Part shown: piece after piece, positions 1-64,000 of the stretch
How the letters are laid out: the number at the start of each line of letters is the position of its first letter
Position numbering within the stretch: position 1 is the first letter of the stretch
From: Protula sp. h YS-2021
Lineage: Eukaryota > Annelida > Polychaeta > Sabellida > Serpulidae
NCBI GenBank assembly: GCA_949752745.1
Contig: OX457028.1
Coordinates: 28,854,445-28,918,444 of the forward strand
Direction: 5' to 3'
Length of the DNA stretch: 64,000 nt
Notes under the pieces: generated by a model
The model's input: only the letters and a program-made list of their open reading frames with translations
Databases searched by the model: none
Told to the model about the DNA's origin: nothing
Translations under genes and position numbers: made by a program

Positions 1-2261
1 GAGATCAGCTCAATCTTCGATCCGCTAGGCCTCGTGGACCGAGTCCTGCTACCCAGCCGACAGATGCTCCAAGAACTCTGCCGAGACGACGTAGAATGGG
101 ACCAACGCCAGGCCGACAGAGCCAGGCCGACAGATGGAGACTCTGGGTTGCCAGCCTAGCCGCCATGCAGATGTTCTAGATACCCCGCCACTACGCAGTG
201 CACCTGGGGAACGCGGTCACCGACGTTCAACTGCACGTCTTTTCCGACGCCAGTGAGCGAGGGTATGGCGCCTGCGCCTACTTAAGGATGACAGACGTGG
301 ATGGCAACACCGCCTGCCAACTAGTGCTAGGAAAGTCACGTGTTGCCCCGATGAAAACACAGACGCTGCCCCGCTTAGAGTTGACAGCGGCAGTGGTCGG
401 GGCGAGACTGGCCGGCCAATGCCTGAGGGAACTGGACCATCAAATCACCCGCGTAACCATGTGGACGGACTCGATGATTGTTCTGGGCTACGTCACCAAA
501 GGGAGACGGCGCATCAAGACCTTCGTAGCCAACCGCCTGACGACCATTCTTGAGACTACGGAGCCGGAACAGTGGCACCACGTGGACGGAAAACAGAATC
601 CCGCCGACCTGGCGTCCAGAGGAATCGCCCCTGACGACTCTGCTGCCATGAAGATATGGCTGGAGGGACCGACCTTTCTACAAAGGCCGGAGTCGGAATG
701 GACAACCACGCCATCGGCACCAGAAACCCCTGAAGACGACCCGGAGTTGAAGGCGGAAGTCAACGTTGCAGCGGCCACTACGGACCCAGACCCACTCCAG
801 AGACTGATAGAATGCTACAGCAACCTGAGAAAACTACGCCGTCACACCGCCTGGTGGCGCCGCTTTGCTGCCGGTAAACGCGGAACTGAACCCTTGACGG
901 CCGAATAGATCCAGAACGCCGAAGTAGCCTTAGTCCGGGTTGTGCAGAGCCTGAGCTTCCCGGAGGAGTATCGAAGCCTGGAGTCCAGGGACAAGATAAA
1001 GAAGGGAAGCAAGTTAGTCTCGCTCGACCCGCGACTAGAAAACGGAATTTTAGTGGTGCGAGGACGACTACAATAGAGCCCACTGCCCGAGAGCGCCAAG
1101 CACCCTCGTATCATGCCCGTAAAGCATCTGACGTCACTGATCATCCGCGACGAACACGAGTGCCAACACCATTCGGGTACCAATCACGTGCTTGCCACCG
1201 TTCGGCAGAGGTACTGGGTGATCCATGGACGCGCCGTCGTAAAACGCCAGCTGAAGCAGTGCCTGATGTGTCGACGTCTCTTCAGCTCCCGAAAAACCCA
1301 ACAAATGGCCCCACTGGTGGAAGAGAGATTGAACCCGGTCGATCCCCCCTTCACGTATGTGGGGATCGATTATTTTGGACCGATCCTTGTAAAATGCCGC
1401 CGATCGACCGTGAAACGATGGGGATGCCTGTTCACGTGCCTTGCCTCAAGAGCCATCCACATTGAAGTAGTCCATAGTCTGAATGCAGCGAGCTTCATTT
1501 CCGCGCTGAATCGCTTCTGCAGCCGCCGAGGCCGTCTCAAGGTGGTGTACAGCGACAATGGGACAAATTTTGTGGGTGCCGAGAAGGAACTGAGGGAAGA
1601 GCTGGAATCGTGGGCAGACGACATCGGGATCCAAACCGCCGACTACGGGATCGACTGGCGCTTCAACCCACCTCACGCTAGCCACCGTGGAGGCGCCACA
1701 GAACGGATAATCAGAAGCGTCAGGAAGATCCTGTTTACCATAACCCGCGACCAGCCGCTCACGGACGAGATGCTCCTGACAACACTCGCCGAAGCCGAGC
1801 GGAACGTGAACGACCGACCACTCACCTACTCAGGAGACGACCCTAACGACCTAGAAGTTCTCACTCCGGCAAAGCTGGTTCTGCTGCGCTCAAATGGCTC
1901 CCGACCTATAGGGAAATTTACCGAGGACGAGAACTACACGCGTCGTTGGTGGCGCCGCGCGCAGCATTTGGCCAATGTTTTCTGGAAGCGCTGGCTGAAA
2001 GAATACGTGCAGACACTAAAGGAAAGGCCTTGCTGGAGGACAGCTCGTGAGAATCGGCGCCCCGGAGATGTCGTCCTCATCCGTGATACCAACACACCCA
2101 GAGGACAGTGGCCGATCGGACTGGTGCTAGAAGTACAGCCAAGCCGCGACGGGCTGGTTCGGGCCGTCAAGCTACGCAGCCGAGGAAAACAGGTTCAACG
2201 ACCAGTAACGGAACTAGTGAACCTTGAAGACCGAACGAGGCCGACCGAAGAAACAGAGTAA
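1..2261 (+). pseudogene. BEL/Pao retrotransposon pol fragment (RT end, RNase H, integrase), decayed
   Basis: This is the 3' half of a BEL/Pao Pol polyprotein; the 5' half lies left of the window. Frame 1 (1-126) encodes the RT-RNase H connection typical of Pao elements (SSIFDPLGLV, then LLPSRQMLQELCR). A short duplication of GCCGACAGAGCCAG moves the reading to frame 3. From 135 to 2261 a single frame then runs through RNase H (VFSDASERGYGA, MWTDSMIVLGY, NPADLASRGI), an H2C2 zinc-binding motif (HECQHHSG to QCLMCRR), the integrase core (IDYFGPI, YSDNGTNF, RGGATERIIRS) and a C-terminal domain (RWWRRAQHLANVFWKRW, RPGDVVLIRD). Three in-frame TAG codons interrupt it at 177-179, 906-908 and 1074-1076, so it is most likely dead. 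The family call follows from the RT/RNase H and DUF5641-like C-terminal motifs; a BLAST or Pfam search was not possible here. Confidence 0.88.
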
Positions 2262-2654
2262 TGACGTCAGTTCCAGCCGCAGAGGGGTCCCCTTTGTTGC
2301 GTGCACTGCTCTGCGGTCCATGGAATGGTGAACTTGGAGGTTCCACCCGGAGTATTCTGGAAGCTTCGCTCCAGCGGGAGAGTGTTAAATTCATCAAGTT
2401 CCATATCACGAACTATCGTTCCGTAAATGTTTTTGGACGGTTTAAAAATATGTACCGTATTTTTATGGGTTTCAACTTCGTTATCGAAATATGTCGAGTT
2501 CGGTATCGTTGTGTTCATCAGAGTATGCTCTTTACAATGCGCTTTTTAAAACTGCTTTAAAATTTAATTTCGGTTAATAAATTAAGTTTTAATAATTTCT
2601 GTATTTTTTAAATTCGAAAGTTAATTGCATTCATGTCATTGGGGTTAACGCTTG

Positions 2655-2829
2655 CCCCTAATTGCAATTAGTGTCAGCGGCGCACGACATCTCCAGTGTT
2701 AGGATCAAGTTCGCCTGCTCGCTAATCCTGACATCGCTTACTCGCTCAGCCCCTTAATTGGAGTTAGTACCAGCGCCGCACGACATCTCCGCTGTTAGGA
2801 TTAATTTAGCCTGCCCGCTAATCCCAACA
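2655..2829 (+). repeat. imperfect tandem duplication (~97-bp period) in the probable LTR
   Basis: Two copies share the core CGCACGACATCTCC, then TGTTAGGAT, then GCTAATCC (2655-2733 and 2752-2829). Duplicated enhancer-like blocks upstream of a TATA box are common in LTRs; function is inferred only. Confidence 0.6.
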
Positions 2830-2921
2830 GGGTTTACTCAGTCAGAGCGGGTGGTATGCCTTACTCGTTAGCCTTAACCAATCACGTTCCAGAACCAAAT
2901 TACTCCGGTGAATCCAAAGCG

Positions 2922-2929
2922 TATATAAG
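2922..2929 (+). promoter_or_regulatory. TATA box of the probable BEL/Pao LTR
   Basis: TATATAAG sits in a GC-richer context (AAAGCGTATATAAGCGGCGC) about 540 bp inside the probable LTR, suitable for Pol II initiation of the retroelement transcript. Inference from motif and position. Confidence 0.5.
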
Positions 2930-3506
2930 CGGCGCTTTTTGGTGTAAAAATCAGTACAACTTGAAATCATAAGAATTTCTGCTCTACGACGAATCAGCAA
3001 CGGAGTTGAATTCACTTGTGAACTTCACAGCGGATAACAACAATAGCGGAATATGGTTAAGTTATTGTGAAAAATAGCAAGAATTCAAGTGGAAACTGTA
3101 AATTTCATAGGAGTTTAAGGGATAGTTAACAGTATTTCAGGCTTGTAGATTGGAAGACCGCAATATCTGGTATGTTCTGTCGTGTTATAAGTACGCATTA
3201 AGGTTAAATTGTAGCATTTTTTGTGGGCTTCCTGTGTTGGTTTTAGTCAGAAAAATTTTTGAGTTGAGTATCGGAACCTCTATACGGCTTCACCGTAAAA
3301 TGGGTGTTTGCATTACGCTTAGAATTATATTTTCGCATGTTTCTTAATTGTTGTTTATTCTCTGTTATCACGCAGAGAATCATTGTCCGAAGTCAACGTC
3401 CAACGCGGAATAAAACTTGCACTGCATTACTCAATTGCTGGTCTTTCTTATCTGAAATTAATACATTAGAGCCGAATAAATTCGCGTGGTTTCGAGTACA
3501 TACAAA

Positions 3507-3542
3507 AGCACTGTCGAGTCCAACGGTGGACTCGACAGTGCT
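3507..3542. repeat. perfect 16-bp inverted repeat (hairpin)
   Basis: The arm AGCACTGTCGAGTCCA is followed by a 4-nt loop (ACGG) and its exact complement TGGACTCGACAGTGCT. It lies in otherwise featureless AT-rich DNA after the BEL remnant. Function unknown. Confidence 0.8.
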
Positions 3543-3638
3543 CTTGATCTCAGATATAAGTTGTAATATACCCATTGCGAAGCTTACCGGCATCTATCAA
3601 TTTTGTTAAGCATTCTTTAAAGACATCACATAATTCAC

Positions 3639-4055
3639 TTACGTACTCTGATCAACCAGGTCTGTTACAATTAACGGTCTTACTTTATGCAAATATTTTT
3701 GAGGATGCATCCTGTAAAGAGTTGACAATGCCGCGATACAAAAAAAATCAAATGCTTTGCGATGATTAAGGTTTCTACAATTCATAATTTTACAGAACAG
3801 AACTTCTTTTGGTAAGCAGATATTAGCTAACAGTTGATCCGTAATCAAGCAATATTTTTTTAATCTTTCATCTTTGATTTCGCTCCACTTGAGTCTATCA
3901 TAATAACTATTATTATCATTACATATTTCGGGTGCACCACCAGCATCAAACATTACATGCAAGGGCATATGATCCTCAGCAGTAACAGGGTATAAAACAT
4001 TCATGCTACATGTAAGATCACAGAAATGAGAGCTGCATACAATATGATCAAACAA
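3639..4055 (-). pseudogene. LINE-type non-LTR retrotransposon fragment (C-terminus of APE endonuclease and linker)
   Basis: The reverse strand has a 138-codon open stretch. It starts FDHIVCSS, reaches EDHMPLHVMFD, which resembles the final (S)DH-P-hydrophobic motif of exonuclease-endonuclease-phosphatase domains, and continues with a linker (LKWSEIKDERLKKY, LPKEVLFCKIMNC) of the kind that precedes the RT in marine LINE ORF2 proteins. No RT motifs follow, so it is a short fragment. The family call is from pattern only. Confidence 0.5.
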
Positions 4056-4060
4056 AATGC

Positions 4061-4652
4061 ATAAATCACTTTGTATTCAATTCTGTTAACTTTTATTATG
4101 TCCTTTGTGTGTCAGATAGTGCACACGAGTGACTACATGTTCCAATAGAGTCTATAGACGAAAATGAAAAGGTAAACGAATAAACTGTATAAATAGCAAT
4201 TAGAAGACAAACTATTTTCTCTTGTCTGTCACTACCATTTTAAAATTAAAAATTCAGAGCTTTGCAGCCAACGTCGCACATTACTACTCAAATAAAACAA
4301 ATTGTTGCAACACTATATAGATAAATTTAAATAAACATTTTCAATGATCCAATTTTTTAAAACTTCTAGAATATTAAGCTTTATATACAGTATAAAACTA
4401 GAAAATAAAAAAGTGCACACAAAGAAGCAAATAATTTTACTTGCAACTACTAACCTTAAGGCTAGGGCTTAAATGGACGACCTATAGCTTAAGAAATTAC
4501 CACAATGAATGCAGTTTTAAAACTCCCTGGATGTCACGACTTACTTTAGGAAATGGCCGGAACTGCATGGCAAACCTACTTTTCAAAAAACATGAAGGAC
4601 AATTATTCGTATTCAATTATTTATTTTACAGACACGTCCTAAATTGGGGGCC
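4061..4652. other. no gene recognised
   Basis: AT-rich DNA with no supported coding frame, RNA gene or clear repeat. Confidence 0.5.
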
Positions 4653-4735
4653 CAGTTGCGGAGTGGTTCAGACGCATGTCAGCCATGCAGTTGTGGTTCT
4701 GTAGACCGGGTTCGAATTCCGCTCGTGGTCAGGAA
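4653..4735 (+). repeat. tRNA-derived SINE head (A and B boxes)
   Basis: GCGGAGTGGTTCAGACGC resembles a tRNA 5' end with an A box. GGGTTCGAATTCC at about 4709-4721 is a near-perfect Pol III B box (GGTTCRANNCC). The intervening arms do not fold into a clean cloverleaf and the downstream tail (AATAGTGACAATTTGCAAACCC...) is not tRNA. A SINE or tRNA pseudogene is therefore more likely than a working tRNA. Confidence 0.6.
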
Positions 4736-6345
<1,610 letters not shown>

Positions 6346-6348
6346 TGT

Positions 6349-6540
6349 GTGTTCACCTTCCTCCTAGGGCTGGCTTCCGGTGAACGCAGTGGGGAGCTCC
6401 ATGCATTGGAAAATGTGTTTGTAGTAAATCGCTGCTGGGACAAAGTGGTTCTAAAACTCAAGCCTTCCTTTCTGGGTAAGACCCACATCGTCACTATGGG
6501 TTTCGGGACATTTGGGAACATTTGGGAACCTAACCAAAGA
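6349..6540 (+). pseudogene. DIRS-like tyrosine recombinase fragment (copy 1)
   Basis: The translation reads FTFLLGLASGERSGELHAL, then PSFLGKTHIVTMGFGTFG. FLLxLASGxRxxEL is the Arg-I box of DIRS-type tyrosine recombinases; the Arg in SGER would be catalytic. The same segment occurs at 12743-12920 with a closely related sequence. No in-frame His-x-x-Arg or Tyr box follows, so only a fragment remains, joined to an unrelated non-LTR remnant from 6621 on. Confidence 0.6.
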
Positions 6541-6620
6541 TATTACAAAACCATTTCCAGTTACGTTAAACGTGTGATATTTATAGCTAACAGCAGAGTA
6601 GCCAGACTCTATTTTTGGAA

Positions 6621-7400
6621 ATGGAAACAAGGCGCATCCGCTTCGCCATTGCCTCGGTTTACGACGTATTGCCAACTCCATCCAATCTCTGCACGTGGAG
6701 GATGCGTGAGGACCCTTTATGTAAGCTTTGCGGCAAGAAAGGAACTCTATAGCACGTGCTGGCAGCCTGCACACAAGCTTTAGCTGATGGGAGATATACT
6801 TGGCGGCACAACCAGGTACTGGAAGCCCTGGCGGCAAGCATAGACAAGGCCAGAAGGCGCGGGAGTGCCCACCAACGTTGTAACGGCCTACAGTTCATCC
6901 AGTTTGTCCGAGAAACTGGAGCGAGTGGCGCGAGGCAGGCGAGACCATCACCAGGAGGGATACTAGGAGCGAGTGGCGATTGGGAAATGCGGGCGGATGT
7001 GATGAGACAGATGAGCTTTTCTCAGCACATAGTTGCAACAAACCTGCGACCGGATATAGTCCTGTGGTCGCAGGCAAGCAGAACAGTCGTGCCAGTCGAG
7101 CTGACGGTGCCGTATGAGGAGCGAGTAGACGAGGCGCACGAGCGGAAGCTACTTAAGTATCAAGAACTTGTAGACCAGTGCCGAGGCAAAGGCTGGAAGA
7201 CGTGGTGTTTCCCAGTGGAGGTGGGGTGCCGCGGTTTCCCGGCTCAATCGCTGTGGAGGGCACTTGGTATGCTCGGCGTAATGGGGAAGGAGAGAAGAAA
7301 GATGCTAAAAGAGACGGGTGAGAGAGCAGAAAAGGCCTCTCTGTGGATTTGGAGCAAGAGAGAAGAGAAAAAAAGCTTACCGGTTCCGAGTGGGGTCTGA
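6621..7400 (+). pseudogene. C-terminus of an RLE-type non-LTR retrotransposon (CCHC plus PD-(D/E)XK-like endonuclease)
   Basis: One frame from 6621 encodes RIRFAIASVYDVLPTPSNL, then a Cys-His knuckle (CKLCGKKGTL, stop, HVLAAC), a linker rich in Arg and Ala, and a block RPDIVLWSQ...VVPVELTVPYEERVDEAHERKLLKY followed by VEVGCRGF. The PD, ELT and ERK residues are laid out as in the restriction-like endonuclease of RLE LINEs. A TAG codon at 6750-6752 splits the knuckle, and the RT core upstream is missing. The element is dead. Alternatively it could be the RLE-like tail found in large fish and coral retroelement proteins; the family cannot be fixed by eye. Confidence 0.6.
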
Positions 7401-10200
7401 TCAACTCCACTGGCCCACTTCTGGAGATCGTCGATGCAAGGGCCGAAACGACCATTGAAGGAAGACGCATCCTGACGATCGAACCGGTATTCTGCGACGC
7501 GGTGTCGTTTTCAAAATAGTTGGTAGAACGTAGGGTCAAGTCACATCAAGTTAGGTAGGTAGCAATCTAGCTAAATGAAAAAAAGCGAGCGCGTGGTTTC
7601 AAGCAGTCCCCGGAGGCCAAGAGCAGAGGAGGAAAGCAATAGCAATGACGCCATTCTTCTAGAAATTAGTGACTGTGATATTTTTTTAATTGAAGACTTA
7701 CGCTTTGTACATGGACACGTGCCCTAATACGCTAGCGAGCAGTTGTGGTTTATGTACAAAGGGCTAGCTATCATCTCACCACTTTGCTTTAGAGTTTTAG
7801 TTATATAATGTTCAGATTTTTTCTCATTATTATTATTATTATATTATTTGTTATTATTATCATTATTATTAGTATTTGTAATCTTATTTTTATTGCTGTT
7901 AATATTTTAGATTTTCGCAAATTCGTCTCTCTACAGATGTGTCACCAAACTTCGGTTGGGCGTACCATCCGCAGGGGGACAGGTGGCGTTACAGCAAGAA
8001 GGAAGGATAACATAGGCTATGTTTTCTTCGTTTGTATTCCTAGACGAGTTGAATTTTTGCTTTCGGTCTGAAAAAGGGAGAAGGAGTAAGAGCTAAGTGT
8101 GCAGAGGGTTGAGCCTTCCCAGAAGATGGCTCTCCCTAGATGGTCTTAACCAGTTATGGAACAAGTCCTGTTGGACTGCCTTCTATGGTTCTGCCCAGAT
8201 GGGCTTTCCCACTCTAAAATTTGTGTTATTGTGGGAAGTGCCTCTCTTCCAGTTGGCTTTATTTTGTGGGTTCACCCACCTTTTTACGTGGTCATATGTT
8301 AATTCCGCATGGATATTGAATTTTTTATTTAATTAAAATTCTCAAAAGGTATTTTTATTTCGCAAAAGCTATTGTTCACTTATCGCCGTCTTTCGAAGTG
8401 ATTTCCTTTTTGCAGTAAATCAACGCATAAATATGAATGACACTGTTTCATATTTGCGTTGGTGGTAGGTAAACAAAGGCACTAAGCATTGCTTTATTTG
8501 GTAATGTAGTAGGCCAACTAGGCTGGCAAAACTCATATAAATATCACGTGTCCACATTCCTTTTTTCCCACAGGAAACAGGCGTGTTGTCTTAAAAAAGA
8601 TAGGATGTTCTTGGATTTTTTATTTTCTCTCAGGATAGCAAGGCGTTTTTTCTTGTAATTAATACTACTTACTGCAGTCCATTCCTTTAGTGCTTGATAG
8701 CTGATATTTTTGTAAACCTCCAGAAGTACTTCAGAACCACTGGAACCTGAGTTGCTGGTCATCAGTAAGCAATAACGGTAACTTTTCTGCACAGCATTCT
8801 TTCTGTCTGTTGGGTTATTTGTGTCAGATTGTGTGTTACGAGGCACAAGGACAGGTTTTTTTTGTTTGTGCCTTGGTGTCCAGAGCCCCCCCCCCCCCCC
8901 ACTGCCATTGGCTTGCCAGGACGGTGTGGGTTATACATTTCGAGATAGATTCTCGCGGTTGCCACTGCTCATCTCGTTCTCTGTGGTCTCGTTGGGATTG
9001 AGTGGCTCTGTCCAGCTGGGAAGAGGCACAACTTCTACTGAGTAGCAGTGGGATATCTCATCTAGGGTAGCTCTTGCCTCTCCCCAGAAGCTTAGAAGAA
9101 GAGGGGTGGCTTACTAGTGGGTTGTGCAGCTGTGATTTATTGCCTGGTTATTTGCCTGTAGATAGGGTTGAAGCAGAGGAAGCGATACATAAGACGACGT
9201 GGGAAGAGGATAACATTTGAATCGGATGTGAAAATTTGTCTCATAGCAAATGCAAAGCAATCAAGACAAACTGACAAAGACAGTTAGGAGATATGCCTGT
9301 CAGGACACGAAAAAGGGTCACGGGACCGGCACAGGAACGCCCATCTCCCCATCGATAGCGTACTCTACGCCCCTGCTGCCGGAAGATATCCCCTTCAAGG
9401 ATATTGTTAAGAAGATCAGCGAGGGTAGCAGCGGGAAACCCTTTTGTTGACAATGATAAGCTCCATCCCATATGTATCACCTGCCAGTGCGAAGCAAAGG
9501 AGCAGGAGGCTTTACTAGCCCTGACAACGGTTCCGTAGTGGCTAGACAGCGGGAATTTCAAAAGGGGTTTGGATGATTCGGCCCTTTACCTATTCGGCCG
9601 TTAACCGATTTGGCCCTTTGTGGATGATTTGGCACCACATCCTCGGTTCGGCCCTTTATCGATTTTGGTTGATTCGGCACGTTTTATCATTATTTTTCTT
9701 TTTTGAAAGGGAGGGGGTTGGAGTAAAAATGGACTGTAGTCTATTCTGTTGATAAAAGAGGCCAGATAAAGAATTTTATATTGTGATGAAAGGTAGCTGA
9801 ACAATTCAAAAATGTAATTGTGGGATTTCAGGTAAATAAAGAACAATGAGTCTGCCTTCAACTGCAATGAATTTTACGTGTGATCTCTGGTGCGTGAAAT
9901 GCAATCTATAGACTTTAAATCGAAACTAAGTGTTTCGACTGATATGCAGAACAAACGGCTTATTACAACTCCGGCTGTGAAGTGCAATTTGATCAAGAGC
10001 TTGGGAAAGCATGCATTTCTTGAGGAGAGTACAAAAAATTAAACTATTTTAAGAGTTGTGGTGTATAAAATGTGGTGTGTCCCCGTTTCAAGCAGTAATA
10101 CTAGACTATAGGACATTTTGTTTTATTTTATGTCAACCGAACATCAGATGTTTACATGTATTTTGCACAGGTCAGATCTGTGGTATGTAAAATGTAGTGG
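7401..10200. other. no gene recognised; (TTA)n tract and short retroelement-like traces
   Basis: Contains a (TTA)n-rich stretch at 7828-7875, a C tract at about 8887-8900 and a few short copies of a TTCGGCCCTTTA-like motif at 9578-9680. A segment near 7935-7990 weakly resembles 13095-13150 next to the second tyrosine-recombinase copy. No coding gene is supported. Confidence 0.5.
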
Positions 10201-11309
10201 GTTATGAGGCAACTATCAGTGAAATATGATTCCGATTAAGTCTCTGGAGCAACCAGCGCCAAGAACAGTCTGGATGCCAACCGGACTCAGATATTCCCCT
10301 GGAGGAAAAGGACGCAAGGCTGCTGGAGGATTTGGCTAGGCAGACGTTAAATATCACCTTCATGCGCAACCATGCACTCAAAGCCCTAAAGGACGCTTTA
10401 AATGAGTAAGAAATCACAGATCCAGTGATTTTAAAGCTGTTTGGGTGTGTAAATAGCCACCAGGGACACCGCAAAAATTGCTGCGCACCAGCTAACGTCT
10501 GTGATCTAGTTACGCCATGACGCCTTCTTCTTCTATTGCTGGTCATCCATCAAAGGGGCGCGGGAGCTATGTCATACATACATTTTTAGCCAGACGAAGC
10601 CCTTTTAACCACGGAAGTGGTGAGAGCCAACCTAAAACATAGAACCTTGTGTCAAGATCTTACTCAACCCAGACGCCCCCACTCACGAGGTCCCTCCAGT
10701 AGGGCCTCAAGCAATAGAGCAGAGGTGACAGGGCCAGTTCTCACCACTCAACCCTCGCCAAGAAGCAACGGCAGTTTCCAGGCCTTGTAGTAGTACAGGT
10801 AACCGTAACACAGGCACCATGTAGAGCTGAGGAACCCATCCCTATGCAATGCCGTTCGTTTATCAAAAGAAATAGAGGGCTTGCTGAACTGAATAAAGTC
10901 TTGGCATATAGGAAGAAAGCTAGTGAATTTTTCAAGGTCTGAGAGAAGACGGGGCCCCTCAACCAATCCTCAGGTGGCTCCTTCGTTTAAGAGGGAGTGC
11001 ATCGAGTTAAAATTCCGTCCATCTCCCACCATCAAAAAGCTCCCAAAGAGCTGATTTCCACTGCATGATCCAAGGGGTTTTTTTTTAAAACAAGGGATTA
11101 AAAAAATTCCGAGAAGGCTCCGAAGTAAGCTTTTTTACAGTCGGATTTTTCCTGTTCACTAAAGAACGGTGATGGATTTGTCAGGTTTAAACCAATTCCT
11201 ACAACCCACCACGTTTCAAATGGATAGGCACAGGAAATCAAGAAATATTTTAACACGGAATGTAGGTGACGTCGGGACATCTTCACGTAGCCACAAATTT
11301 ATCCAGTCG

Positions 11310-11560
11310 AAAGTATCCATGCATCCAGACAGGGAAAAAGAGGCACTAGTTTCTGGCACTTACGTTCTACCTGCCAACTGCTCCGTACTTGTTTTCACAG
11401 ATCAGGAAGGTCCTCAAGACTTGGGCCAGACTCTAACGCATGCTAGTGTTTCAGTATCTAGACAATTGGTTCCCAGCAGATCTAGATAAAGCTCAGACTT
11501 GTCTCCAACCCCTAACCACAGTGAGACAGGCACTGAATTCAGGGATTTTGGCGAACACTT
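11310..11560 (+). pseudogene. reverse transcriptase fragment, DIRS-like, frameshifted
   Basis: MHPDREKEALVSG in one frame, then LPTAPYLFSQIRKVLKTWAR, then after a TAA at 11434-11436 MLVFQYLDNWFPADL. These match the order HP(E/D)xxx, (L)STAPxxFTxxxxxxxxxxR, VxxYLDDW in DIRS-type reverse transcriptases; the catalytic YLDD appears here as YLDN. Frameshifts and stops show decay. It lies 5' of a tyrosine recombinase remnant, the gene order expected for a DIRS element. Confidence 0.55.
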
Positions 11561-12518
11561 CAAAGCCAGAGCTCACTGAAGCTGTCGAAAGGTACTTGTT
11601 CCCCACAACTGCCATCGAAACACATCAGTTGGCTAGAGTTAAGAGTAGCGTGGATAGACCAGTCTCAGTTGCCGCCTACCCTGACAGACACAGCCATTAA
11701 AGTGCTATTGAACAACCCCAAGGCTATAGCCTATCTTCGCGAGCAGGGAAGCACTCGGTCGAGTGAGCTTACCCAATTGACCGGGGATATCCTATGTTTT
11801 GCGAGGGTTCACATCTTTCTGCTCTCTCGATGTGCTGGCGGACCTGGTGTGAGAGCGGGCACAGTAGTGCCTGGGCAAGTGCTCATTCAGATGGATAGTG
11901 ACTTATTCCTCCCTACATAGCCCCCCTCCCTCCTACATAGATCTGTTAGCCAACTCACTTCCACCTGAATTCCAAGGTATGTCTTAGCCTGTCAAGACCC
12001 ACAAGTTTGGGGGGCTAGATGCACTGAAGTTTCAGTGGTCAGAGCAGATAATGTATGCCGCACAGGCAATCCTAACTTATTTATTTGCAGAATGCCATTG
12101 TTCATGGGAGCAGGGTCATTGGGATCGCACCGCTGCAACCAGAAGTTCTGTAGTTTACCCTGCTGTCACGTTGTCGGATGGAGAAGTGTCTACAGGTCTC
12201 ATACCACAGGCGCCTACTACTCCAACGACACTGGGAACGCCCCACCCCGCCCCGCATCTCTCAGACCTAACAGTTTGGTTCCTGTCACTAGCTTTTTGAA
12301 AACTAAGAATTTTTCTGAAGGAGTGATGCATAACATTACCTAGATTCATAAGCCATTGACAACCAAGGTCTTTAGGTCCCAATGGAACAAGTTTTCAATC
12401 TGGTGTGAAATAACAAAAACTTGACCCTTAAAGGGCCTGTCCAAGGGTGATAGCTGGTTTTCTTAATTATTTTAATTATTTACATGATGAGTTTCAACTG
12501 AGACCCTCATGAATAGAG

Positions 12519-13090
12519 GGATATAGATCAGCCATCGCTGCCTCTTTGAAGTCAATCACAGGCTACGACACAGGACAAGACCGTTCCTTCTCTCAACATA
12601 TCAATCATTTTAAGCTTATTGTCCCCCCCCCCCAAATCAGGCCAAATGTAGTTCAATTGGATCTGGCGCTAGTTTTGGGTTATTTGTCTAGCAGCATAAT
12701 TTTCTGGGGAGACAAAGGTTAACCCTAGAATGGTGACTCAAATTTACATTTCTCCTAGGTTTAGCATCAGGCAAACGTAAGGGAGAGCTTTATCCCCTAG
12801 AAAAAGAAGTTTTGGCTCCTGAAATACAGCATTCCTAAACCAAAGCCATCCCTATTGGGAAGACACATATAGCGACGAGGGGCCTGGGCACCTTTGAAAA
12901 AATTAGGCTTCCATCCTTTCTCAACAAGTGCTATCCCAGGCTCCTTTGTGCCCCGTTCAGTTTCTGATTAGGCAACTACAGTTATCAAACGAATGTCGGT
13001 CAAAAGTCCAGAAAGGATTCCTTGCACTTTATTCAGACAGTTCAGTTAGCAGAAATCCTAGTAATTCTAGTCGTTTTTTTCGTTTATTAT
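12519..13090 (+). pseudogene. DIRS-like tyrosine recombinase (copy 2), frameshifted
   Basis: The N-terminal core-binding part reads GYRSAIAASLKSITGYDTGQ (12519 on). After frame changes, FTFLLGLASGKRKGELYPLE (12743 on) gives the Arg-I box, IGKTHIATRGLGTFE matches copy 1 at 6349-6540, and LCPVQFLIRQLQLS then ALYSDSSVSRNPSNSS resemble the region before the His-x-x-Arg box. Several stops are present. With the RT trace at 11.3 kb this is a decayed DIRS element; no intact catalytic set remains. Confidence 0.6.
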
Positions 13091-13099
13091 GTGCCTTAC

Positions 13100-13877
13100 T
13101 AGACCGCACGTTCGTCACCTTGTCTCTTACCTACTGTTGGGTATATCATCCGTTGAAGGCTGGTAGGGGTATGGTGTGAGCCTAGGACAGAGAAAGGGGT
13201 TGCCTGTTGGTTATCCCTTCCCTCTCTTCTAGGCCACATGTTTTCTTTACATAGTCAGAAAGATCGAGTTTGGGACCATCATACGTTATTAGTGTGCATT
13301 TATTTCGTTCTTTCAAATGGGCGTGGTTCAAAGACCCTTTTTTGAAATGATGGGGGGAAAGGAATCAAGTAGATGTAATAGGTGGAACCTTCCCCGGTAG
13401 TCGACTCCTCATATGGGTTAACACAAGAGCCAGTCTTGGTTCAGGGAATTAGTGCCTTCCCAGTTTATGGCTATCGTCAAGTGTGCCATTTCATTAGGGT
13501 GGCCTGACACATAGGGGAGGAGCCTCCTGAGTTGGCTCCACTCATTAGATGTGTACTTTTGTTCGAGCTTAACTTCTAGGCAGAACCCTATTGGTATGGC
13601 TCCACCCAGGTTTTTCTTTTTAACTTCGTTTTCTTTATCTTATCATACTGTGATCTTCCGGCTAATTAAAAGCTGCAGTGTTATTTGATTATGTTTTATT
13701 CACGTTTGACAACTACTTTACAGTTGTAAAAGCGTAGTTCTTTGTTTTAAAAAGTGAAACTTTTCTACACTAGGCATATCCTTCGGTTTTATCCCTACGG
13801 TTTTAAGTCCCGTCTAAGGGTGAACGTAAGTTTTTGCGAAGGAAAACTATCGTTTTATTTCGTAAAACGCTTTTCAA
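13100..13877. other. no gene recognised; probable 3' tail of the decayed DIRS element
   Basis: Lies between the recombinase remnant and the inverted repeats at 13.88 kb. GTAAAAGCGTAGTTC occurs at about 13727 as a direct repeat of the arm at 13880. Confidence 0.4.
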
Positions 13878-14173
13878 GAGTAAAAGCGTAGTTCGCGTTC
13901 TCCACCTTTAGGTCATTCTTGACCTGCCCTCCATTTCAAACCCGTTTAGGGTGTAAGGCTATTACAGAGATTTGAAAAAAAGAGACAAGAATACGGTTCA
14001 CATTTTCAGACTTATCTACTTCCTGTTGTGCCAAATAAGGCCATACTGACACGAATTGTTTACATTGTGAACCTGCATGTGTAGAAAATTTTCATTCATA
14101 ATTTATGCGTAGATTATCGCGAATGAAGGGGAATCTCATCTAAAGGTGGGAAATGCGAACTACGCTTTTACTC
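13878..14173. repeat. 34-bp inverted repeats flanking ~228 bp
   Basis: The left arm, 13878-13911, starts GAGTAAAAGCGTAGTTCGC. The right arm, 14140-14173, is its reverse complement with a few mismatches (ends GAACTACGCTTTTACTC). Inverted repeats of this kind near a DIRS recombinase could be remnants of DIRS terminal or internal complementary regions. That assignment is inference. Confidence 0.65.
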
Positions 14174-14179
14174 GTAAAA

Positions 14180-14959
14180 AACGTTTAACGAAATGAAAGG
14201 ACAGTGAAACATGCTCATGCCTACATTTCTTAGAATAATTTTGCTGTGTGTAGTACACAAACAAGGGCACATTCGGCTAGGGACTTGTTCTTCGGTTGTT
14301 TGTGTTCTAGTTATTGTTATCATATTTATTATCACACCCCTTGGAGTTTGATTGGAGCGGTGTATCTGACGGTATCTCGACAGTTAGCCGGGCGACATTT
14401 AGCCGAGATTGGTATCTACAGCATTTAGTCGAAATTTATAACTGTGTGCATTCCTATTGATCTTTTTTCTCAAATCTTTTTTTTTCTTCAATTATTGTTT
14501 CGATATGATACATAAATTAATATATATTTTTCCACTTTTCTTTTTAAACCAGAAACATCCTGTTATATTTTGAATTGTAAAGGTCTAGTTTTTAAGTATT
14601 TTTTAAAGCAGCAAACATGAAATTTTGAAACATCTTTAAAGATTTTTAAGTGATAACATCTGCAGAGTTCGTTCAAAGTCCATCGATACACAACAAGTTC
14701 ACAGCATTTGCGACTCTCTAAAAAGAAAAGTCCTCTACATGTCTTTTAATGCCAATGATTATCTTATCTTACTTAGCTGCATTATCGTCAGAGTCACAGT
14801 GGCGGACCGCACTTATCTATTACGTCGGAGTTCATTCAAAACCCGTCTACACAAAGTAAGTTCACAGAATTTACTGCTCTGCACAAAAGTAAATCCTTTT
14901 AATGCCAAATGCTGTCTCATCTGTCCTCAGATCAATTGCCTTGGATTCCAGGAAAACGA

Positions 14960-14962
<3 letters not shown>
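14180..14962. other. no gene recognised
   Basis: AT-rich with T tracts; no supported frame. Confidence 0.5.

Positions 14963-15039
<77 letters not shown>
14963..15039. repeat. (TC)n followed by poly(T)
   Basis: About 45 bp of TC dinucleotides run directly into about 32 T residues, a pure polypyrimidine strand. Confidence 0.97.
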
Positions 15040-15040
<1 letters not shown>

Positions 15041-16010
15041 ACCGAACAGACAAAACAACACAGCTAAAATAATTGTTGCTACTAAACGACGCAGACGCCA
15101 AATTCGGCTTAATGTCGAGTTAGCGAGAACTGAAACCGCGATCATAGCATTTTATTTTGATTTCCAGTATGAATACCGACCATAAAAACGTGGCTAATCG
15201 ATCTTTTTGGAACTGGTAGTTTCAAACAAGAGTCAGCAATTCAACCATCTTGAAATTATATTTAATATTAAAAGTTTATGCCAGCTCTAGATTTTCTTAA
15301 AGATTGAAGTTTTAATGGACCCATGTTATATACCCCCAAAAATCGTAAATTTTCACGCCTCTTTAGAAAAAGGAAAAAGAAACCCCGATTCATAGGCCTC
15401 CGACGAACAAAAAAAAATAATATATCAAACACCAAATATAGACAACGTTGCTTCAAACCTATTCGTTTGTAGCAAGGTAACATCTTACCACGTTAAAATA
15501 ATGTGATATGCGGTTTTATGCGTCTTTTTCTGAGGCTTTGATGCGACTGTTGAGAAAATCCATGCAAGCAATCCAAGATTAAACTGTTCTGAAAAACAAG
15601 AATGTCCAGGGACATTGTGACCAACCGAGATCTAGTGAATCTATGAATAAGCTTGTCTGGTTGCCAAAAGTGGTAGTCACATTGTACAAGTTTGTCCAAG
15701 GACAAAGCCCCAGCTTACGAAAAGCGACGACCAAATCCAGCGTGCATGAACAAGGGAATTTCCCTGAAAAATTGGGCTTCAAAAGACGAGATGGCAATGA
15801 GCTAGCTAAATAATTAGTTTAGCAACGGACCCGAACATAGACCGATAAATACATACGAAGTTTTGTTTCCCAGAAAAATAACTTCGAACAACATATCGAA
15901 ATTGTATCCACACACGTGTACTGTTGAATGTAATGTCGGACATACACAATTAGTTCAAGCAGCAGAAACGACCAGAAACGCCGCGTCTAAAACATCATTA
16001 CTTAAGTTTT
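15040..16010. other. no gene recognised
   Basis: No supported coding frame or RNA gene in the stretch before the ~60-bp repeats. Confidence 0.5.
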
Positions 16011-16014
16011 AAAG

Positions 16015-16290
16015 TTCATGCGCGTTTGACTTTTCGGACCAGTGCGCATGTTTATTTAATTTGCATTGATGCGCGATTCTTATTTTAGACCAGGCGCATG
16101 TTTATTTAACTTGCGTCGATGCGCAGTTCGCATTTCGGACCAATGCGCAAGTTTATTTAACTTGCGTTAATAAGCGGTTCACATTTTGGACCAGTGCGCA
16201 TTTTTATTTAATTTGCGTTGATGCACGGTTATTATTTCGGACCACTACGCATGTTTATTTAACTTGCATTGACGCGCGGTATGCATTTGT
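16015..16290. repeat. ~60-bp tandem repeats (left part), target of the Polinton insertion
   Basis: About 4.5 diverged units share GGACCAGTGCGCATGTTTAT, then TTAACTTGCGTTGATGCGCGGTT. The array resumes at 37323 on the other side of the Polinton, so the element landed inside one unit. Confidence 0.85.
16285..16290. repeat. left 6-bp target-site duplication (ATTTGT)
   Basis: ATTTGT immediately precedes the first base of the left inverted repeat and is repeated exactly at 37323-37328. Six-bp duplications are the known signature of Polinton integrases. Confidence 0.95.
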
Positions 16291-16770
16291 AGTAGTGTGA
16301 AAACGGGGGTTCTAAAACAGGAAGTGACGTCATAGTGACGTCACATGGTGTTTTAGAACCCCCACGGGGGTTCTAAAACAGTGACGTCATATTGACGTCA
16401 TATTAACGTCATATTGACGTCATATGGTTATCATATAGTTATCATATGGTTACCATATGGTTACCATATGGATGTCATAATGACGTCACGTGGTGTTTTA
16501 GAAGCCCCATGGGGTTTCTAAAACAGTGACGTCATTATGACGTGATCTAGACGTGTTATGGAGGTGATATGGAGGTGATATAGAGGTGATATGGAGGTGA
16601 TATGAACGTCATATGAACGTCATATGAACTTCATATGAACGTCATATGAACGTCATATGAACGTCATAATGACGTAATATGGAGAGTGGGCGGCCATTCA
16701 AACGGGCGGCCATTCAAACAACCATTCAAACAACCATTCAAACGGGCGGCGATTCAAACAACCATTCAAA
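16291..16770 (+). repeat. left terminal inverted repeat
   Basis: Positions 16291-16703 match the reverse complement of 36910-37322; the one difference I saw is at 16437. Beyond that both ends continue as shuffled modules GGGCGGCCATTCAAAC and AACCATTCAAAC, so the outer edge is a length-variable repeat. The repeat contains a perfect hairpin at 16349-16380, an imperfect one at about 16493-16524, at least seven TGACGTCA palindromes and runs with an ~11-bp period (GATATGGAGGT, then CATATGAACGT). Polinton TIRs are thought to carry the protein-primed replication origins. Confidence 0.95.
16349..16380. repeat. perfect 15-bp-arm hairpin in left TIR
   Basis: TGTTTTAGAACCCCC and its complement GGGGGTTCTAAAACA are separated by only AC. 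The right TIR holds the mirror copy. A half-site (GGGGGTTCTAAAACA) starts 14 bp inside the element end. This may be a binding site or structural signal of the replication origin (inference). Confidence 0.85.
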
Positions 16771-16855
16771 CGGGCAACCATTCAAACGACCAGTCAAACG
16801 GCCAGCCAGACAAAATGACACCCGGACAAAATGGTGCCCGGACAAAATGACACCC

Positions 16856-17151
16856 GAGCACTTGAGCACTCGAGCACTCGAGCACTCGAGCACTCAAGCA
16901 CCCGAGCACTCGAGCACTCGAGCACCCGAGCACTTGAGCACCCGAGCACTCGAGCACTCAAGCACCCGAGCACTCGAGCACTCGAGCACCCGAGCACTTG
17001 AGCACCCGAGCACTCAAGCACCCGAGCACTCGAGCACTCGAGCACCCGAGCACTTGAGCACTCGAGCACTCGAGCACTCAAGCACCCGAGCACTCGAGCA
17101 CTCGAGCACTCGAGCACTTGAGCACTCAAGCACTTGAGCACTTGAGCACCC
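16856..17151 (+). repeat. 8-bp minisatellite (GCACTCGA), about 36 copies
   Basis: Units are GCAC plus one of four endings: TCGA, TTGA, TCAA or CCGA. The order is not random: a block TCAA-CCGA-TCGA-TCGA-CCGA-TTGA recurs. TTGA and TCAA are the two single-deamination products of the CpG in TCGA. Open frames across it encode STRALEH-type repeats on all frames and are not considered genes. Confidence 0.95.
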
Positions 17152-17269
17152 GGACAGCAAAGGGTTCATAGAGACATGGTTAGAGCTGGCCTGCTGTGTA
17201 TTTTGACCCATCAATGACGTCACACAGAGCGACTCAAGCTTGCAACCAACTGATGGATAGGCAATCCGG

Positions 17270-17520
17270 GGCCAGCCGTACAGTAGGTCGACAGGCCCCC
17301 CGGGGCCTGCCACCACCAGCTTGGCAAGCCCCCCGGGGCCTGCCAAACATCAGGTTGGTAGCCCCCCCCCCCCCGGCTCACCAACCCATGAGCCCCCCCC
17401 CCCCCGGCCCAGCAATCTTTCAGCATACACTGTATCTATATGGGTGAGCTAGTCGACAGACCGCCCCCCCCGGCTCACCGGCCCATGAGCCCCCCCCCCC
17501 CCCCCCGGCTCACTGGCCCA
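17270..17520. repeat. C-tract and GC-palindrome block
   Basis: Palindromic AGGCCCCCCGGGGCCT-like motifs (twice) are followed by four long C runs, each set in a CGGCTCACC...CCCATGAGC context. The C runs resemble those at 21103-21195 and, on the opposite strand, the G runs at 35963-36091. G-quadruplex or i-motif formation is possible. Confidence 0.8.
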
Positions 17521-17552
17521 TGAGCCCTTTTCTCGCTCTCTAACCAAGCAAA

Positions 17553-18272
17553 TGAGCACTCTTTTTCCTTAAGGAAGAGAGGTGTCTCCATGCATTGCGA
17601 CCATATACAAGCAACAATCCTTTCTTTAAAGCTTTCTCACTATTCTAACACCTATGACAACCAAACCAACGGACACCCAGACACACGGACACCCAGACAC
17701 GGACACCCAGACACACGAACACCCATACAGTCCTTTTTTTTTTTTTTTTTTTTTAGTTTTTATCCCTCTTCACCCACATCAAACCAAACCACGGAAACAA
17801 GTGTTTTTAGGGCTTTTCCCGTTCTCCCAGCGCACACACACCATCACTAATGGATTGTCGTGGCAGCAATTAGTAAATGAGCACTCTTTTCCTTAAGGGA
17901 TGCTGTGTTTTAACCACAGAGAGGTCTCCATGCATTGTGGCCGTATACAAGCAACAATCCTTTCTTTAAAGCTTTCTCACTATTCTAACACCTATGACAA
18001 CCAAACCAACGGACACCCAGACACACGGACACCCAGACACGGACACCCAGACACACGGACACCCAGACAGTCCTTTTTTTTGTTTTTTTTTTTAGTTTTT
18101 ATCCCTCTTCACCCACATCAAACCAAACCACGGAAACAAGTGTTTTTTAGGGCTTTTACCGTTCTTCCAGCACACACACGTTCACTAATGGATTGCCGTA
18201 GCAGCAATTAAAAATGAGCACTCTTTTTCCTTAAGGGGGAGAACTCTCCATGCATTGCGGCTACGAAAACCG

Positions 18273-18370
<98 letters not shown>

Positions 18371-19420
18371 CACACATAGACACACATACATATGTTTTTT
18401 TTTATTTTTATCCCTCTCTCTCTCCACACACACCAAATCACGGCAGCAACTGTTTTTCGGTGTTTTCTCACTCTCTAACCAAGCCATTGCAGCAACAATT
18501 AGTAAATGAGCACTCTTTTCCTTAAGGGATGCTGTGTTTTAACCACAGAGAGGTCTCCATGCATTGTGACCATATACAAGCAACAATCCTTTCTTTAAAG
18601 CTTTCTCACTCTTTTAACACCTATGACAACCAAACCAACGGACACCCAGACACACGGACACCCAGACACGGACACCCAGACACACGGACACCCATACAAT
18701 CCTTTTTTTTTGTTTTTTTTTTGTTTTCATCCCTCTTCACCCACATCAAACCAAACCACGGAAACAAGTGTTTTTTAGGGCTTTTACCGTTCTCCAAGCA
18801 CACACACCATCACTAATGGATTGCCGTGGCAGCAATTAAAAATGAGCACTCTTTTTCCTTAAGGAAGAGAGGTGTCTCCATGCATTGTGGCCATATACAA
18901 GCAACAATCCTTTCTTTAAAGCTTTCTCACTCTTTTAACACCTATGACAACCAAACCAACGGACACCCAGACACACGGACACCCAGACACGGACACCCAG
19001 ACACACGGACACCCATACAATCCTTTTTTGTTGTTTTTTTTTTAGTTTTCATCCCTCTTCACCCACATCAAACCAAACCACGGAAACAAGTGTTTTTTAG
19101 GGCTTTTACCGTTCTCCAAGCACACACACCATCACTAATGGATTGCCGTGGCAGCAATTAAAAATGAGCACTCTTTTTCCTTAAGGAAGAGAGGTGTCTC
19201 CATGCATTGTGGCCATATACAAGCAACAATCCTTTCTTTAAAGCTTTCTCACTATTCTAACACCTATGACAACCAAACCAACGGACGCCCAGACACACGG
19301 ACACCCAGACACGGACACCCAGACACACGGACACCCAGACAGTCGGGGTTTTTTTTGTTTTTTTTTATCCCTCTCTCTCTCTACACATATAGCAATAGCC
19401 ACAACTGATTCAGCGTTATA
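17553..19420 (+). repeat. six ~320-bp tandem repeats in the left arm
   Basis: Units start at GAGCACTCTTT near 17553, 17879, 18215, 18508, 18844 and 19166. Each holds TCCTTAAGG, TCTCCATGCATTG, CAATCCTTTCTTTAAAGC and, except the third, a minisatellite of GGACACCCAGACAC(AC) followed by a T tract. The third unit has a (CA)n instead. Five units keep the same ~50-codon frame starting at ATGCATTG (MHC then IQATILSLKLSH), but the copies are so similar in DNA that this does not prove coding. Confidence 0.92.
18274..18366. repeat. (CA)n microsatellite
   Basis: About 46 CA dinucleotides, replacing the GGACACCCAGACAC minisatellite in the third 320-bp unit. Confidence 0.97.
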
Positions 19421-19775
19421 TTTCTCAAGCCTGGGTATTTTTTTTTTTAAACCCAGACAGTGGCTTATTTCTCTCTCTCTCTCTTCACACACATAACACA
19501 GCAAACGGTCAGACAGACAGATTTAGCGTTCGATTTCTCAAGCCTGGATATTTTTAACCCAGACAGCAAATTCTTTTTGCTTTCTCAAACGGTCAGACGG
19601 ACAGATTTAGCGTTTCATTTCTCATGCCAGGGTATTTTTAACCCAGACAGCAATTTGTTTTGCTTTCTCAGACGGGCAGACGGACAGATTTAGCGTTTCA
19701 TTTCTCATGCTAGGGTATTTTTAACCCAGGCAGCAATTTGTTTAGCTTTTTCAGACGGTCAGACGGACAGATGGA
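19400..19775 (+). repeat. ~85-bp tandem repeats
   Basis: About four units share GGTCAGACGGACAGATTTAGCG, TTTCTCATGC and GGGTATTTTTAACCCAGACAGC. They form the last segment of the gene-free left arm of the Polinton. Confidence 0.85.
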
Positions 19776-19855
19776 GCTATAAATCAATGATTTATAGTCC
19801 TCTTTTTTTTTTAGCATTTCCCACACTCTCATTCATACTAAGATTGTCTGATGAA

Positions 19856-19867
19856 GCGTTTCATTTC
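19856..19867 (-). promoter_or_regulatory. conserved downstream element of the histone-type 3' end (left gene)
   Basis: On the minus strand this reads GAAATGAAACGC and lies 12 nt after the stem-loop. The same element with one extra A lies at the same 12-nt spacing at 35465-35477. It is placed like a histone downstream element, the U7 snRNA binding site. Function inferred. Confidence 0.5.
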
Positions 19868-19879
19868 GTAATAATGGGA

Positions 19880-19899
19880 GGGCCGCTAAAAAGCAGCCC
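19880..19899 (-). terminator. histone-like 3' stem-loop (imperfect) after the left zinc-finger gene
   Basis: On the minus strand GGGCTGCT and AGCGGCCC pair (one G-U) around a TTTT loop, 62 nt after the stop codon. The stem is longer than and not identical to the histone consensus, but the conserved downstream element follows at the same distance as in the right-hand gene. Confidence 0.45.
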
Positions 19900-19961
19900 T
19901 GGAGGGATTTCCGTAGTCTGGTCCTAGTCACTGCCTCTTGTCATCAGTTCTCCTGCCGCTG

Positions 19962-20885
19962 TCACTGCCTCCCACCATCGGTTCTCCTGTCGCCGCCACT
20001 GGCGCCGCCGCTGACGCCACCGCTGGCACCGCTGCCGCCACCAACCTCGCCACAGCCACACTTCCGCTTATGTGCCGCAACCGCGGCCCTGCTCGAGGTG
20101 AATCCTTTGCCCTGGACACTACAAAAATAATATTGGGACTTCAAAGCCTCCGGGCATTGCTGCTCATGCAATCTCATTGAATATTCTACCGGAAAGCCAA
20201 AATGGCAGAATTCACAATATTTAACATTATCCAAAGTGCCCAAGATTTGCATGACCTCCTGGAAATCTGACTCTTTTCTAGAGACATTCTCCAGTTTCAC
20301 CTGAGCAGGTTCGTTGTTGCGGTCAGTGTTTGAAGGTGACTGTATGAAGCTGACTGTATCCGAAATACTGGCGACAGCGATTGTAAGCTCATCGTCAGGA
20401 GCTGGTGGCGGACTGTCCGGTCTTGTAACGGTTGCGCTTGGTGCCGCCAGCACCTTCCGGACAGTCACATCAGCTTCCTTTTGATTCACTTTCAACGGGG
20501 TCGTCATCGTTGACGCAGCGACTTTGACAGGAGTTGCTCTGGCAGGAGGAGTCTCTGTCATCGTTGCTGCGATCACTCTGGCTGGAGGAGTCTCTGTCAT
20601 CGTTGCCGCGGTCACTCTGGTCACTCTGGTCACTTTGGTCACTTCCTGGCAGGGCGACGGGTCCCTGGGCGGCGAACGATGGCGTAGTCGCTTATGGCTC
20701 TCCTCCGCCGCCCTGCCAAACAGGTTGAACCGTTCCTCCGGTCTGTTCGCAAGGAAATTTCTCCACTTTCGAAACAGAAAAGTTTGATATTCAATGTAAA
20801 TCTCCTCCCAGAAGTTGATATCCTTCGGTGATAGGAAGTAGCGGCCCCGAAGCTCATCCGAAAAAAACTCGTCCTTATACAACAT
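19962..20885 (-). CDS. accessory zinc-finger protein of the Polinton left arm, 307 aa
   Basis: Unknown function. From the ATG at 20885 the protein starts MLYKDEFFSDELRGRYFLS, a compact N-terminal module rich in aromatic and charged residues. A Thr/Pro/Ala-rich middle follows with repeated TAATMTETPPAR, then two zinc-finger-like motifs in the last third: CEFCHFGF...H-x3-C (C-x2-C-x12-H-x3-C) and a weaker C...H-x3-C. The tail is Gly/Ser-rich. The finger type matches those in this element's DNA polymerase, so nucleic-acid binding is plausible. Just upstream (about 20886-21050) lies a second, tandem copy of the first ~50 codons and 5' leader. It has one T fewer in its T run (6 instead of 7) and is therefore out of frame from its own ATG. 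I chose the inner ATG for this reason; the outer copy is open only from a TTG at 21032. The gene is divergent from the CARD-like gene at 21283. Confidence 0.75.
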   Translation of the reverse strand: MLYKDEFFSDELRGRYFLSPKDINFWEEIYIEYQTFLFRKWRNFLANRPEERFNLFGRAAEESHKRLRHRSPPRDPSPCQEVTKVTRVTRVTAATMTETPPARVIAATMTETPPARATPVKVAASTMTTPLKVNQKEADVTVRKVLAAPSATVTRPDSPPPAPDDELTIAVASISDTVSFIQSPSNTDRNNEPAQVKLENVSRKESDFQEVMQILGTLDNVKYCEFCHFGFPVEYSMRLHEQQCPEALKSQYYFCSVQGKGFTSSRAAVAAHKRKCGCGEVGGGSGASGGVSGGASGGDRRTDGGRQ

Positions 20886-21050
20886 GGTTGAATTTCGATG
20901 TGCTCGCTTCCGAAACAGAAAAATTTGATATTCTATAAATATCTCCTCCCAGAAGTTGACATCCCTCGCTGATAGAAAGTAGCGACCTCGAAGCTCATCC
21001 GAAAAAACTCGTCCTTGTACTGCATGATTCAATTTCGATGTGTTCGCTTC
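20886..21050 (-). pseudogene. tandem duplicate of the 5' end of the left zinc-finger gene, frameshifted
   Basis: Shares CTCCTCCCAGAAGTTGA, AGTAGCG and CGAAGCTCATCCGAAAAA with the real 5' end (20760-20905), including leader sequence. The start-proximal T run is one base shorter, which breaks the frame from the ATG at 21025. Confidence 0.7.
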
Positions 21051-21102
21051 AAAGGTTCAAAGCAGACTGACTGCACACAGACTGCAAAGCAAACTGATCG
21101 AC

Positions 21103-21195
21103 CCCCCCCCCCCTCCCCAGAGGCAGAAGCAGACGGTATATAGTAGGGACCCCCCCGGCCCAGCTACCTAGTGAGCCCCCCCCCCTCCCGGCTAC
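21103..21195. promoter_or_regulatory. divergent promoter with C tracts (left gene pair)
   Basis: C runs of 7-13 bases flank a TATATAG near 21137-21143 that could serve the leftward gene. Another TATA box (21232-21240) serves the rightward gene. The layout mirrors the G-tract divergent promoter at 35921-36120. Confidence 0.55.
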
Positions 21196-21231
21196 TTTTT
21201 ACGCCGCTGGCTCACGGCTCACCGTCAGTAG

Positions 21232-21240
21232 TATAAAAAG
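21232..21240 (+). promoter_or_regulatory. TATA box of the CARD-like gene
   Basis: TATAAAAAG lies 51 nt before the ATG at 21283, consistent with a short leader. TATA boxes of the form TATAAAAGG recur before several genes in this element. Confidence 0.75.
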
Positions 21241-21282
21241 GTCGGGTCGACACCACTCTAATCATTGTATTGCCAAACCATC

Positions 21283-22347
21283 ATGGAGACGTCTCGAAAC
21301 GCAACAACGGCTAGCAACATGGAAATTGATAGCCTGTTCAGCAATGAAACAATGGCTTTTACAGATGCAGTTTTAACTGCAGAGGAGACTGCTGCCTTCC
21401 TAAGTACACTAAAAGAAGCTGAAAAAGCCTTGGAGGAAGCATTAGGGGCTCCGTCAGCCGTGTCTACAGTACAGCAAACTAGGCCTGAAGAAGTACAGCC
21501 AGTACAGCAAGCAATGCCCGATCCCGAGGGATCTGACTACCCGTTCTGGGTTGCCAATGCGCTTGTAAATGGTAGCGCCAAACCACTTAGTACAAAGTTA
21601 CAGGCTCATCTAGAGCATCTTGAGGAGGAAGAAGTGGTCATGTCAAGCGATGACGACGGTGACGACGACGATGACGACAATGGCGACAATGACGACAATG
21701 ACGACAGCGACGACGATGAAAAGCAGCTCAAATCTAAATTCGAATTGAGCAAAAGTATTCCTGTTACTGAAGAAGACGTCACGCTGTTGAAACGGAACTT
21801 TCAAGCAGTGATTCCTCTGATAGATTGTAACATTTTATGGTGCTTATGTGAAGAAGGCTTTTTCGACCAACACACATACATATACCTAACGGAAGAAGTG
21901 AACACTGTCATTCAGCTTATCTACATGCTAGAAGGAAACATAGAGCATGTTCCCGCGTCAGAGCCACAGTTCTCCGAAGCCATGACCCGACGTTTCGTTC
22001 AACTTATTAGAAGTCTTCATGAGGAACTTTTTAAGACATTATGTCTACCGGCGCCAAAGTGTGTTGATGAGGATCGCGATTCCAAATATGCAAAGGTCAT
22101 GCTACATGGCTTCAAGTACCTTGAAGAACGTATTAAGGTGTACGAGATGATGGCCTACCTCTATGAAAAAGGATATTTCACCATGTCAATGCTCTTCCAA
22201 TGGATAATTGGAAGTCGCAAACGAGGAGATTTTTTAGTGATCGTCATGAGACAATCTCTAACAGACGGTTTACCAACAGCCTTTCTGGATGGTTTCAACG
22301 AGATCACTCCGCGATTTAGCAAACATCTCATGAAAACATACATGTAA
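21283..22347 (+). CDS. tandem CARD-like (death-fold) accessory protein, 354 aa
   Basis: The ATG at 21283 follows the TATA box by a usual distance; the open frame extends a few codons upstream only through a TTG. The N-terminus (26-55) is helical (EETAAFLSTLKEAEKALEEAL). Residues 123-146 are an almost pure Asp/Asn/Gly acidic run. Residues about 162-250 and 272-350 each look like a six-helix death-fold domain. The second fits the CARD pattern well: LEERIKVYEMMAYLYEKGYF, a turn, RKRGDFLVIVMRQ, then AFLDGFNEI. CARDs mediate homotypic binding in apoptosis and inflammasome signalling, so interaction with host signalling proteins is a reasonable guess for a virus-like element. The domain call comes from residue patterns only; a structure prediction with fold search would settle it. 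No caspase or kinase domain is present. Confidence 0.6.
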   Translation: METSRNATTASNMEIDSLFSNETMAFTDAVLTAEETAAFLSTLKEAEKALEEALGAPSAVSTVQQTRPEEVQPVQQAMPDPEGSDYPFWVANALVNGSAKPLSTKLQAHLEHLEEEEVVMSSDDDGDDDDDDNGDNDDNDDSDDDEKQLKSKFELSKSIPVTEEDVTLLKRNFQAVIPLIDCNILWCLCEEGFFDQHTYIYLTEEVNTVIQLIYMLEGNIEHVPASEPQFSEAMTRRFVQLIRSLHEELFKTLCLPAPKCVDEDRDSKYAKVMLHGFKYLEERIKVYEMMAYLYEKGYFTMSMLFQWIIGSRKRGDFLVIVMRQSLTDGLPTAFLDGFNEITPRFSKHLMKTYM

Positions 22348-22353
22348 TGTCCA

Positions 22354-22362
22354 TATAAAAGG
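22354..22362 (+). promoter_or_regulatory. TATA box before the 22402 gene
   Basis: TATAAAAGG lies 7 nt after the stop of the preceding gene and 40 nt before the ATG at 22402, so this gene has its own promoter. Confidence 0.75.
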
Positions 22363-22401
22363 AGTGAGGTGTCAAGTGCAGTCATCATTCGACGCGCAGC
22401 C

Positions 22402-23022
22402 ATGGAGAAGACAAGCAGCTTTAAAATTAGTGCAAACTTAACAATTACTGTGGAGCATGGACAATTTGGATTATTTCTTCGAATCAAACGTGGAGAGAGA
22501 TGGCTTGCTTTATCACCATCCTTGTGGAAGATTGTGTGTCTGAACTTACCAAGATTACGTGACATTGGCTTCAAACTGTACTTAACGCAAACGAAATGGC
22601 TTGAAGTCATTTCATACTTGGACATGCGCTATGTGAGTTTTGTGCAAGCATCACTGTTTGACGGGAAAGAATACAAGTTTTACATCAACATGAATGATGG
22701 TGAATGGGAGACATTGCTTCAGGAGATGGATAACATTAACTCAACCTTATTGCCATGCACGGAATGTCATGGTAAGAAAACTCCTATCAAGCTACAAAAG
22801 GACAATCGGATGAAAGTGTCAAAGTTATCCATGAAAAGACTGGCTGAAGTTCAATTGGAGAATATGGATGTGCAAAATCAACTTGGACTTACCTGTGAAT
22901 ATTGTGGTGCTTACGGATATGCTGAGGATTATGATTGTCACTGCCACAAGTACAATTGCAAGTTGTGTGAACCAGACAACTTCTGCAACAAGTGCGGCTC
23001 ACTAACTGTTTCTGCGGAGTAA
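22402..23022 (+). CDS. PC4-like two-module protein with C-terminal zinc-binding tail, 206 aa
   Basis: The ATG at 22402 was chosen because it sits 40 nt after the TATA box; upstream in-frame codons open only with GTG. Two stretches resemble half and full PC4/Sub1-type modules: FKISANLTITVEHGQFGLFL...LSPSLWKIV (about 5-45) and RYVSFVQASLFDGKEYKFYI...DGEWETLLQEMDNI (about 74-115). This is the pattern of beta strands ending in a W-containing helix also seen in the four leftward genes at 29.8-31.3 kb. The tail carries CTEC, CEYCGAYGY, CHCHKYNCKLC and CNKCG, sufficient for two or three zinc sites. A role in single-strand DNA binding or transcription is inferred from the PC4 resemblance. Confidence 0.55.
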   Translation: MEKTSSFKISANLTITVEHGQFGLFLRIKRGERWLALSPSLWKIVCLNLPRLRDIGFKLYLTQTKWLEVISYLDMRYVSFVQASLFDGKEYKFYINMNDGEWETLLQEMDNINSTLLPCTECHGKKTPIKLQKDNRMKVSKLSMKRLAEVQLENMDVQNQLGLTCEYCGAYGYAEDYDCHCHKYNCKLCEPDNFCNKCGSLTVSAE

Positions 23023-23086
23023 GACTGAGAGTCATTTGTTTGCCAACCGTCACAGTGTGCAGACGTGTTATATGGATATGTGAAAG

Positions 23087-23374
23087 ATGGATGTAGAAAC
23101 GTGTTTCAAGGACAAGTATGTGGACTACATGATAAGTGAACTGGCGCGTTTTGGATCTATTCAACAACAACTGCAACACTTTGACATTTATTGGGAACTT
23201 GCGCATTCCACGTTAAGTGTACCAAACTTACGTGAGGATTTCATCAAAGAGTGTATGTTTTCAAACATTGACGGAGCTGAGGAGTTTGATGTGGAAGCAG
23301 CATATCACTTCGCTCGATTTGATCCAAGACTGTTTGATGAAGTGAGAGAGTGGTTAATCTACATTGCAGTATAA
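23087..23374 (+). CDS. small acidic helical protein of unknown function, 95 aa
   Basis: Not recognised. Starts MDVETCFKDKYVDYMISELA and is mostly helical and acidic, with aromatic residues (FDIYWELAH, AAYHFARFDPRLFDEV). Its TAA overlaps the ATG of the next gene (TAATG, 23372-23376), suggesting the two are expressed together. A weak TATA-like TTATATGG lies shortly upstream. Confidence 0.6.
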   Translation: MDVETCFKDKYVDYMISELARFGSIQQQLQHFDIYWELAHSTLSVPNLREDFIKECMFSNIDGAEEFDVEAAYHFARFDPRLFDEVREWLIYIAV

Positions 23375-23706
23375 TGACAGACATTACATTGAGACAATAT
23401 ATTGTGCAAAAGACATATTGTGAAGAAATGTTATTAGCTGTAAAAAAGTTTGCATGTTTAGTATGTCCTGCTTGTCAAAATGAAGAGTGTTCAGAACATA
23501 CCTGTCATTCTGCATGTGTCTATACATATTGGAATGAAGCTAAATATTACATTCATTTAGATAAAGTGTTAGATAATGCAAATCAACGCTGTGAAAAATA
23601 TGGTGTAGATGCTATCACATTTGATGAATTAAGTTGTTGGTTAATGTTCATTGAAGATCAATGGACTCCAATTATTCACACCATTGTATCAATACTTGAT
23701 TTGTAA
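23374..23706 (+). CDS. small Cys-containing protein of unknown function, 110 aa
   Basis: The ATG at 23374 overlaps the preceding stop. The N-terminal half has CLVCPACQNEECSEHTCHSAC, enough Cys/His for a zinc site. The rest is helical and acidic, ending FIEDQWTPIIHTIVSILDL. No family recognised. It is followed by an AT-rich spacer with AATAAA signals before the integrase gene. Confidence 0.6.
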   Translation: MTDITLRQYIVQKTYCEEMLLAVKKFACLVCPACQNEECSEHTCHSACVYTYWNEAKYYIHLDKVLDNANQRCEKYGVDAITFDELSCWLMFIEDQWTPIIHTIVSILDL

Positions 23707-23837
23707 GATATGTTGATTGAGCTTTTATAAAATTTAAGATATGTTAATAAAATTTAAGATGTGTTGATAAAATGCAAGATATGTTGATAAAATAAAATGC
23801 AAGATATGTTAACAAGTGTTGATCATTTAGTGTTAAC
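23707..23837 (+). repeat. AT-rich ~24-bp repeats between the early-type genes and the integrase
   Basis: AAGATATGTTGATAAAAT recurs about five times with small changes. The stretch includes AATAAA-type signals, so it may act both as a poly(A) region for the upstream genes and as a promoter for the integrase and virion gene run. Both roles are inference. Confidence 0.65.
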
Positions 23838-24941
23838 ATGTCGACGTGGAAAGACTACTTAACCAATATTTACTTTAAACCTGGTCAACCCGGGGCATTT
23901 GCTGGTCCTTACAAACTATATCACATATTAAAAAAACATGATCAACCAGTCACTCATTCACAAGTGAAGAAATGGTTACAGGATCAAGATGCCTTCAGTT
24001 TACTACAACCTGTAAAATACAGGTTTAAAAGGCAACGTGTCATTACACGTGGAATTGATGACATGTGGGACATTGATTTAGCTGACATGGGAAACATAGC
24101 TTCCTATAATGATGACACCCACTTTTTATTAGTTGTCATTGATGAGTTTTCCAAATATTTGTGGGTGCAGCCAATGCCTAATAAATCACATACCAGCGTC
24201 ATAGAAGCCTTTCAAAAGATTTTTCATGAAACACAACGAAGACCACGAACTCTAAGGTCAGATAAAGGAACTGAATTTAAAAACAGATGGGTAAAAGCAT
24301 TTTTGAAGAAGGAGGGAATACATGCCTATACGACAAAGAATGAAACCAAAGCCAACTTTGCTGAGAGAGTCATTCGTACTCTAAAGGGAATGATGTATCG
24401 ATATTTCCTTCATAATCAAACGTATCGATATATGGACATCCTTCCAGACTTAGTGTATAATTATAACCATAGACCTCATGGCTCCCTCCCTAATAAGTAT
24501 GCTCCTGCAGATATTCGTAAAGACATAGAATCGAAAGTGTGGAAGTATATGTATGTAGACAAATTGAAATTAAAACCAAAGAAGAAGAAAAAACCCTACA
24601 AATTTAAAATTGGTGATCAGGTTCGCATTTCTCACATGAAATATGTATTTCAACGGGATTATCATATAAAGTGGACGCAAGAAGTGTTCATTATCACACA
24701 TCGTTGTAAGAAGCAAGGAATACACTTGTATCGTGTGAAAGACTTTTTGGATGAAGATATTGACGGACATTTTTATGAAGAAGAACTGCAGAAAGTGACA
24801 AAAGATATTGAATCAGTCTACAGAATTGAAAAGGTCTTGAAAACACGAAAAAGACGAGGTGTTAAAGAATTATTTGTGAAGTGGTTAGGTTGGCCAAAGA
24901 AGTTTAACAGTTGGGTGAAAGAAACAGATATTCGAAAATGA
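23838..24941 (+). CDS. INT: retrovirus-like integrase with C-terminal chromodomain, 367 aa
   Basis: Catalyses insertion of the element into host DNA, consistent with the 6-bp target duplication. The rve core carries D80 (WDID), D142 (RSDKGTEF) and E176 (NFAERVIR), giving a D,D-E set with 33 residues between the last two. The N-terminus has the Polinton pattern FKPGQPGAFAGPYKLYHILK. Residues about 327-367 form a chromodomain (YRIEKVLKTRKRRG, FVKWLGWPKKFNSWV), known in Polinton integrases and thought to guide binding to modified histones. The gene overlaps the ATPase start by ATGA, like several others in this run. All key residues are present and the frame is intact, so activity is plausible. 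Confidence 0.96.
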   Translation: MSTWKDYLTNIYFKPGQPGAFAGPYKLYHILKKHDQPVTHSQVKKWLQDQDAFSLLQPVKYRFKRQRVITRGIDDMWDIDLADMGNIASYNDDTHFLLVVIDEFSKYLWVQPMPNKSHTSVIEAFQKIFHETQRRPRTLRSDKGTEFKNRWVKAFLKKEGIHAYTTKNETKANFAERVIRTLKGMMYRYFLHNQTYRYMDILPDLVYNYNHRPHGSLPNKYAPADIRKDIESKVWKYMYVDKLKLKPKKKKKPYKFKIGDQVRISHMKYVFQRDYHIKWTQEVFIITHRCKKQGIHLYRVKDFLDEDIDGHFYEEELQKVTKDIESVYRIEKVLKTRKRRGVKELFVKWLGWPKKFNSWVKETDIRK

Positions 24942-25597
24942 AGCATCCATTCACGTGTTTGGTCTCTGGACCTACAGGCAGTGGTAAAACTTCTCTAGTT
25001 AGAGAAATTCTAGAACAAAAGTTAATTAAACCCTCTCCAAAAACCATTTTATGGCTCTATGCAGCAGATCAGCCTTTGTATAAGGGAATGAAAGGTGTGG
25101 AATTTTACCAAGGCATTCCAGATAACATTGAAGAGCGTTTTAACCCGAAAAAACCAAACTTACTCATCATTGATGACTTAATGACCAAATGTCATAGTGA
25201 TGAACGCATGACACGTCTATTTAGTGTTGGCAGCAGTCATCAAAATCTAAGCATTATTTTTATTGTGCATAATTTGTTTCATCATGGTAGAGAAATGCGT
25301 AATATTAGTTTGAATACACATTACATCATTCTGTTTAAAAATCCTAGAGACAGTCAACAAATAAGTACATTAGCGCGACAAATGTATCCTGGAAAATCTC
25401 AATTTCTCATAGAAGCCTATCAAGATGCTACCAGCAAACCTCACGGCTATTTATTCATTGATTTGAAGCCGAAGACAAATGATCAACTACGTATTCGTAC
25501 AGGCATTTTACCAAAAGATACACATTACGTATATGTTGATAAGGTGGTGTATGAACAAGAACCAAGTCACTTAACCATTCGCAGCCAAGATGTCTAA
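24938..25597 (+). CDS. FtsK/HerA-type genome packaging ATPase, 219 aa
   Basis: Powers DNA packaging into capsids in Polintons, adintoviruses and related viruses. Walker A is GPTGSGKTS (residues 11-19) and Walker B is NLLIIDD (about 74-80). The conserved SSHQNLSIIFIVHNLF and FKNPRDSQQI segments are typical of the A32-like branch. The ATG at 24938 overlaps the integrase stop (ATGA); the frame opens further upstream only with a TTG. It is followed by an 8-nt overlap with the next gene. Confidence 0.93.
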   Translation: MKHPFTCLVSGPTGSGKTSLVREILEQKLIKPSPKTILWLYAADQPLYKGMKGVEFYQGIPDNIEERFNPKKPNLLIIDDLMTKCHSDERMTRLFSVGSSHQNLSIIFIVHNLFHHGREMRNISLNTHYIILFKNPRDSQQISTLARQMYPGKSQFLIEAYQDATSKPHGYLFIDLKPKTNDQLRIRTGILPKDTHYVYVDKVVYEQEPSHLTIRSQDV

Positions 25598-25916
25598 ACG
25601 TATTCAAGCGAATCAACCTTTCCTTCACTTGCTTGCACGCAGCGGGCCTAAACGACGTAAATCCTTACTACAACAAGCTACTAAGGAGGAATTAACTAGC
25701 TTGTTTGAAATTTGTTTGAATATATTGCGAGGACATTTACCCTTAAGCTCAAAAAGGTATAAGTTATTCAAGCGTGAACGTCATACCCTACGTACACTGG
25801 CAAATAAGAAGATATCACTTCGAAGAAAAAAGAAGTTGGTTAATCAGAAAGGAGGATTTATTGGAGCTATTGCTAAATTTGCATTACCCTTGTTAGCTCA
25901 GTTGCTGTTAAAATGA
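25590..25916 (+). CDS. small basic Polinton/adintovirus protein with hydrophobic C-terminus, 108 aa
   Basis: Strongly basic (SKRIQANQPF, GPKRRKSLL, FKRERHTLR, RRKKKLV) with a hydrophobic end (GGFIGAIAKFALPLLAQLLL). Proteins of this make-up sit between ATPase and capsid genes in adintovirus-like elements and are suspected virion core or membrane-active components; the specific role here is unproven. It overlaps the ATPase by 8 nt and the next gene by ATGA. Confidence 0.8.
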   Translation: MSKRIQANQPFLHLLARSGPKRRKSLLQQATKEELTSLFEICLNILRGHLPLSSKRYKLFKRERHTLRTLANKKISLRRKKKLVNQKGGFIGAIAKFALPLLAQLLLK

Positions 25917-26506
25917 AACATACTTTGAAAATGGTTCTCATTCCTGAATATGAATATAAAATGTTGTTAGAAAAGAAGGGAAAAGATGTTGAAATCAAAA
26001 CGAAAGTGAATAAACTTTTACGTGGGAAACGAACTCGTGAAAAAGCAATAGAAATGTCTCAAGTGCTTGGACGTCATTTACGAACAATTCAATCACAACA
26101 ACAACAACGACAAAAGTCTGTTACAACATCTAATGCAGAAAAATCAGAAAAGTCCCAACAGTTTCTAAACCATTTTCAACCCATTTATCATGTAAAACTA
26201 ACACAACTTCTGGCAGAACTTAAGAAATATGGTACGAGATGGACAGATAAAAATGAACTTGTTTTAAAAACAGGTACTGTCATTACAAATTCTAACATTA
26301 TTGATTTGTTGAAAGAAGCGTTGGTTGCTACAAAAAGAAAAGAACGACGAGAACCACCGCGTGGTTGGAAGCAGTTTATTGAGGAAATTGTAGACGCTAA
26401 TATTCCAAAAACTGTTTTTGGCAAAAAGACAACTCGTGAAGATATTACAAAAGAGCAACAACAACGTCAACAAAGATTGTTTCCAGAAGGATGGGAAACT
26501 TTTTAA
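25913..26506 (+). CDS. Polinton-associated structural-type protein, 197 aa
   Basis: Basic and helical with a Gln-rich linker (IQSQQQQRQKS). It contains KKYGTRWTDKNELVLKTG, NSNIIDLLKEALVATKRK and RGWKQFIEEI, a layout I associate with a conserved but uncharacterised adintovirus/Polinton protein. Its place in the virion gene run suggests a capsid-associated role. Its end overlaps the next gene by 16 nt in another frame. Confidence 0.75.
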   Translation: MKHTLKMVLIPEYEYKMLLEKKGKDVEIKTKVNKLLRGKRTREKAIEMSQVLGRHLRTIQSQQQQRQKSVTTSNAEKSEKSQQFLNHFQPIYHVKLTQLLAELKKYGTRWTDKNELVLKTGTVITNSNIIDLLKEALVATKRKERREPPRGWKQFIEEIVDANIPKTVFGKKTTREDITKEQQQRQQRLFPEGWETF

Positions 26507-26700
26507 CATGGATTAAAGAGCTATGGTGTTGTTGTTGTAAAGAAAATGGAAATAAAAATACTATTCCTGTAAAAATTAGGTGTGTTAGTGCTTGTTGTCA
26601 GGGAGAAGTAGTAGATACCAATTTAGATCATGTAGATAGCAATTTAGACAATAATGTAGACAGCAATGTAGAAAGTGAGGATGAAGAGTGTCAAACATGA
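26491..26700 (+). CDS. small putative lipid-anchored acidic protein, 69 aa
   Basis: Not recognised. The N-terminus MGNFLTW fits the N-myristoylation rule (Gly2, small or polar residue at 6: Thr6). Four consecutive Cys (13-16) directly behind are typical palmitoylation targets. The rest is acidic, with loosely repeated DSN/LDHVDSN units ending EDEECQT. A peripheral membrane protein is predicted. It starts inside the preceding gene and stops 54 nt before the penton ATG. Confidence 0.65.
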   Translation: MGNFLTWIKELWCCCCKENGNKNTIPVKIRCVSACCQGEVVDTNLDHVDSNLDNNVDSNVESEDEECQT

Positions 26701-26707
26701 AGTAATG

Positions 26708-26713
26708 TATATA
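26708..26713 (+). promoter_or_regulatory. TATA-like motif upstream of the penton gene
   Basis: TATATA lies 41 nt before the ATG at 26755, in the only real gap of the virion gene run. Spacing matches other promoters of the element. Confidence 0.45.
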
Positions 26714-26754
26714 CACATCTAGTCTATCTACATCACATAAACGATTTAGCTGTC

Positions 26755-27519
26755 ATGGAGTCAACAAGTTTTTACATTACTTTACCCAGCAATGCTAGTA
26801 TGAACTATTATCCCAACAACAAGACTTCGAATTATCAAATTCGTATGCCTCGAACCATCTATCTGAACGGAAAATATGAAGTGGCATTAGCTGAAATTCA
26901 ATATCCACATACATGGACAACCATGAGACATGGAATGGACTATTCTATTCAGTATCGACAACAACCACTGAATAATATTGTTCTTGACACAATCAATATT
27001 CCTTATGGTTACTACAGATCCATACAAGAAATATGTCATGCAGTTAATGAAGAAGCAACTAATTCTATGAAAGATGACCTTAAAGAAGGTATTCGGATAA
27101 AGTATGATAAAATTAGACGACGCGTTTTTCTATATCTAAATTATGGCTTTGAAGTGTCATTCTCCACTGGATTAGCTGAGATTTTAGGATTTATCCCAAA
27201 TCAATGGTATACTGAAACGTGTACAGCTGAATATAAAGCTGATGTGAAACAGGGGTTTTATACACTTTATGTGTACTGTAGTATTTGCGAGCCACAAGTT
27301 GTTGGTGATTATTATGTTCCTTTGCTACGTTCTGTTGCAATACAAGGACATGATGGAGACATTATCATGAAAACTTATGGAGAACCTCATTATGTTCCTG
27401 TAAACACATCCAAATTTGACGTGATAGAAATGAATATTAAGGATGACACAGACCATAATGTTCCATTTCAAACTGGGAAGGTGATCTGTAAACTTCATTT
27501 TCGACCAAAAGCATTATGA
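26755..27519 (+). CDS. penton-like minor capsid protein (single jelly roll), 254 aa
   Basis: Matches the Polinton/adintovirus minor capsid protein: FYITLPSNASMNYYPNNKTSNYQI near the N-terminus, the strand pattern around GKYEVALAEIQYPHTW and LYVYCSICEPQVVGDYYVPLLR, and the end VICKLHFRP. These proteins occupy capsid vertices. The gene overlaps the next one by ATGA. Length is in the usual range and the frame is intact. Confidence 0.9.
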   Translation: MESTSFYITLPSNASMNYYPNNKTSNYQIRMPRTIYLNGKYEVALAEIQYPHTWTTMRHGMDYSIQYRQQPLNNIVLDTINIPYGYYRSIQEICHAVNEEATNSMKDDLKEGIRIKYDKIRRRVFLYLNYGFEVSFSTGLAEILGFIPNQWYTETCTAEYKADVKQGFYTLYVYCSICEPQVVGDYYVPLLRSVAIQGHDGDIIMKTYGEPHYVPVNTSKFDVIEMNIKDDTDHNVPFQTGKVICKLHFRPKAL

Positions 27520-27872
27520 AAGCATACACACACAATCCATCTATATATCACAACCATTTTCTTCGTCAAGTGGGTGGAGAATTACCAGGATTTAAAGGAG
27601 CGCGAATACAATATGGAGATGGTATTGGTTCAATACTGGGATCATTGGCTCGAAAAGCTATTCCACTGCTTAAGACAGGGGCTAAAATCGTTGCACCACA
27701 TCTTAAAAGGGCTGCAAAAGATATCGCGAAAGATGTTACAGGTCGAGTAGCACAACGTATGTTTGGTGGTGGGTTACGAGGACAAAAGAGACCGAAACGA
27801 GCAAAACGTGTCAGAAGGCGAAAGGCAGCTAAACGGATAACATCCAAAAAACATAAGAAAGATATTTTTTAA
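27516..27872 (+). CDS. pX-like basic virion protein with amphipathic segment, 118 aa
   Basis: The N-terminal part includes GGELPGFKGARIQYGDGIG. It is followed by a long amphipathic helix (SILGSLARKAIPLLKTGAK, then IVAPHLKRAAKDIAKD) and a very basic tail (RPKRAKRVRRRKAAKR). This resembles the core/cement proteins processed by the adenovirus protease. MFGG followed by G fits the adenain rule (M/I/L)-x-G-G-x, so processing by this element's own protease is possible. The similarity is in composition and position, not in a searched alignment. Confidence 0.75.
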   Translation: MKAYTHNPSIYHNHFLRQVGGELPGFKGARIQYGDGIGSILGSLARKAIPLLKTGAKIVAPHLKRAAKDIAKDVTGRVAQRMFGGGLRGQKRPKRAKRVRRRKAAKRITSKKHKKDIF

Positions 27873-27874
27873 TC

Positions 27875-29248
27875 ATGTCTTTAATTCATAATCATTCTTG
27901 TGAATGTAGCCTTTCTCCATTAGAATGGTTTCACATACCACCAACGCAAACTGCTGTAGAAAAAAGTTATAATGTAGACTATCAACCAATGACTACCATT
28001 AGAGAGGGTGCTCCAATAGAATTCTACATTCCTGCGAGTACAGAAGAATATCTAGATTTAAAGAACAGTAAACTCCATATTGTATGTCGCATTGTCAAGG
28101 CTGATGGAACACTGTGTGGTGTAGGTGATAACGTGTCATGTATCAATGATTTGTTTAATGGGTTATGGTCTAATATTGAATTATTTCTAAATGATCGTTT
28201 GATATCACATAGTAACAATACCCATGGTTATACTAGCATCATATCTCATCTCATTCATGACTCGGAAGAAAGTCTCCATTCTGAGCGCTCTATGCGTCTC
28301 ATCTTTAAAGATACTGCCGGGTCAATGAATACTTATGAGGTGAAAAGACCTAATCATGAAAGATATGTATCAGGTTTTCATGTAAATATTGAAGGTGGTG
28401 ATATAGCTGAAACAGGAAATAATGGTTTACATAATCGCTATTTGTATACACGTCTAAGCCGTGAGTTTGCGCTTACAGGTGGTTTAAGGGTAGATTTGTT
28501 TGAGCAGGATCGTTATCTTCCCAATGGTGTTAGTATGAAATTACGTTTACATAGACAAAAAGATGGATATGTATTAATGGCTGCAAATAATGGTTTTAAA
28601 GTAGAAGTGAGAGAAGCGTTTTTAACCATTCGCAAAGTGAGGGTTAGTCCAGGTATTCAGTTGGGACATGCAGATGCATTGATGAAAAGTCCTGCTAAGT
28701 TTATTGTTAATAGAAAAGAATGTAAAGTTTTAGCTATTCCAACTGGATTTCAATCTTTTGTGAAAGATAGCATCTTTTTAGGCCAATTACCAAAACGTAT
28801 TGTCATTGGAATGGTTCATAATGAATCCTTTGCTGGAACAGTATTGAGAAATCCATACAATTTTGAACATTTTAATCTTAACTTTATGCAGCTTTACTCT
28901 GATGGTGAACCAGTCCTATCCAAACCTCTCAAGCTTGATATAAATCAAGGCAAATATCTTGATGCTTTTGAAACTCTTTACAAATCTTTTGATAGATTGG
29001 ATGGCGAGAAAAGTTCCATTATAAAACGGGAAGATTGGCCCAGAGGTTATTCGTTGTTTTCTTTTGACTTAACACCTGATTATGATGGTGCTGATCATTA
29101 TGCCCTTATCAAACATGGGAATTTGAGACTAGAAATGAATTTTGCTGGTGCCTTGCAAAATACAGTCAATGTTATAGTGTATGCTGAGTTTGATAACATT
29201 GTTGAAATAAGTGCAAATCGTAGCATTCAATTCGACTACCAGTCATGA
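27875..29248 (+). CDS. MCP: major capsid protein (double jelly roll), 457 aa
   Basis: Forms the pseudo-hexagonal capsid lattice. Conserved Polinton/adintovirus features are the N-terminal QTAVEKSYNVDYQPMTTI with GAPIEFYIPAS, the DLFNGLWSNIELFLNDRLIS segment, and, in the second jelly roll, NLNFMQLYSDGEPV, the FETLYKSFDRL helix and YSLFSFDLTPDYDG, ending in a hydrophobic strand (NVIVYAEFDNIVEI). Size and order (penton, pX-like, MCP, protease) fit. It overlaps the protease start by ATGA. Confidence 0.95.
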   Translation: MSLIHNHSCECSLSPLEWFHIPPTQTAVEKSYNVDYQPMTTIREGAPIEFYIPASTEEYLDLKNSKLHIVCRIVKADGTLCGVGDNVSCINDLFNGLWSNIELFLNDRLISHSNNTHGYTSIISHLIHDSEESLHSERSMRLIFKDTAGSMNTYEVKRPNHERYVSGFHVNIEGGDIAETGNNGLHNRYLYTRLSREFALTGGLRVDLFEQDRYLPNGVSMKLRLHRQKDGYVLMAANNGFKVEVREAFLTIRKVRVSPGIQLGHADALMKSPAKFIVNRKECKVLAIPTGFQSFVKDSIFLGQLPKRIVIGMVHNESFAGTVLRNPYNFEHFNLNFMQLYSDGEPVLSKPLKLDINQGKYLDAFETLYKSFDRLDGEKSSIIKREDWPRGYSLFSFDLTPDYDGADHYALIKHGNLRLEMNFAGALQNTVNVIVYAEFDNIVEISANRSIQFDYQS

Positions 29249-29682
29249 ACACGAAGCAGATAGAAGCCATCCTATCCCATGATGCCACGACAAAAGACTT
29301 GTTTCAAGGTGTGTTTGCCATGGACCAGTTACCATCTTTACAACGCGGTGCCTATGTCATCAACACAGACGATCATGATGAGCCAGGAGAGCATTGGGTG
29401 GCAGTATATTATGACGAAGACCCTGCAGAATATTTTGACTCTTATGGACTTTTACCTATAGACAGTCGTTTGAATAAGTTTTTAAAGTTTAATTTCATTT
29501 ATAATTCAGTTCCATTACAAACACCGATATCCTCTACATGTGGATTTTATTGTATATATTATATAATTCAAAGAGCTCGAGGACATAGTCCTTTTGAAAT
29601 CATTGATGTATTAAGAAGAAGTGATGGTGATTTTGTTGTAAAGGATTTTGTATATAGACATTATAAACCATTATTTTATTGA
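29245..29682 (+). CDS. PRO: adenain-like cysteine protease, 145 aa
   Basis: Processes capsid proteins during maturation in adenoviruses and relatives. The catalytic set is visible: H50 in EHWVAVYY, D65 in YFDSYG, Q92 seven residues before C99 in STCGFYCIYYI. The Q-to-C distance equals that in adenain. It is shorter than adenovirus adenain but typical for Polintons. It is the last gene of the rightward run and is followed by AATAAA at about 29748. Confidence 0.94.
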   Translation: MNTKQIEAILSHDATTKDLFQGVFAMDQLPSLQRGAYVINTDDHDEPGEHWVAVYYDEDPAEYFDSYGLLPIDSRLNKFLKFNFIYNSVPLQTPISSTCGFYCIYYIIQRARGHSPFEIIDVLRRSDGDFVVKDFVYRHYKPLFY

Positions 29683-29833
29683 TGTTGTATTAGTTAAGTT
29701 GCATTAGTTAAGTTGTTGGTAATTGTGAATTGTATTATGAATATTGTAAATAAACAAGACAGTTTTATACAACATTCTTTTTTTTATTGTGTTATACATT
29801 ATTTACATTTCACAATTATTTCACATTAAGCTT
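29683..29833. terminator. convergent poly(A) region
   Basis: GTAAATAAACAAG on the plus strand serves the rightward run, and AATAAAAGC on the minus strand (TTTATT near 29833) serves the leftward run. The AT-rich spacer separates the two convergent transcription units. Confidence 0.65.
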
Positions 29834-30214
29834 TTATTTTACAAATACATTCAATACATCAATAAACACATGCCATTCATACCAATCTAAATTAATATAT
29901 GTATCATAGACATTACATCCACGTTTGTAAATGTTATGAAAACTAGCATAACACTGTCCATTACCAAACTTTATTATTTTAACATCTTTGTGTTCAGACA
30001 GTTTCAGTTCATATCCATGATCATTCATGTCAATGTTCATCACCATAACACACATGGGATGTGTCAGTTCAATGGACTTGGTGCCTCGCATGAGTTGCAC
30101 TCCTTCCTCTTTGAATTCAAGCGTCAGGTTCTTTCCAATCCAATGCTTGTAACAGAGCGTGCCATTCCACTGTGTTGAGGGTGATGTAGTCGTAGCATTT
30201 TGTAAGCTCGTCAT
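29834..30214 (-). CDS. PC4-like small protein, paralogue D, 126 aa
   Basis: The ATG at 30214 is preferred; an earlier TTG at 30232 would extend it. The first 98 nt overlap the end of the upstream gene in another frame. The N-half (LTLEFKEEGVQLMRGTKSIEL) and the C-half (DVKIIKFGNGQCYASFHNIY, then YINLDWYEWHVFIDVLNVF) repeat the two-module pattern of paralogues B and C. The last helix with EWHVF corresponds to the W-containing helix of PC4/Sub1. Most diverged member; nucleic-acid binding is inferred. Confidence 0.5.
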   Translation of the reverse strand: MTSLQNATTTSPSTQWNGTLCYKHWIGKNLTLEFKEEGVQLMRGTKSIELTHPMCVMVMNIDMNDHGYELKLSEHKDVKIIKFGNGQCYASFHNIYKRGCNVYDTYINLDWYEWHVFIDVLNVFVK

Positions 30215-30458
30215 ATTGGCGAAATCGTACAAACACGTCTAAATAGTTCTCAGTCACACGCACTTCTAAATCCTCTGAGAGTTTCAGGAGAAAGCCAGGT
30301 ATCCTCAGCTTCTCTAGATGGTCTTTCAACACAGATTGTTCGTCAGTTGATAGAATGATATACTTTCCAAAATGTTTTAGCACGATGTCATCATATACGT
30401 TTCTCAGATATGAGAATCCATGCGTAATGGGTTCATATTCCGATAAAAAGTCTTCCAT
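30117..30458 (-). CDS. PC4-like small protein, paralogue C, 113 aa
   Basis: ATG at 30458; the frame opens nine nt earlier with a TTG. Acidic N-terminus (MEDFLSEYEP), then DDIVLKHFGKYIILSTDEQS and LEVRVTENYLDVFVRFRQYD, then YITLNTVEWHALLQALDW. The final strand plus EWHALL helix parallels TIPEWKMLKKQVKEVD in paralogue A. It overlaps the next gene downstream by 98 nt. Confidence 0.55.
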   Translation of the reverse strand: MEDFLSEYEPITHGFSYLRNVYDDIVLKHFGKYIILSTDEQSVLKDHLEKLRIPGFLLKLSEDLEVRVTENYLDVFVRFRQYDELTKCYDYITLNTVEWHALLQALDWKEPDA

Positions 30459-30512
30459 CTCGTTCAACAGTCAGATGAACTATGAGCTGTCTCCTTGTCT
30501 GCAAAGACGTTT

Positions 30513-30884
30513 TTATGCTCGCAAGATGGTGAAGAGTGGATGTTGTATCACTTCTAGGAATCGTAAGACTGCGCGCCAGTTCTTGATATCAAAGATGATC
30601 AAATCTGTATATGGTGTATCTGGCACAACTCCCTTATAATCCTCTGGATAATCCTGTAAAAGATTTCTACAGATTTCTACACGTATGTTAGAATCATATT
30701 CAGCCACCGTCACTTCCACTTTATTTTCAAGTCTACGTTTAAACCCATGTTCAAGTGGTATGTTTTTAAAGTCTTTCCACACTTCAGGTTTAAACCGATG
30801 ATAACTTCTCTGAGAATCTAGTATCACTTCATTCCTATCATTTACAGTAAGGTAAGCACCACCGTTCAGCATGAGTGCATTCAT
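30513..30884 (-). CDS. PC4-like small protein, paralogue B, 123 aa
   Basis: Two modules: GAYLTVNDRNEVILDSQRSY with PEVWKDFKNI (N-half) and KVEVTVAEYDSNIRVEICRN, then LIIFDIKNWRAVLRFLEVI (C-half). The strand-strand-strand-helix order with a Trp at the helix start is that of PC4. It begins 12 nt after the stop of paralogue A, so the two are probably on one transcript. Confidence 0.55.
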   Translation of the reverse strand: MNALMLNGGAYLTVNDRNEVILDSQRSYHRFKPEVWKDFKNIPLEHGFKRRLENKVEVTVAEYDSNIRVEICRNLLQDYPEDYKGVVPDTPYTDLIIFDIKNWRAVLRFLEVIQHPLFTILRA

Positions 30885-30896
30885 GTTTTTACCTTG

Positions 30897-31253
30897 TTAT
30901 GAGCCACCTTCTTGTCTGCGAAGCCTTTTATCCACTTCTTTCACCTGCTTCTTCAACATTTTCCATTCAGGTATTGTCAGCAAGATACCCTTTTTCGTTG
31001 GACGGTTTTTTCCAGTCCCCTCATCTCTCAGGTACTTGCGAATGTTTACCACTCCTTCATTGCTTTGTTTCATAATCTTGATATACTTTCCATTTCCTAG
31101 AGAAAGCATTCCATCCCACGACTGTGGTGTTGGTGCTGTCTCCACTTTCAATTTCTTGATGGTAGTGGTAGGATTTTTCACTTTTAAGTCTTTAACTGCA
31201 TCTGCAAGAGTATCCATATCAGTTGTAGATCTCTTACGACTTTCACGTTCCAT
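30897..31253 (-). CDS. PC4/Sub1-like single-strand DNA-binding or coactivator protein, paralogue A, 118 aa
   Basis: Clearest member of the family. After a Ser/Arg/Lys-rich leader (MERESRKRSTT...LKVKNPTTTIKKLKVE) comes a complete PC4 domain (about 50-112): LGNGKYIKIMKQSNEGVVNI, RKYLRDEGTGKNRPTKKGIL, LTIPEWKMLKKQVKEVDKRL. In PC4 the beta strands bind melted or single-stranded DNA and the KKG-(I)-L-T-x-x-W turn is diagnostic. A role in replication or transcription of the element is likely. It has its own TATA box, which overlaps the polymerase stop codon. Confidence 0.8.
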   Translation of the reverse strand: MERESRKRSTTDMDTLADAVKDLKVKNPTTTIKKLKVETAPTPQSWDGMLSLGNGKYIKIMKQSNEGVVNIRKYLRDEGTGKNRPTKKGILLTIPEWKMLKKQVKEVDKRLRRQEGGS

Positions 31254-31306
31254 GTTAACGCTTCAATGTTCACACCTCAAATAACTCTTCCGTTGGAGGA
31301 CCTCCC

Positions 31307-31315
31307 CCTTTTATA
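31307..31315 (-). promoter_or_regulatory. TATA box of the PC4-like cluster, overlapping the polymerase stop codon
   Basis: On the minus strand the polymerase gene ends GCTGTGGTATAAAAGG: the stop TAA (31311-31313) lies inside TATAAAAGG. The ATG of paralogue A follows 53 nt later. Confidence 0.8.
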
Positions 31316-34300
31316 CCACAGCCTTGTAATGTCCATGCGCTAAAGTGGAATAGCCATCATTCAGCACATATCGCTTGTCGTCATATGGGGAGAGGGCTAC
31401 TTTCCTCAACTTCTCCGAGAAAAGCTGGTGACTATGACTTCGGATAATGTGTCCTGTAGCCATCGTTTGAGTTTTCTTGAACAAACTGTCTCTATACTGC
31501 ACATGTTTAATGCGTCTTTGACACGCGCGAGTGATGCCTTTGGCCGTACGTTTTTCTTTCCCACCACACAATAAACTGTACATTTTCGGTCTGAGTCCAA
31601 CAAACTCTTCAATGGGGACGCCGGCCGTCTCATCCTTCATTTTCCCAAGCACTTTTTTGTTCACGTTGGAATGTAGGAAATGATCCGGCGGATAGTCACT
31701 TGTGTCGAACAGGTCAGCATCCTGCTGCATATCCTTGTAGATATCTTCCGTTTCTATGTCGTAACATAGACTGTCGGTGTCGCTGAACAATAACTTGGCA
31801 TTGGGATACTTGACCATGATGTAGTTGTAATGAAAGTTGAACATAAGCACTTTGCTGAGGTCGAGAATGGTGAAACCAACTTGAATGGGTTTATCCAGAA
31901 GCAAATCCACTTTGCGTAAATGTACCGCGGTCAAATCTTCGTTGAAAATTTTGAATTTGTGGAAAGAAGGTTTGGCTACAAGTTTCTTGAACCGCTTTTC
32001 CTTGTGAACAAGTTCAACATTGATTCGCTTTCTCACATTTTCCATGGTTTTGCCAAACACCGAGTTGTTCATCAGTTTGAAGAAGTCTTTCTCAAATGGG
32101 TTCTTGGCCAATTTTCTCTTTTCCGTGTTCAAGGCAATGTATTTTGCCAACCATTTGCTCTGTTCAAACATGATGGCGCGATGTACTTTAGTGACTTTCA
32201 ACCCCAGTGAGACGTACTGTTGCAAATTCCTGTAATGAAGTACATATTTCTTCTTGTCAGACAAGTTAGGAATGAGCTTTTCACTGGATTTCTCTTTCAT
32301 GTTTAGATCTTTCCGCAGCTTCTGACTGTACTCTGACAATTCTTCAACTTTGACACATTTCCGTTCTGGAGCCACTGGGTAGTGATTATGATGATCATGG
32401 ATTGAATTTGGATATTCTAAATCCACTTCCAAAATGAATCCAATGTCATCATCTTCATCCACATCCATGAAGTCGAGGGATTCTGGCTCGCTCACCCACA
32501 TAAATCCTCTTTGTGGCATGCTTTGTGACATTGCCCAGCCATACAAGTTGTTTGCGTCGAGGTACATCAGGTAGTTGTTTGGTATCTCAGAATTGTATTC
32601 TGCTACGTAGGGATTATTCGCTTTCGCATACTTGTGTGTGATCACAGATATTCCTCCACGTATGCCTTGCTCAACCATTTGGTACATGTCAATGTCATTG
32701 ATCAATTCCAACTTCACCTTTGTCGCTTTCAACATTGCATCCCACGACAGTCCTGGTGCTGTATAGTAATGAGCAGGATCCAATTCATACGTGTTGAGGC
32801 ATACTTGACGAAAGTTTTCAAACACGTCAGCTAGTAATAACACATCTGATTTCAGGTACAGGTCGTGGTATTCACCAAATGTTGTACAGTTGAATGTATC
32901 CCACACCTTCTGTGCATGCGCATAATCCTCATCGCTAATGTCCTCTTCGCTAAGCTGACTATAAAACTTATCCTTTGATGGTAGCTGTGTTTCAGCAAAC
33001 TTGGATGGTTCGTCCACGTAATCATAGGGGTACACACCCTTTCTCAGCAGCAAATCTTGTTGATCACTATCGTGAATGTGAGAGGTCATGTTGTAGAAGT
33101 TATCTTTCCCTTCTGCTGCAAGGTTGGATACCAACTTCTGTAGAGAGGTACTCATGAACTGAAAGCTGTCTGTAAATTTCAGATTGCTCAGGGTGAATGC
33201 AATATATTTCTCAATGGTGTTGGGAATGACTGTAATCGTTTCACCTTTGAATTTCCCAATTTCCTCCATGATAAGGTGACTGTCATAGCCTCGCAAATTG
33301 TGGAAAAATACGGGAATGATAAAAGAATCTTGATCCCCTTGCTGATCTTTTCTAAGACGGAATTGTAAGTTGCATTCATTGTGTGCTGCTCCACGATATT
33401 TGCCATTGATGTGGTCATGATCTCTCACACGATCTGCTCCTAGAGGTTCATGACAAATGTAGCAATCAGTGGCGTTCTTGAAATTCTCTTTGTCTTCACG
33501 AGTCATCACCATTTCCTTTGGTTGCTCTAAACCACGTACAATACGATCGCGTTCATTCACCATATGGTCTAAAAAGACCTTTACGGCATTGTCTCCTCGA
33601 TACACAACTGGTGCACGTGTGTTGTACTGGCTCACAACCACATAGGCAAAGCTGTTTGGACGATGATGTTGATACTTGTCTCCTTCTTCATGCTTTTGCG
33701 TGAAACATTCAAAGTCAGCATAAATCACAAACGGTGCTCGCTGTTGTTTAGCCACATTCTTGAACTTGATGAATGGTTCCTTGGGAAATGATAAACGTTG
33801 TGCTCCATTCTTGTCACACACTTCACGATGCTTATCTAAAAGCTCTTGTCGCATAAACCCGTGAAGACAGTTGAAGCAATAAAAATGTGCACACTTATGC
33901 TTTGATCGATAAGCCATAAGTCTGCTAAAACTCTTGATGAGGCAGTAATGCCTTGTCTTGTCATTGCTAATCAGAAGTAAGTTGATTTCTCTGACACTGA
34001 CGTTTCGACTAAGTTGTATTGGAACAACTACATCTTGTTCGTATCCAAACACGTTGATGGCTACATCGTTCTCCTTTTCAAACTTTGGAATGTCAGTAAT
34101 TGGTGTCGGAAATGTCATACCCTCTACCTTTAATTCCTTCTCAAATGGTTTGTAGTAATTCACGCGATTTGGGTTGTCGTCATGAGGGTGAAGGTAAGCC
34201 AATACTGACCATAAGAAACACTTGTTATCATCATTCTTAATGTTTATCACACCCTTTGTTTTCTTCACTTTCTTCGGCAGTGGAATAAAACTACTCGCTT

Positions 34301-35366
34301 CTAGAGGCATCAACGTAGCTGTATGTACTTCAATGTATAGTATGTTATCCAATACCCAGCCAGAGCCTTGTCGCTCATGTTCGTCAAAATTAGTAAATAA
34401 TTCTTTATAGGCTTCTGGCAAGTCCTGTTCAATATCTGCTGGATTGTATGCTGTATATGTTGGACTGCTGATAAATGCATTATCCACTTGTTCTACCATA
34501 ACACCTTCAGCATTTGCTGTCAGTTTCTTGAAACGTGCATGTACGACAATGTACCATTTCATTCCATGGTTTAAGGTCTCCAACAAATGTGCCTTGATAC
34601 GGTTCTCTTGCTGTCGCATTTCAAGCAGTAAATCTGATCCATCCTCGGGCTCAAACCGTTTTTCCTGCGCGTTTTCACCAAGACTAACCCTTCTACCTCT
34701 CCCTACTTGTCCTGTCTTTTGTTTCTTTGAAACATGTTCTTGAGACACATTTTCCATCTCAGCTGGTTTACATGCATGTGCCTCAAAAGTATCCATAGAT
34801 GGAAACTCTTCATTGCATTCCGCACACTGGACTGGACCGTATGGCCAAATGTCATCTTCTTCCATCTTTTCTCTCTTTGCTCCTTTCCCTTCATGTTTCG
34901 CTAAAGTTTTCATCTCAGCTTTACATGTATGTGCTTCAAAAGTATCCATAGATGGAAATTCTACATTACATTCCGCACACTGAACTGGACCGTATGGCCA
35001 AATGTCATCTTCTTCCATCTTTTGTCTCTTTGCTCCTTTCCCTTCATGTTTCACTAAAGTTTTCATCTCAGCTTTGCATGTATGTGCTTCAAAAGTATCC
35101 ATAGATGGAAATTCTACATTACATTCCGCACACTGAACTGGACCGTATGGCCAAATGTCATCTTCTTCCATCTTTTGTCTCTTTGCTCCTTTCCCTTCAT
35201 GTTTCACTAAAGTTTTCATCTCAGCTTTGCATGTATGTGCTTCAAAAGTATCCATAGATGGAAATTCTACATTACATTCCGCACACTGAACTGGACCGTA
35301 TGGCCAAATGTCATCTTCTTCCATCTTTTGTCTCTTTGCTCCTTTCCCATACTCTTCACGTTCCAT
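31311..35366 (-). CDS. POLB: DNA polymerase B (protein-primed type) with four N-terminal zinc-finger repeats, 1351 aa
   Basis: Replicates the element, probably by protein priming at the TIRs. Residues 8-160 are three near-identical 51-aa repeats, and a fourth, more diverged repeat follows. Each has a CAEC-x12-H-x-C zinc motif behind a basic GAKRQKMEEDD leader. Next come INIKNDDNKCFLWSVLAYLH (about 372) and another finger (CFNCLHGF...HREVC). The exonuclease has DFECF (about 548), GYDSHL (about 690) and YLKSDVLLLADVF (about 836). An endonuclease VII-like zinc knuckle (CYICHEPL...DHDHINGKYRGAAHNECN, about 632) sits between Exo I and II. Polymerase motifs are YLDANNLYG (about 933), MNNSVFGK (about 1099) and SDTDSL (about 1194). 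All catalytic Asp residues are present. The ATG at 35366 lies ~65 nt after a TATAAAAGG. Confidence 0.96.
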   Translation of the reverse strand: MEREEYGKGAKRQKMEEDDIWPYGPVQCAECNVEFPSMDTFEAHTCKAEMKTLVKHEGKGAKRQKMEEDDIWPYGPVQCAECNVEFPSMDTFEAHTCKAEMKTLVKHEGKGAKRQKMEEDDIWPYGPVQCAECNVEFPSMDTFEAHTCKAEMKTLAKHEGKGAKREKMEEDDIWPYGPVQCAECNEEFPSMDTFEAHACKPAEMENVSQEHVSKKQKTGQVGRGRRVSLGENAQEKRFEPEDGSDLLLEMRQQENRIKAHLLETLNHGMKWYIVVHARFKKLTANAEGVMVEQVDNAFISSPTYTAYNPADIEQDLPEAYKELFTNFDEHERQGSGWVLDNILYIEVHTATLMPLEASSFIPLPKKVKKTKGVINIKNDDNKCFLWSVLAYLHPHDDNPNRVNYYKPFEKELKVEGMTFPTPITDIPKFEKENDVAINVFGYEQDVVVPIQLSRNVSVREINLLLISNDKTRHYCLIKSFSRLMAYRSKHKCAHFYCFNCLHGFMRQELLDKHREVCDKNGAQRLSFPKEPFIKFKNVAKQQRAPFVIYADFECFTQKHEEGDKYQHHRPNSFAYVVVSQYNTRAPVVYRGDNAVKVFLDHMVNERDRIVRGLEQPKEMVMTREDKENFKNATDCYICHEPLGADRVRDHDHINGKYRGAAHNECNLQFRLRKDQQGDQDSFIIPVFFHNLRGYDSHLIMEEIGKFKGETITVIPNTIEKYIAFTLSNLKFTDSFQFMSTSLQKLVSNLAAEGKDNFYNMTSHIHDSDQQDLLLRKGVYPYDYVDEPSKFAETQLPSKDKFYSQLSEEDISDEDYAHAQKVWDTFNCTTFGEYHDLYLKSDVLLLADVFENFRQVCLNTYELDPAHYYTAPGLSWDAMLKATKVKLELINDIDMYQMVEQGIRGGISVITHKYAKANNPYVAEYNSEIPNNYLMYLDANNLYGWAMSQSMPQRGFMWVSEPESLDFMDVDEDDDIGFILEVDLEYPNSIHDHHNHYPVAPERKCVKVEELSEYSQKLRKDLNMKEKSSEKLIPNLSDKKKYVLHYRNLQQYVSLGLKVTKVHRAIMFEQSKWLAKYIALNTEKRKLAKNPFEKDFFKLMNNSVFGKTMENVRKRINVELVHKEKRFKKLVAKPSFHKFKIFNEDLTAVHLRKVDLLLDKPIQVGFTILDLSKVLMFNFHYNYIMVKYPNAKLLFSDTDSLCYDIETEDIYKDMQQDADLFDTSDYPPDHFLHSNVNKKVLGKMKDETAGVPIEEFVGLRPKMYSLLCGGKEKRTAKGITRACQRRIKHVQYRDSLFKKTQTMATGHIIRSHSHQLFSEKLRKVALSPYDDKRYVLNDGYSTLAHGHYKAVV
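34740..35350 (-). repeat. four 153-bp repeats encoding zinc-finger units in the polymerase N-terminus
   Basis: 35198-35350 and 35045-35197 appear identical by eye. 34892-35044 differs at a few bases, and 34740-34891 is more diverged and ends the array. Lengths are multiples of three, so copy-number change keeps the frame. Confidence 0.92.
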
Positions 35367-35430
35367 CTTAGCTAGTTGTTGTTACGTCAACTGCTGAAAC
35401 TAAAATGCTGAAATGTAATCTCAAACATCC

Positions 35431-35440
35431 CCCTTTTATA
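35431..35440 (-). promoter_or_regulatory. TATA box of the DNA polymerase gene
   Basis: The minus strand reads TATAAAAGGG, 65 nt before the ATG. Confidence 0.75.
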
Positions 35441-35464
35441 CACATTCATACATAGACAGAATTT

Positions 35465-35477
35465 GCGTTTTCATTTC
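35465..35477 (-). promoter_or_regulatory. conserved downstream element of the histone-type 3' end (Cys-rich gene)
   Basis: The minus strand reads GAAATGAAAACGC, 12 nt after the stem-loop at 35490-35505, matching the left-arm copy in sequence and spacing. Confidence 0.55.
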
Positions 35478-35489
35478 ATAACAGAGGAT

Positions 35490-35505
35490 GGCCCTTAAAA
35501 GGGCC
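35490..35505 (-). terminator. histone-type 3' stem-loop after the Cys-rich gene
   Basis: The minus strand reads GGCCCTTTTAAGGGCC, a full match to the replication-dependent histone consensus GGYYYUUHUHARRRCC (6-bp stem, UUUA loop), 24 nt after the stop codon. ACTAACATCT precedes it, as before the stem-loop of the RING gene. Confidence 0.7.
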
Positions 35506-35529
35506 GAAAGATGTTAGTAATTTGACGCT

Positions 35530-35883
35530 TCACCAGCAAGTCGGATTGCCACAGTCGCACTGGTATCTGTAAAACTGTTCCATGGAGAACGGTCGTCGCG
35601 AGCACTTGAACGGATGACGGTTATAGTAGCCAAAGTTTTTTAGTGTCGCTCCACACCACCAGCAGTCCGTGCATGGCTGCGGTCCTGGCAATCTCGCAGT
35701 AAACTTGTACCAGAGCAGTCCACCGCAAGTTTTGCAGCAGTAATGTCGTGGTGCATTGTGGTGCACCGGGCAGTTGTGTGGTTGACCTGGGTACTCCAAC
35801 CATACCCAACACTTATAACACTCAGTCGTTAGCGTCACTGCCTTGCCGTTTCGCATCACTGTGATTTTACGATTTGTTGACAT
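35530..35883 (-). CDS. Cys-rich zinc-binding accessory protein, 117 aa
   Basis: Not recognised. Contains CYKCWVWLEYPGQPHNCPVHH, CCKTCGGLLWYKF, CTDCWWCGATL, a CSRRPF segment and CDCGNPTCW, enough Cys and His for three or more zinc ribbons. It is rich in Trp and basic residues, which suggests nucleic-acid or protein binding. It has its own TATA box (35921-35930) and is divergent from the RING gene. A histone-type stem-loop lies 24 nt behind the stop. Confidence 0.75.
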   Translation of the reverse strand: MSTNRKITVMRNGKAVTLTTECYKCWVWLEYPGQPHNCPVHHNAPRHYCCKTCGGLLWYKFTARLPGPQPCTDCWWCGATLKNFGYYNRHPFKCSRRPFSMEQFYRYQCDCGNPTCW

Positions 35884-35920
35884 CTTGCTGCTTGTGTTGG
35901 ATAATGAAGCTGTAACCCAC

Positions 35921-35930
35921 CTTTATATAC
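35921..35930 (-). promoter_or_regulatory. TATA box of the Cys-rich gene
   Basis: The minus strand reads GTATATAAAG, 38 nt before the ATG at 35883. Confidence 0.75.
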
Positions 35931-35962
35931 TACTAGCGAACATCTTCGCATTATATGCTGAT

Positions 35963-36091
35963 GGGGGGGGGTCCCGAGTTTAGCTCGGCTGGGGGGGGGG
36001 GGTCCTGAGTTTTGCTCGACTAGGGGGGGGGTCCCGAGTTTTGCTCCACTAGGGGGGGGGGTCCGAGTTTTGCTCCACTAGGGGGGGGGGT
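35963..36091 (+). repeat. G-tract iterons between the divergent right-hand promoters
   Basis: Four units of about 36-40 bp share GGGGGGGG, GTCC(C)GAGTTTTGCTC and (C)ACTA; G runs are 9-12 bases. It lies exactly between the two divergent TATA boxes. Strong G-quadruplex potential on the plus strand. Confidence 0.9.
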
Positions 36092-36111
36092 CCGATCCTG
36101 ACTTCAGGTGG

Positions 36112-36120
36112 TATATAAGG
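36112..36120 (+). promoter_or_regulatory. TATA box of the RING gene
   Basis: TATATAAGG lies 42 nt before the ATG at 36162. Confidence 0.8.
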
Positions 36121-36161
36121 CATGCTCATTTCAGTTTGGGCTCACACTCGCTTCCGTCAAC

Positions 36162-36713
36162 ATGGAGTGCTTCTTCGGGTTACATGATGCTCGCACCATT
36201 GCTGAAGTTAGAGAACTTCACCTGCCTGTCACACAGCCACAGACACCGCCAGAAAGAGTCTACTTCTTCCAGCTGCTGCCAGACCCGGTTCATGGATCCG
36301 TCCTGTGCGTGCCCGTCCTGTACAACCGTCAAGTCACGATTGGAAAGAGGCTCAGAGATATAGAGGCTGGTCACTATGAAGAAGCGTTCTTTAGAACGAT
36401 GATGCTAGGGGAGTCAATACCTTCGCGGATGGAAGAAGAAGAGTACCCGGCCTGGGGGAGATTCTTCCTCCAGCAAGACTTGGATATTTGCCCAGGATGT
36501 GGGTGTATGATCTCCCCAGACCGGGTGCTGTCTGAGTGCAACCATCAAATGTGTCTGGTCTGCGCGGCGCAGTGGACTGAACTGCTGGCGCTAAATGACC
36601 GCTACTCTGTGAGGTGCTTTACCTGCGGCATGCGAGGGGACCACTTTTTGTTCAACGGGCAACAGCTCACACATTGCAGTAGGCCAGTGCAGGACATTGT
36701 GACATTCTTTTAA
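36162..36713 (+). CDS. RING-finger protein (possible E3 ubiquitin ligase), 183 aa
   Basis: The ATG at 36162 follows the TATA box; upstream in-frame codons open only through a GTG in the promoter. The C-terminal third has a C3HC4 RING: C110-x2-C113, C126-x-H128-x2-C131-x2-C134, C152-x2-C155. RING domains recruit E2 enzymes for ubiquitin transfer, so modification of host or viral proteins is possible. The N-terminal 100 residues are not recognised and no BIR domain is visible, so it is not an IAP. It is the rightmost gene of the element, with a histone-type stem-loop 40 nt behind the stop. Confidence 0.75.
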   Translation: MECFFGLHDARTIAEVRELHLPVTQPQTPPERVYFFQLLPDPVHGSVLCVPVLYNRQVTIGKRLRDIEAGHYEEAFFRTMMLGESIPSRMEEEEYPAWGRFFLQQDLDICPGCGCMISPDRVLSECNHQMCLVCAAQWTELLALNDRYSVRCFTCGMRGDHFLFNGQQLTHCSRPVQDIVTFF

Positions 36714-36753
36714 ACCGGGACCGGCAGCAGCAGGAGAAAAACTAACATCTCCT

Positions 36754-36769
36754 GGCTCTTTTAAGAGCC
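36754..36769 (+). terminator. histone-type 3' stem-loop after the RING gene
   Basis: GGCTCTTTTAAGAGCC matches the histone consensus GGYYYUUHUHARRRCC at every position and is followed by CACCA, like the usual ACCCA cleavage context. GAAATAAGCGC follows 13 nt later (36783-36793), at the place of a histone downstream element. ACTAACATCT precedes it. Confidence 0.75.
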
Positions 36770-36860
36770 CACCACTGATACTGAAATAAGCGCTAATCGT
36801 GTCATGGTGTTAGTATGTATGTGTATGCATGAGAGTGTGGGAAATGCTTAAAAAAAAAAA

Positions 36861-37322
36861 TGGTCACCCGTTTGAATGGTTGTTTGAATGGCCGCCCGTT
36901 TGAATGGTTGTTTGAATGGCCGCCCACTCTCCATATTACGTCATTATGACGTTCATATGACGTTCATATGACGTTCATATGAAGTTCATATGACGTTCAT
37001 ATGACGTTCATATCACCTCCATATCACCTCTATATCACCTCCATATCACCTCCATAACACGTCTAGATCACGTCATAATGACGTCACTGTTTTAGAAACC
37101 CCATGGGGCTTCTAAAACACCACGTGACGTCATTATGACATCCATATGGTAACCATATGGTAACCATATGATAACCATATGATAACCATATGACGTCAAT
37201 ATGACGTTAATATGACGTCAATATGACGTCACTGTTTTAGAACCCCCGTGGGGGTTCTAAAACACCATGTGACGTCACTATGACGTCACTTCCTGTTTTA
37301 GAACCCCCGTTTTCACACTACT
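36861..37322 (-). repeat. right terminal inverted repeat
   Basis: Reverse complement of the left TIR; 36910-37322 aligns base for base with 16291-16703 except one position. The inner part (36861-36909) consists of the same CATTCAAAC modules in a different order. Confidence 0.95.
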
Positions 37323-37328
37323 ATTTGT
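37323..37328. repeat. right 6-bp target-site duplication (ATTTGT)
   Basis: Exact copy of 16285-16290 directly after the terminal CT of the element. Confidence 0.95.
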
Positions 37329-37450
37329 GACCAGTGCGCACATTTATTTAACTTGCGTCGATGCGCGGTTCGATTTCGAACCAGTGCGCATGTTTACCAA
37401 ACTTGCGTCGATGTGCGGTCCGCATTTCGGAACGATTCGTATGGTTATTC
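37323..37450. repeat. ~60-bp tandem repeats (right part)
   Basis: About two units (GACCAGTGCGCACATTTATT, AACTTGCGTCGATGCGCGGTT) continue the array interrupted by the Polinton at 16290. Confidence 0.85.
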
Positions 37451-37456
37451 AACTTA

Positions 37457-40400
37457 CAAGTTTTGGCGGATCGCCCAAAAAATTACTTTTTCAAGAGGGG
37501 CCTAACTGGAGAAGAATTTCAAAATTAAACGCCAATAAATAAAAATACCCCTCATATGGCCAATTTTTGGCGGATCGCCAAAATGAGTAGTTTTTTTCAA
37601 AACAGGACTATTTAGAGAATAATCGTACAAAATTTGAAGAAAATCTGATCAAATTTGTGTGAAAAAAAAGCATTTAAAAAATTGGCAACCATAAAATTAC
37701 AAATGTCCCCAATTTGGCCAATTTTTTGCAGATCGCCAAAAAGAGTAAATTTTCAAGACAGGTCTACCTAGAGAACAACTGTCCAAAATTGGAAAGGAAT
37801 CCGATCAAAATTGTGGGAGAAGAAGCATTTTGAAAATTAGACACCAACAAATTTAAAAATGTCCCCCATTTAGCCAAGTTTTGGTGGATCGGCAAAAAAA
37901 AGGTAAATTTTCAAGGGAGAACTACGTTGAGAGCATTCTTACAAAATTTGAAGAAAATCTGATTAAAATTGTTCGAGAAGAAGCATTTTAAAAATTGGCA
38001 ACAAAAAATTTAAATGCCCCCTATTTAGCCAATTTTTGGTATATCGCCAAAACATGGTGACCAGCCGTGACCTACAGAATATATATCCAAGAATCACAGA
38101 CAAAATCATGATCAAATTCGCAGACAGCGGTTACGAAAAAAGCCGTAACTGAATGGAGAAAATATTCGCTCACTTGATCGGTGTAGTTGTGGCTGATCAG
38201 GAGTCATTCTTTCAATTCTTTCATAAGGGGAAAAAATTAAAAAATGTCCCCCATTTGGCCAATTTTTGGCGGATCGCCAAAATGAGTAATTTTTCAAAAG
38301 AGGCCTACCTAGGGAGTTATTCGTGCAAAATTTGAAGAAAATCTGTTCAAAATTGTGGGAGAAGAAGCATTTTGAAAATTGGCAACAACAAAATTACAAA
38401 TGTCCCCCATTTGGCCAATTTTTGGCGGATCGCCAAAAAGAGTAATTTTTCAAGAGAGGTCTACGTAGAGAACAAGTATCCAAAATCGGAAAAGAATCCG
38501 ATCAAAATTGTGTGAGAAAAAGCAATTTGAAAATTTGACACCAAAAAATTAAAAAATGTCCCCCATTTGGCCAATTTTTGGCGGATCGACAAAACGATTA
38601 ATTTTTCAAAAGAGGTCAACCTAGAGAATATTGGTGCAAAATTTGAAGAAAATGTGATAAAAATTGTGGGAGAAGAAGCATTTTGAAAATTGGCAACCAC
38701 AAAATTACAAATGTCCCCCATTTGGCCAATTTTTGGCGGATCGCCAAAAAAAGTAATTTTTCAAGAGAGGTCTACCTAGTCAACAAGTATCCTAAATTGG
38801 AAAGGAATCCGATCAAAATTGTGGGAGAAGAAGCAATTTGAAAATTTGACAAAAAAAAAATAAAAATGTCCCCTATTTGGCCAATTTTTGGCGGATCGCC
38901 AAAATGAGTAATTTTTCAAAAGAGGTTAACCTAGGGAATATTGGTGCAAAATTTGAAGAAAATCTGATCAAAATTGTGGGAGAAGAAGCATTTTGAAAAC
39001 TGGCAACAACAAAATTACAAATGTCCCCCATTTGGCCAATTTTTGGTGGATCGCCAAAAAAAGTAATTTTTCAAGAGAGATCTACCTTGAGAACAACTAT
39101 CAAAAATTGAAAAGGAATCCGATCAAAATTTTGCGAGAAGAAGCAATTTGAAAATTGTAAACCAAAAAATTTGAAAATGTCCCCCATTTGGACAATATTT
39201 GGCGGATCGCCAAAATGAGTAAATGTTCAAAAGAGGCCTACCTAAGGAATATTCGTGCAAAATTTGAAGAAAACCTGATCAAAATTGTGGGATAAGAAGC
39301 ATTTTGAAAATTGGCAACCACAAAATTACAAATGTCCCCCATTTAGCCAATTTTTGGCGGATCGCCAAAAAGAGTAATTTTTCAAGAGAGGTCTACCTAG
39401 AGAACAACTATCCAAAATTGGAAAGGAATCCGATCAAAATTGTGGGAGAAGAAGCAATTTGAAAATTTGACACCAAAAAATTTAAAAATGTCCCCCATTA
39501 GGCCAATTTTTGGCGGATCGCCAAAATGAGTAATTTTTCAAAAGAGGTCTACCTAGGGAATATTCGTGCAAAATTTGAAGTAATTCTGACCAAAATTGTG
39601 GGATAAGAAGCATTTTGAAAATTGGCAACCACAAAATTACAAATGTCCCCCATTTAGCCAATTTTTGGCGGATCGCCAAAAAGAGTAATTTTTCAAGAGA
39701 GGTCTACCTAGAGAACAACTATCCAAAATTGGAAAGGAATCCGATCAAAATTGTGGGAGAAGAAGCAATTTGAAAATTTGACACCAAAAAATTAAAAAAT
39801 GTCCCCCATTTGGTCAATTTTTGGCGGATCGCCAAAATGAGTAATTTTTCAAAAGAGGCCTACCTAGGGAATATTCGTGCAAAATTTGAAGAAATTCTGA
39901 ACAAAATTGTGGGATAAGAAGCATTTTGAAAATTGGCAACCACAAAATTACAAATGTCCCCCATTTGGCCAATTTTTGGTGGATCGCCAAAAAGAGTAAT
40001 TTTTCAAGAGAGGTCTACCTAGAGAACAAGTATCCAAAATCGGAAAGGAATCCGATCAAAATTGTGGGAGAAGAAGCAATTTGAAAATTTGACACCAAAA
40101 AATTAAAAAATGTCCCCCATTCGGCCAATTTTTGGCGGATCGCCAAAATGAGTAATTTTTTAAAAGAGGCCTACCTAGGGAATAATCGTGCAAAATTTGA
40201 AGAAAATCTGATCAAAACTGTGGGAGAAGAAGTATTTTGAAAATTGGCAACCACGAAATTACAAATGTCCCCAAATTGGCTAAATTTCGGCGGATCGCCA
40301 ATAAGAGTAATTTTTCAAGATAGGTCTACCTAGAGAACAACTACCCAAAATTGGAAAGCAATCCGATCAAAATTGTGGGAGAAGAAGCAATTTGAAAATT

Positions 40401-40700
40401 AAATACCAAAAAATTAAAAAATGCCACCCCGTTTGGCCAATTTTTGGCGGATCGCCAAAATGAGTAATTTTACAAAAGAGGCCTACCTAGGGAATATTCG
40501 TGCAAAATTTGAAGAAAATCTGATCAAAATTGTGGGAGAAGAAACATTTTGAAAATTGGCAACCGAAAATTTTCGAATGTCCCCCATTTAACCAATTTTT
40601 GGTGGATTGCCAAAAACAATTTTTTTAAAGAGAGGCCTACCTAGAGAATATTCATGTAAAATTTGAGAGGAATCCGATCAAAAGTGAAGAAGAAGTATTT
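37457..40700. repeat. satellite of ~155-bp units in ~310-bp higher-order dimers
   Basis: Each unit carries the palindrome TTGGCGGATCGCCAA. Two unit types alternate: one continues AATGAGTAATTTTTCAAAAG, the other AAAGAGTAATTTTTCAAGAG. The first type recurs near 38270, 38580, 38889, 39200, 39512, 39825, 40135 and 40447, a period of about 310 bp. Edge units (before 38 kb and after 40.5 kb) are more diverged. No coding frame is conserved. Confidence 0.95.
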
Positions 40701-41600
40701 TAACTAAAAGTTTACACACATACATACGTAGAGACGACGGAAATCCCTCTATTGATGGGATAAGACATAGTCGGCTGGTCTAAAAAAACTGATTCAGAGC
40801 ATCTTTCTTTTTTGGAAAGGAGGGTAGAGAGTGTATATCGGTATCCGAGATTTAGAGGGGGAGGGTGTCTTGTACGTCACAACTTCAGTGCGAAGAGATT
40901 CGTCGCTTCCTGAAGATTCTGGTTAAAGCTATAAAATACCCCCTCCCTCCCCCACCCCACCCCTTCCCATATACGAACAGGGATATAATCCGATTTGGAC
41001 AAAAAACTTCTTATACTTCTGTTCCATAGGTTAAAAAAAAACTTATTATTTCCAAATTTGCAAATTGCTGTTGCCAGTCCTTATTTCTCGTTTTAGTCGT
41101 CTTGTTCTTGCCCTGAACAAGATTCTGGTGATATTTTTAGGCTACACTTGTATAGTAACCCGTCCAACCGACACAGAAAGGAGAGGAAGGAATAAAAATG
41201 CCATATTTTCATGTATTTCTTTGTTCAACGCAATTTAATCAACTGAAATGAATTTTGGTATGAAAATAAATCTACATTTTCAATGTACAATTGCAACTGG
41301 TACATATTTTTTTAACACATACAGCAACAAAGATGAACTCACTTTTACTGTCATTTTGTTGAAATAAAATTTTACTACATTTTATGCCATAAAGCTAATC
41401 AAATGCATTTCAAAGGCAGCACGGATTATTGACCATAAATTAGCGGTGAGTTATATGTACAAACATACTATAATTCACAAATTCAAACAACAACGAAAAG
41501 AAAAAAAAACAATAATGACGATTGAAAAAATAAATTCTTGCACGCACATATATTGCACCAGCATATTTAACAAACCGATATACATCAACACATTGAACTG
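40701..41600. other. no gene recognised
   Basis: Satellite edge followed by AT-rich DNA with T and C tracts; nothing supported. Confidence 0.5.
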
Positions 41601-41627
41601 ACACCAACACGATTATTTTTTACACAT

Positions 41628-42857
41628 TTTTATTTTAAAATCCAGTGCTATTTAGCTTTTATTATATGGTGACATTTGCATTTTAAATGCTTGTGACAAA
41701 ATTGCGCAAACATAAGCACTTGCGGTACAAGCCACTACACCCCCACATCCCGCCCAACCACCCCCCCCCCCCCCCCGCCCCCTCCTCGCCAACAACACAC
41801 AGTGTTGATAAACAATATTGTTCGCCTTTTTATGTGTATATAAAGCTACTTCTCACATAATATTTTTAAACTTTACTGAGATCACGTTAATTCGACATCG
41901 GAAACAAAACAAGAAAACGCAATGCGCACTCGACTAAAACCACCCTTTTTTTAGCTGGGTTCTCTTCCCTCGTTATAAAAAAAAAAAAACAATTACACTT
42001 TCTTTTCACTCGGTTGCATATTATTTATTTTGAAGTACGAAACTGCTTATATATGAGCCTGTCGTAAATTCATTCAACGCCTGCCATATCACTTCGACCA
42101 ACACCGTAAAAGATAAGTCTGCCATTTAGAACGCCGCCTAATGTGGTTTTATGTAACGATGTTGAAAATAGAAACCACAGCATGAAATCGCATGTGATTT
42201 GGGGGCAGCCAACCAGTTGGAAGTATCAGCAAGTACTACAGATATGCATTATTCATCATCAAATGCGTAATATTTACAATTTACGTTCATTGTAAGTACT
42301 TCAACTATGATTAAAATTTATACATGTGTGTTGCTTGGTAGCTGCGTGGCGCAATCGACACTACGTCAACCAAATCTGCCAATGAAATAGCAGCATGCGC
42401 ATTAATACGTCAATGCCAGTCAGCTGGAAATAAATCCCCCCCCCCCCAACCCCCCCCCCCCCCCCCACCACAATACATTGTGTACATACTGCAAAACAAT
42501 GTTCCATGTTTCCACTGATATCGGACAGATGCCAAAGTAAGTTCAACCTTTCACAAAAATGTGAAACACAAACATTTATGGTAGAAAAAAAATTCTACAT
42601 CAACTATAAGGCTAAAACAGCTTCACTAAGCATCATCTCTAACTACTTCTAACTACATAGTTTCAAAGACACACTACTTTTTAAGCCCACCGCCATGTCA
42701 GTAGTGTCCACATTCAGTGCTAAAACACAACACTGCATGGCGCAACAGTCTGGGCAAATCTGCCCTACGAAATTGTATATAACTGGCCCAAGCTGTTTCA
42801 CTTGAAATGGGAACAATTCTTGTGGTCACGAACCAGCGGACCAATGTAAGTCTACCG
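41628..42857 (-). other. probable 3' UTR of the USP53/54-like gene
   Basis: Follows the stop codon of the last exon. AATAAA signals on the minus strand occur near 42026, 41658 and 41628; the true end is not determinable. It includes long C tracts at 41760-41777 and 42437-42470. Confidence 0.4.
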
Positions 42858-43880
42858 TTAAGACGCCGTGGGCGCAAACTGCGCCATGTAATAGCTACAG
42901 TCGTGACAAAACATGTGCGTGGCGTCGATGAGTCTCTTGCGGCAGAGGTTACACTGTACCTTGTCGGACGATGCCATGTCGTCGCTGGCGCACGAGTCGT
43001 CCGTCTCCTCGTCAAAGTCCGAGTCGTAGCCGCTCTTGCCGGACGGGCTGGCCTCGCCCGCCACGGGGGTGCCGCTCCGAGGCGGCATGGGTGTACCGGG
43101 CACCGCATCGTGCCCACCCGCTTCCGCGTCCGGCCGATGCTTGCCCGGGCTGCGCTTCAGCAGCGCCTGTACGTAGGCGATGTAGTCCGGTGGCTGTTGG
43201 GTGACTTCCTCCTCCGGCGCTGTCGAGACAAGCGCAACTTTATCGGAAAACGTGACATTTTTACGTGCCTTGAAACCCTTTTGTTTTTTCTTCTTCACCA
43301 GCACTGATTTCGTTTCTTTTGTTCGGCTCGTGTACGACGACGTGTCGCTCTGTGTATCCGTCCGTTCGATGCCCGAGCTGCTGCTACAGTCCGACGGCTC
43401 TTTCACTTTCGTTTTGGCCGCCTGCTCTATGATACAAAAGTCCTGTAAGTCTTGATCAGTCGATTCTTTTTCAACGAGATCAGCGATGGTCACGTGACTA
43501 GTCTGATGGGCCATCTCCGCCGGGCTCTTCTCGAACACATACTCGCAGCCATCGACCACCACGCAGCTGGTAAAACATGACTCTTCGTTCACCAGAGTGT
43601 CCAGCGAATCACAATGTCTGCCTTGAGATAAGGGCACTGACGACATGTGTGAAAAGTCACTCACGTCCGTCGAATCCAGCTGACTATTCGATCCGCTTTT
43701 ACGTAACCGCTGCGAAACGTGGTTGTTTTTCGAATGTTTCGATGTGCACTCATTCACTCGCAAGTGTACTTCGAAAGGCTCCCTTTCTGTAGTTTCATGG
43801 GATTCGCTCCGTGCCAAATGCTGATCACTTCCGGTACGCTGATCACTTCCGGTACGCTGGCCTCCCATATGTTTGGATTT
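42858..43880 (-). CDS. USP53/54-like last coding exon with C-terminal CxxC zinc motif
   Basis: Acceptor GTTGCAG; 340 codons and TAA. Low complexity, with the TVHEPFEVHLRVNE-type segment early on (KHSKNNHVS follows) and KARKNVTFSDKVALV in the middle. The end CNLCRKRLIDATHMFCHDC has two CxxC pairs ten residues apart, a likely zinc site. Confidence 0.85.
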   Translation of the reverse strand, partial: KSKHMGGQRTGSDQRTGSDQHLARSESHETTEREPFEVHLRVNECTSKHSKNNHVSQRLRKSGSNSQLDSTDVSDFSHMSSVPLSQGRHCDSLDTLVNEESCFTSCVVVDGCEYVFEKSPAEMAHQTSHVTIADLVEKESTDQDLQDFCIIEQAAKTKVKEPSDCSSSSGIERTDTQSDTSSYTSRTKETKSVLVKKKKQKGFKARKNVTFSDKVALVSTAPEEEVTQQPPDYIAYVQALLKRSPGKHRPDAEAGGHDAVPGTPMPPRSGTPVAGEASPSGKSGYDSDFDEETDDSCASDDMASSDKVQCNLCRKRLIDATHMFCHDCSYYMAQFAPTAS

Positions 43881-46800
43881 CTGCAACGATACGAATGGAA
43901 CACAATGTTAATAGCATGGGCAACATTTTATTATGTTCATTTATTTATACATTATTTTTATACATTCATTTATCTGTGCCAATTTAGTCTTTTCTTTAAC
44001 GTTTAACCAGTTTTTGCCCGTTTCATTTTATTTTCTTTGTATATTATTGTTTATTTAAGGTATGATTTATTTTATTAATAATTGTTTTGCTCCGGAGCGT
44101 AGCAAGTCGAATATACATAGTAGTAAAACGCATTCTGCTGTCGCATCGACATTCGGAAAGGCGTGAGTGGACCATGTGTTTTTACTCACAATCATATAAA
44201 TGTTAGATGGCGAGTTGCCACGATGCCACTTATGTTATCGCCCAATATAACGGGCTTCCATCGCACACAAAAGGTAAAACGATTAACTGCAGGGGGGGAA
44301 AGAGATTCCAGCTGCCACACTATGACCGATTCCAGGGCCTTCCTCAAAGCCCCCTCCCCTCCCCCTCCCCTCCCCTCCCCCTCCATCCGCGAGAAATGTT
44401 GGGCAAAGAACGAGTTCTACGTGAAAAGATTTGTCTTTCACAAATAGATAGAATGTAACCTAATTCTATCACAGCATAATATGACCCAGGTTCCTTCCTG
44501 TCTTAACGCTTGCGAACCAAATCAGTAGATTCTCGCATAGTAGATGAGTAAATCAGTAGATTCTCGTTCACACACCACACGGTTAGCAGGTAAAAGCTTT
44601 GTTATTCTAATGATCTTATGACCGCTAACACTTCATATTATTACAGTTATATTTTCTGTAAGGTGTTATTTAAATCCGTTAATCCAAGAAAGAAGTTAAG
44701 AGTTTAGAATACTCAGCGTTGAATTGACGAATATCACATTATTTTAGCATATATTAAATATTACACTCTGTTATTTAAAAAAGAAAACTTATAAAGCAAA
44801 TAAGAAATTTGGATATTTTTGTCCTCAACGAAATAATGCCCCATTGACAAAGCGAGTTTATTTCCAGAATAGACTCCTGAGTCTGAGTCTCATTGAAATA
44901 TTGTGTATCATAAAATTGAATTGCTCTTACATTGATCTTAGTTGTTTGATACATTCTCTTTTTTAAATAACAGAGTGTTATTACGTTGCTAGAAGCACTT
45001 CTTAGACCCCCTTCATGCTGAGTAATTTTTCCACTGCCCCTCAAAGCCAAGCAATGCGTAGGGCCGGGTAGCTAAGCATGAACAATACATTTCAATCTGC
45101 CCGTTCTAAAAACGTTGCAAAAGGATCAATTGTGATCCACTGCAATTTTAAAATTGCTGAATAATTTACGTCACGACTTTTCACAGAAAGAATATGTAAT
45201 TTAAAACGGGCAAATGTGCTCATCTCTTACTGGTTAGTAATTTCAACTTTTACTAAAAAAATAAATAAAAGTCATATTCACACTAAGACACACTATCACT
45301 AAACAATTACTGGGGAATAACCGGGCTTCAGTCTACATCCAAAAGACAAGGCTAAGACAACGGGAAAGTGACACGTAATAAGGCACACAGGAAACGCTAC
45401 TCTACGGTAGAAAGTAAGAGAGAGCTAGCGAGCTCAAAGCATGAGAGTGTACACACATGTCAGGCGTGGGAGTCGCATACACTGCCCCGTACAAATGATG
45501 CACAAATACTTACTTTCGGCGACTGAACAAGCTTGACGTTCGCACTTGAATGTGTGTTGGCTGTAAGGGCAGAAAAGATAACGTAAACAAAATTAATCAC
45601 CTCATTCCTACCGCATATATGTCCGTTTTAAGCGTATGAATTTGAGGGTAAAAAATTACTGATGTTGTACACTTTATATCTTGTACTCTAAGGGACTTTT
45701 TTTTACAAAATTAATCAAGAAAGCCGTAATGGAAAGCCTGACGACTGAAAAAGCACCTAAAATCCAGCTACTTCCAGAGTGCACACAGAATCTACGGAGC
45801 ATTGATTAAGAAAAAGCTTTTATTATCGCCCCCCACACTAAAGCTTATTGGTGCAACCTTTTAGTAAGCTATTATTTTTTTCAAGGGTTAGGACGCTAAG
45901 AAGAAAGTCACTGACGTATTTGAAATCAGAACGATCTATGACACACTGTTGTTGATTTAAATTCCAAAGCTGGCTTGGAACATTCTGATTTCAAATAATT
46001 CAACAGCGATATCTGGCAGTAGAACTGAGCTTTTTTCAGATCGATTGAAGCTTTGAAAAGTGCAAAAGCCACACGAGTGTGCAATTTATTCATTCCTTAT
46101 ATGCTTCAGCAAACAAAAGAAACTACTTTTTCCTAACTGCCAACGTAAAAAAAAGTAAATACATCTTTGCTCTAATGTAAACTTAGCGACAGAAGCGTTT
46201 TTTTTCTGAAAGCCACAGCTGCGAATTATGTCCCCCAAAAAAGTGAACTCTTTTTTCACATTGGACATTGAAATAATTCATAGACATTCTAACAGAACGC
46301 GACGACAGATGCCACACAGCTTAACGCCAGGCTCAAAGTGAATGGCTCAGACTCGTTATCCCTACAATAGAAACTAGAGCAGCAACTATTGCGCCATTCA
46401 GTAGCGAGAATATATCTTAAGGAAACTCAGAATAATCACGAATATATTTTATATATTTATTTCTCCTTCAAAGTCTAGCCCCCAGATGACTTTTCCAGGT
46501 ATTAGAAGATATCACTCAGCAACGCCTCCCCAACCTCAACCATTGGAACAAATGTAAACGTCGGTCTTCCCTTCGTGAAAACATGCCAAAAACGTAATAA
46601 GTTTACACCCAGTCTGAGAAGTCCCCACTGTAATTTGTCCTCTTTGCAGCCTTAAAAGCCCCTTAATCTGCTCCACATGTGAGTCAATTCCGTAAAGTGC
46701 ACATCGCTCATTTTGGCTTAAATCATGTTTATGATTCTGGCCTTTTTGTTTGTCTGTCTGTTTGTTTGTTTGTTTTTTTTTCTGTCTTGTTCTTTGTTTT

Positions 46801-49800
46801 TGTTCGAGTGGTGCTCTGAGGTTGCTTTGTTTGATATATTTCCATATTCAAATCGATTGAATGGAATTTTGGTATCCCAATTTTAAAACATCTTGCGCTG
46901 TTTTAAACGCTTGAAACATCGGGATCAGGCTCAGAAAAGTACATATACAGAAGGCATCAGTGAAACCGAAACAAAATGAGAGGAGGAAACAATTAGTAGA
47001 ACTTTGAACTGTTATTCAAATCGACAGTTATTTCTTGGCCACTAAACCTTACAACACCCCATGACATCGTTCTTTTTTTTTTTTCTAGTGTTTACCTAAG
47101 AAATATTGACAGAAACTGCCAATATCTTTCTTCGGAGTTTCGATATTTTGTTCAAATGAACAAAATAGGATTTATTGTCTCGATAACCGGGCACCCTAAC
47201 TGTAACAATTGTAAGGTTTTAGAGCTTTTACGAAAATAAAAGGTAACGCACGCAGCATCAACTAAAAAAAGACGTATTTTTTAGTAAATGTGATTTCGTT
47301 TTTTTGCATTCACAGCAGACTACATAGTTCAGTCCGAAATAAATGGAGGACTTTTCAAAACTTATTTAAGTACAGAAATCGAAGTCAATAACAGATTATA
47401 AAAGGTTCGAAACTAAAGAAAATCTTCGGGCCGTCAACAGCTAGACTACTGTGAATGCAAATGAAGCTCCTTTTCAAGATTTAGTGAATTGAACGAACAT
47501 GTTCTAGAAAGAAATAAAGAGAAAAAAAGGAACTAAAATTAACAGCACTTCTTAACCATTTTTTTATAGAAAACTCACTTGCTGAACTGTGGGTAATTTG
47601 GTTATTGGAAGAACTTTTTCGTAACTCGTGTTTCTGTGGAAACTTCATTTGCTGCGAACCTGCAAAAATAGTGCAATTTCCTTGTGATGATGAGAGACTG
47701 AGAAGCAGAAGCAAAGATAAGAGAAGAAACATGTGGTCAAAATATCCAAACAAAATGGCACAAGAGACACATGCCTTTAAGACTGTGAAAAAACTATTTT
47801 AAGCAACAGCACAACATACAACCTTCTCACTCTAACCACAATCTTCATTGGCTTCATTATAAAAACAGCACCCATGAACCTTTATTATTATGATAACACA
47901 GTGTAGAATCCGTAAAAGCCGGTTATTATTATTATTTGTTTATTGCACCCTCTTTCACACAAAGATGTCTTTACCTGAGCCATCGCGAGGGTGCATCAAC
48001 GCCATCTGGTGTGCTTCCAGTTTACTAAGCTGCGACCCACTGCTTTCATTCGACGACTGGCTCTCGACCGACGACTGCCTCCCCTGGTACATGGGTGGGT
48101 GGGGATAGACCGGTAGTTGACTAGTGGGGTTGACGCTTTGCTGCGGCATCACACGCTGAATAACCGGGCCTTGTCTCTGACCCTGTGACCTTGAATGACC
48201 TTGACTTTGACTAGAATAAGGATGCGAGTTTTTAACACCATTGTTAGATTTAGTGAGAGTTAACTGATTGATCTGTTGCGTCACCATGCTCTCTATGGAG
48301 AGATTATGTTCATCGCTTTCACCGGCTGTCCGAGAGACATAGTCCTCACTCACCAAATCCTCTCTACTCCCCATCCTCGCGTGGCTAGCCATGCCACTGG
48401 TCAAGCCAGTCACGTGATTTGTGGAGCCACTAACGGGCTGGTTATAGCAAGTTTGGCGGCACCTGTCATAACCTTCCTGTCCATGCTCACTACCTCTTTG
48501 ATTAGGGACGTCTTTCTGTCTCTTGGAATTGAGGTACGCTTGGTATACCTCCGCCTGTTGGTTGCTTCCCAATGTGGACGACCTTTCCCGATTTTTAGGC
48601 CTCCTGGGCAAAGTCGCATAAATGTTAATCCCACCGGTCTCGTCAATGTCGGGGTAGACCTTGGTCTGCTTTTCCGTCGATATTGAATGCTTTAGCTTGG
48701 GCTTGGGCTGGACGGCGGGCTTGGGGGGCGGGCAAGGTTTGGGCGCGGCGGCCACCGCTGGGCAGTCTTGCGCCCGCTGCGGGTCCGCTACCTTGTGCAC
48801 CGCGCCAGCGACGCCAGTGTAGTTGCGTGGCGGCGGGTGGTGGCTGAAGTAGTCCTCGCGCGAGACGTAATCCGACATGAACTTCCGCCGCCGGGAGAGG
48901 TGCGGGAAATCCTCCCTTGTCGTTACGATATTAGCGCTCACAGGCTTCGGGAACTCCATGGTTTTCGCCGTCGGCCTGTCGCTGGTTAGGCTGGATTTGG
49001 AACTGTGTGCGTGCGAAGAACCCGGATGTCGTGACGTCAGCTGCTGTTGGGAGGACGACTGTGGATGAGCCGTGTTTGGCTGGTTGTGAGTGTAATGTTG
49101 CCTGTGCGGCTGAACCACTGGCTCTCTGCTACTGTGACTGCTCTTGCCATCACTCACGTCTGTACTCATCGAACTTAAACTGAAAAATGGGCAAAAACAC
49201 AGTTAGATAGCCATAGCGCAAAAAAGATCATTCCTGTTCGTTATCCCTTGCGTCGGTTGAGGCTACAGTAGCCAAAAAAAATTATAAACATATATTTTCC
49301 AATATCCTACAGTGCTCTAGTTACCAAACTCTTAATTAATAATCACAATTTATTAATCTTTCATCTAGAATGGAAAACACAAAAGTCCAACCAGAATTCA
49401 GGACTGAATTACAACCCACATACATCGAGCTTCGTTCACAGACACATCCAGGCACGGACACGGGGTCTGTGACGTACCTGCTGACGTCATCGCTACTGAC
49501 AGTAGAGTTCGAGTGCTGTCGCGCGGTGCCCGCGCCTTGCTGCTGGATGCTATGCAGCAGGGCGCGTGACCGCAGTACGGCCGAGTTGTGCGTGGCGCGC
49601 ACGTGTACCAGCGTCTCGGAGCTCGTGCTCGCCTGGCTCAGCAGCTGCTGTAGGCATCCTACCGCACAAACCAACCACAAATATTGTCACACACGTCATA
49701 GTTATCTGTTCAGCTTTTTTTATTTATTTTATTTATTTATTTGCAGCTACATTTTAATCACGTCATCTTTACTTTTTGACATTTTTGTGTACACCAGTTG

Positions 49801-52800
49801 GGGGGCGGGGAGGGGAGAATACAGACTAGTTGTCACAGCTCCGTTCACCGTTAATCCCGGGGTATTTTTTACCGACGCCAGCCCACTCACCTATGGCTTG
49901 ATTGATTTTGGCTAAGGCAGTGTGCAGGTCGCCTTGTGATTCCTTCTTACGCGACATCTCCATCAAGCCGTCTGCTTGTATATACAGTGAATCCGTCGGC
50001 CCATTCGATGGCGCCGCACTATTAGGCTGGTTGCTATGGCCAGTGCTCTGGTTGCTGGGGACTGATCTGCTTGATGCAGAGCTCAGGGTGGAGGTGGTGC
50101 GCTGCGGGGTCGGGGGCTTGGCTTTCTGCGCTGCTTTGGCGGCGTTCTGCTGTACTTGAATTTGGCCACCCATTACTTTAGTATCCAGTTGTTTCACTAA
50201 ATCTTTCACTGTCATTAACATAGGGAAGGAAAAAGTTTGAGAATTACATCAAATCAGGAAAGTATAAACGCGGCATAACGACAAGAAAAGAACGTTTAGA
50301 AACCACATTCGCTGCTATCTGGAGATGACTTAATAGCATGAGCGTTTAAAAGATGGCGTAAACACATAGTTTTGCTTGTGCTAACACTGAGACAACAAAT
50401 ATTTGCCATCAGATTAGACACTTGTAATGTTCCTTCACACATGTTTAAAAAGTTGACATAAATTAGCCTCTTTCCGTGACAAAATTGCCACAGTTCACAG
50501 TCTTAGCAAATACACTTTAATCAGGATTAGTGTTGTTGACACATATTTGCCATTTCAGGACTTCAATTTGTTAGACTTACACTTTTAAGCAACATCCTAA
50601 GGTTCCCTAAAAAGCGCTACTTGACTGACAAAAAAACCGACTTTTCCAAAGTGTAAAGCACTTCTTATGTGTCTCATCGCCTGACAACCCGTGTCATTTA
50701 CTCAACGAAAAGCCGCTTATTTGAGGCGTTAACTCACCAGGTTTTGTATTATCCTCTATGACGGCGAGTGACTCTTGGCTTTTACTGATCCCTCTCGACG
50801 CGGCCACGCTCCCCCGCTCGATCGGCGTGGGTCGCGTGCTCAGGGTATTCACCGCGCCATGGCTGCCCGCGTTGGCCGAGCTAGAGCTCAGACTCTCCGT
50901 CGACGAGTACGACTTGGCGTCGACGCCCACCGGTCGCTTCGTGGACACACGGCTTGCCATGCTGACGGCTGGTGTGTAGTTCTGGTGCCGGGTGGGATAG
51001 TTGCTGGGTGGTGGTGGCTGCCGGCCGTGCGCTGGTTGCTGGTTGTGCTGTGCTGGTTGGTAACTGTGCTGGTGTTGTTGGTTGTGTTGGGACGACTGCT
51101 TATTGCTGTGAGATGTGCTTAGGTGTTGGTTGGAAGCCTGCGGATACTTTAAATGGTTGTACCCGTACGGTTTATTCGAATCACTGGGGGAATCGATCGA
51201 TACACTGTTTGAACTTGAACTGTTGCGATCGCCGCTGCTTCCGCCGCTCCTGTAGCCGGAGTCTTTATGCGAATCACTATCACCGGTGTCCACACTTAAA
51301 CTGCCCTTCACAAGGCCTGTCTTTGTGGCATTTAAACTATAAATATCCACTTTCGGGTTCGGTTTCGCTGTGGAGATCTCAACGTGGGCGTAGTTTGCAC
51401 TGGTAGTCCGATTACGCGAATTTTTCCCCTGCATACCCAACACTTTTTCCACCGCTTTCGTGTTAATGTAAGTGCCGTAGCTGTCTTCCTCGTTTAAATC
51501 ATTCCATTTTTCTTTCGACGGCATGTTCCTTGGGTCTGGTTTCGTTGGACTTTGGCCTTTGTTGGATGCAGGCTGAGACAGTCTTGGGTCATAATGTCCT
51601 TGTGTATGTCCCTGCGAATGAGCGCTTGAAGGTCTAAGGTCATAATGCCCCTGTGCATGACTGGACTGCGGCTGGGCGCTTTGGGGTCTGATTTGAGATG
51701 CGTTGTAATTCTTTTGACCGGCGGAAGAAGGACCATTCTGCGAGCTTTGCAAGGTGTCCCCGTAAGTCTGTGTACTGGACGGGTAAGTATTCTGAGATCT
51801 GGCATCTCTTCTGGACTGGTCCGGGAACGCTTGCTGAGGATAGGCCTGCGTCTGCATCCCGTGGCCTTGCGTCTGCTGAAAGCTGTTCTGATTCGAATAT
51901 CCCTGTTGGGAATATGCGATATTTTGAGACTGTCCTTGCTGGGGGTATCCCTTATTTTGAGACTGCCCTTGTTGGGGGTATCCCTGATTTTGGGACTGCC
52001 CCTGTTGGGGATATCCCTGACTTTGGGAATGTCCTTGTGTGGGATAACTGTTCTGCTGTGTGTACGAATTTTGCTGAAATTTACTATATCCAGTTTGTGA
52101 ATATCCTTGTTGGGAATACCCTTGCTGGGGCACATAGTTTTGTTGGTTGTAATACCCTGAATATCCCTGGCTTTGGCTTACGGGATTAGAACTGTTCGAA
52201 TTATACCCCGACTGCGCATACCTCTGCCCACCATCAACGCTGTCGCATCCATAATTGTTTTTCATAGCGCTTGAATACGCAGCTTTGTTTACATTATAAG
52301 AGCCAATGTTAGCGTCGAACGGCTGCGTTTGGCTGTGCGCCTCCATCTCCCTCGACAGCTCCTCCATCGCCGTCAGATAGCTGGACTGGCGGAAGTGCGT
52401 GTGCTCGCTTCCGGTCTTCTTCTCACAGCCTTTGTCCTCGTCGTCACTCTCGTATCGGCCCCACTCGGGTCCGGGCGTCATTGCCCGGCGCTCGGGAAGC
52501 TCCGTGCTAATGTCCGAGCGTAGCATATCGTCCGGGTTGGGCGTGCGTGAGCGCTGTGGCTTGGCGCCATGGCTGTTGTTGTTGTTGTTGTAGTACTGTT
52601 TTTGTCCGCCAGGGCGCAGTGTGCGGTCCACGCTACTGGCCGAGCCTTGCCTGTTGTGGTTGCTTACTTGCTGTTGTTCAGGACCTTGCCCTGTAAACAC
52701 AAGATAAGATACAAGATATATGCGATGTTAAGCATATAACATCCAAGTCCTAATTCCTTATCAACTGGACCCTTGAAATTAGTACATATATACAATAAAC

Positions 52801-55800
52801 TATTTTCGTCCTTTCGTAACTAGTTTTCTATGAGAACTTTCCCAGGCAGCGACCTTTCAATTATCTCAGTTCTATTCCCATTGCAATCAATACAGACTTG
52901 TCATCTGCTGAAAACGCCTCTTAAATCAAAGCACATTTTAATTCATGAAAGGAATATCAATGAAATAAAATTGATGACTGGCGCGAATATAGGTCAAAAA
53001 GCTCCACTAAAATCTATATTTTTCATTCATGACGAAAGCGTACTTTATTCTACTACATTTTAACCTTTACTTTAAAGTTTCCACTGCAAACTCTCTGATG
53101 ATGTTCATGCTCTTTAGCAACTATCTACACATTGCTCTAACTGCTGTTGAACAAAAAATCACCTCATTTTTTCATGTAACCTGTTGTAGTTAAGTAATAA
53201 TAATATGTCTGAATATTTAAGCAAACTTCAACAGTCATCTTAAAGCATCCAAGTCGCTCATAAAATGTCTTACTATCGCCACTCAGTTGTGGCAGATCAG
53301 AATGATAAACTATCCCAGCTACTTGTCTTTGGAGCACAACAGTATTCTACCTGAGTAAACCACGCATCACTACGAAATGATCGATTTTTGAGTCACTTTG
53401 TCACCCTACCTATAGATCAATAAACGTGTACTGTAGCGTTTCTTGAAATGCACTTTTGCCCTTATTGATTTAGAAGAACAAGAAGCCACAAGGTCCTGTT
53501 TCATCCTTCCGTAGCAGTAATATTATTTAGTGATTTCCATTTCGATGACCACTGCTTTGAAAATTTGTGATCCTCACTTTTCTTAATGTTTTATAAGAAC
53601 ACGAAAATGTTTAATTACGGTGATGAAAACATCGGGACAACTGGTACCTAAAACAATCAAGGGGAATCCCTGTGTGTCTTACTCCATTTCTGCACTATAC
53701 AATGGGAGTTTACATATCCTTGGACGTTTCCGTTAACACGTGAAAGAGACAGTTAGAAGAGGGCGTCAGTCACCAGACACCGGAAATGTTAAGTGCTCCC
53801 TTGATTACTCCAAGGGCTGAGTAATGTCCCTGGAGGCACCTTCACGTAAGGGCACTTCCAGTTCGAGACATTGCAGTATACAAACATACCAGGGACTTTT
53901 TAACAGGGCTTTACCGTAACTAAAGAATCGACTTGAATAGCAAAAACATCATTTTACCCCAATTTTTATCCGCCATTTTATCTATTACAGCAAAGAACCC
54001 TTCTCTATAAGTATCTTTTTTCGCCGCAAAAAAAAACAAGTTCTACCGTTCCTGCGAATACTGAAATTTTATGCAAACACGAATAACTTACAAGGAATAC
54101 GGTGCAAGAAGTTTATTGGGTTTAATAAAACCTGCACTGCATGTGGTAATTAATGTCACATTCATACTTTACTTTGTAATTAATTGGCATCATTTGTATG
54201 GAAAGTTAATACCCTATTTTTATTAAATTACCTTAATTTCGCCGTAAATTTTCACAATGGAATAAGTTATATTTTCAATATTTACCAATGAATTATTTTT
54301 TTTATTAATTTTTTTCATTAATTTACATTTTCATTCCATATTTTCCTTACCCGCGTTTCAGATATCCACAATTCTTTTTTTTTTTTTCAATTATAAACAA
54401 TTATCTCTTATTTCAATATAATATTCCTTGCCAACTTTTGACTTTGCGAGAAACAGAGGACAATCCTATTCATAACCCTGTTATAAGGTCCTGCACAGCC
54501 ATGTAATTCAAACCCCTTTCAGAGTGAGACAAGCACTTTGTACTTCCGCTTAGGCAGTTTGCCGAGCAATGATTCAGGTTGACACGATAAAGATATTTTA
54601 TTCATGTCGGCCAACGCACTAAAGTAAACAGTGAGGGGTCGGCAGACCCTTTCTTTTTTTTTTTTTTTTGCCCTTTCACGCCCTCTTCTATAACTTATAT
54701 TACATTTTTCTCTTCGTTTTCTGCTCCTTTGTTTATACACAGATCGATATTCCTACCCCTGTATATTTCCCCGAGGTAACTATAAGTAACTGGAACAGAC
54801 AAATCAACTAAAGGCATTTATATGTTACTTTATGGTCGCATGTCAGCCGCAAGCTGGTAAACGCCAACACAAATTTTACTATAACCTTTTCATAAACCAA
54901 CTCAACGCTTCGATCAGTATCTACTTATATATCATACATGAAGCTAAAGATAACATTCAAAAGCTCCGGGTGTTGATCCTTGTCTCATTGTTTCTTTATG
55001 TTCTAGGCAAAGATTTTTTGCAGCTTTTAGAAACACCAGGTGATTTCTAAAACCAGTACCTGGTAAACTTAATTCGAGTTAACCTAAATACACTACAAAC
55101 ATTGGCAGGAAATCAAATTATCTTGTCTGTTGTTGGCTTCTGGTTTGGTTTACAGGTGTTCTTTTTTCAGTCGAGATTGGGCACGTTTTATTTGTGTACG
55201 CTCTTGGGTTGTTCATAGTTAACAAGCTTAATTTTAAATTTTAGAGCGGAAGAACATTTTTCTCTCCATCTCTGCAATGCATGGCTAAATTTACATTTCA
55301 ACCGATGAGCTATACAATAAACATACACGTGGAACATAGTATTCCCGAAGAACTTAGTTTTATAATAATAACAAAAGACGTCTTGTCTCCTTAAATTACG
55401 TCTGTTTAAGCTTCACACTTTTGCTTTGTTTTTTTATAAATTCTTGCATTTTCGCTCACATTTTGCAAACAAAAAGTAAATTAGTACTAAAGTGGCTTGG
55501 ACATGGAAGTTACTATACGAGACTCATATTCCAAAAACGCTGAAACCAAATAAGGGTTAAACAACGCCAGCGGTGTTCACGCTTCAGTGTGCGCCGTTCA
55601 TTCCACTAAAATGAACAAACACAATATCAACACGCAACGCGCTATATTTTCTTTACATGACAGAAAAATAAAACGCACTTCGTAGTAAATACAGCCAAAT
55701 CTACACAAACACTGAAGAAAATTTATTTTTAATTTTTCAGTTTAAAATGCCCTATTTTTGACAGCATTTAGACGATAAGTGTAAATAAACCCCAGTACAG

Positions 55801-58800
55801 AAACACTCTGAAGGAGTATACTTTATGTGTCAGTTAAACTTAGCCACGAGTGAAATTGCCTAAATTACTAAGTTTTAGCCTTTCTAACGGTGTGTTTCGC
55901 CCCTTTATAAAGAAAAGTTGCACAGGTCTAGCGGTGGTTGTAAACACTGTAACACTTCAAAGGCCATCTTCCCGTTTCTACAATTTAAGTGGACACAAAG
56001 CCATCTTGTGTTTGTTCTGTTGCATGCAAAACCACAGCTTCGTATTGCGTTGATTTTACGCTGAGTAAACGATTAAAGTTTTTGTCGGATTTGCCAGTAA
56101 CTTGATATTGTTCTTGGACCGGCTTCAAGATTTTCTTTTTACCCAAAATACCCTTCTCACCCAAGCTTAGTGCGGTTATGATTTTGAACGCTAGTGTTAT
56201 TGTATAAGCTCTAAGCGCAGAAAAAATAACACCAGCTTTTCTGTATTCATGGCCTGTTTTCTTCTCTCCAACAACCCCACCCCCTCCCCCCACCAACCCC
56301 CTAGTCTAAGGTAACTTGTTGGTTTCCGTCAGTGCACCAAACGACACCTCTTAAGAGTTGCGCTATCACCTGACAATGTAACGTAATTGGAACAAAAGAA
56401 CCGCGTGTAAAATATATAGTTAAGGCGCCCTTTTGAAAACAACATTTCCGGCAATAATATTTCGTTAAATCCATTGAAAAGGTGTCGTTTCGCGAATTTA
56501 TTACTATAATAAAGGTTGCTTGTGAGTTTTGCCAAACATTAATTTGAATGGACACAAAGAAGATTGCTACTTTTTACGATTGTACCAATGCCGTACTTTT
56601 TATACACGTGCGCTTTATTTGTAAACATGTCCGATCAGGCCAAATAGAGGGGCGGAGCATGCAATATTTGCATATAGCTGCCCTGGGTGCTAACTTAAAA
56701 AAAAATCAAAGCAACTTCAAGGTAAACCATTCACAAGACTTTTCTTTATATATATTATTTTTATCCGAAGGTTAAATGGGACATCTGTGAAGTCGTTTAG
56801 TGTAATTACATTACTTGTGTTGTCGTAATATATTACTTACCAATTGATATTGCGTGCAGTATAAATAAGGAATAAATTTAGCCAGCTCCTAAATGTTAAT
56901 ATATCTATTTAATTAAAAGCATTGCGTTTGAAAATCCACGTCTATATATCGCCTTAAAAGGAAGTGGGCCACGGATGAGCTACGAGAACTTCTCGCTCTG
57001 AACGGCAGCGAGTTAGCGCGAAGATGCAAACGCCATAACGCAACCGCCAAAAAAAAAAAAACACATGCAAAGAGAGGACTCACTTGGGTCGTTGCTGAAG
57101 CTGTAGCCGGGCACCATGGTGGTGCAGGCGGGCGCCGTGCTGGTGTCCACGGCCGACGAGTGCGGGTTGGCGTAGAGCAGTAGCAGCGGCTGGTAGTGAC
57201 CTCGGCAGCACTTGTCGGCTACCTGCGCCCAGCTTCCCATCTGTACAAAGCGCCAAAAAATACAACACGGTGATCACGACAGGGGTTATTCAAAATCGTA
57301 CAACTTAAAGGCTTCTTGTACGTTCCAAGAAACACCCCCAACCCCCAACCCTCACCCCCTCGCGACCTCCGAAGCGCCAATTCAGCAAATCTAGACCTAC
57401 TAGGGTCAAAAAAAATTCTCCAAAAACCAGATTTTGACCAACTGAAAGTATTCAGCCACTTTCTAATAAGTTCGTTTGTCAATAAAAAATAAATAAATAA
57501 AAAACAAATGAGTTGTCATCATATATTACCTCAGGTTTCTTTTGGACTTTTCGCCCATGGCGTGCTTGAAGTTCTATCTTATATTTCTTTTTTGTTTTTA
57601 TTCCAAAACATGACATAATTTCCATAACGATAAAGTGTCGTCTTGGTCCAATCGACTTCTTCCAACTTTTTTTTAAAGGATTCACATGATTCCCATGAAA
57701 AAAGGAACTGAATGAGCCAAAACTGGGCGGTTTACAAATAAACGATCGGCTCTAATATGCAATTGCAATTGAAGCAAACAAGAAACAACGGGACACTAAC
57801 AAGCATATTTATGTTGTATGCAATTTCACAGCAACCGCTCATTATTACTTATTAACATTGTTTGCTTAACATTAAAACATCACATCGTAACAGAAAATTC
57901 TTTCTTTTAAAGGCGAGGTCTGAGTGTAAAATTACCTAACTTTTTAAGTACTTATATATAGCAAGCTACTACGAAATACCATTAATTGCAATTACCAACG
58001 ACCAGGTAGCTGCGTGCTTGTTCACTCCCTGGCTGGATTAATACTAACATCACGTCTCAATGAATGGCACTACTTCCTCGCCTATTCATCGAGTCGATGA
58101 AATTGATACTAACATCATGTCTATTAGGCTTCCTGAACACTCACGCGGCAGATTTCTGTTCATTTCTTTTTTCTTTACCTGTTTGACATTGGCATCATCA
58201 AAGCTGATCCACTGGTGGAGTTTCGAATGCAGGAAGAAGGTGGAATAATGCTTGCCGTAGTAGCAGACGACACCCACAAGGGCCAGCTCCGAGCTCTGTG
58301 CCCAGCGCTCATCCACGCACGTGTCAAACAACTGTAAAGCGACAACATAACCCGCATAGCTGTTAACCGATACGGCAGTCTGACAAATATAAACCGACTA
58401 AACAAATTCTCCCGCCACGGAAACTATTGCAAAGGGGAATATAAACCTTGAAGCCTAGTTTCTTTTGCGACCAATCTACTGTCACCAGCTTATGATAAAT
58501 GGCAACGCATACGCGCAAAAAAAAAATAAAATAAATGTTAGAATTTTTTATAAATTCTGGCTTGAAATGGCGACGCAAACAGTTAAACTTGCTCGAAAGA
58601 ATTCATGGCCCTGAAAACAATGATACGTTCTTCATTCACAGGCTCTTTCTATTACTTGACCCGTCTAGACAAACGCACCACATGTGGAACAGTAACGCAC
58701 AGCTCGAAATAAAATTCATTTTGACAGAATGTAGAAACCTTTGCAAATATTATCTTTTACTTATTTCAGTATGCACATATGCGAACATTGAAAAACTTGA

Positions 58801-59801
58801 ATCTGGTAAACCATACGACTGTACTTTTTTTCGGTTAAAAATAACATTTTTGGAGTGTATACTGAAACCGCAGGCAGCGGTGACTTTCTTTCACTGATAC
58901 AGTTATCATGCCATCATTGATTTACCATCGCTCTTCCCGGATATATGGCAGATATCAAGACGGCATTGGCATTTTCACAGCTTTCCTATAGGCTATCATG
59001 CAGGGGTGGAAATTACTTAACCGAATAGACCCACAGCACAGTACACCGAGAATCAGTGACTGGCAGGGTGGGGAAGGGAGATGGCATCGGGGGGGGGGGG
59101 GGGGGGTTCTTGTGATTCATAAAATATCTTTGGATTTTGGATCTCTTCAAATCGTCTCGCTTCAACGTCTCCACTGAGATATACATATCCCAGGCATCAA
59201 GATATAGATTTCTTAGTCCCACCGTCAATACACCTACGTCACGGTTGCCAAGACACAGGACAAGGACGGGTAGGTCTGATAGTGACGTCACCACTCCGCA
59301 GGTAATTCACAACATCTACATGCCGTGCTTTATCTGAATCAAGCGCGACAGTCGAATCACAAGTGTTTTCTGAATTTACAACACTCGCACATACAAAGAT
59401 CATGAATCATGGGGCACTTGTCCGCAAAGACTTGTCACATTTATAAACACCCGGACCTTGCCAAAATATTCCGACAGTGCGCCTTTGAAGTCTAGACGTC
59501 GGACAAAAAATGCCATTTTGGTCACTATTCAAGAAAAAATTAAAAGTTAATTCTTCATATTTGTTTCATTTTAACCTTTACAAGACACAAGCATTGCCCG
59601 GCACAGTTTCGGCGCCCTTTGATCTTAAAACAAAACTGTACTTACATCCGGTAGCCGGAGTGTTGGTCCAATAGCCTGGATGACCTCTGTGATGAGCTTA
59701 ACACTGGGATGGTCGGAGTCCCAAATTAATCCCAGTGACAGAACGTCTGGGCAATTTGTCAGATTTCTCCGAATATTAACAGTAGCACCACAGTTCTTTT
59801 C
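42858..59801 (-). CDS. USP53/USP54 (echinus)-like ubiquitin hydrolase family gene, 3' nine exons (partial)
   Basis: Coding exons in transcript order: 59801-59646, 58331-58179, 57240-57084, 52690-50738, 50208-49891, 49658-49478, 49179-47975, 45560-45514, 43880-42858. All have AG/GT borders and compatible phases. The first three encode the C-terminal half of a USP domain with the family's own wording: IRRNLTNCPDVLSLGLIWDS, LVGVVCYYGKHYSTFF with WISFDDANV (His box), then GHYQPLLLLYANP. The fourth and later exons encode a long disordered tail with KDSGYRSGGSSG, a Tyr/Gln/Gly/Ser repeat region, a helical MIT-like segment and a final CxxC-x10-CxxC motif. USP53/54 were long listed as inactive; K63-linked deubiquitinase activity has more recently been reported. 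The exons with the catalytic Cys lie beyond 64000 or were not recognised. Confidence 0.9.
44763..44978. repeat. 22-bp inverted repeats in the last intron of the USP53/54-like gene
   Basis: ACACTCTGTTATTTAAAAAA at 44763 pairs with TTTTTTAAATAACAGAGTGT ending 44978. The loop is about 172 nt. Possible MITE-like or foldback element. Confidence 0.75.
45514..45560 (-). CDS. USP53/54-like micro-exon (47 nt)
   Basis: Borders CCCTTACAG and AAA|GTAAGT. Reads A-NTHSSANVKLVQSPK and joins the phase of both neighbours (1 and 0). It is too short for open-frame detection but fits perfectly. Confidence 0.8.
45917..45997. repeat. 15-bp inverted repeat, short foldback
   Basis: TATTTGAAATCAGAA (45917-45931) and TTCTGATTTCAAATA (45983-45997) pair around a 51-nt loop that itself contains CCAAAGCTGGCTTGG. 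Confidence 0.75.
47975..49179 (-). CDS. USP53/54-like exon, disordered tail
   Basis: 1205 nt, borders TTTTCAG and CTCAG|GTAAAG. Rich in Ser, Gln, Pro and His; contains DFPHLSRRRKFMSDYVSRED, PKPCPPPKPAVQPKP, DIDETGGINIYATLPRRP and SIESMVTQQINQLTL. NIYATLPRR is a possible short interaction motif. Confidence 0.85.
49478..49658 (-). CDS. USP53/54-like exon with MIT-like helical segment (second part)
   Basis: 181 nt, borders GGTAG and AGCAG|GTACGT. Encodes GCLQQLLSQASTSSETLVHV, then SRALLHSIQQQGAG. Phase fits both neighbours. Confidence 0.85.
49891..50208 (-). CDS. USP53/54-like exon with MIT-like helical segment (first part)
   Basis: 318 nt, borders GACAG and ATAG|GTGAGT. Ends with YIQADGLMEMSRKKESQGDL, then HTALAKINQAI, an amphipathic helical pair reminiscent of MIT or TPR-like helices. 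It continues in the next exon with GCLQQLLSQA. Confidence 0.85.
50738..52690 (-). CDS. USP53/54-like large exon with prion-like repeats
   Basis: 1953 nt open throughout, between acceptor TTTACAG and donor CCTG|GTGAG. The middle has repeated GYPQQGQSQN units and many YSQQ/YNNN motifs, a Tyr/Gln/Gly/Ser prion-like composition. Further on come KDSGYRSGGSSG and a His/Gln-rich segment. Phases join neighbours exactly. Confidence 0.88.
52691..57083 (-). other. large intron of the USP53/54-like gene
   Basis: Exon phases on both sides join directly (phase 1), so no missing exon is required. No other gene recognised. Confidence 0.6.
57084..57240 (-). CDS. USP53/54-like exon: end of USP domain
   Basis: 157 nt ending in phase 1 (CCA A|GTGAG). 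Encodes MGSWAQVADKCCRGHYQPLL, then LLYANPHSSAVDTS. Confidence 0.9.
58179..58331 (-). CDS. USP53/54-like exon: His box of USP domain
   Basis: 51 codons in phase 0 with borders CTTTACAG and CAG|GTAAAG. Contains ELALVGVVCYYGKHYSTFF and WISFDDANVKQ; the His in GKHY is the catalytic-position His. Confidence 0.92.
59646..59801 (-). CDS. USP53/54-like exon: finger/thumb part of USP domain
   Basis: 52 codons in phase 0. Acceptor TTTTTTAG, donor GAT|GTAAGT. Encodes GATVNIRRNLTNCPDVLSLG and a segment ending GPTLRLPD. Confidence 0.9.
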
Positions 59802-59871
59802 CTAAAAAACAGAACGGGGAAAAGTACAGGAATTAATCAATGCACACAATTCATTGAAGTTGCCACTATCT

Positions 59872-59914
<43 letters not shown>

Positions 59915-62900
59915 TTCGCCTTATTGAATGGGCTGAATGGAATGTTCACGTGGTTTCTTCAATATTTACCCCGTATGTTTTCTGCTTTCATAATTTAACT
60001 TTTTAGGGTCTTTCTTCGCATATTGAGACAAGTTTGATTTAACGTTATTTGTTTAATTTAGCAAATAAACAGCCGCGTCAAAAGGTACCCAATGACTTAA
60101 AAATGTTCTATTTGGCCTTTTATAAAAATCTTTGCGTTCATAAGTTCTACTTCACTGACAACTTAAACACAGCTGCTCCCTACAATGTTTGATTACTGGC
60201 AGAAATGCATGTACGGTTGATTAAATAATTCTATTAAAGCTGACAGCGCAATACACTGACTTTTATTGACTCCGACGTATACAGAGCCAAACTTTTTCGC
60301 ACACAGCCATTCCCTTGCACATGCTCTCGATTTTTCATCTGCTAGCAGCATTCACATGTCACAATGCCGCCCCCTTCCCACTCGAAAAATCCCGTTATTT
60401 ATTTATTCATTCATTTATTTCTCAGCGTAGAACACCGCTCTACGGCTTCTGTTAAAACAATATCGCTCATGTGTGTCATCAATGTTTTTTCACTCTGTCA
60501 ACTGAAATAATATTTACTCAGCTTTGTTACAAATTTCATAATACTTGTGCGAATAAACACATCTGTTTGACTTCCTATCAACACATTGTCAATTTGACTT
60601 GTGAGTCATCCATTACTCAGATTTTATCAGATAATAACTGATTCAAAATACAGTAAATAAAGCCGCTTTTGACACAAATGGACAATGAAACGAGACTATT
60701 GTTCGAGAACAATTAACATTACTTTACCATTGTAGTGTCAACAAAGGTGTCTAAAATTTATGCTCCATTTAATTTACCATTTCTCTTTTCCATTTGCTGA
60801 CTTTAATTACAGAACACCCCAAATTGATACTGAAAACTTGACATGTAGACACAATAATTACATACGAAAAAATATTAATTCAATTTCCTTCCCAATCCGT
60901 CTCATGTGCTTCTCAAATTGGTGTTAAAAATATCCAGTTCGTAAAAAAAAGAAAAAAAAAAAAGAAAAAAAAAACAACAACAACAACAAGAGTTTCAAAT
61001 GCTATTTGAAATGCACATCACATTTTCACCTTAAACTGGCAAAGGTGATCATTTATCCCCGTAAAGCATCCCCACCCGACGTCAGAATTAATACAACTAA
61101 ATAAAGAAAGCACTAAGATAAGTTCATTATATTACCCTTAAATAAAGTACTCAAGATTTTTAGCCTTGCCTTTCTATTCTCTGGGCTAGTTTCAAGGTAG
61201 TTATTCAATTTTCCTGTCAAATTAAACCTTGTCGTGTTTAAACCCTCATCATTGTCTTCCTGTTCGTTGGCACATGAATAAAGAATGCGCACTTTGTCTT
61301 AAGTTTTTTGTTTTCAATCCATCATCTGTTCCTTAAACACAGTATTTCCTTCAGTATATGTAAAATCCCCTTTAAAGGACGTTAGCAATTCAGTTCTGCT
61401 TCTTAGAATAATGGCAGTTGCACTCGCAATGATCAGCCGCAGCTAACAGTTTGCTGATTGTCTTCAGAATGCTACGCAGACTGGTCACTCGTCGAAGTTA
61501 AACCTGTCCATGTGTGCCATTGAATTAAATCAACTTGTAAGGCCTAATCTATCTGAGAACGGTTATTTGAAGGACTCTGCCAGCATGACCAAAAAATCAC
61601 TTGAAACAACGTTGCTAGAGGCAACCCACTGTCCAAATGTGTCTCGTTGCTATAGAAACCAGATGCTAAAAAACTAAAATTAGCCCTATATTAAGAGGCA
61701 CAGGCGTGTTTATTAAAACATGCATTGTTTGTTGACCACGTGTTTTCAAAGATAAGCTCTTTGATGTAAGCTCTTGTAATTGTTAAATATAATTATATAT
61801 GTGTGTGTGTTCAGATAAAATCTCAAGCCTTCTATTGTTCTCCAAACAAGCTTATCTCTATCCTTTATTTCTGTGTATGCAGGCCTTATGCTGCAGCCTT
61901 CAGGTTTGATTTTCTTCTCCTTTTTTATCGGCAATGCTTCCAGTGGTTTCTAATCTGTCATTTGATCAATTATGAATGTTTTAATTACGGCAGTGTTTAT
62001 AAACTGTCTAATTCATGTACTAATTGCCTTTGTTTTTTTTTTATTATCAATTCAAATCGTCTTTTTTCACCAAAAAGATCTGAAATTATTCGCCCGACTG
62101 ACTTTGAAGGGCAGTTCTGTCTCCATAATCCCCAATCATGCAACCAATCTCTTAAAAATGCATTCTATCCTATAAATAGTTCAAAGGTAATTTCAGTTGT
62201 TCAGAGTTTTGCCAAATTTGGTTCCGGGTGCGTAAAAACACTAACTATTCTTCCATTGCAGGCTGAAAAGAAAATACGCTGTGATACGAAATGGCTTCAT
62301 AACTCATTTAGGCCAATATAGGAATAAATTTTCCCCCATCTACTCGAAATTGCATATTACAGGCACAAACCCATCAAGCCCGTGCGGAACTTCACAGGTA
62401 CAAATGCGACAAGATATGAGCGGACTATTTATTCCTCGGAGGAGGGGGGTATTATTTCTTTTCTTCAAATTATTAGACAGATGCTTCAAATACAGCAAGC
62501 ACAGAGTCAAACAAAACGACAGAAGCCAGAATCACCGATATTCACGTATGGAACTGAAACTCTTTAGACACCTTGCGACTGCACAATGACAGGTAACTCC
62601 CTTCAGATAATACTGCACCGTGTTGAATAAAACCTCTCTCAAAGTACAAGATATGGCAGAAGCATGATGCCTGAACGAAACAACTTTCAAATCGTCTGTC
62701 TTTCAAAATATGCCCTTCGTATTTCCAAGAATAGACACGCCCCCAAGCGGAAGCATTTCCAAGATATCAATCCAAATTCCCAAAGCCTCATAGTAAAAGA
62801 AAATACTTTTTCTTCTTGTAAGATAAATCAAATCAAAGGAATCTATATATAACCTGGAAAAAGCCGAAAGTTAGCAGAAGTACATGCTTTGTTGCAAAAC

Positions 62901-64000
62901 CCACCCCGACAATAGAACAAACGGTTGGTCTCGTTCAGATGAATCGGCGTCCTTTAATGGTAACCCGTGTTTGGTGACACGCTAGCGGGAGACTGCAGGC
63001 AAGTTACCTGTGTCAAAACCACCCTAAGGCTTTGACACTGAAATGACAGCGACACCCGCGAGCGCTGTGGCTGGGCTCGTACACGCCGCACCTTGTCTCT
63101 GCCTCCCCACCCTAGTGGGTCTTGCATTGGGTGCGCCCCCAACAGAAGCCATACTGCATTTCCATACAGAAGGTTGTTTCTAAACTAGTTAAAGAAGAAG
63201 TGGATAAAGGGTTGATCACATACGGCCATATGGGAGTGGTCACCGAGTGTAAAGTGCTCTTACCCTCTTTATGAAGGGTGAATGTACTAATATCGTGCTA
63301 TTCAGACGCGAAAATAGAGCGTATTCCAAAGGGCAATACACGCATATTTTAAGTCACTTACCCAGGGGAACTGCAGACTTTGTATACATCCTGGGTTTGC
63401 TGTCAATGAAATATATATGCACGGAGTGCAGGAGGTTTTTTTTCATTAGGGAAAAGTGGTTTTTTCTGTCAAAATGTTAAACATTTTTAACCTGTCTGTA
63501 TGAACCGATACTGGCTGCAAACCATGAAAACGTACTCAGAACATACCGGCGATCACTAGAGAAACATTACTAAAATTTAGTCGAGACTACTTGTGGTCTT
63601 CTTCCTTTTTTTTCCTTCTCCTCCTCCTCATCTTCCTATTTCTTTTCTTCTTTCTTCTTTTTTTTTTTACATCTCCACTTGCTAGTAATTAATTAGACAC
63701 GTAATAATAGTCTGGCCGGGCCACGGTGCTTTCTGCTTTAGTAAAAAACAGCGGAAAGTGTTTTCATTCGGAACAAAAGTAACGCTTATGACATGACCTT
63801 AAAAAGACTTTCGCTTGAAGAATGCTTCGAATATAACCACTTCCATTTTAGATCGTATCACATAAAGTCATTTTAACACACATCCAAGCACTGTATTTTA
63901 TGGAAGTATGTAGCACTTTTATTAAGCTTGATAACTGAAATTTCATTTATAGATAATTTTTTACTTTTATATTGTTGTCTACGCAAGGCAGTGGGAATGT
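59802..64000. other. probable intron; no exon recognised
   Basis: The upstream USP53/54 exons (catalytic Cys region) were searched for by motif on the minus strand and not found, so this is probably intronic. A poly(T) tract lies at 59873-59913 and a pyrimidine-rich stretch at 63597-63668. Confidence 0.5.
59873..59913. repeat. poly(T) tract, 41 bp
   Basis: Uninterrupted T run; poly(A) on the sense strand of the host gene intron, possibly the tail of an old retroinsertion. Confidence 0.95.

Follow-up and report, generated by a model that had tools for sequence, protein, structure and literature searches.

Histone-type 3'-end signals behind small genes of a Polinton-like element in the genome of the annelid Protula sp.

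Extent and gene content of the element

The stretch of DNA analysed here (the window) comprises 64,000 nucleotides of contig OX457028.1 from the annelid Protula sp. h YS-2021. It holds a virus-like mobile element (~19803-36858) which, judged from its sequence, is taken as a Polinton and which carries three histone-like stem-loop sites, referred to as S1, S2 and S3 (Table 1). Several features by which Polintons are recognised are present, i.e., an rve integrase, a packaging ATPase, an adenovirus-type protease whose match is barely over the cut-off, and terminal inverted repeats (TIRs). The TIRs of Polintons are usually longer than the 36 nt of this element, and no capsid family was found among the Pfam matches of its listed ORFs. 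The largest gene, encoding 1351 aa, is presumed to be PolB-like from B-family polymerase motifs recognised in its translation, and its name rests on these motifs because searches of Pfam, PHROGs and PDB sequences, including searches with the 699-aa C-terminal part, named no polymerase. The main reading presented below does not depend on this name, and the odds assigned to it are unchanged by the missing polymerase match. An ORF on a contig of the IMG/VR collection (L140) is 40% identical to the PolB-like protein.

The genes are arranged as two long convergent blocks, one on the plus strand (21283-29682) and one on the minus strand running from the PolB-like gene to ORF c1 (35366-29834), together with three small outer genes, of which zfL and zfM lie on the minus strand and the RING-like gene on the plus strand. 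zfL points to the left end of the element and the RING-like gene to its right end, and zfM is located immediately before the PolB-like gene. A TATATAA is found 50 nt upstream of the RING-like ATG, and for zfL the 150 nt preceding the start codon contain no TATA match. Neither zfM nor zfL had a match in Pfam, comparison of the RING protein with PDB and PHROGs sequences gave no informative match, and its AlphaFold2 model, computed without an alignment, had a pLDDT of 31 and was unusable.

Several repeats are associated with the element. The N-terminal part of zfL is, by eye, seemingly duplicated just upstream of its ATG (20885-21060), and a 153-bp tandem repeat of 3.8 copies with 97% matches (34767-35348) encodes the repeated N-terminal zinc finger of the PolB-like protein. 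In addition, similar palindrome-rich tandem repeats, with units apparently in opposite orientation, flank the element at 16014-16808 and 36859-37430, and the Polinton could lie inside a larger inverted repeat or itself include one. Elsewhere in the window, an integrase with DUF5641 and H2C2 domains (1113-2261) is present, which we take to be BEL/Pao-like.

Table 1 Features of the element and of its 3'-end signals (window positions).
Feature	Position	Strand	Remarks
Left TIR, 36 nt	19803..19838	+	94% complementary to right TIR
S1 downstream element GAAATGAAACGC	19856..19867	-	13 nt past stem-loop
S1 diverged stem-loop, 7-bp stem, UUUU loop	19881..19898	-	63 nt past zfL stop
zfL, 307 aa	19962..20885	-	ORF; two C2H2/C2HC-like finger motifs, read by eye
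Integrase, rve and chromo domains	23838..24941	+	Pfam, over cut-off
Packaging-type ATPase	24938..25597	+	Pfam Adeno_IVa2 and Pox_A32, over cut-off
Adenovirus-type cysteine protease	29245..29682	+	Peptidase_C5, 21.4 bits, just over the cut-off of 21.3
AATAAA, plus block	29749..29754	+	67 nt past the block's last gene; ordinary poly(A) signal
AATAAA, minus block	29783..29788	-	46 nt past the block's last ORF
PolB-like gene, 1351 aa	31311..35366	-	N-terminal repeated zinc finger; B-family polymerase motifs by eye
TATAAAA of PolB-like gene	35434..35440	-	74 nt before its ATG, ~25 nt past S2 downstream element
S2 downstream element GAAATGAAAACGC	35465..35477	-	12 nt past stem-loop
S2 stem-loop GGCCCT-TTTA-AGGGCC	35490..35505	-	24 nt past zfM stop; stem identical to host H1 stem
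zfM, small Cys-rich gene, 117 aa	35530..35883	-	ORF; TATA box 46 nt upstream of ATG
RING-like gene, 183 aa, single open frame	36162..36713	+	Weak Pfam zf-C3HC4/IBR, below cut-off; resembles RING ORFs of the second family (L164-L191)
S3 stem-loop GGCTCT-TTTA-AGAGCC	36754..36769	+	40 nt past RING stop
S3 downstream element GAAATAAGCGC	36783..36793	+	13 nt past stem-loop; first 9 nt identical to host H1 element of L192
Right TIR	36823..36858	-	Counterpart of left TIR

Stem-loops and downstream elements of the three sites

A first-pass annotation of the window had described a histone-type stem-loop, GGCTCTTTTAAGAGCC, at 36754-36769 of the plus strand, directly followed by CACCA and, 13 nt after the stem-loop, by the element GAAATAAGCGC at 36783-36793, and had placed these signals behind the RING gene. 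All of this was borne out for S3, which lies 40 nt past the RING stop and whose 33-nt stretch folds as expected (z -3.2). That annotation did not contain S2 (35505-35465, minus strand), though it scores higher than S3. Between zfM and the PolB-like gene lie 163 nt, which contain the S2 signals as well as the TATA box of the latter gene. Both S2 and S3 display a six-base-pair stem, a GG...CC base and a four-base, pyrimidine-rich loop, unlike S1, whose stem has seven pairs, or nine when the outer pairs are counted (19879-19900). The 5' flanks of these two sites are CATCTCCT or CATCTTTC and not the A-rich TAAA type of the H1 genes, and their 3' flanks are CACCA or ATCCT and not of the ACCCA type. 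In all three cases, the stem-loop is on the coding strand a short way past the stop codon of zfM, the RING-like gene or zfL.

Comparison of the three sites indicates that they are related. The stems of S2 and S3 differ by one compensated pair (C-G versus T-A), the flanks having diverged more, and the two sites have ACTAACATCT upstream in common. Their 3' ends align with a score of 70, which was reached in 0 of 1000 shuffles, while S1 aligns with S2 with a score of 41 (0/1000 shuffles as good) and with S3 with a score of 37 (4/1000). The paired stem, the U-rich loop, the spacing of 12-13 nt and a GAAATRA core are kept across S1-S3, and on these alignments the three 3' ends appear to be one cassette in three places, of which the diverged S1 may not bind the stem-loop binding protein SLBP. 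The relatedness of S1 and S3 and their mirror places just inside the TIRs could also be read as hairpins acting at the DNA level within the TIRs, as a replication, integrase or packaging signal that merely resembles a histone end. Yet S2, the best match, is located ~1.35 kb inside the element, the loop and the downstream element have transcript polarity in 3/3 sites, 24-63 nt past a stop, and the same pair of elements occurs in host H1 genes and in a second element family (see below), so that a DNA-level role is considered quite improbable.

How often such sites are expected by chance was estimated in several ways. The consensus GGYTYTTHTHARRRCC has one match in the 64 kb, compared with a mean of 0.02 in dinucleotide shuffles, 2 of 100 of which contained one. 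Scanning the whole window with the Rfam family Histone3 at E<=5 returned only two matches, S2 (35510-35466, minus strand; 27.3 bits, E 0.0015) and S3 (36749-36794, plus strand; 23.2 bits, E 0.053); a scan of the window at gathering score returned nothing, both sites being below the Histone3 gathering score of 34. A stricter rule, demanding six Watson-Crick pairs and a UUUN loop, matches exactly S2 and S3 in the window, where base composition leads to an expectation of 0.0003 for a 17-kb element and 0.001 for the window, and has 0 matches in 200 kb of background from the same genome (20 small unplaced contigs, each sampled over its first 10 kb). With a looser rule, which admits S1, three places in the window match, all of which are kept when GAAAT[GA]A is required within 30 nt; this combination gave 1 in 2000 element shuffles, and 0.03 per shuffle without the downstream element, numbers that are optimistic because the rules were written after the sites had been seen. 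With a similar loose rule, one place was found in the 200-kb background, with no downstream element behind it. Finally, when the S1-S3 stretches were shuffled, an AAATRA core appeared at offsets 9-15 in 0.6-2% of cases.

It could be argued that these are chance or generic hairpins with no link to histones, as the stem-loop is short, S2 and S3 remain below the gathering score, and weak Histone3 matches (E<=10, none over the cut-off) were found in 14/14 prokaryotic control genomes. Given the low chance counts, downstream elements that match those of host H1 and the recurrence of the signals after a homologous gene in the second family, this is hardly credible.

The small genes also differ from the long blocks in their poly(A) signals. 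Both blocks end in an AATAAA (Table 1), whereas neither AATAAA nor ATTAAA is found within 250 nt of the RING, zfM and zfL stops. By itself this is a weak argument, because 8 of the 16 other listed ORFs, mostly inside the blocks, also have no such signal within 250 nt.

Host histone genes and a second element family

A Histone3 search of the 863-Mb host genome gave at least 75 scored matches, at least 63 of them over the cut-off, a count that is a lower bound because scoring covered 75 of 158,589 first-look candidates, with S2 and S3 themselves not among them. Five of the matches, all at C4:76.23-76.50 Mb (L162, L163, L192-L194), follow linker histone H1 genes, and in 5/5 genes read a GGCCCTTCTNAGGGCC stem-loop is followed by ACCCAATRTTCC and then, 12 nt past the stem-loop, by RAAATAAGC; in L162, the stem-loop is 36 nt past the stop. 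The first-pass annotation had proposed comparing the site with the host's histone 3' ends, and in this comparison, which covers H1 genes from one cluster, the stem-loop and the downstream element recur in every gene. The AAATRA core lies 13-14 nt past the stem-loop in S1-S3 and 13 nt past it in 5/5 H1 genes, and GAAATAAGC is common exactly to the L192 H1 gene and S3, where it stands at 13 nt. The stem of S2 is that of the H1 genes, and further on S2 shows GCAAATTCTGTC versus GCAATTCTGTC in L162.

Using a covariance model built from the five host H1 ends alone, S2 was the best match in the 64 kb (21.2 bits, E 0.021) and S3 the second (17.2 bits, E 0.19), the only further match at E<=10 in the window being the antisense of S2. 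In the 200-kb background, the model had eight matches at E<=10, the best of which, a 21-nt AT-rich stretch, scored 18.2 bits, so that S3 would not stand out alone on this model, and the weight of S3 comes from its context and its exact downstream element. S1 was found neither by Rfam nor by the H1 model. Core-histone domains (PF00125) had 60 matches in the host genome, at C7:31.94-32.46 Mb and elsewhere. At C9:38609847-38610117, a Histone3 match of 32.6 bits, just below the cut-off, immediately follows a match to a core-histone domain, and this locus is probably a replication-dependent core histone gene.

The best Rfam match to the U7 snRNA in the host genome is located at C1:32544054-32544108 (minus strand; 29.9 bits, E 0.057, below the cut-off) and has a 3' hairpin and a AAATCTGTCTAG stretch that looks Sm-like. 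When the 5' end of this weak, below-cut-off candidate was paired with eight downstream elements, H1 included, 0.10-0.94 of shuffles were as good, and since the pairing was not convincing even for host H1, the candidate may not be a real U7; weak U7 matches at E<=10 were also found in 12/14 prokaryotic control genomes. Adjoining the left end of the element, an 83-bp tandem repeat (19505-19772) contains two occurrences of GCGTTTCATTTC, a sequence exactly complementary to the downstream element of S1. An origin of this repeat from U7 was considered and rejected, there being no Rfam U7 match in it, and the complementarity is treated as a coincidence or as unexplained.

Relatives were also searched for in IMG/VR. 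Scans with the integrase, the PolB-like protein and the ATPase yielded no confirmed relative. A pattern of stem-loop plus downstream element matched 19 loci, with six pairs in 9 and not in the other 10, and a looser pattern matched at least 120 loci, with six pairs in 10 of the 120 matches listed; both results were read as chance. A polymerase motif led to one distant relative, L140, which had no Histone3 match at E<=0.001, and the motif is thus not common to all relatives.

Within the host genome, at least 54 places among the 75 scored Histone3 matches have one and the same score (37.4 bits), and these are spread over 11 contigs (C1-C11). The 28 of these 54 places that were read (L164-L191, on C1-C4) all display GGCTCTTATAAGAGCC-ATCCACTCTTAC-AAATAAGC behind a RING homologue or its remnant. 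A search for the motif in related elements, as suggested in the first-pass annotation, has therefore turned up both stem-loop and downstream element in 28/28 loci. In 27/28, this stem-loop follows the end of an ORF (at least 50 aa) at a distance of 22-30 nt; the RING ORF is longer than 150 aa (174-192 aa) in 25/28, with 10 distinct proteins among them, and is broken or shortened in L175, L179 and L180. The RING protein of the window matched 27/28 loci by tblastn at E<=1e-4, and L179 in a second, smaller run, with an identity of mostly 35-36% over 77 aa that is weaker in L175 and L179. Its direct alignment with the L165 protein scored 125, compared with at most 49 in 300 shuffles. The second family is further tied to this kind of element by L175, where the PolB-like protein is matched by stretches at 52% and 75% identity and ORF c1 over a short length.

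The second family has further sites of this kind. Approximately 1.2 kb further, an ORF of 105-106 aa ends 15-16 nt before GGCCCTTTTTAGGGCC in 26/28 loci, followed by GAAATGAGCGC in 25 and by AAAATAAGCGC in one. On the H1 model, this site scores 18.0 bits in most copies, a score within the range of 15.5-19.3 bits of the 24 short AT-rich stretches that were dropped from the 106 matches in second-family loci. Another site scores 34.6 bits in 27/28 and 30.8 bits in L175; its first stem pair is A-T, it lies ~21 nt past the end of an ORF in L165, and its element CAAAATAAGCAA is identical to the host H1 sequence in L162. Read in this way, the sequences suggest that histone-type stem-loops stand at the ends of three or more small genes of this high-copy family. 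One second-family copy (L199, C1:35764000-35765200) also has a second RING-like paralogue, 35% identical over 77 aa to the RING protein of the window, and the H1 model had no match at this gene.

The second family bears on whether the stem-loops mark the end of the mRNA at all. They might serve mRNA stability or translation by binding SLBP or a protein like it, the mRNAs being cut and polyadenylated downstream. The same may apply to bdelloid rotifers, in which H2A histone variants carry both a stem-loop and a putative poly(A) signal (PMC2642717). In the second family, the 105-aa gene has an AATAAA ~100 nt past the stem-loop start in 26/26, and its polyadenylation is therefore possible. However, neither AATAAA nor ATTAAA occurs within 250 nt at the three genes of the window or at the RING stem-loop of the second family (28/28), and the downstream element, whose role in histone genes is U7-dependent cleavage, has been retained. 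This alternative is regarded as unlikely.

Proposed use of histone pre-mRNA processing and comparison with known systems

Histone mRNAs are described as the only metazoan protein-coding class in which a stem-loop replaces the poly(A) tail (PMC6303110). In histone pre-mRNA processing, the cut is made by CPSF73 between the stem-loop, which is held by SLBP, and the downstream element, to which the 5' end of U7 base-pairs (PMC7026596). The bdelloid stem-loops are located 40-80 bp past the stop (PMC2642717), comparable to the 24-63 nt in the window.

With cis signals behind two genes and a diverged third, host SLBP and U7 probably form these 3' ends. It is very likely that the small outer genes of the window element end in host-type histone 3' processing signals, through which host SLBP and U7 would give rise to non-polyadenylated mRNAs. 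Histone-type ends are very probable for the RING-like gene and zfM and possible for zfL. The observed signals, their gene context, the match to host H1 and the conservation in the second family underlie this reading. RNA polymerase II would transcribe each small gene from its own promoter, host SLBP would bind the stem-loop, the U7 snRNP would bind the downstream element 12-13 nt past it, and CPSF73 would cut between the two. The resulting mRNA would end just past the stem-loop with no poly(A) tail, be translated through SLBP and be destroyed when S phase ends. Regarding the suggestion in the first-pass annotation of histone-like processing by SLBP and U7, the H1 ends and the 28/28 second-family loci lend it support; the cleavage, the missing tail, the SLBP-dependent translation, the S-phase timing with decay at its end, and the regulatory role of the small genes are what we infer, the fate of the mRNA by extension from the histone system.

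As the long convergent blocks keep ordinary AATAAA ends, the element would operate two 3'-end systems, a replication-linked one for the small, presumably regulatory genes and a constitutive one for the structural and replicative genes. What the element would gain could plausibly be compactness, since nothing beyond its end would be needed, and timing, with the RING and zinc-binding proteins made while host replication factors are present. The downstream element should mirror what the host U7 recognises, and elements that switch hosts would therefore have to match the U7 of the new host.

In a wider sense, there is a reasonable case, less firm than that for the window element, that a lineage of animal virus-like elements, represented in this genome by two or more divergent families, co-opted the processing of histone pre-mRNAs for a set of small genes, one of which encodes a conserved RING protein. 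Their transcripts would be the first protein-coding mRNAs outside the histones to have a histone stem-loop and no tail, and would couple the regulators of the element to host S phase. If true, histone mRNA would no longer be the sole stem-loop-ended metazoan class, part of the transcripts of these elements would escape RNA-seq of poly(A)-selected RNA, and the timing of Polintons with host replication would become testable.

Compared with Polintons/Mavericks (adintovirus-like elements), the window element is alike in its TIRs, packaging ATPase, adenovirus-type protease and rve integrase with chromodomain and, by motifs recognised by eye, in a candidate PolB-like gene, but differs in its histone-type 3' ends, for which no report in Polintons was found. 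In the open PMC library, no description of histone-type 3' ends or SLBP use in Polintons, transposons or viral mRNAs was found among titles and the openings of abstracts; searches on transposons and on viral mRNA led to a paper on Drosophila SLBP and to an artificial system, respectively. SARS-CoV-2 is reportedly a virus that uses host SLBP, according to a frameshifting study (PMC12166091). The exploitation of SLBP would be alike, whereas that case concerns frameshifting in a coding region and not the formation of an mRNA 3' end. The closest comparison is with animal histone 3' ends formed by SLBP, the U7 snRNP and CPSF73. The window sites differ from these in lying on non-histone genes of a virus-like element, in having no A-rich 5' flank, in CACCA or ATCCT in place of ACCCA, and in the longer stem of S1. 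They resemble them in the six-pair stem with a four-base loop and a CC-rich 3' flank, in a downstream element 12-13 nt further on whose core is that of host H1, and in their position near the stop of small single-frame genes with no AATAAA nearby.
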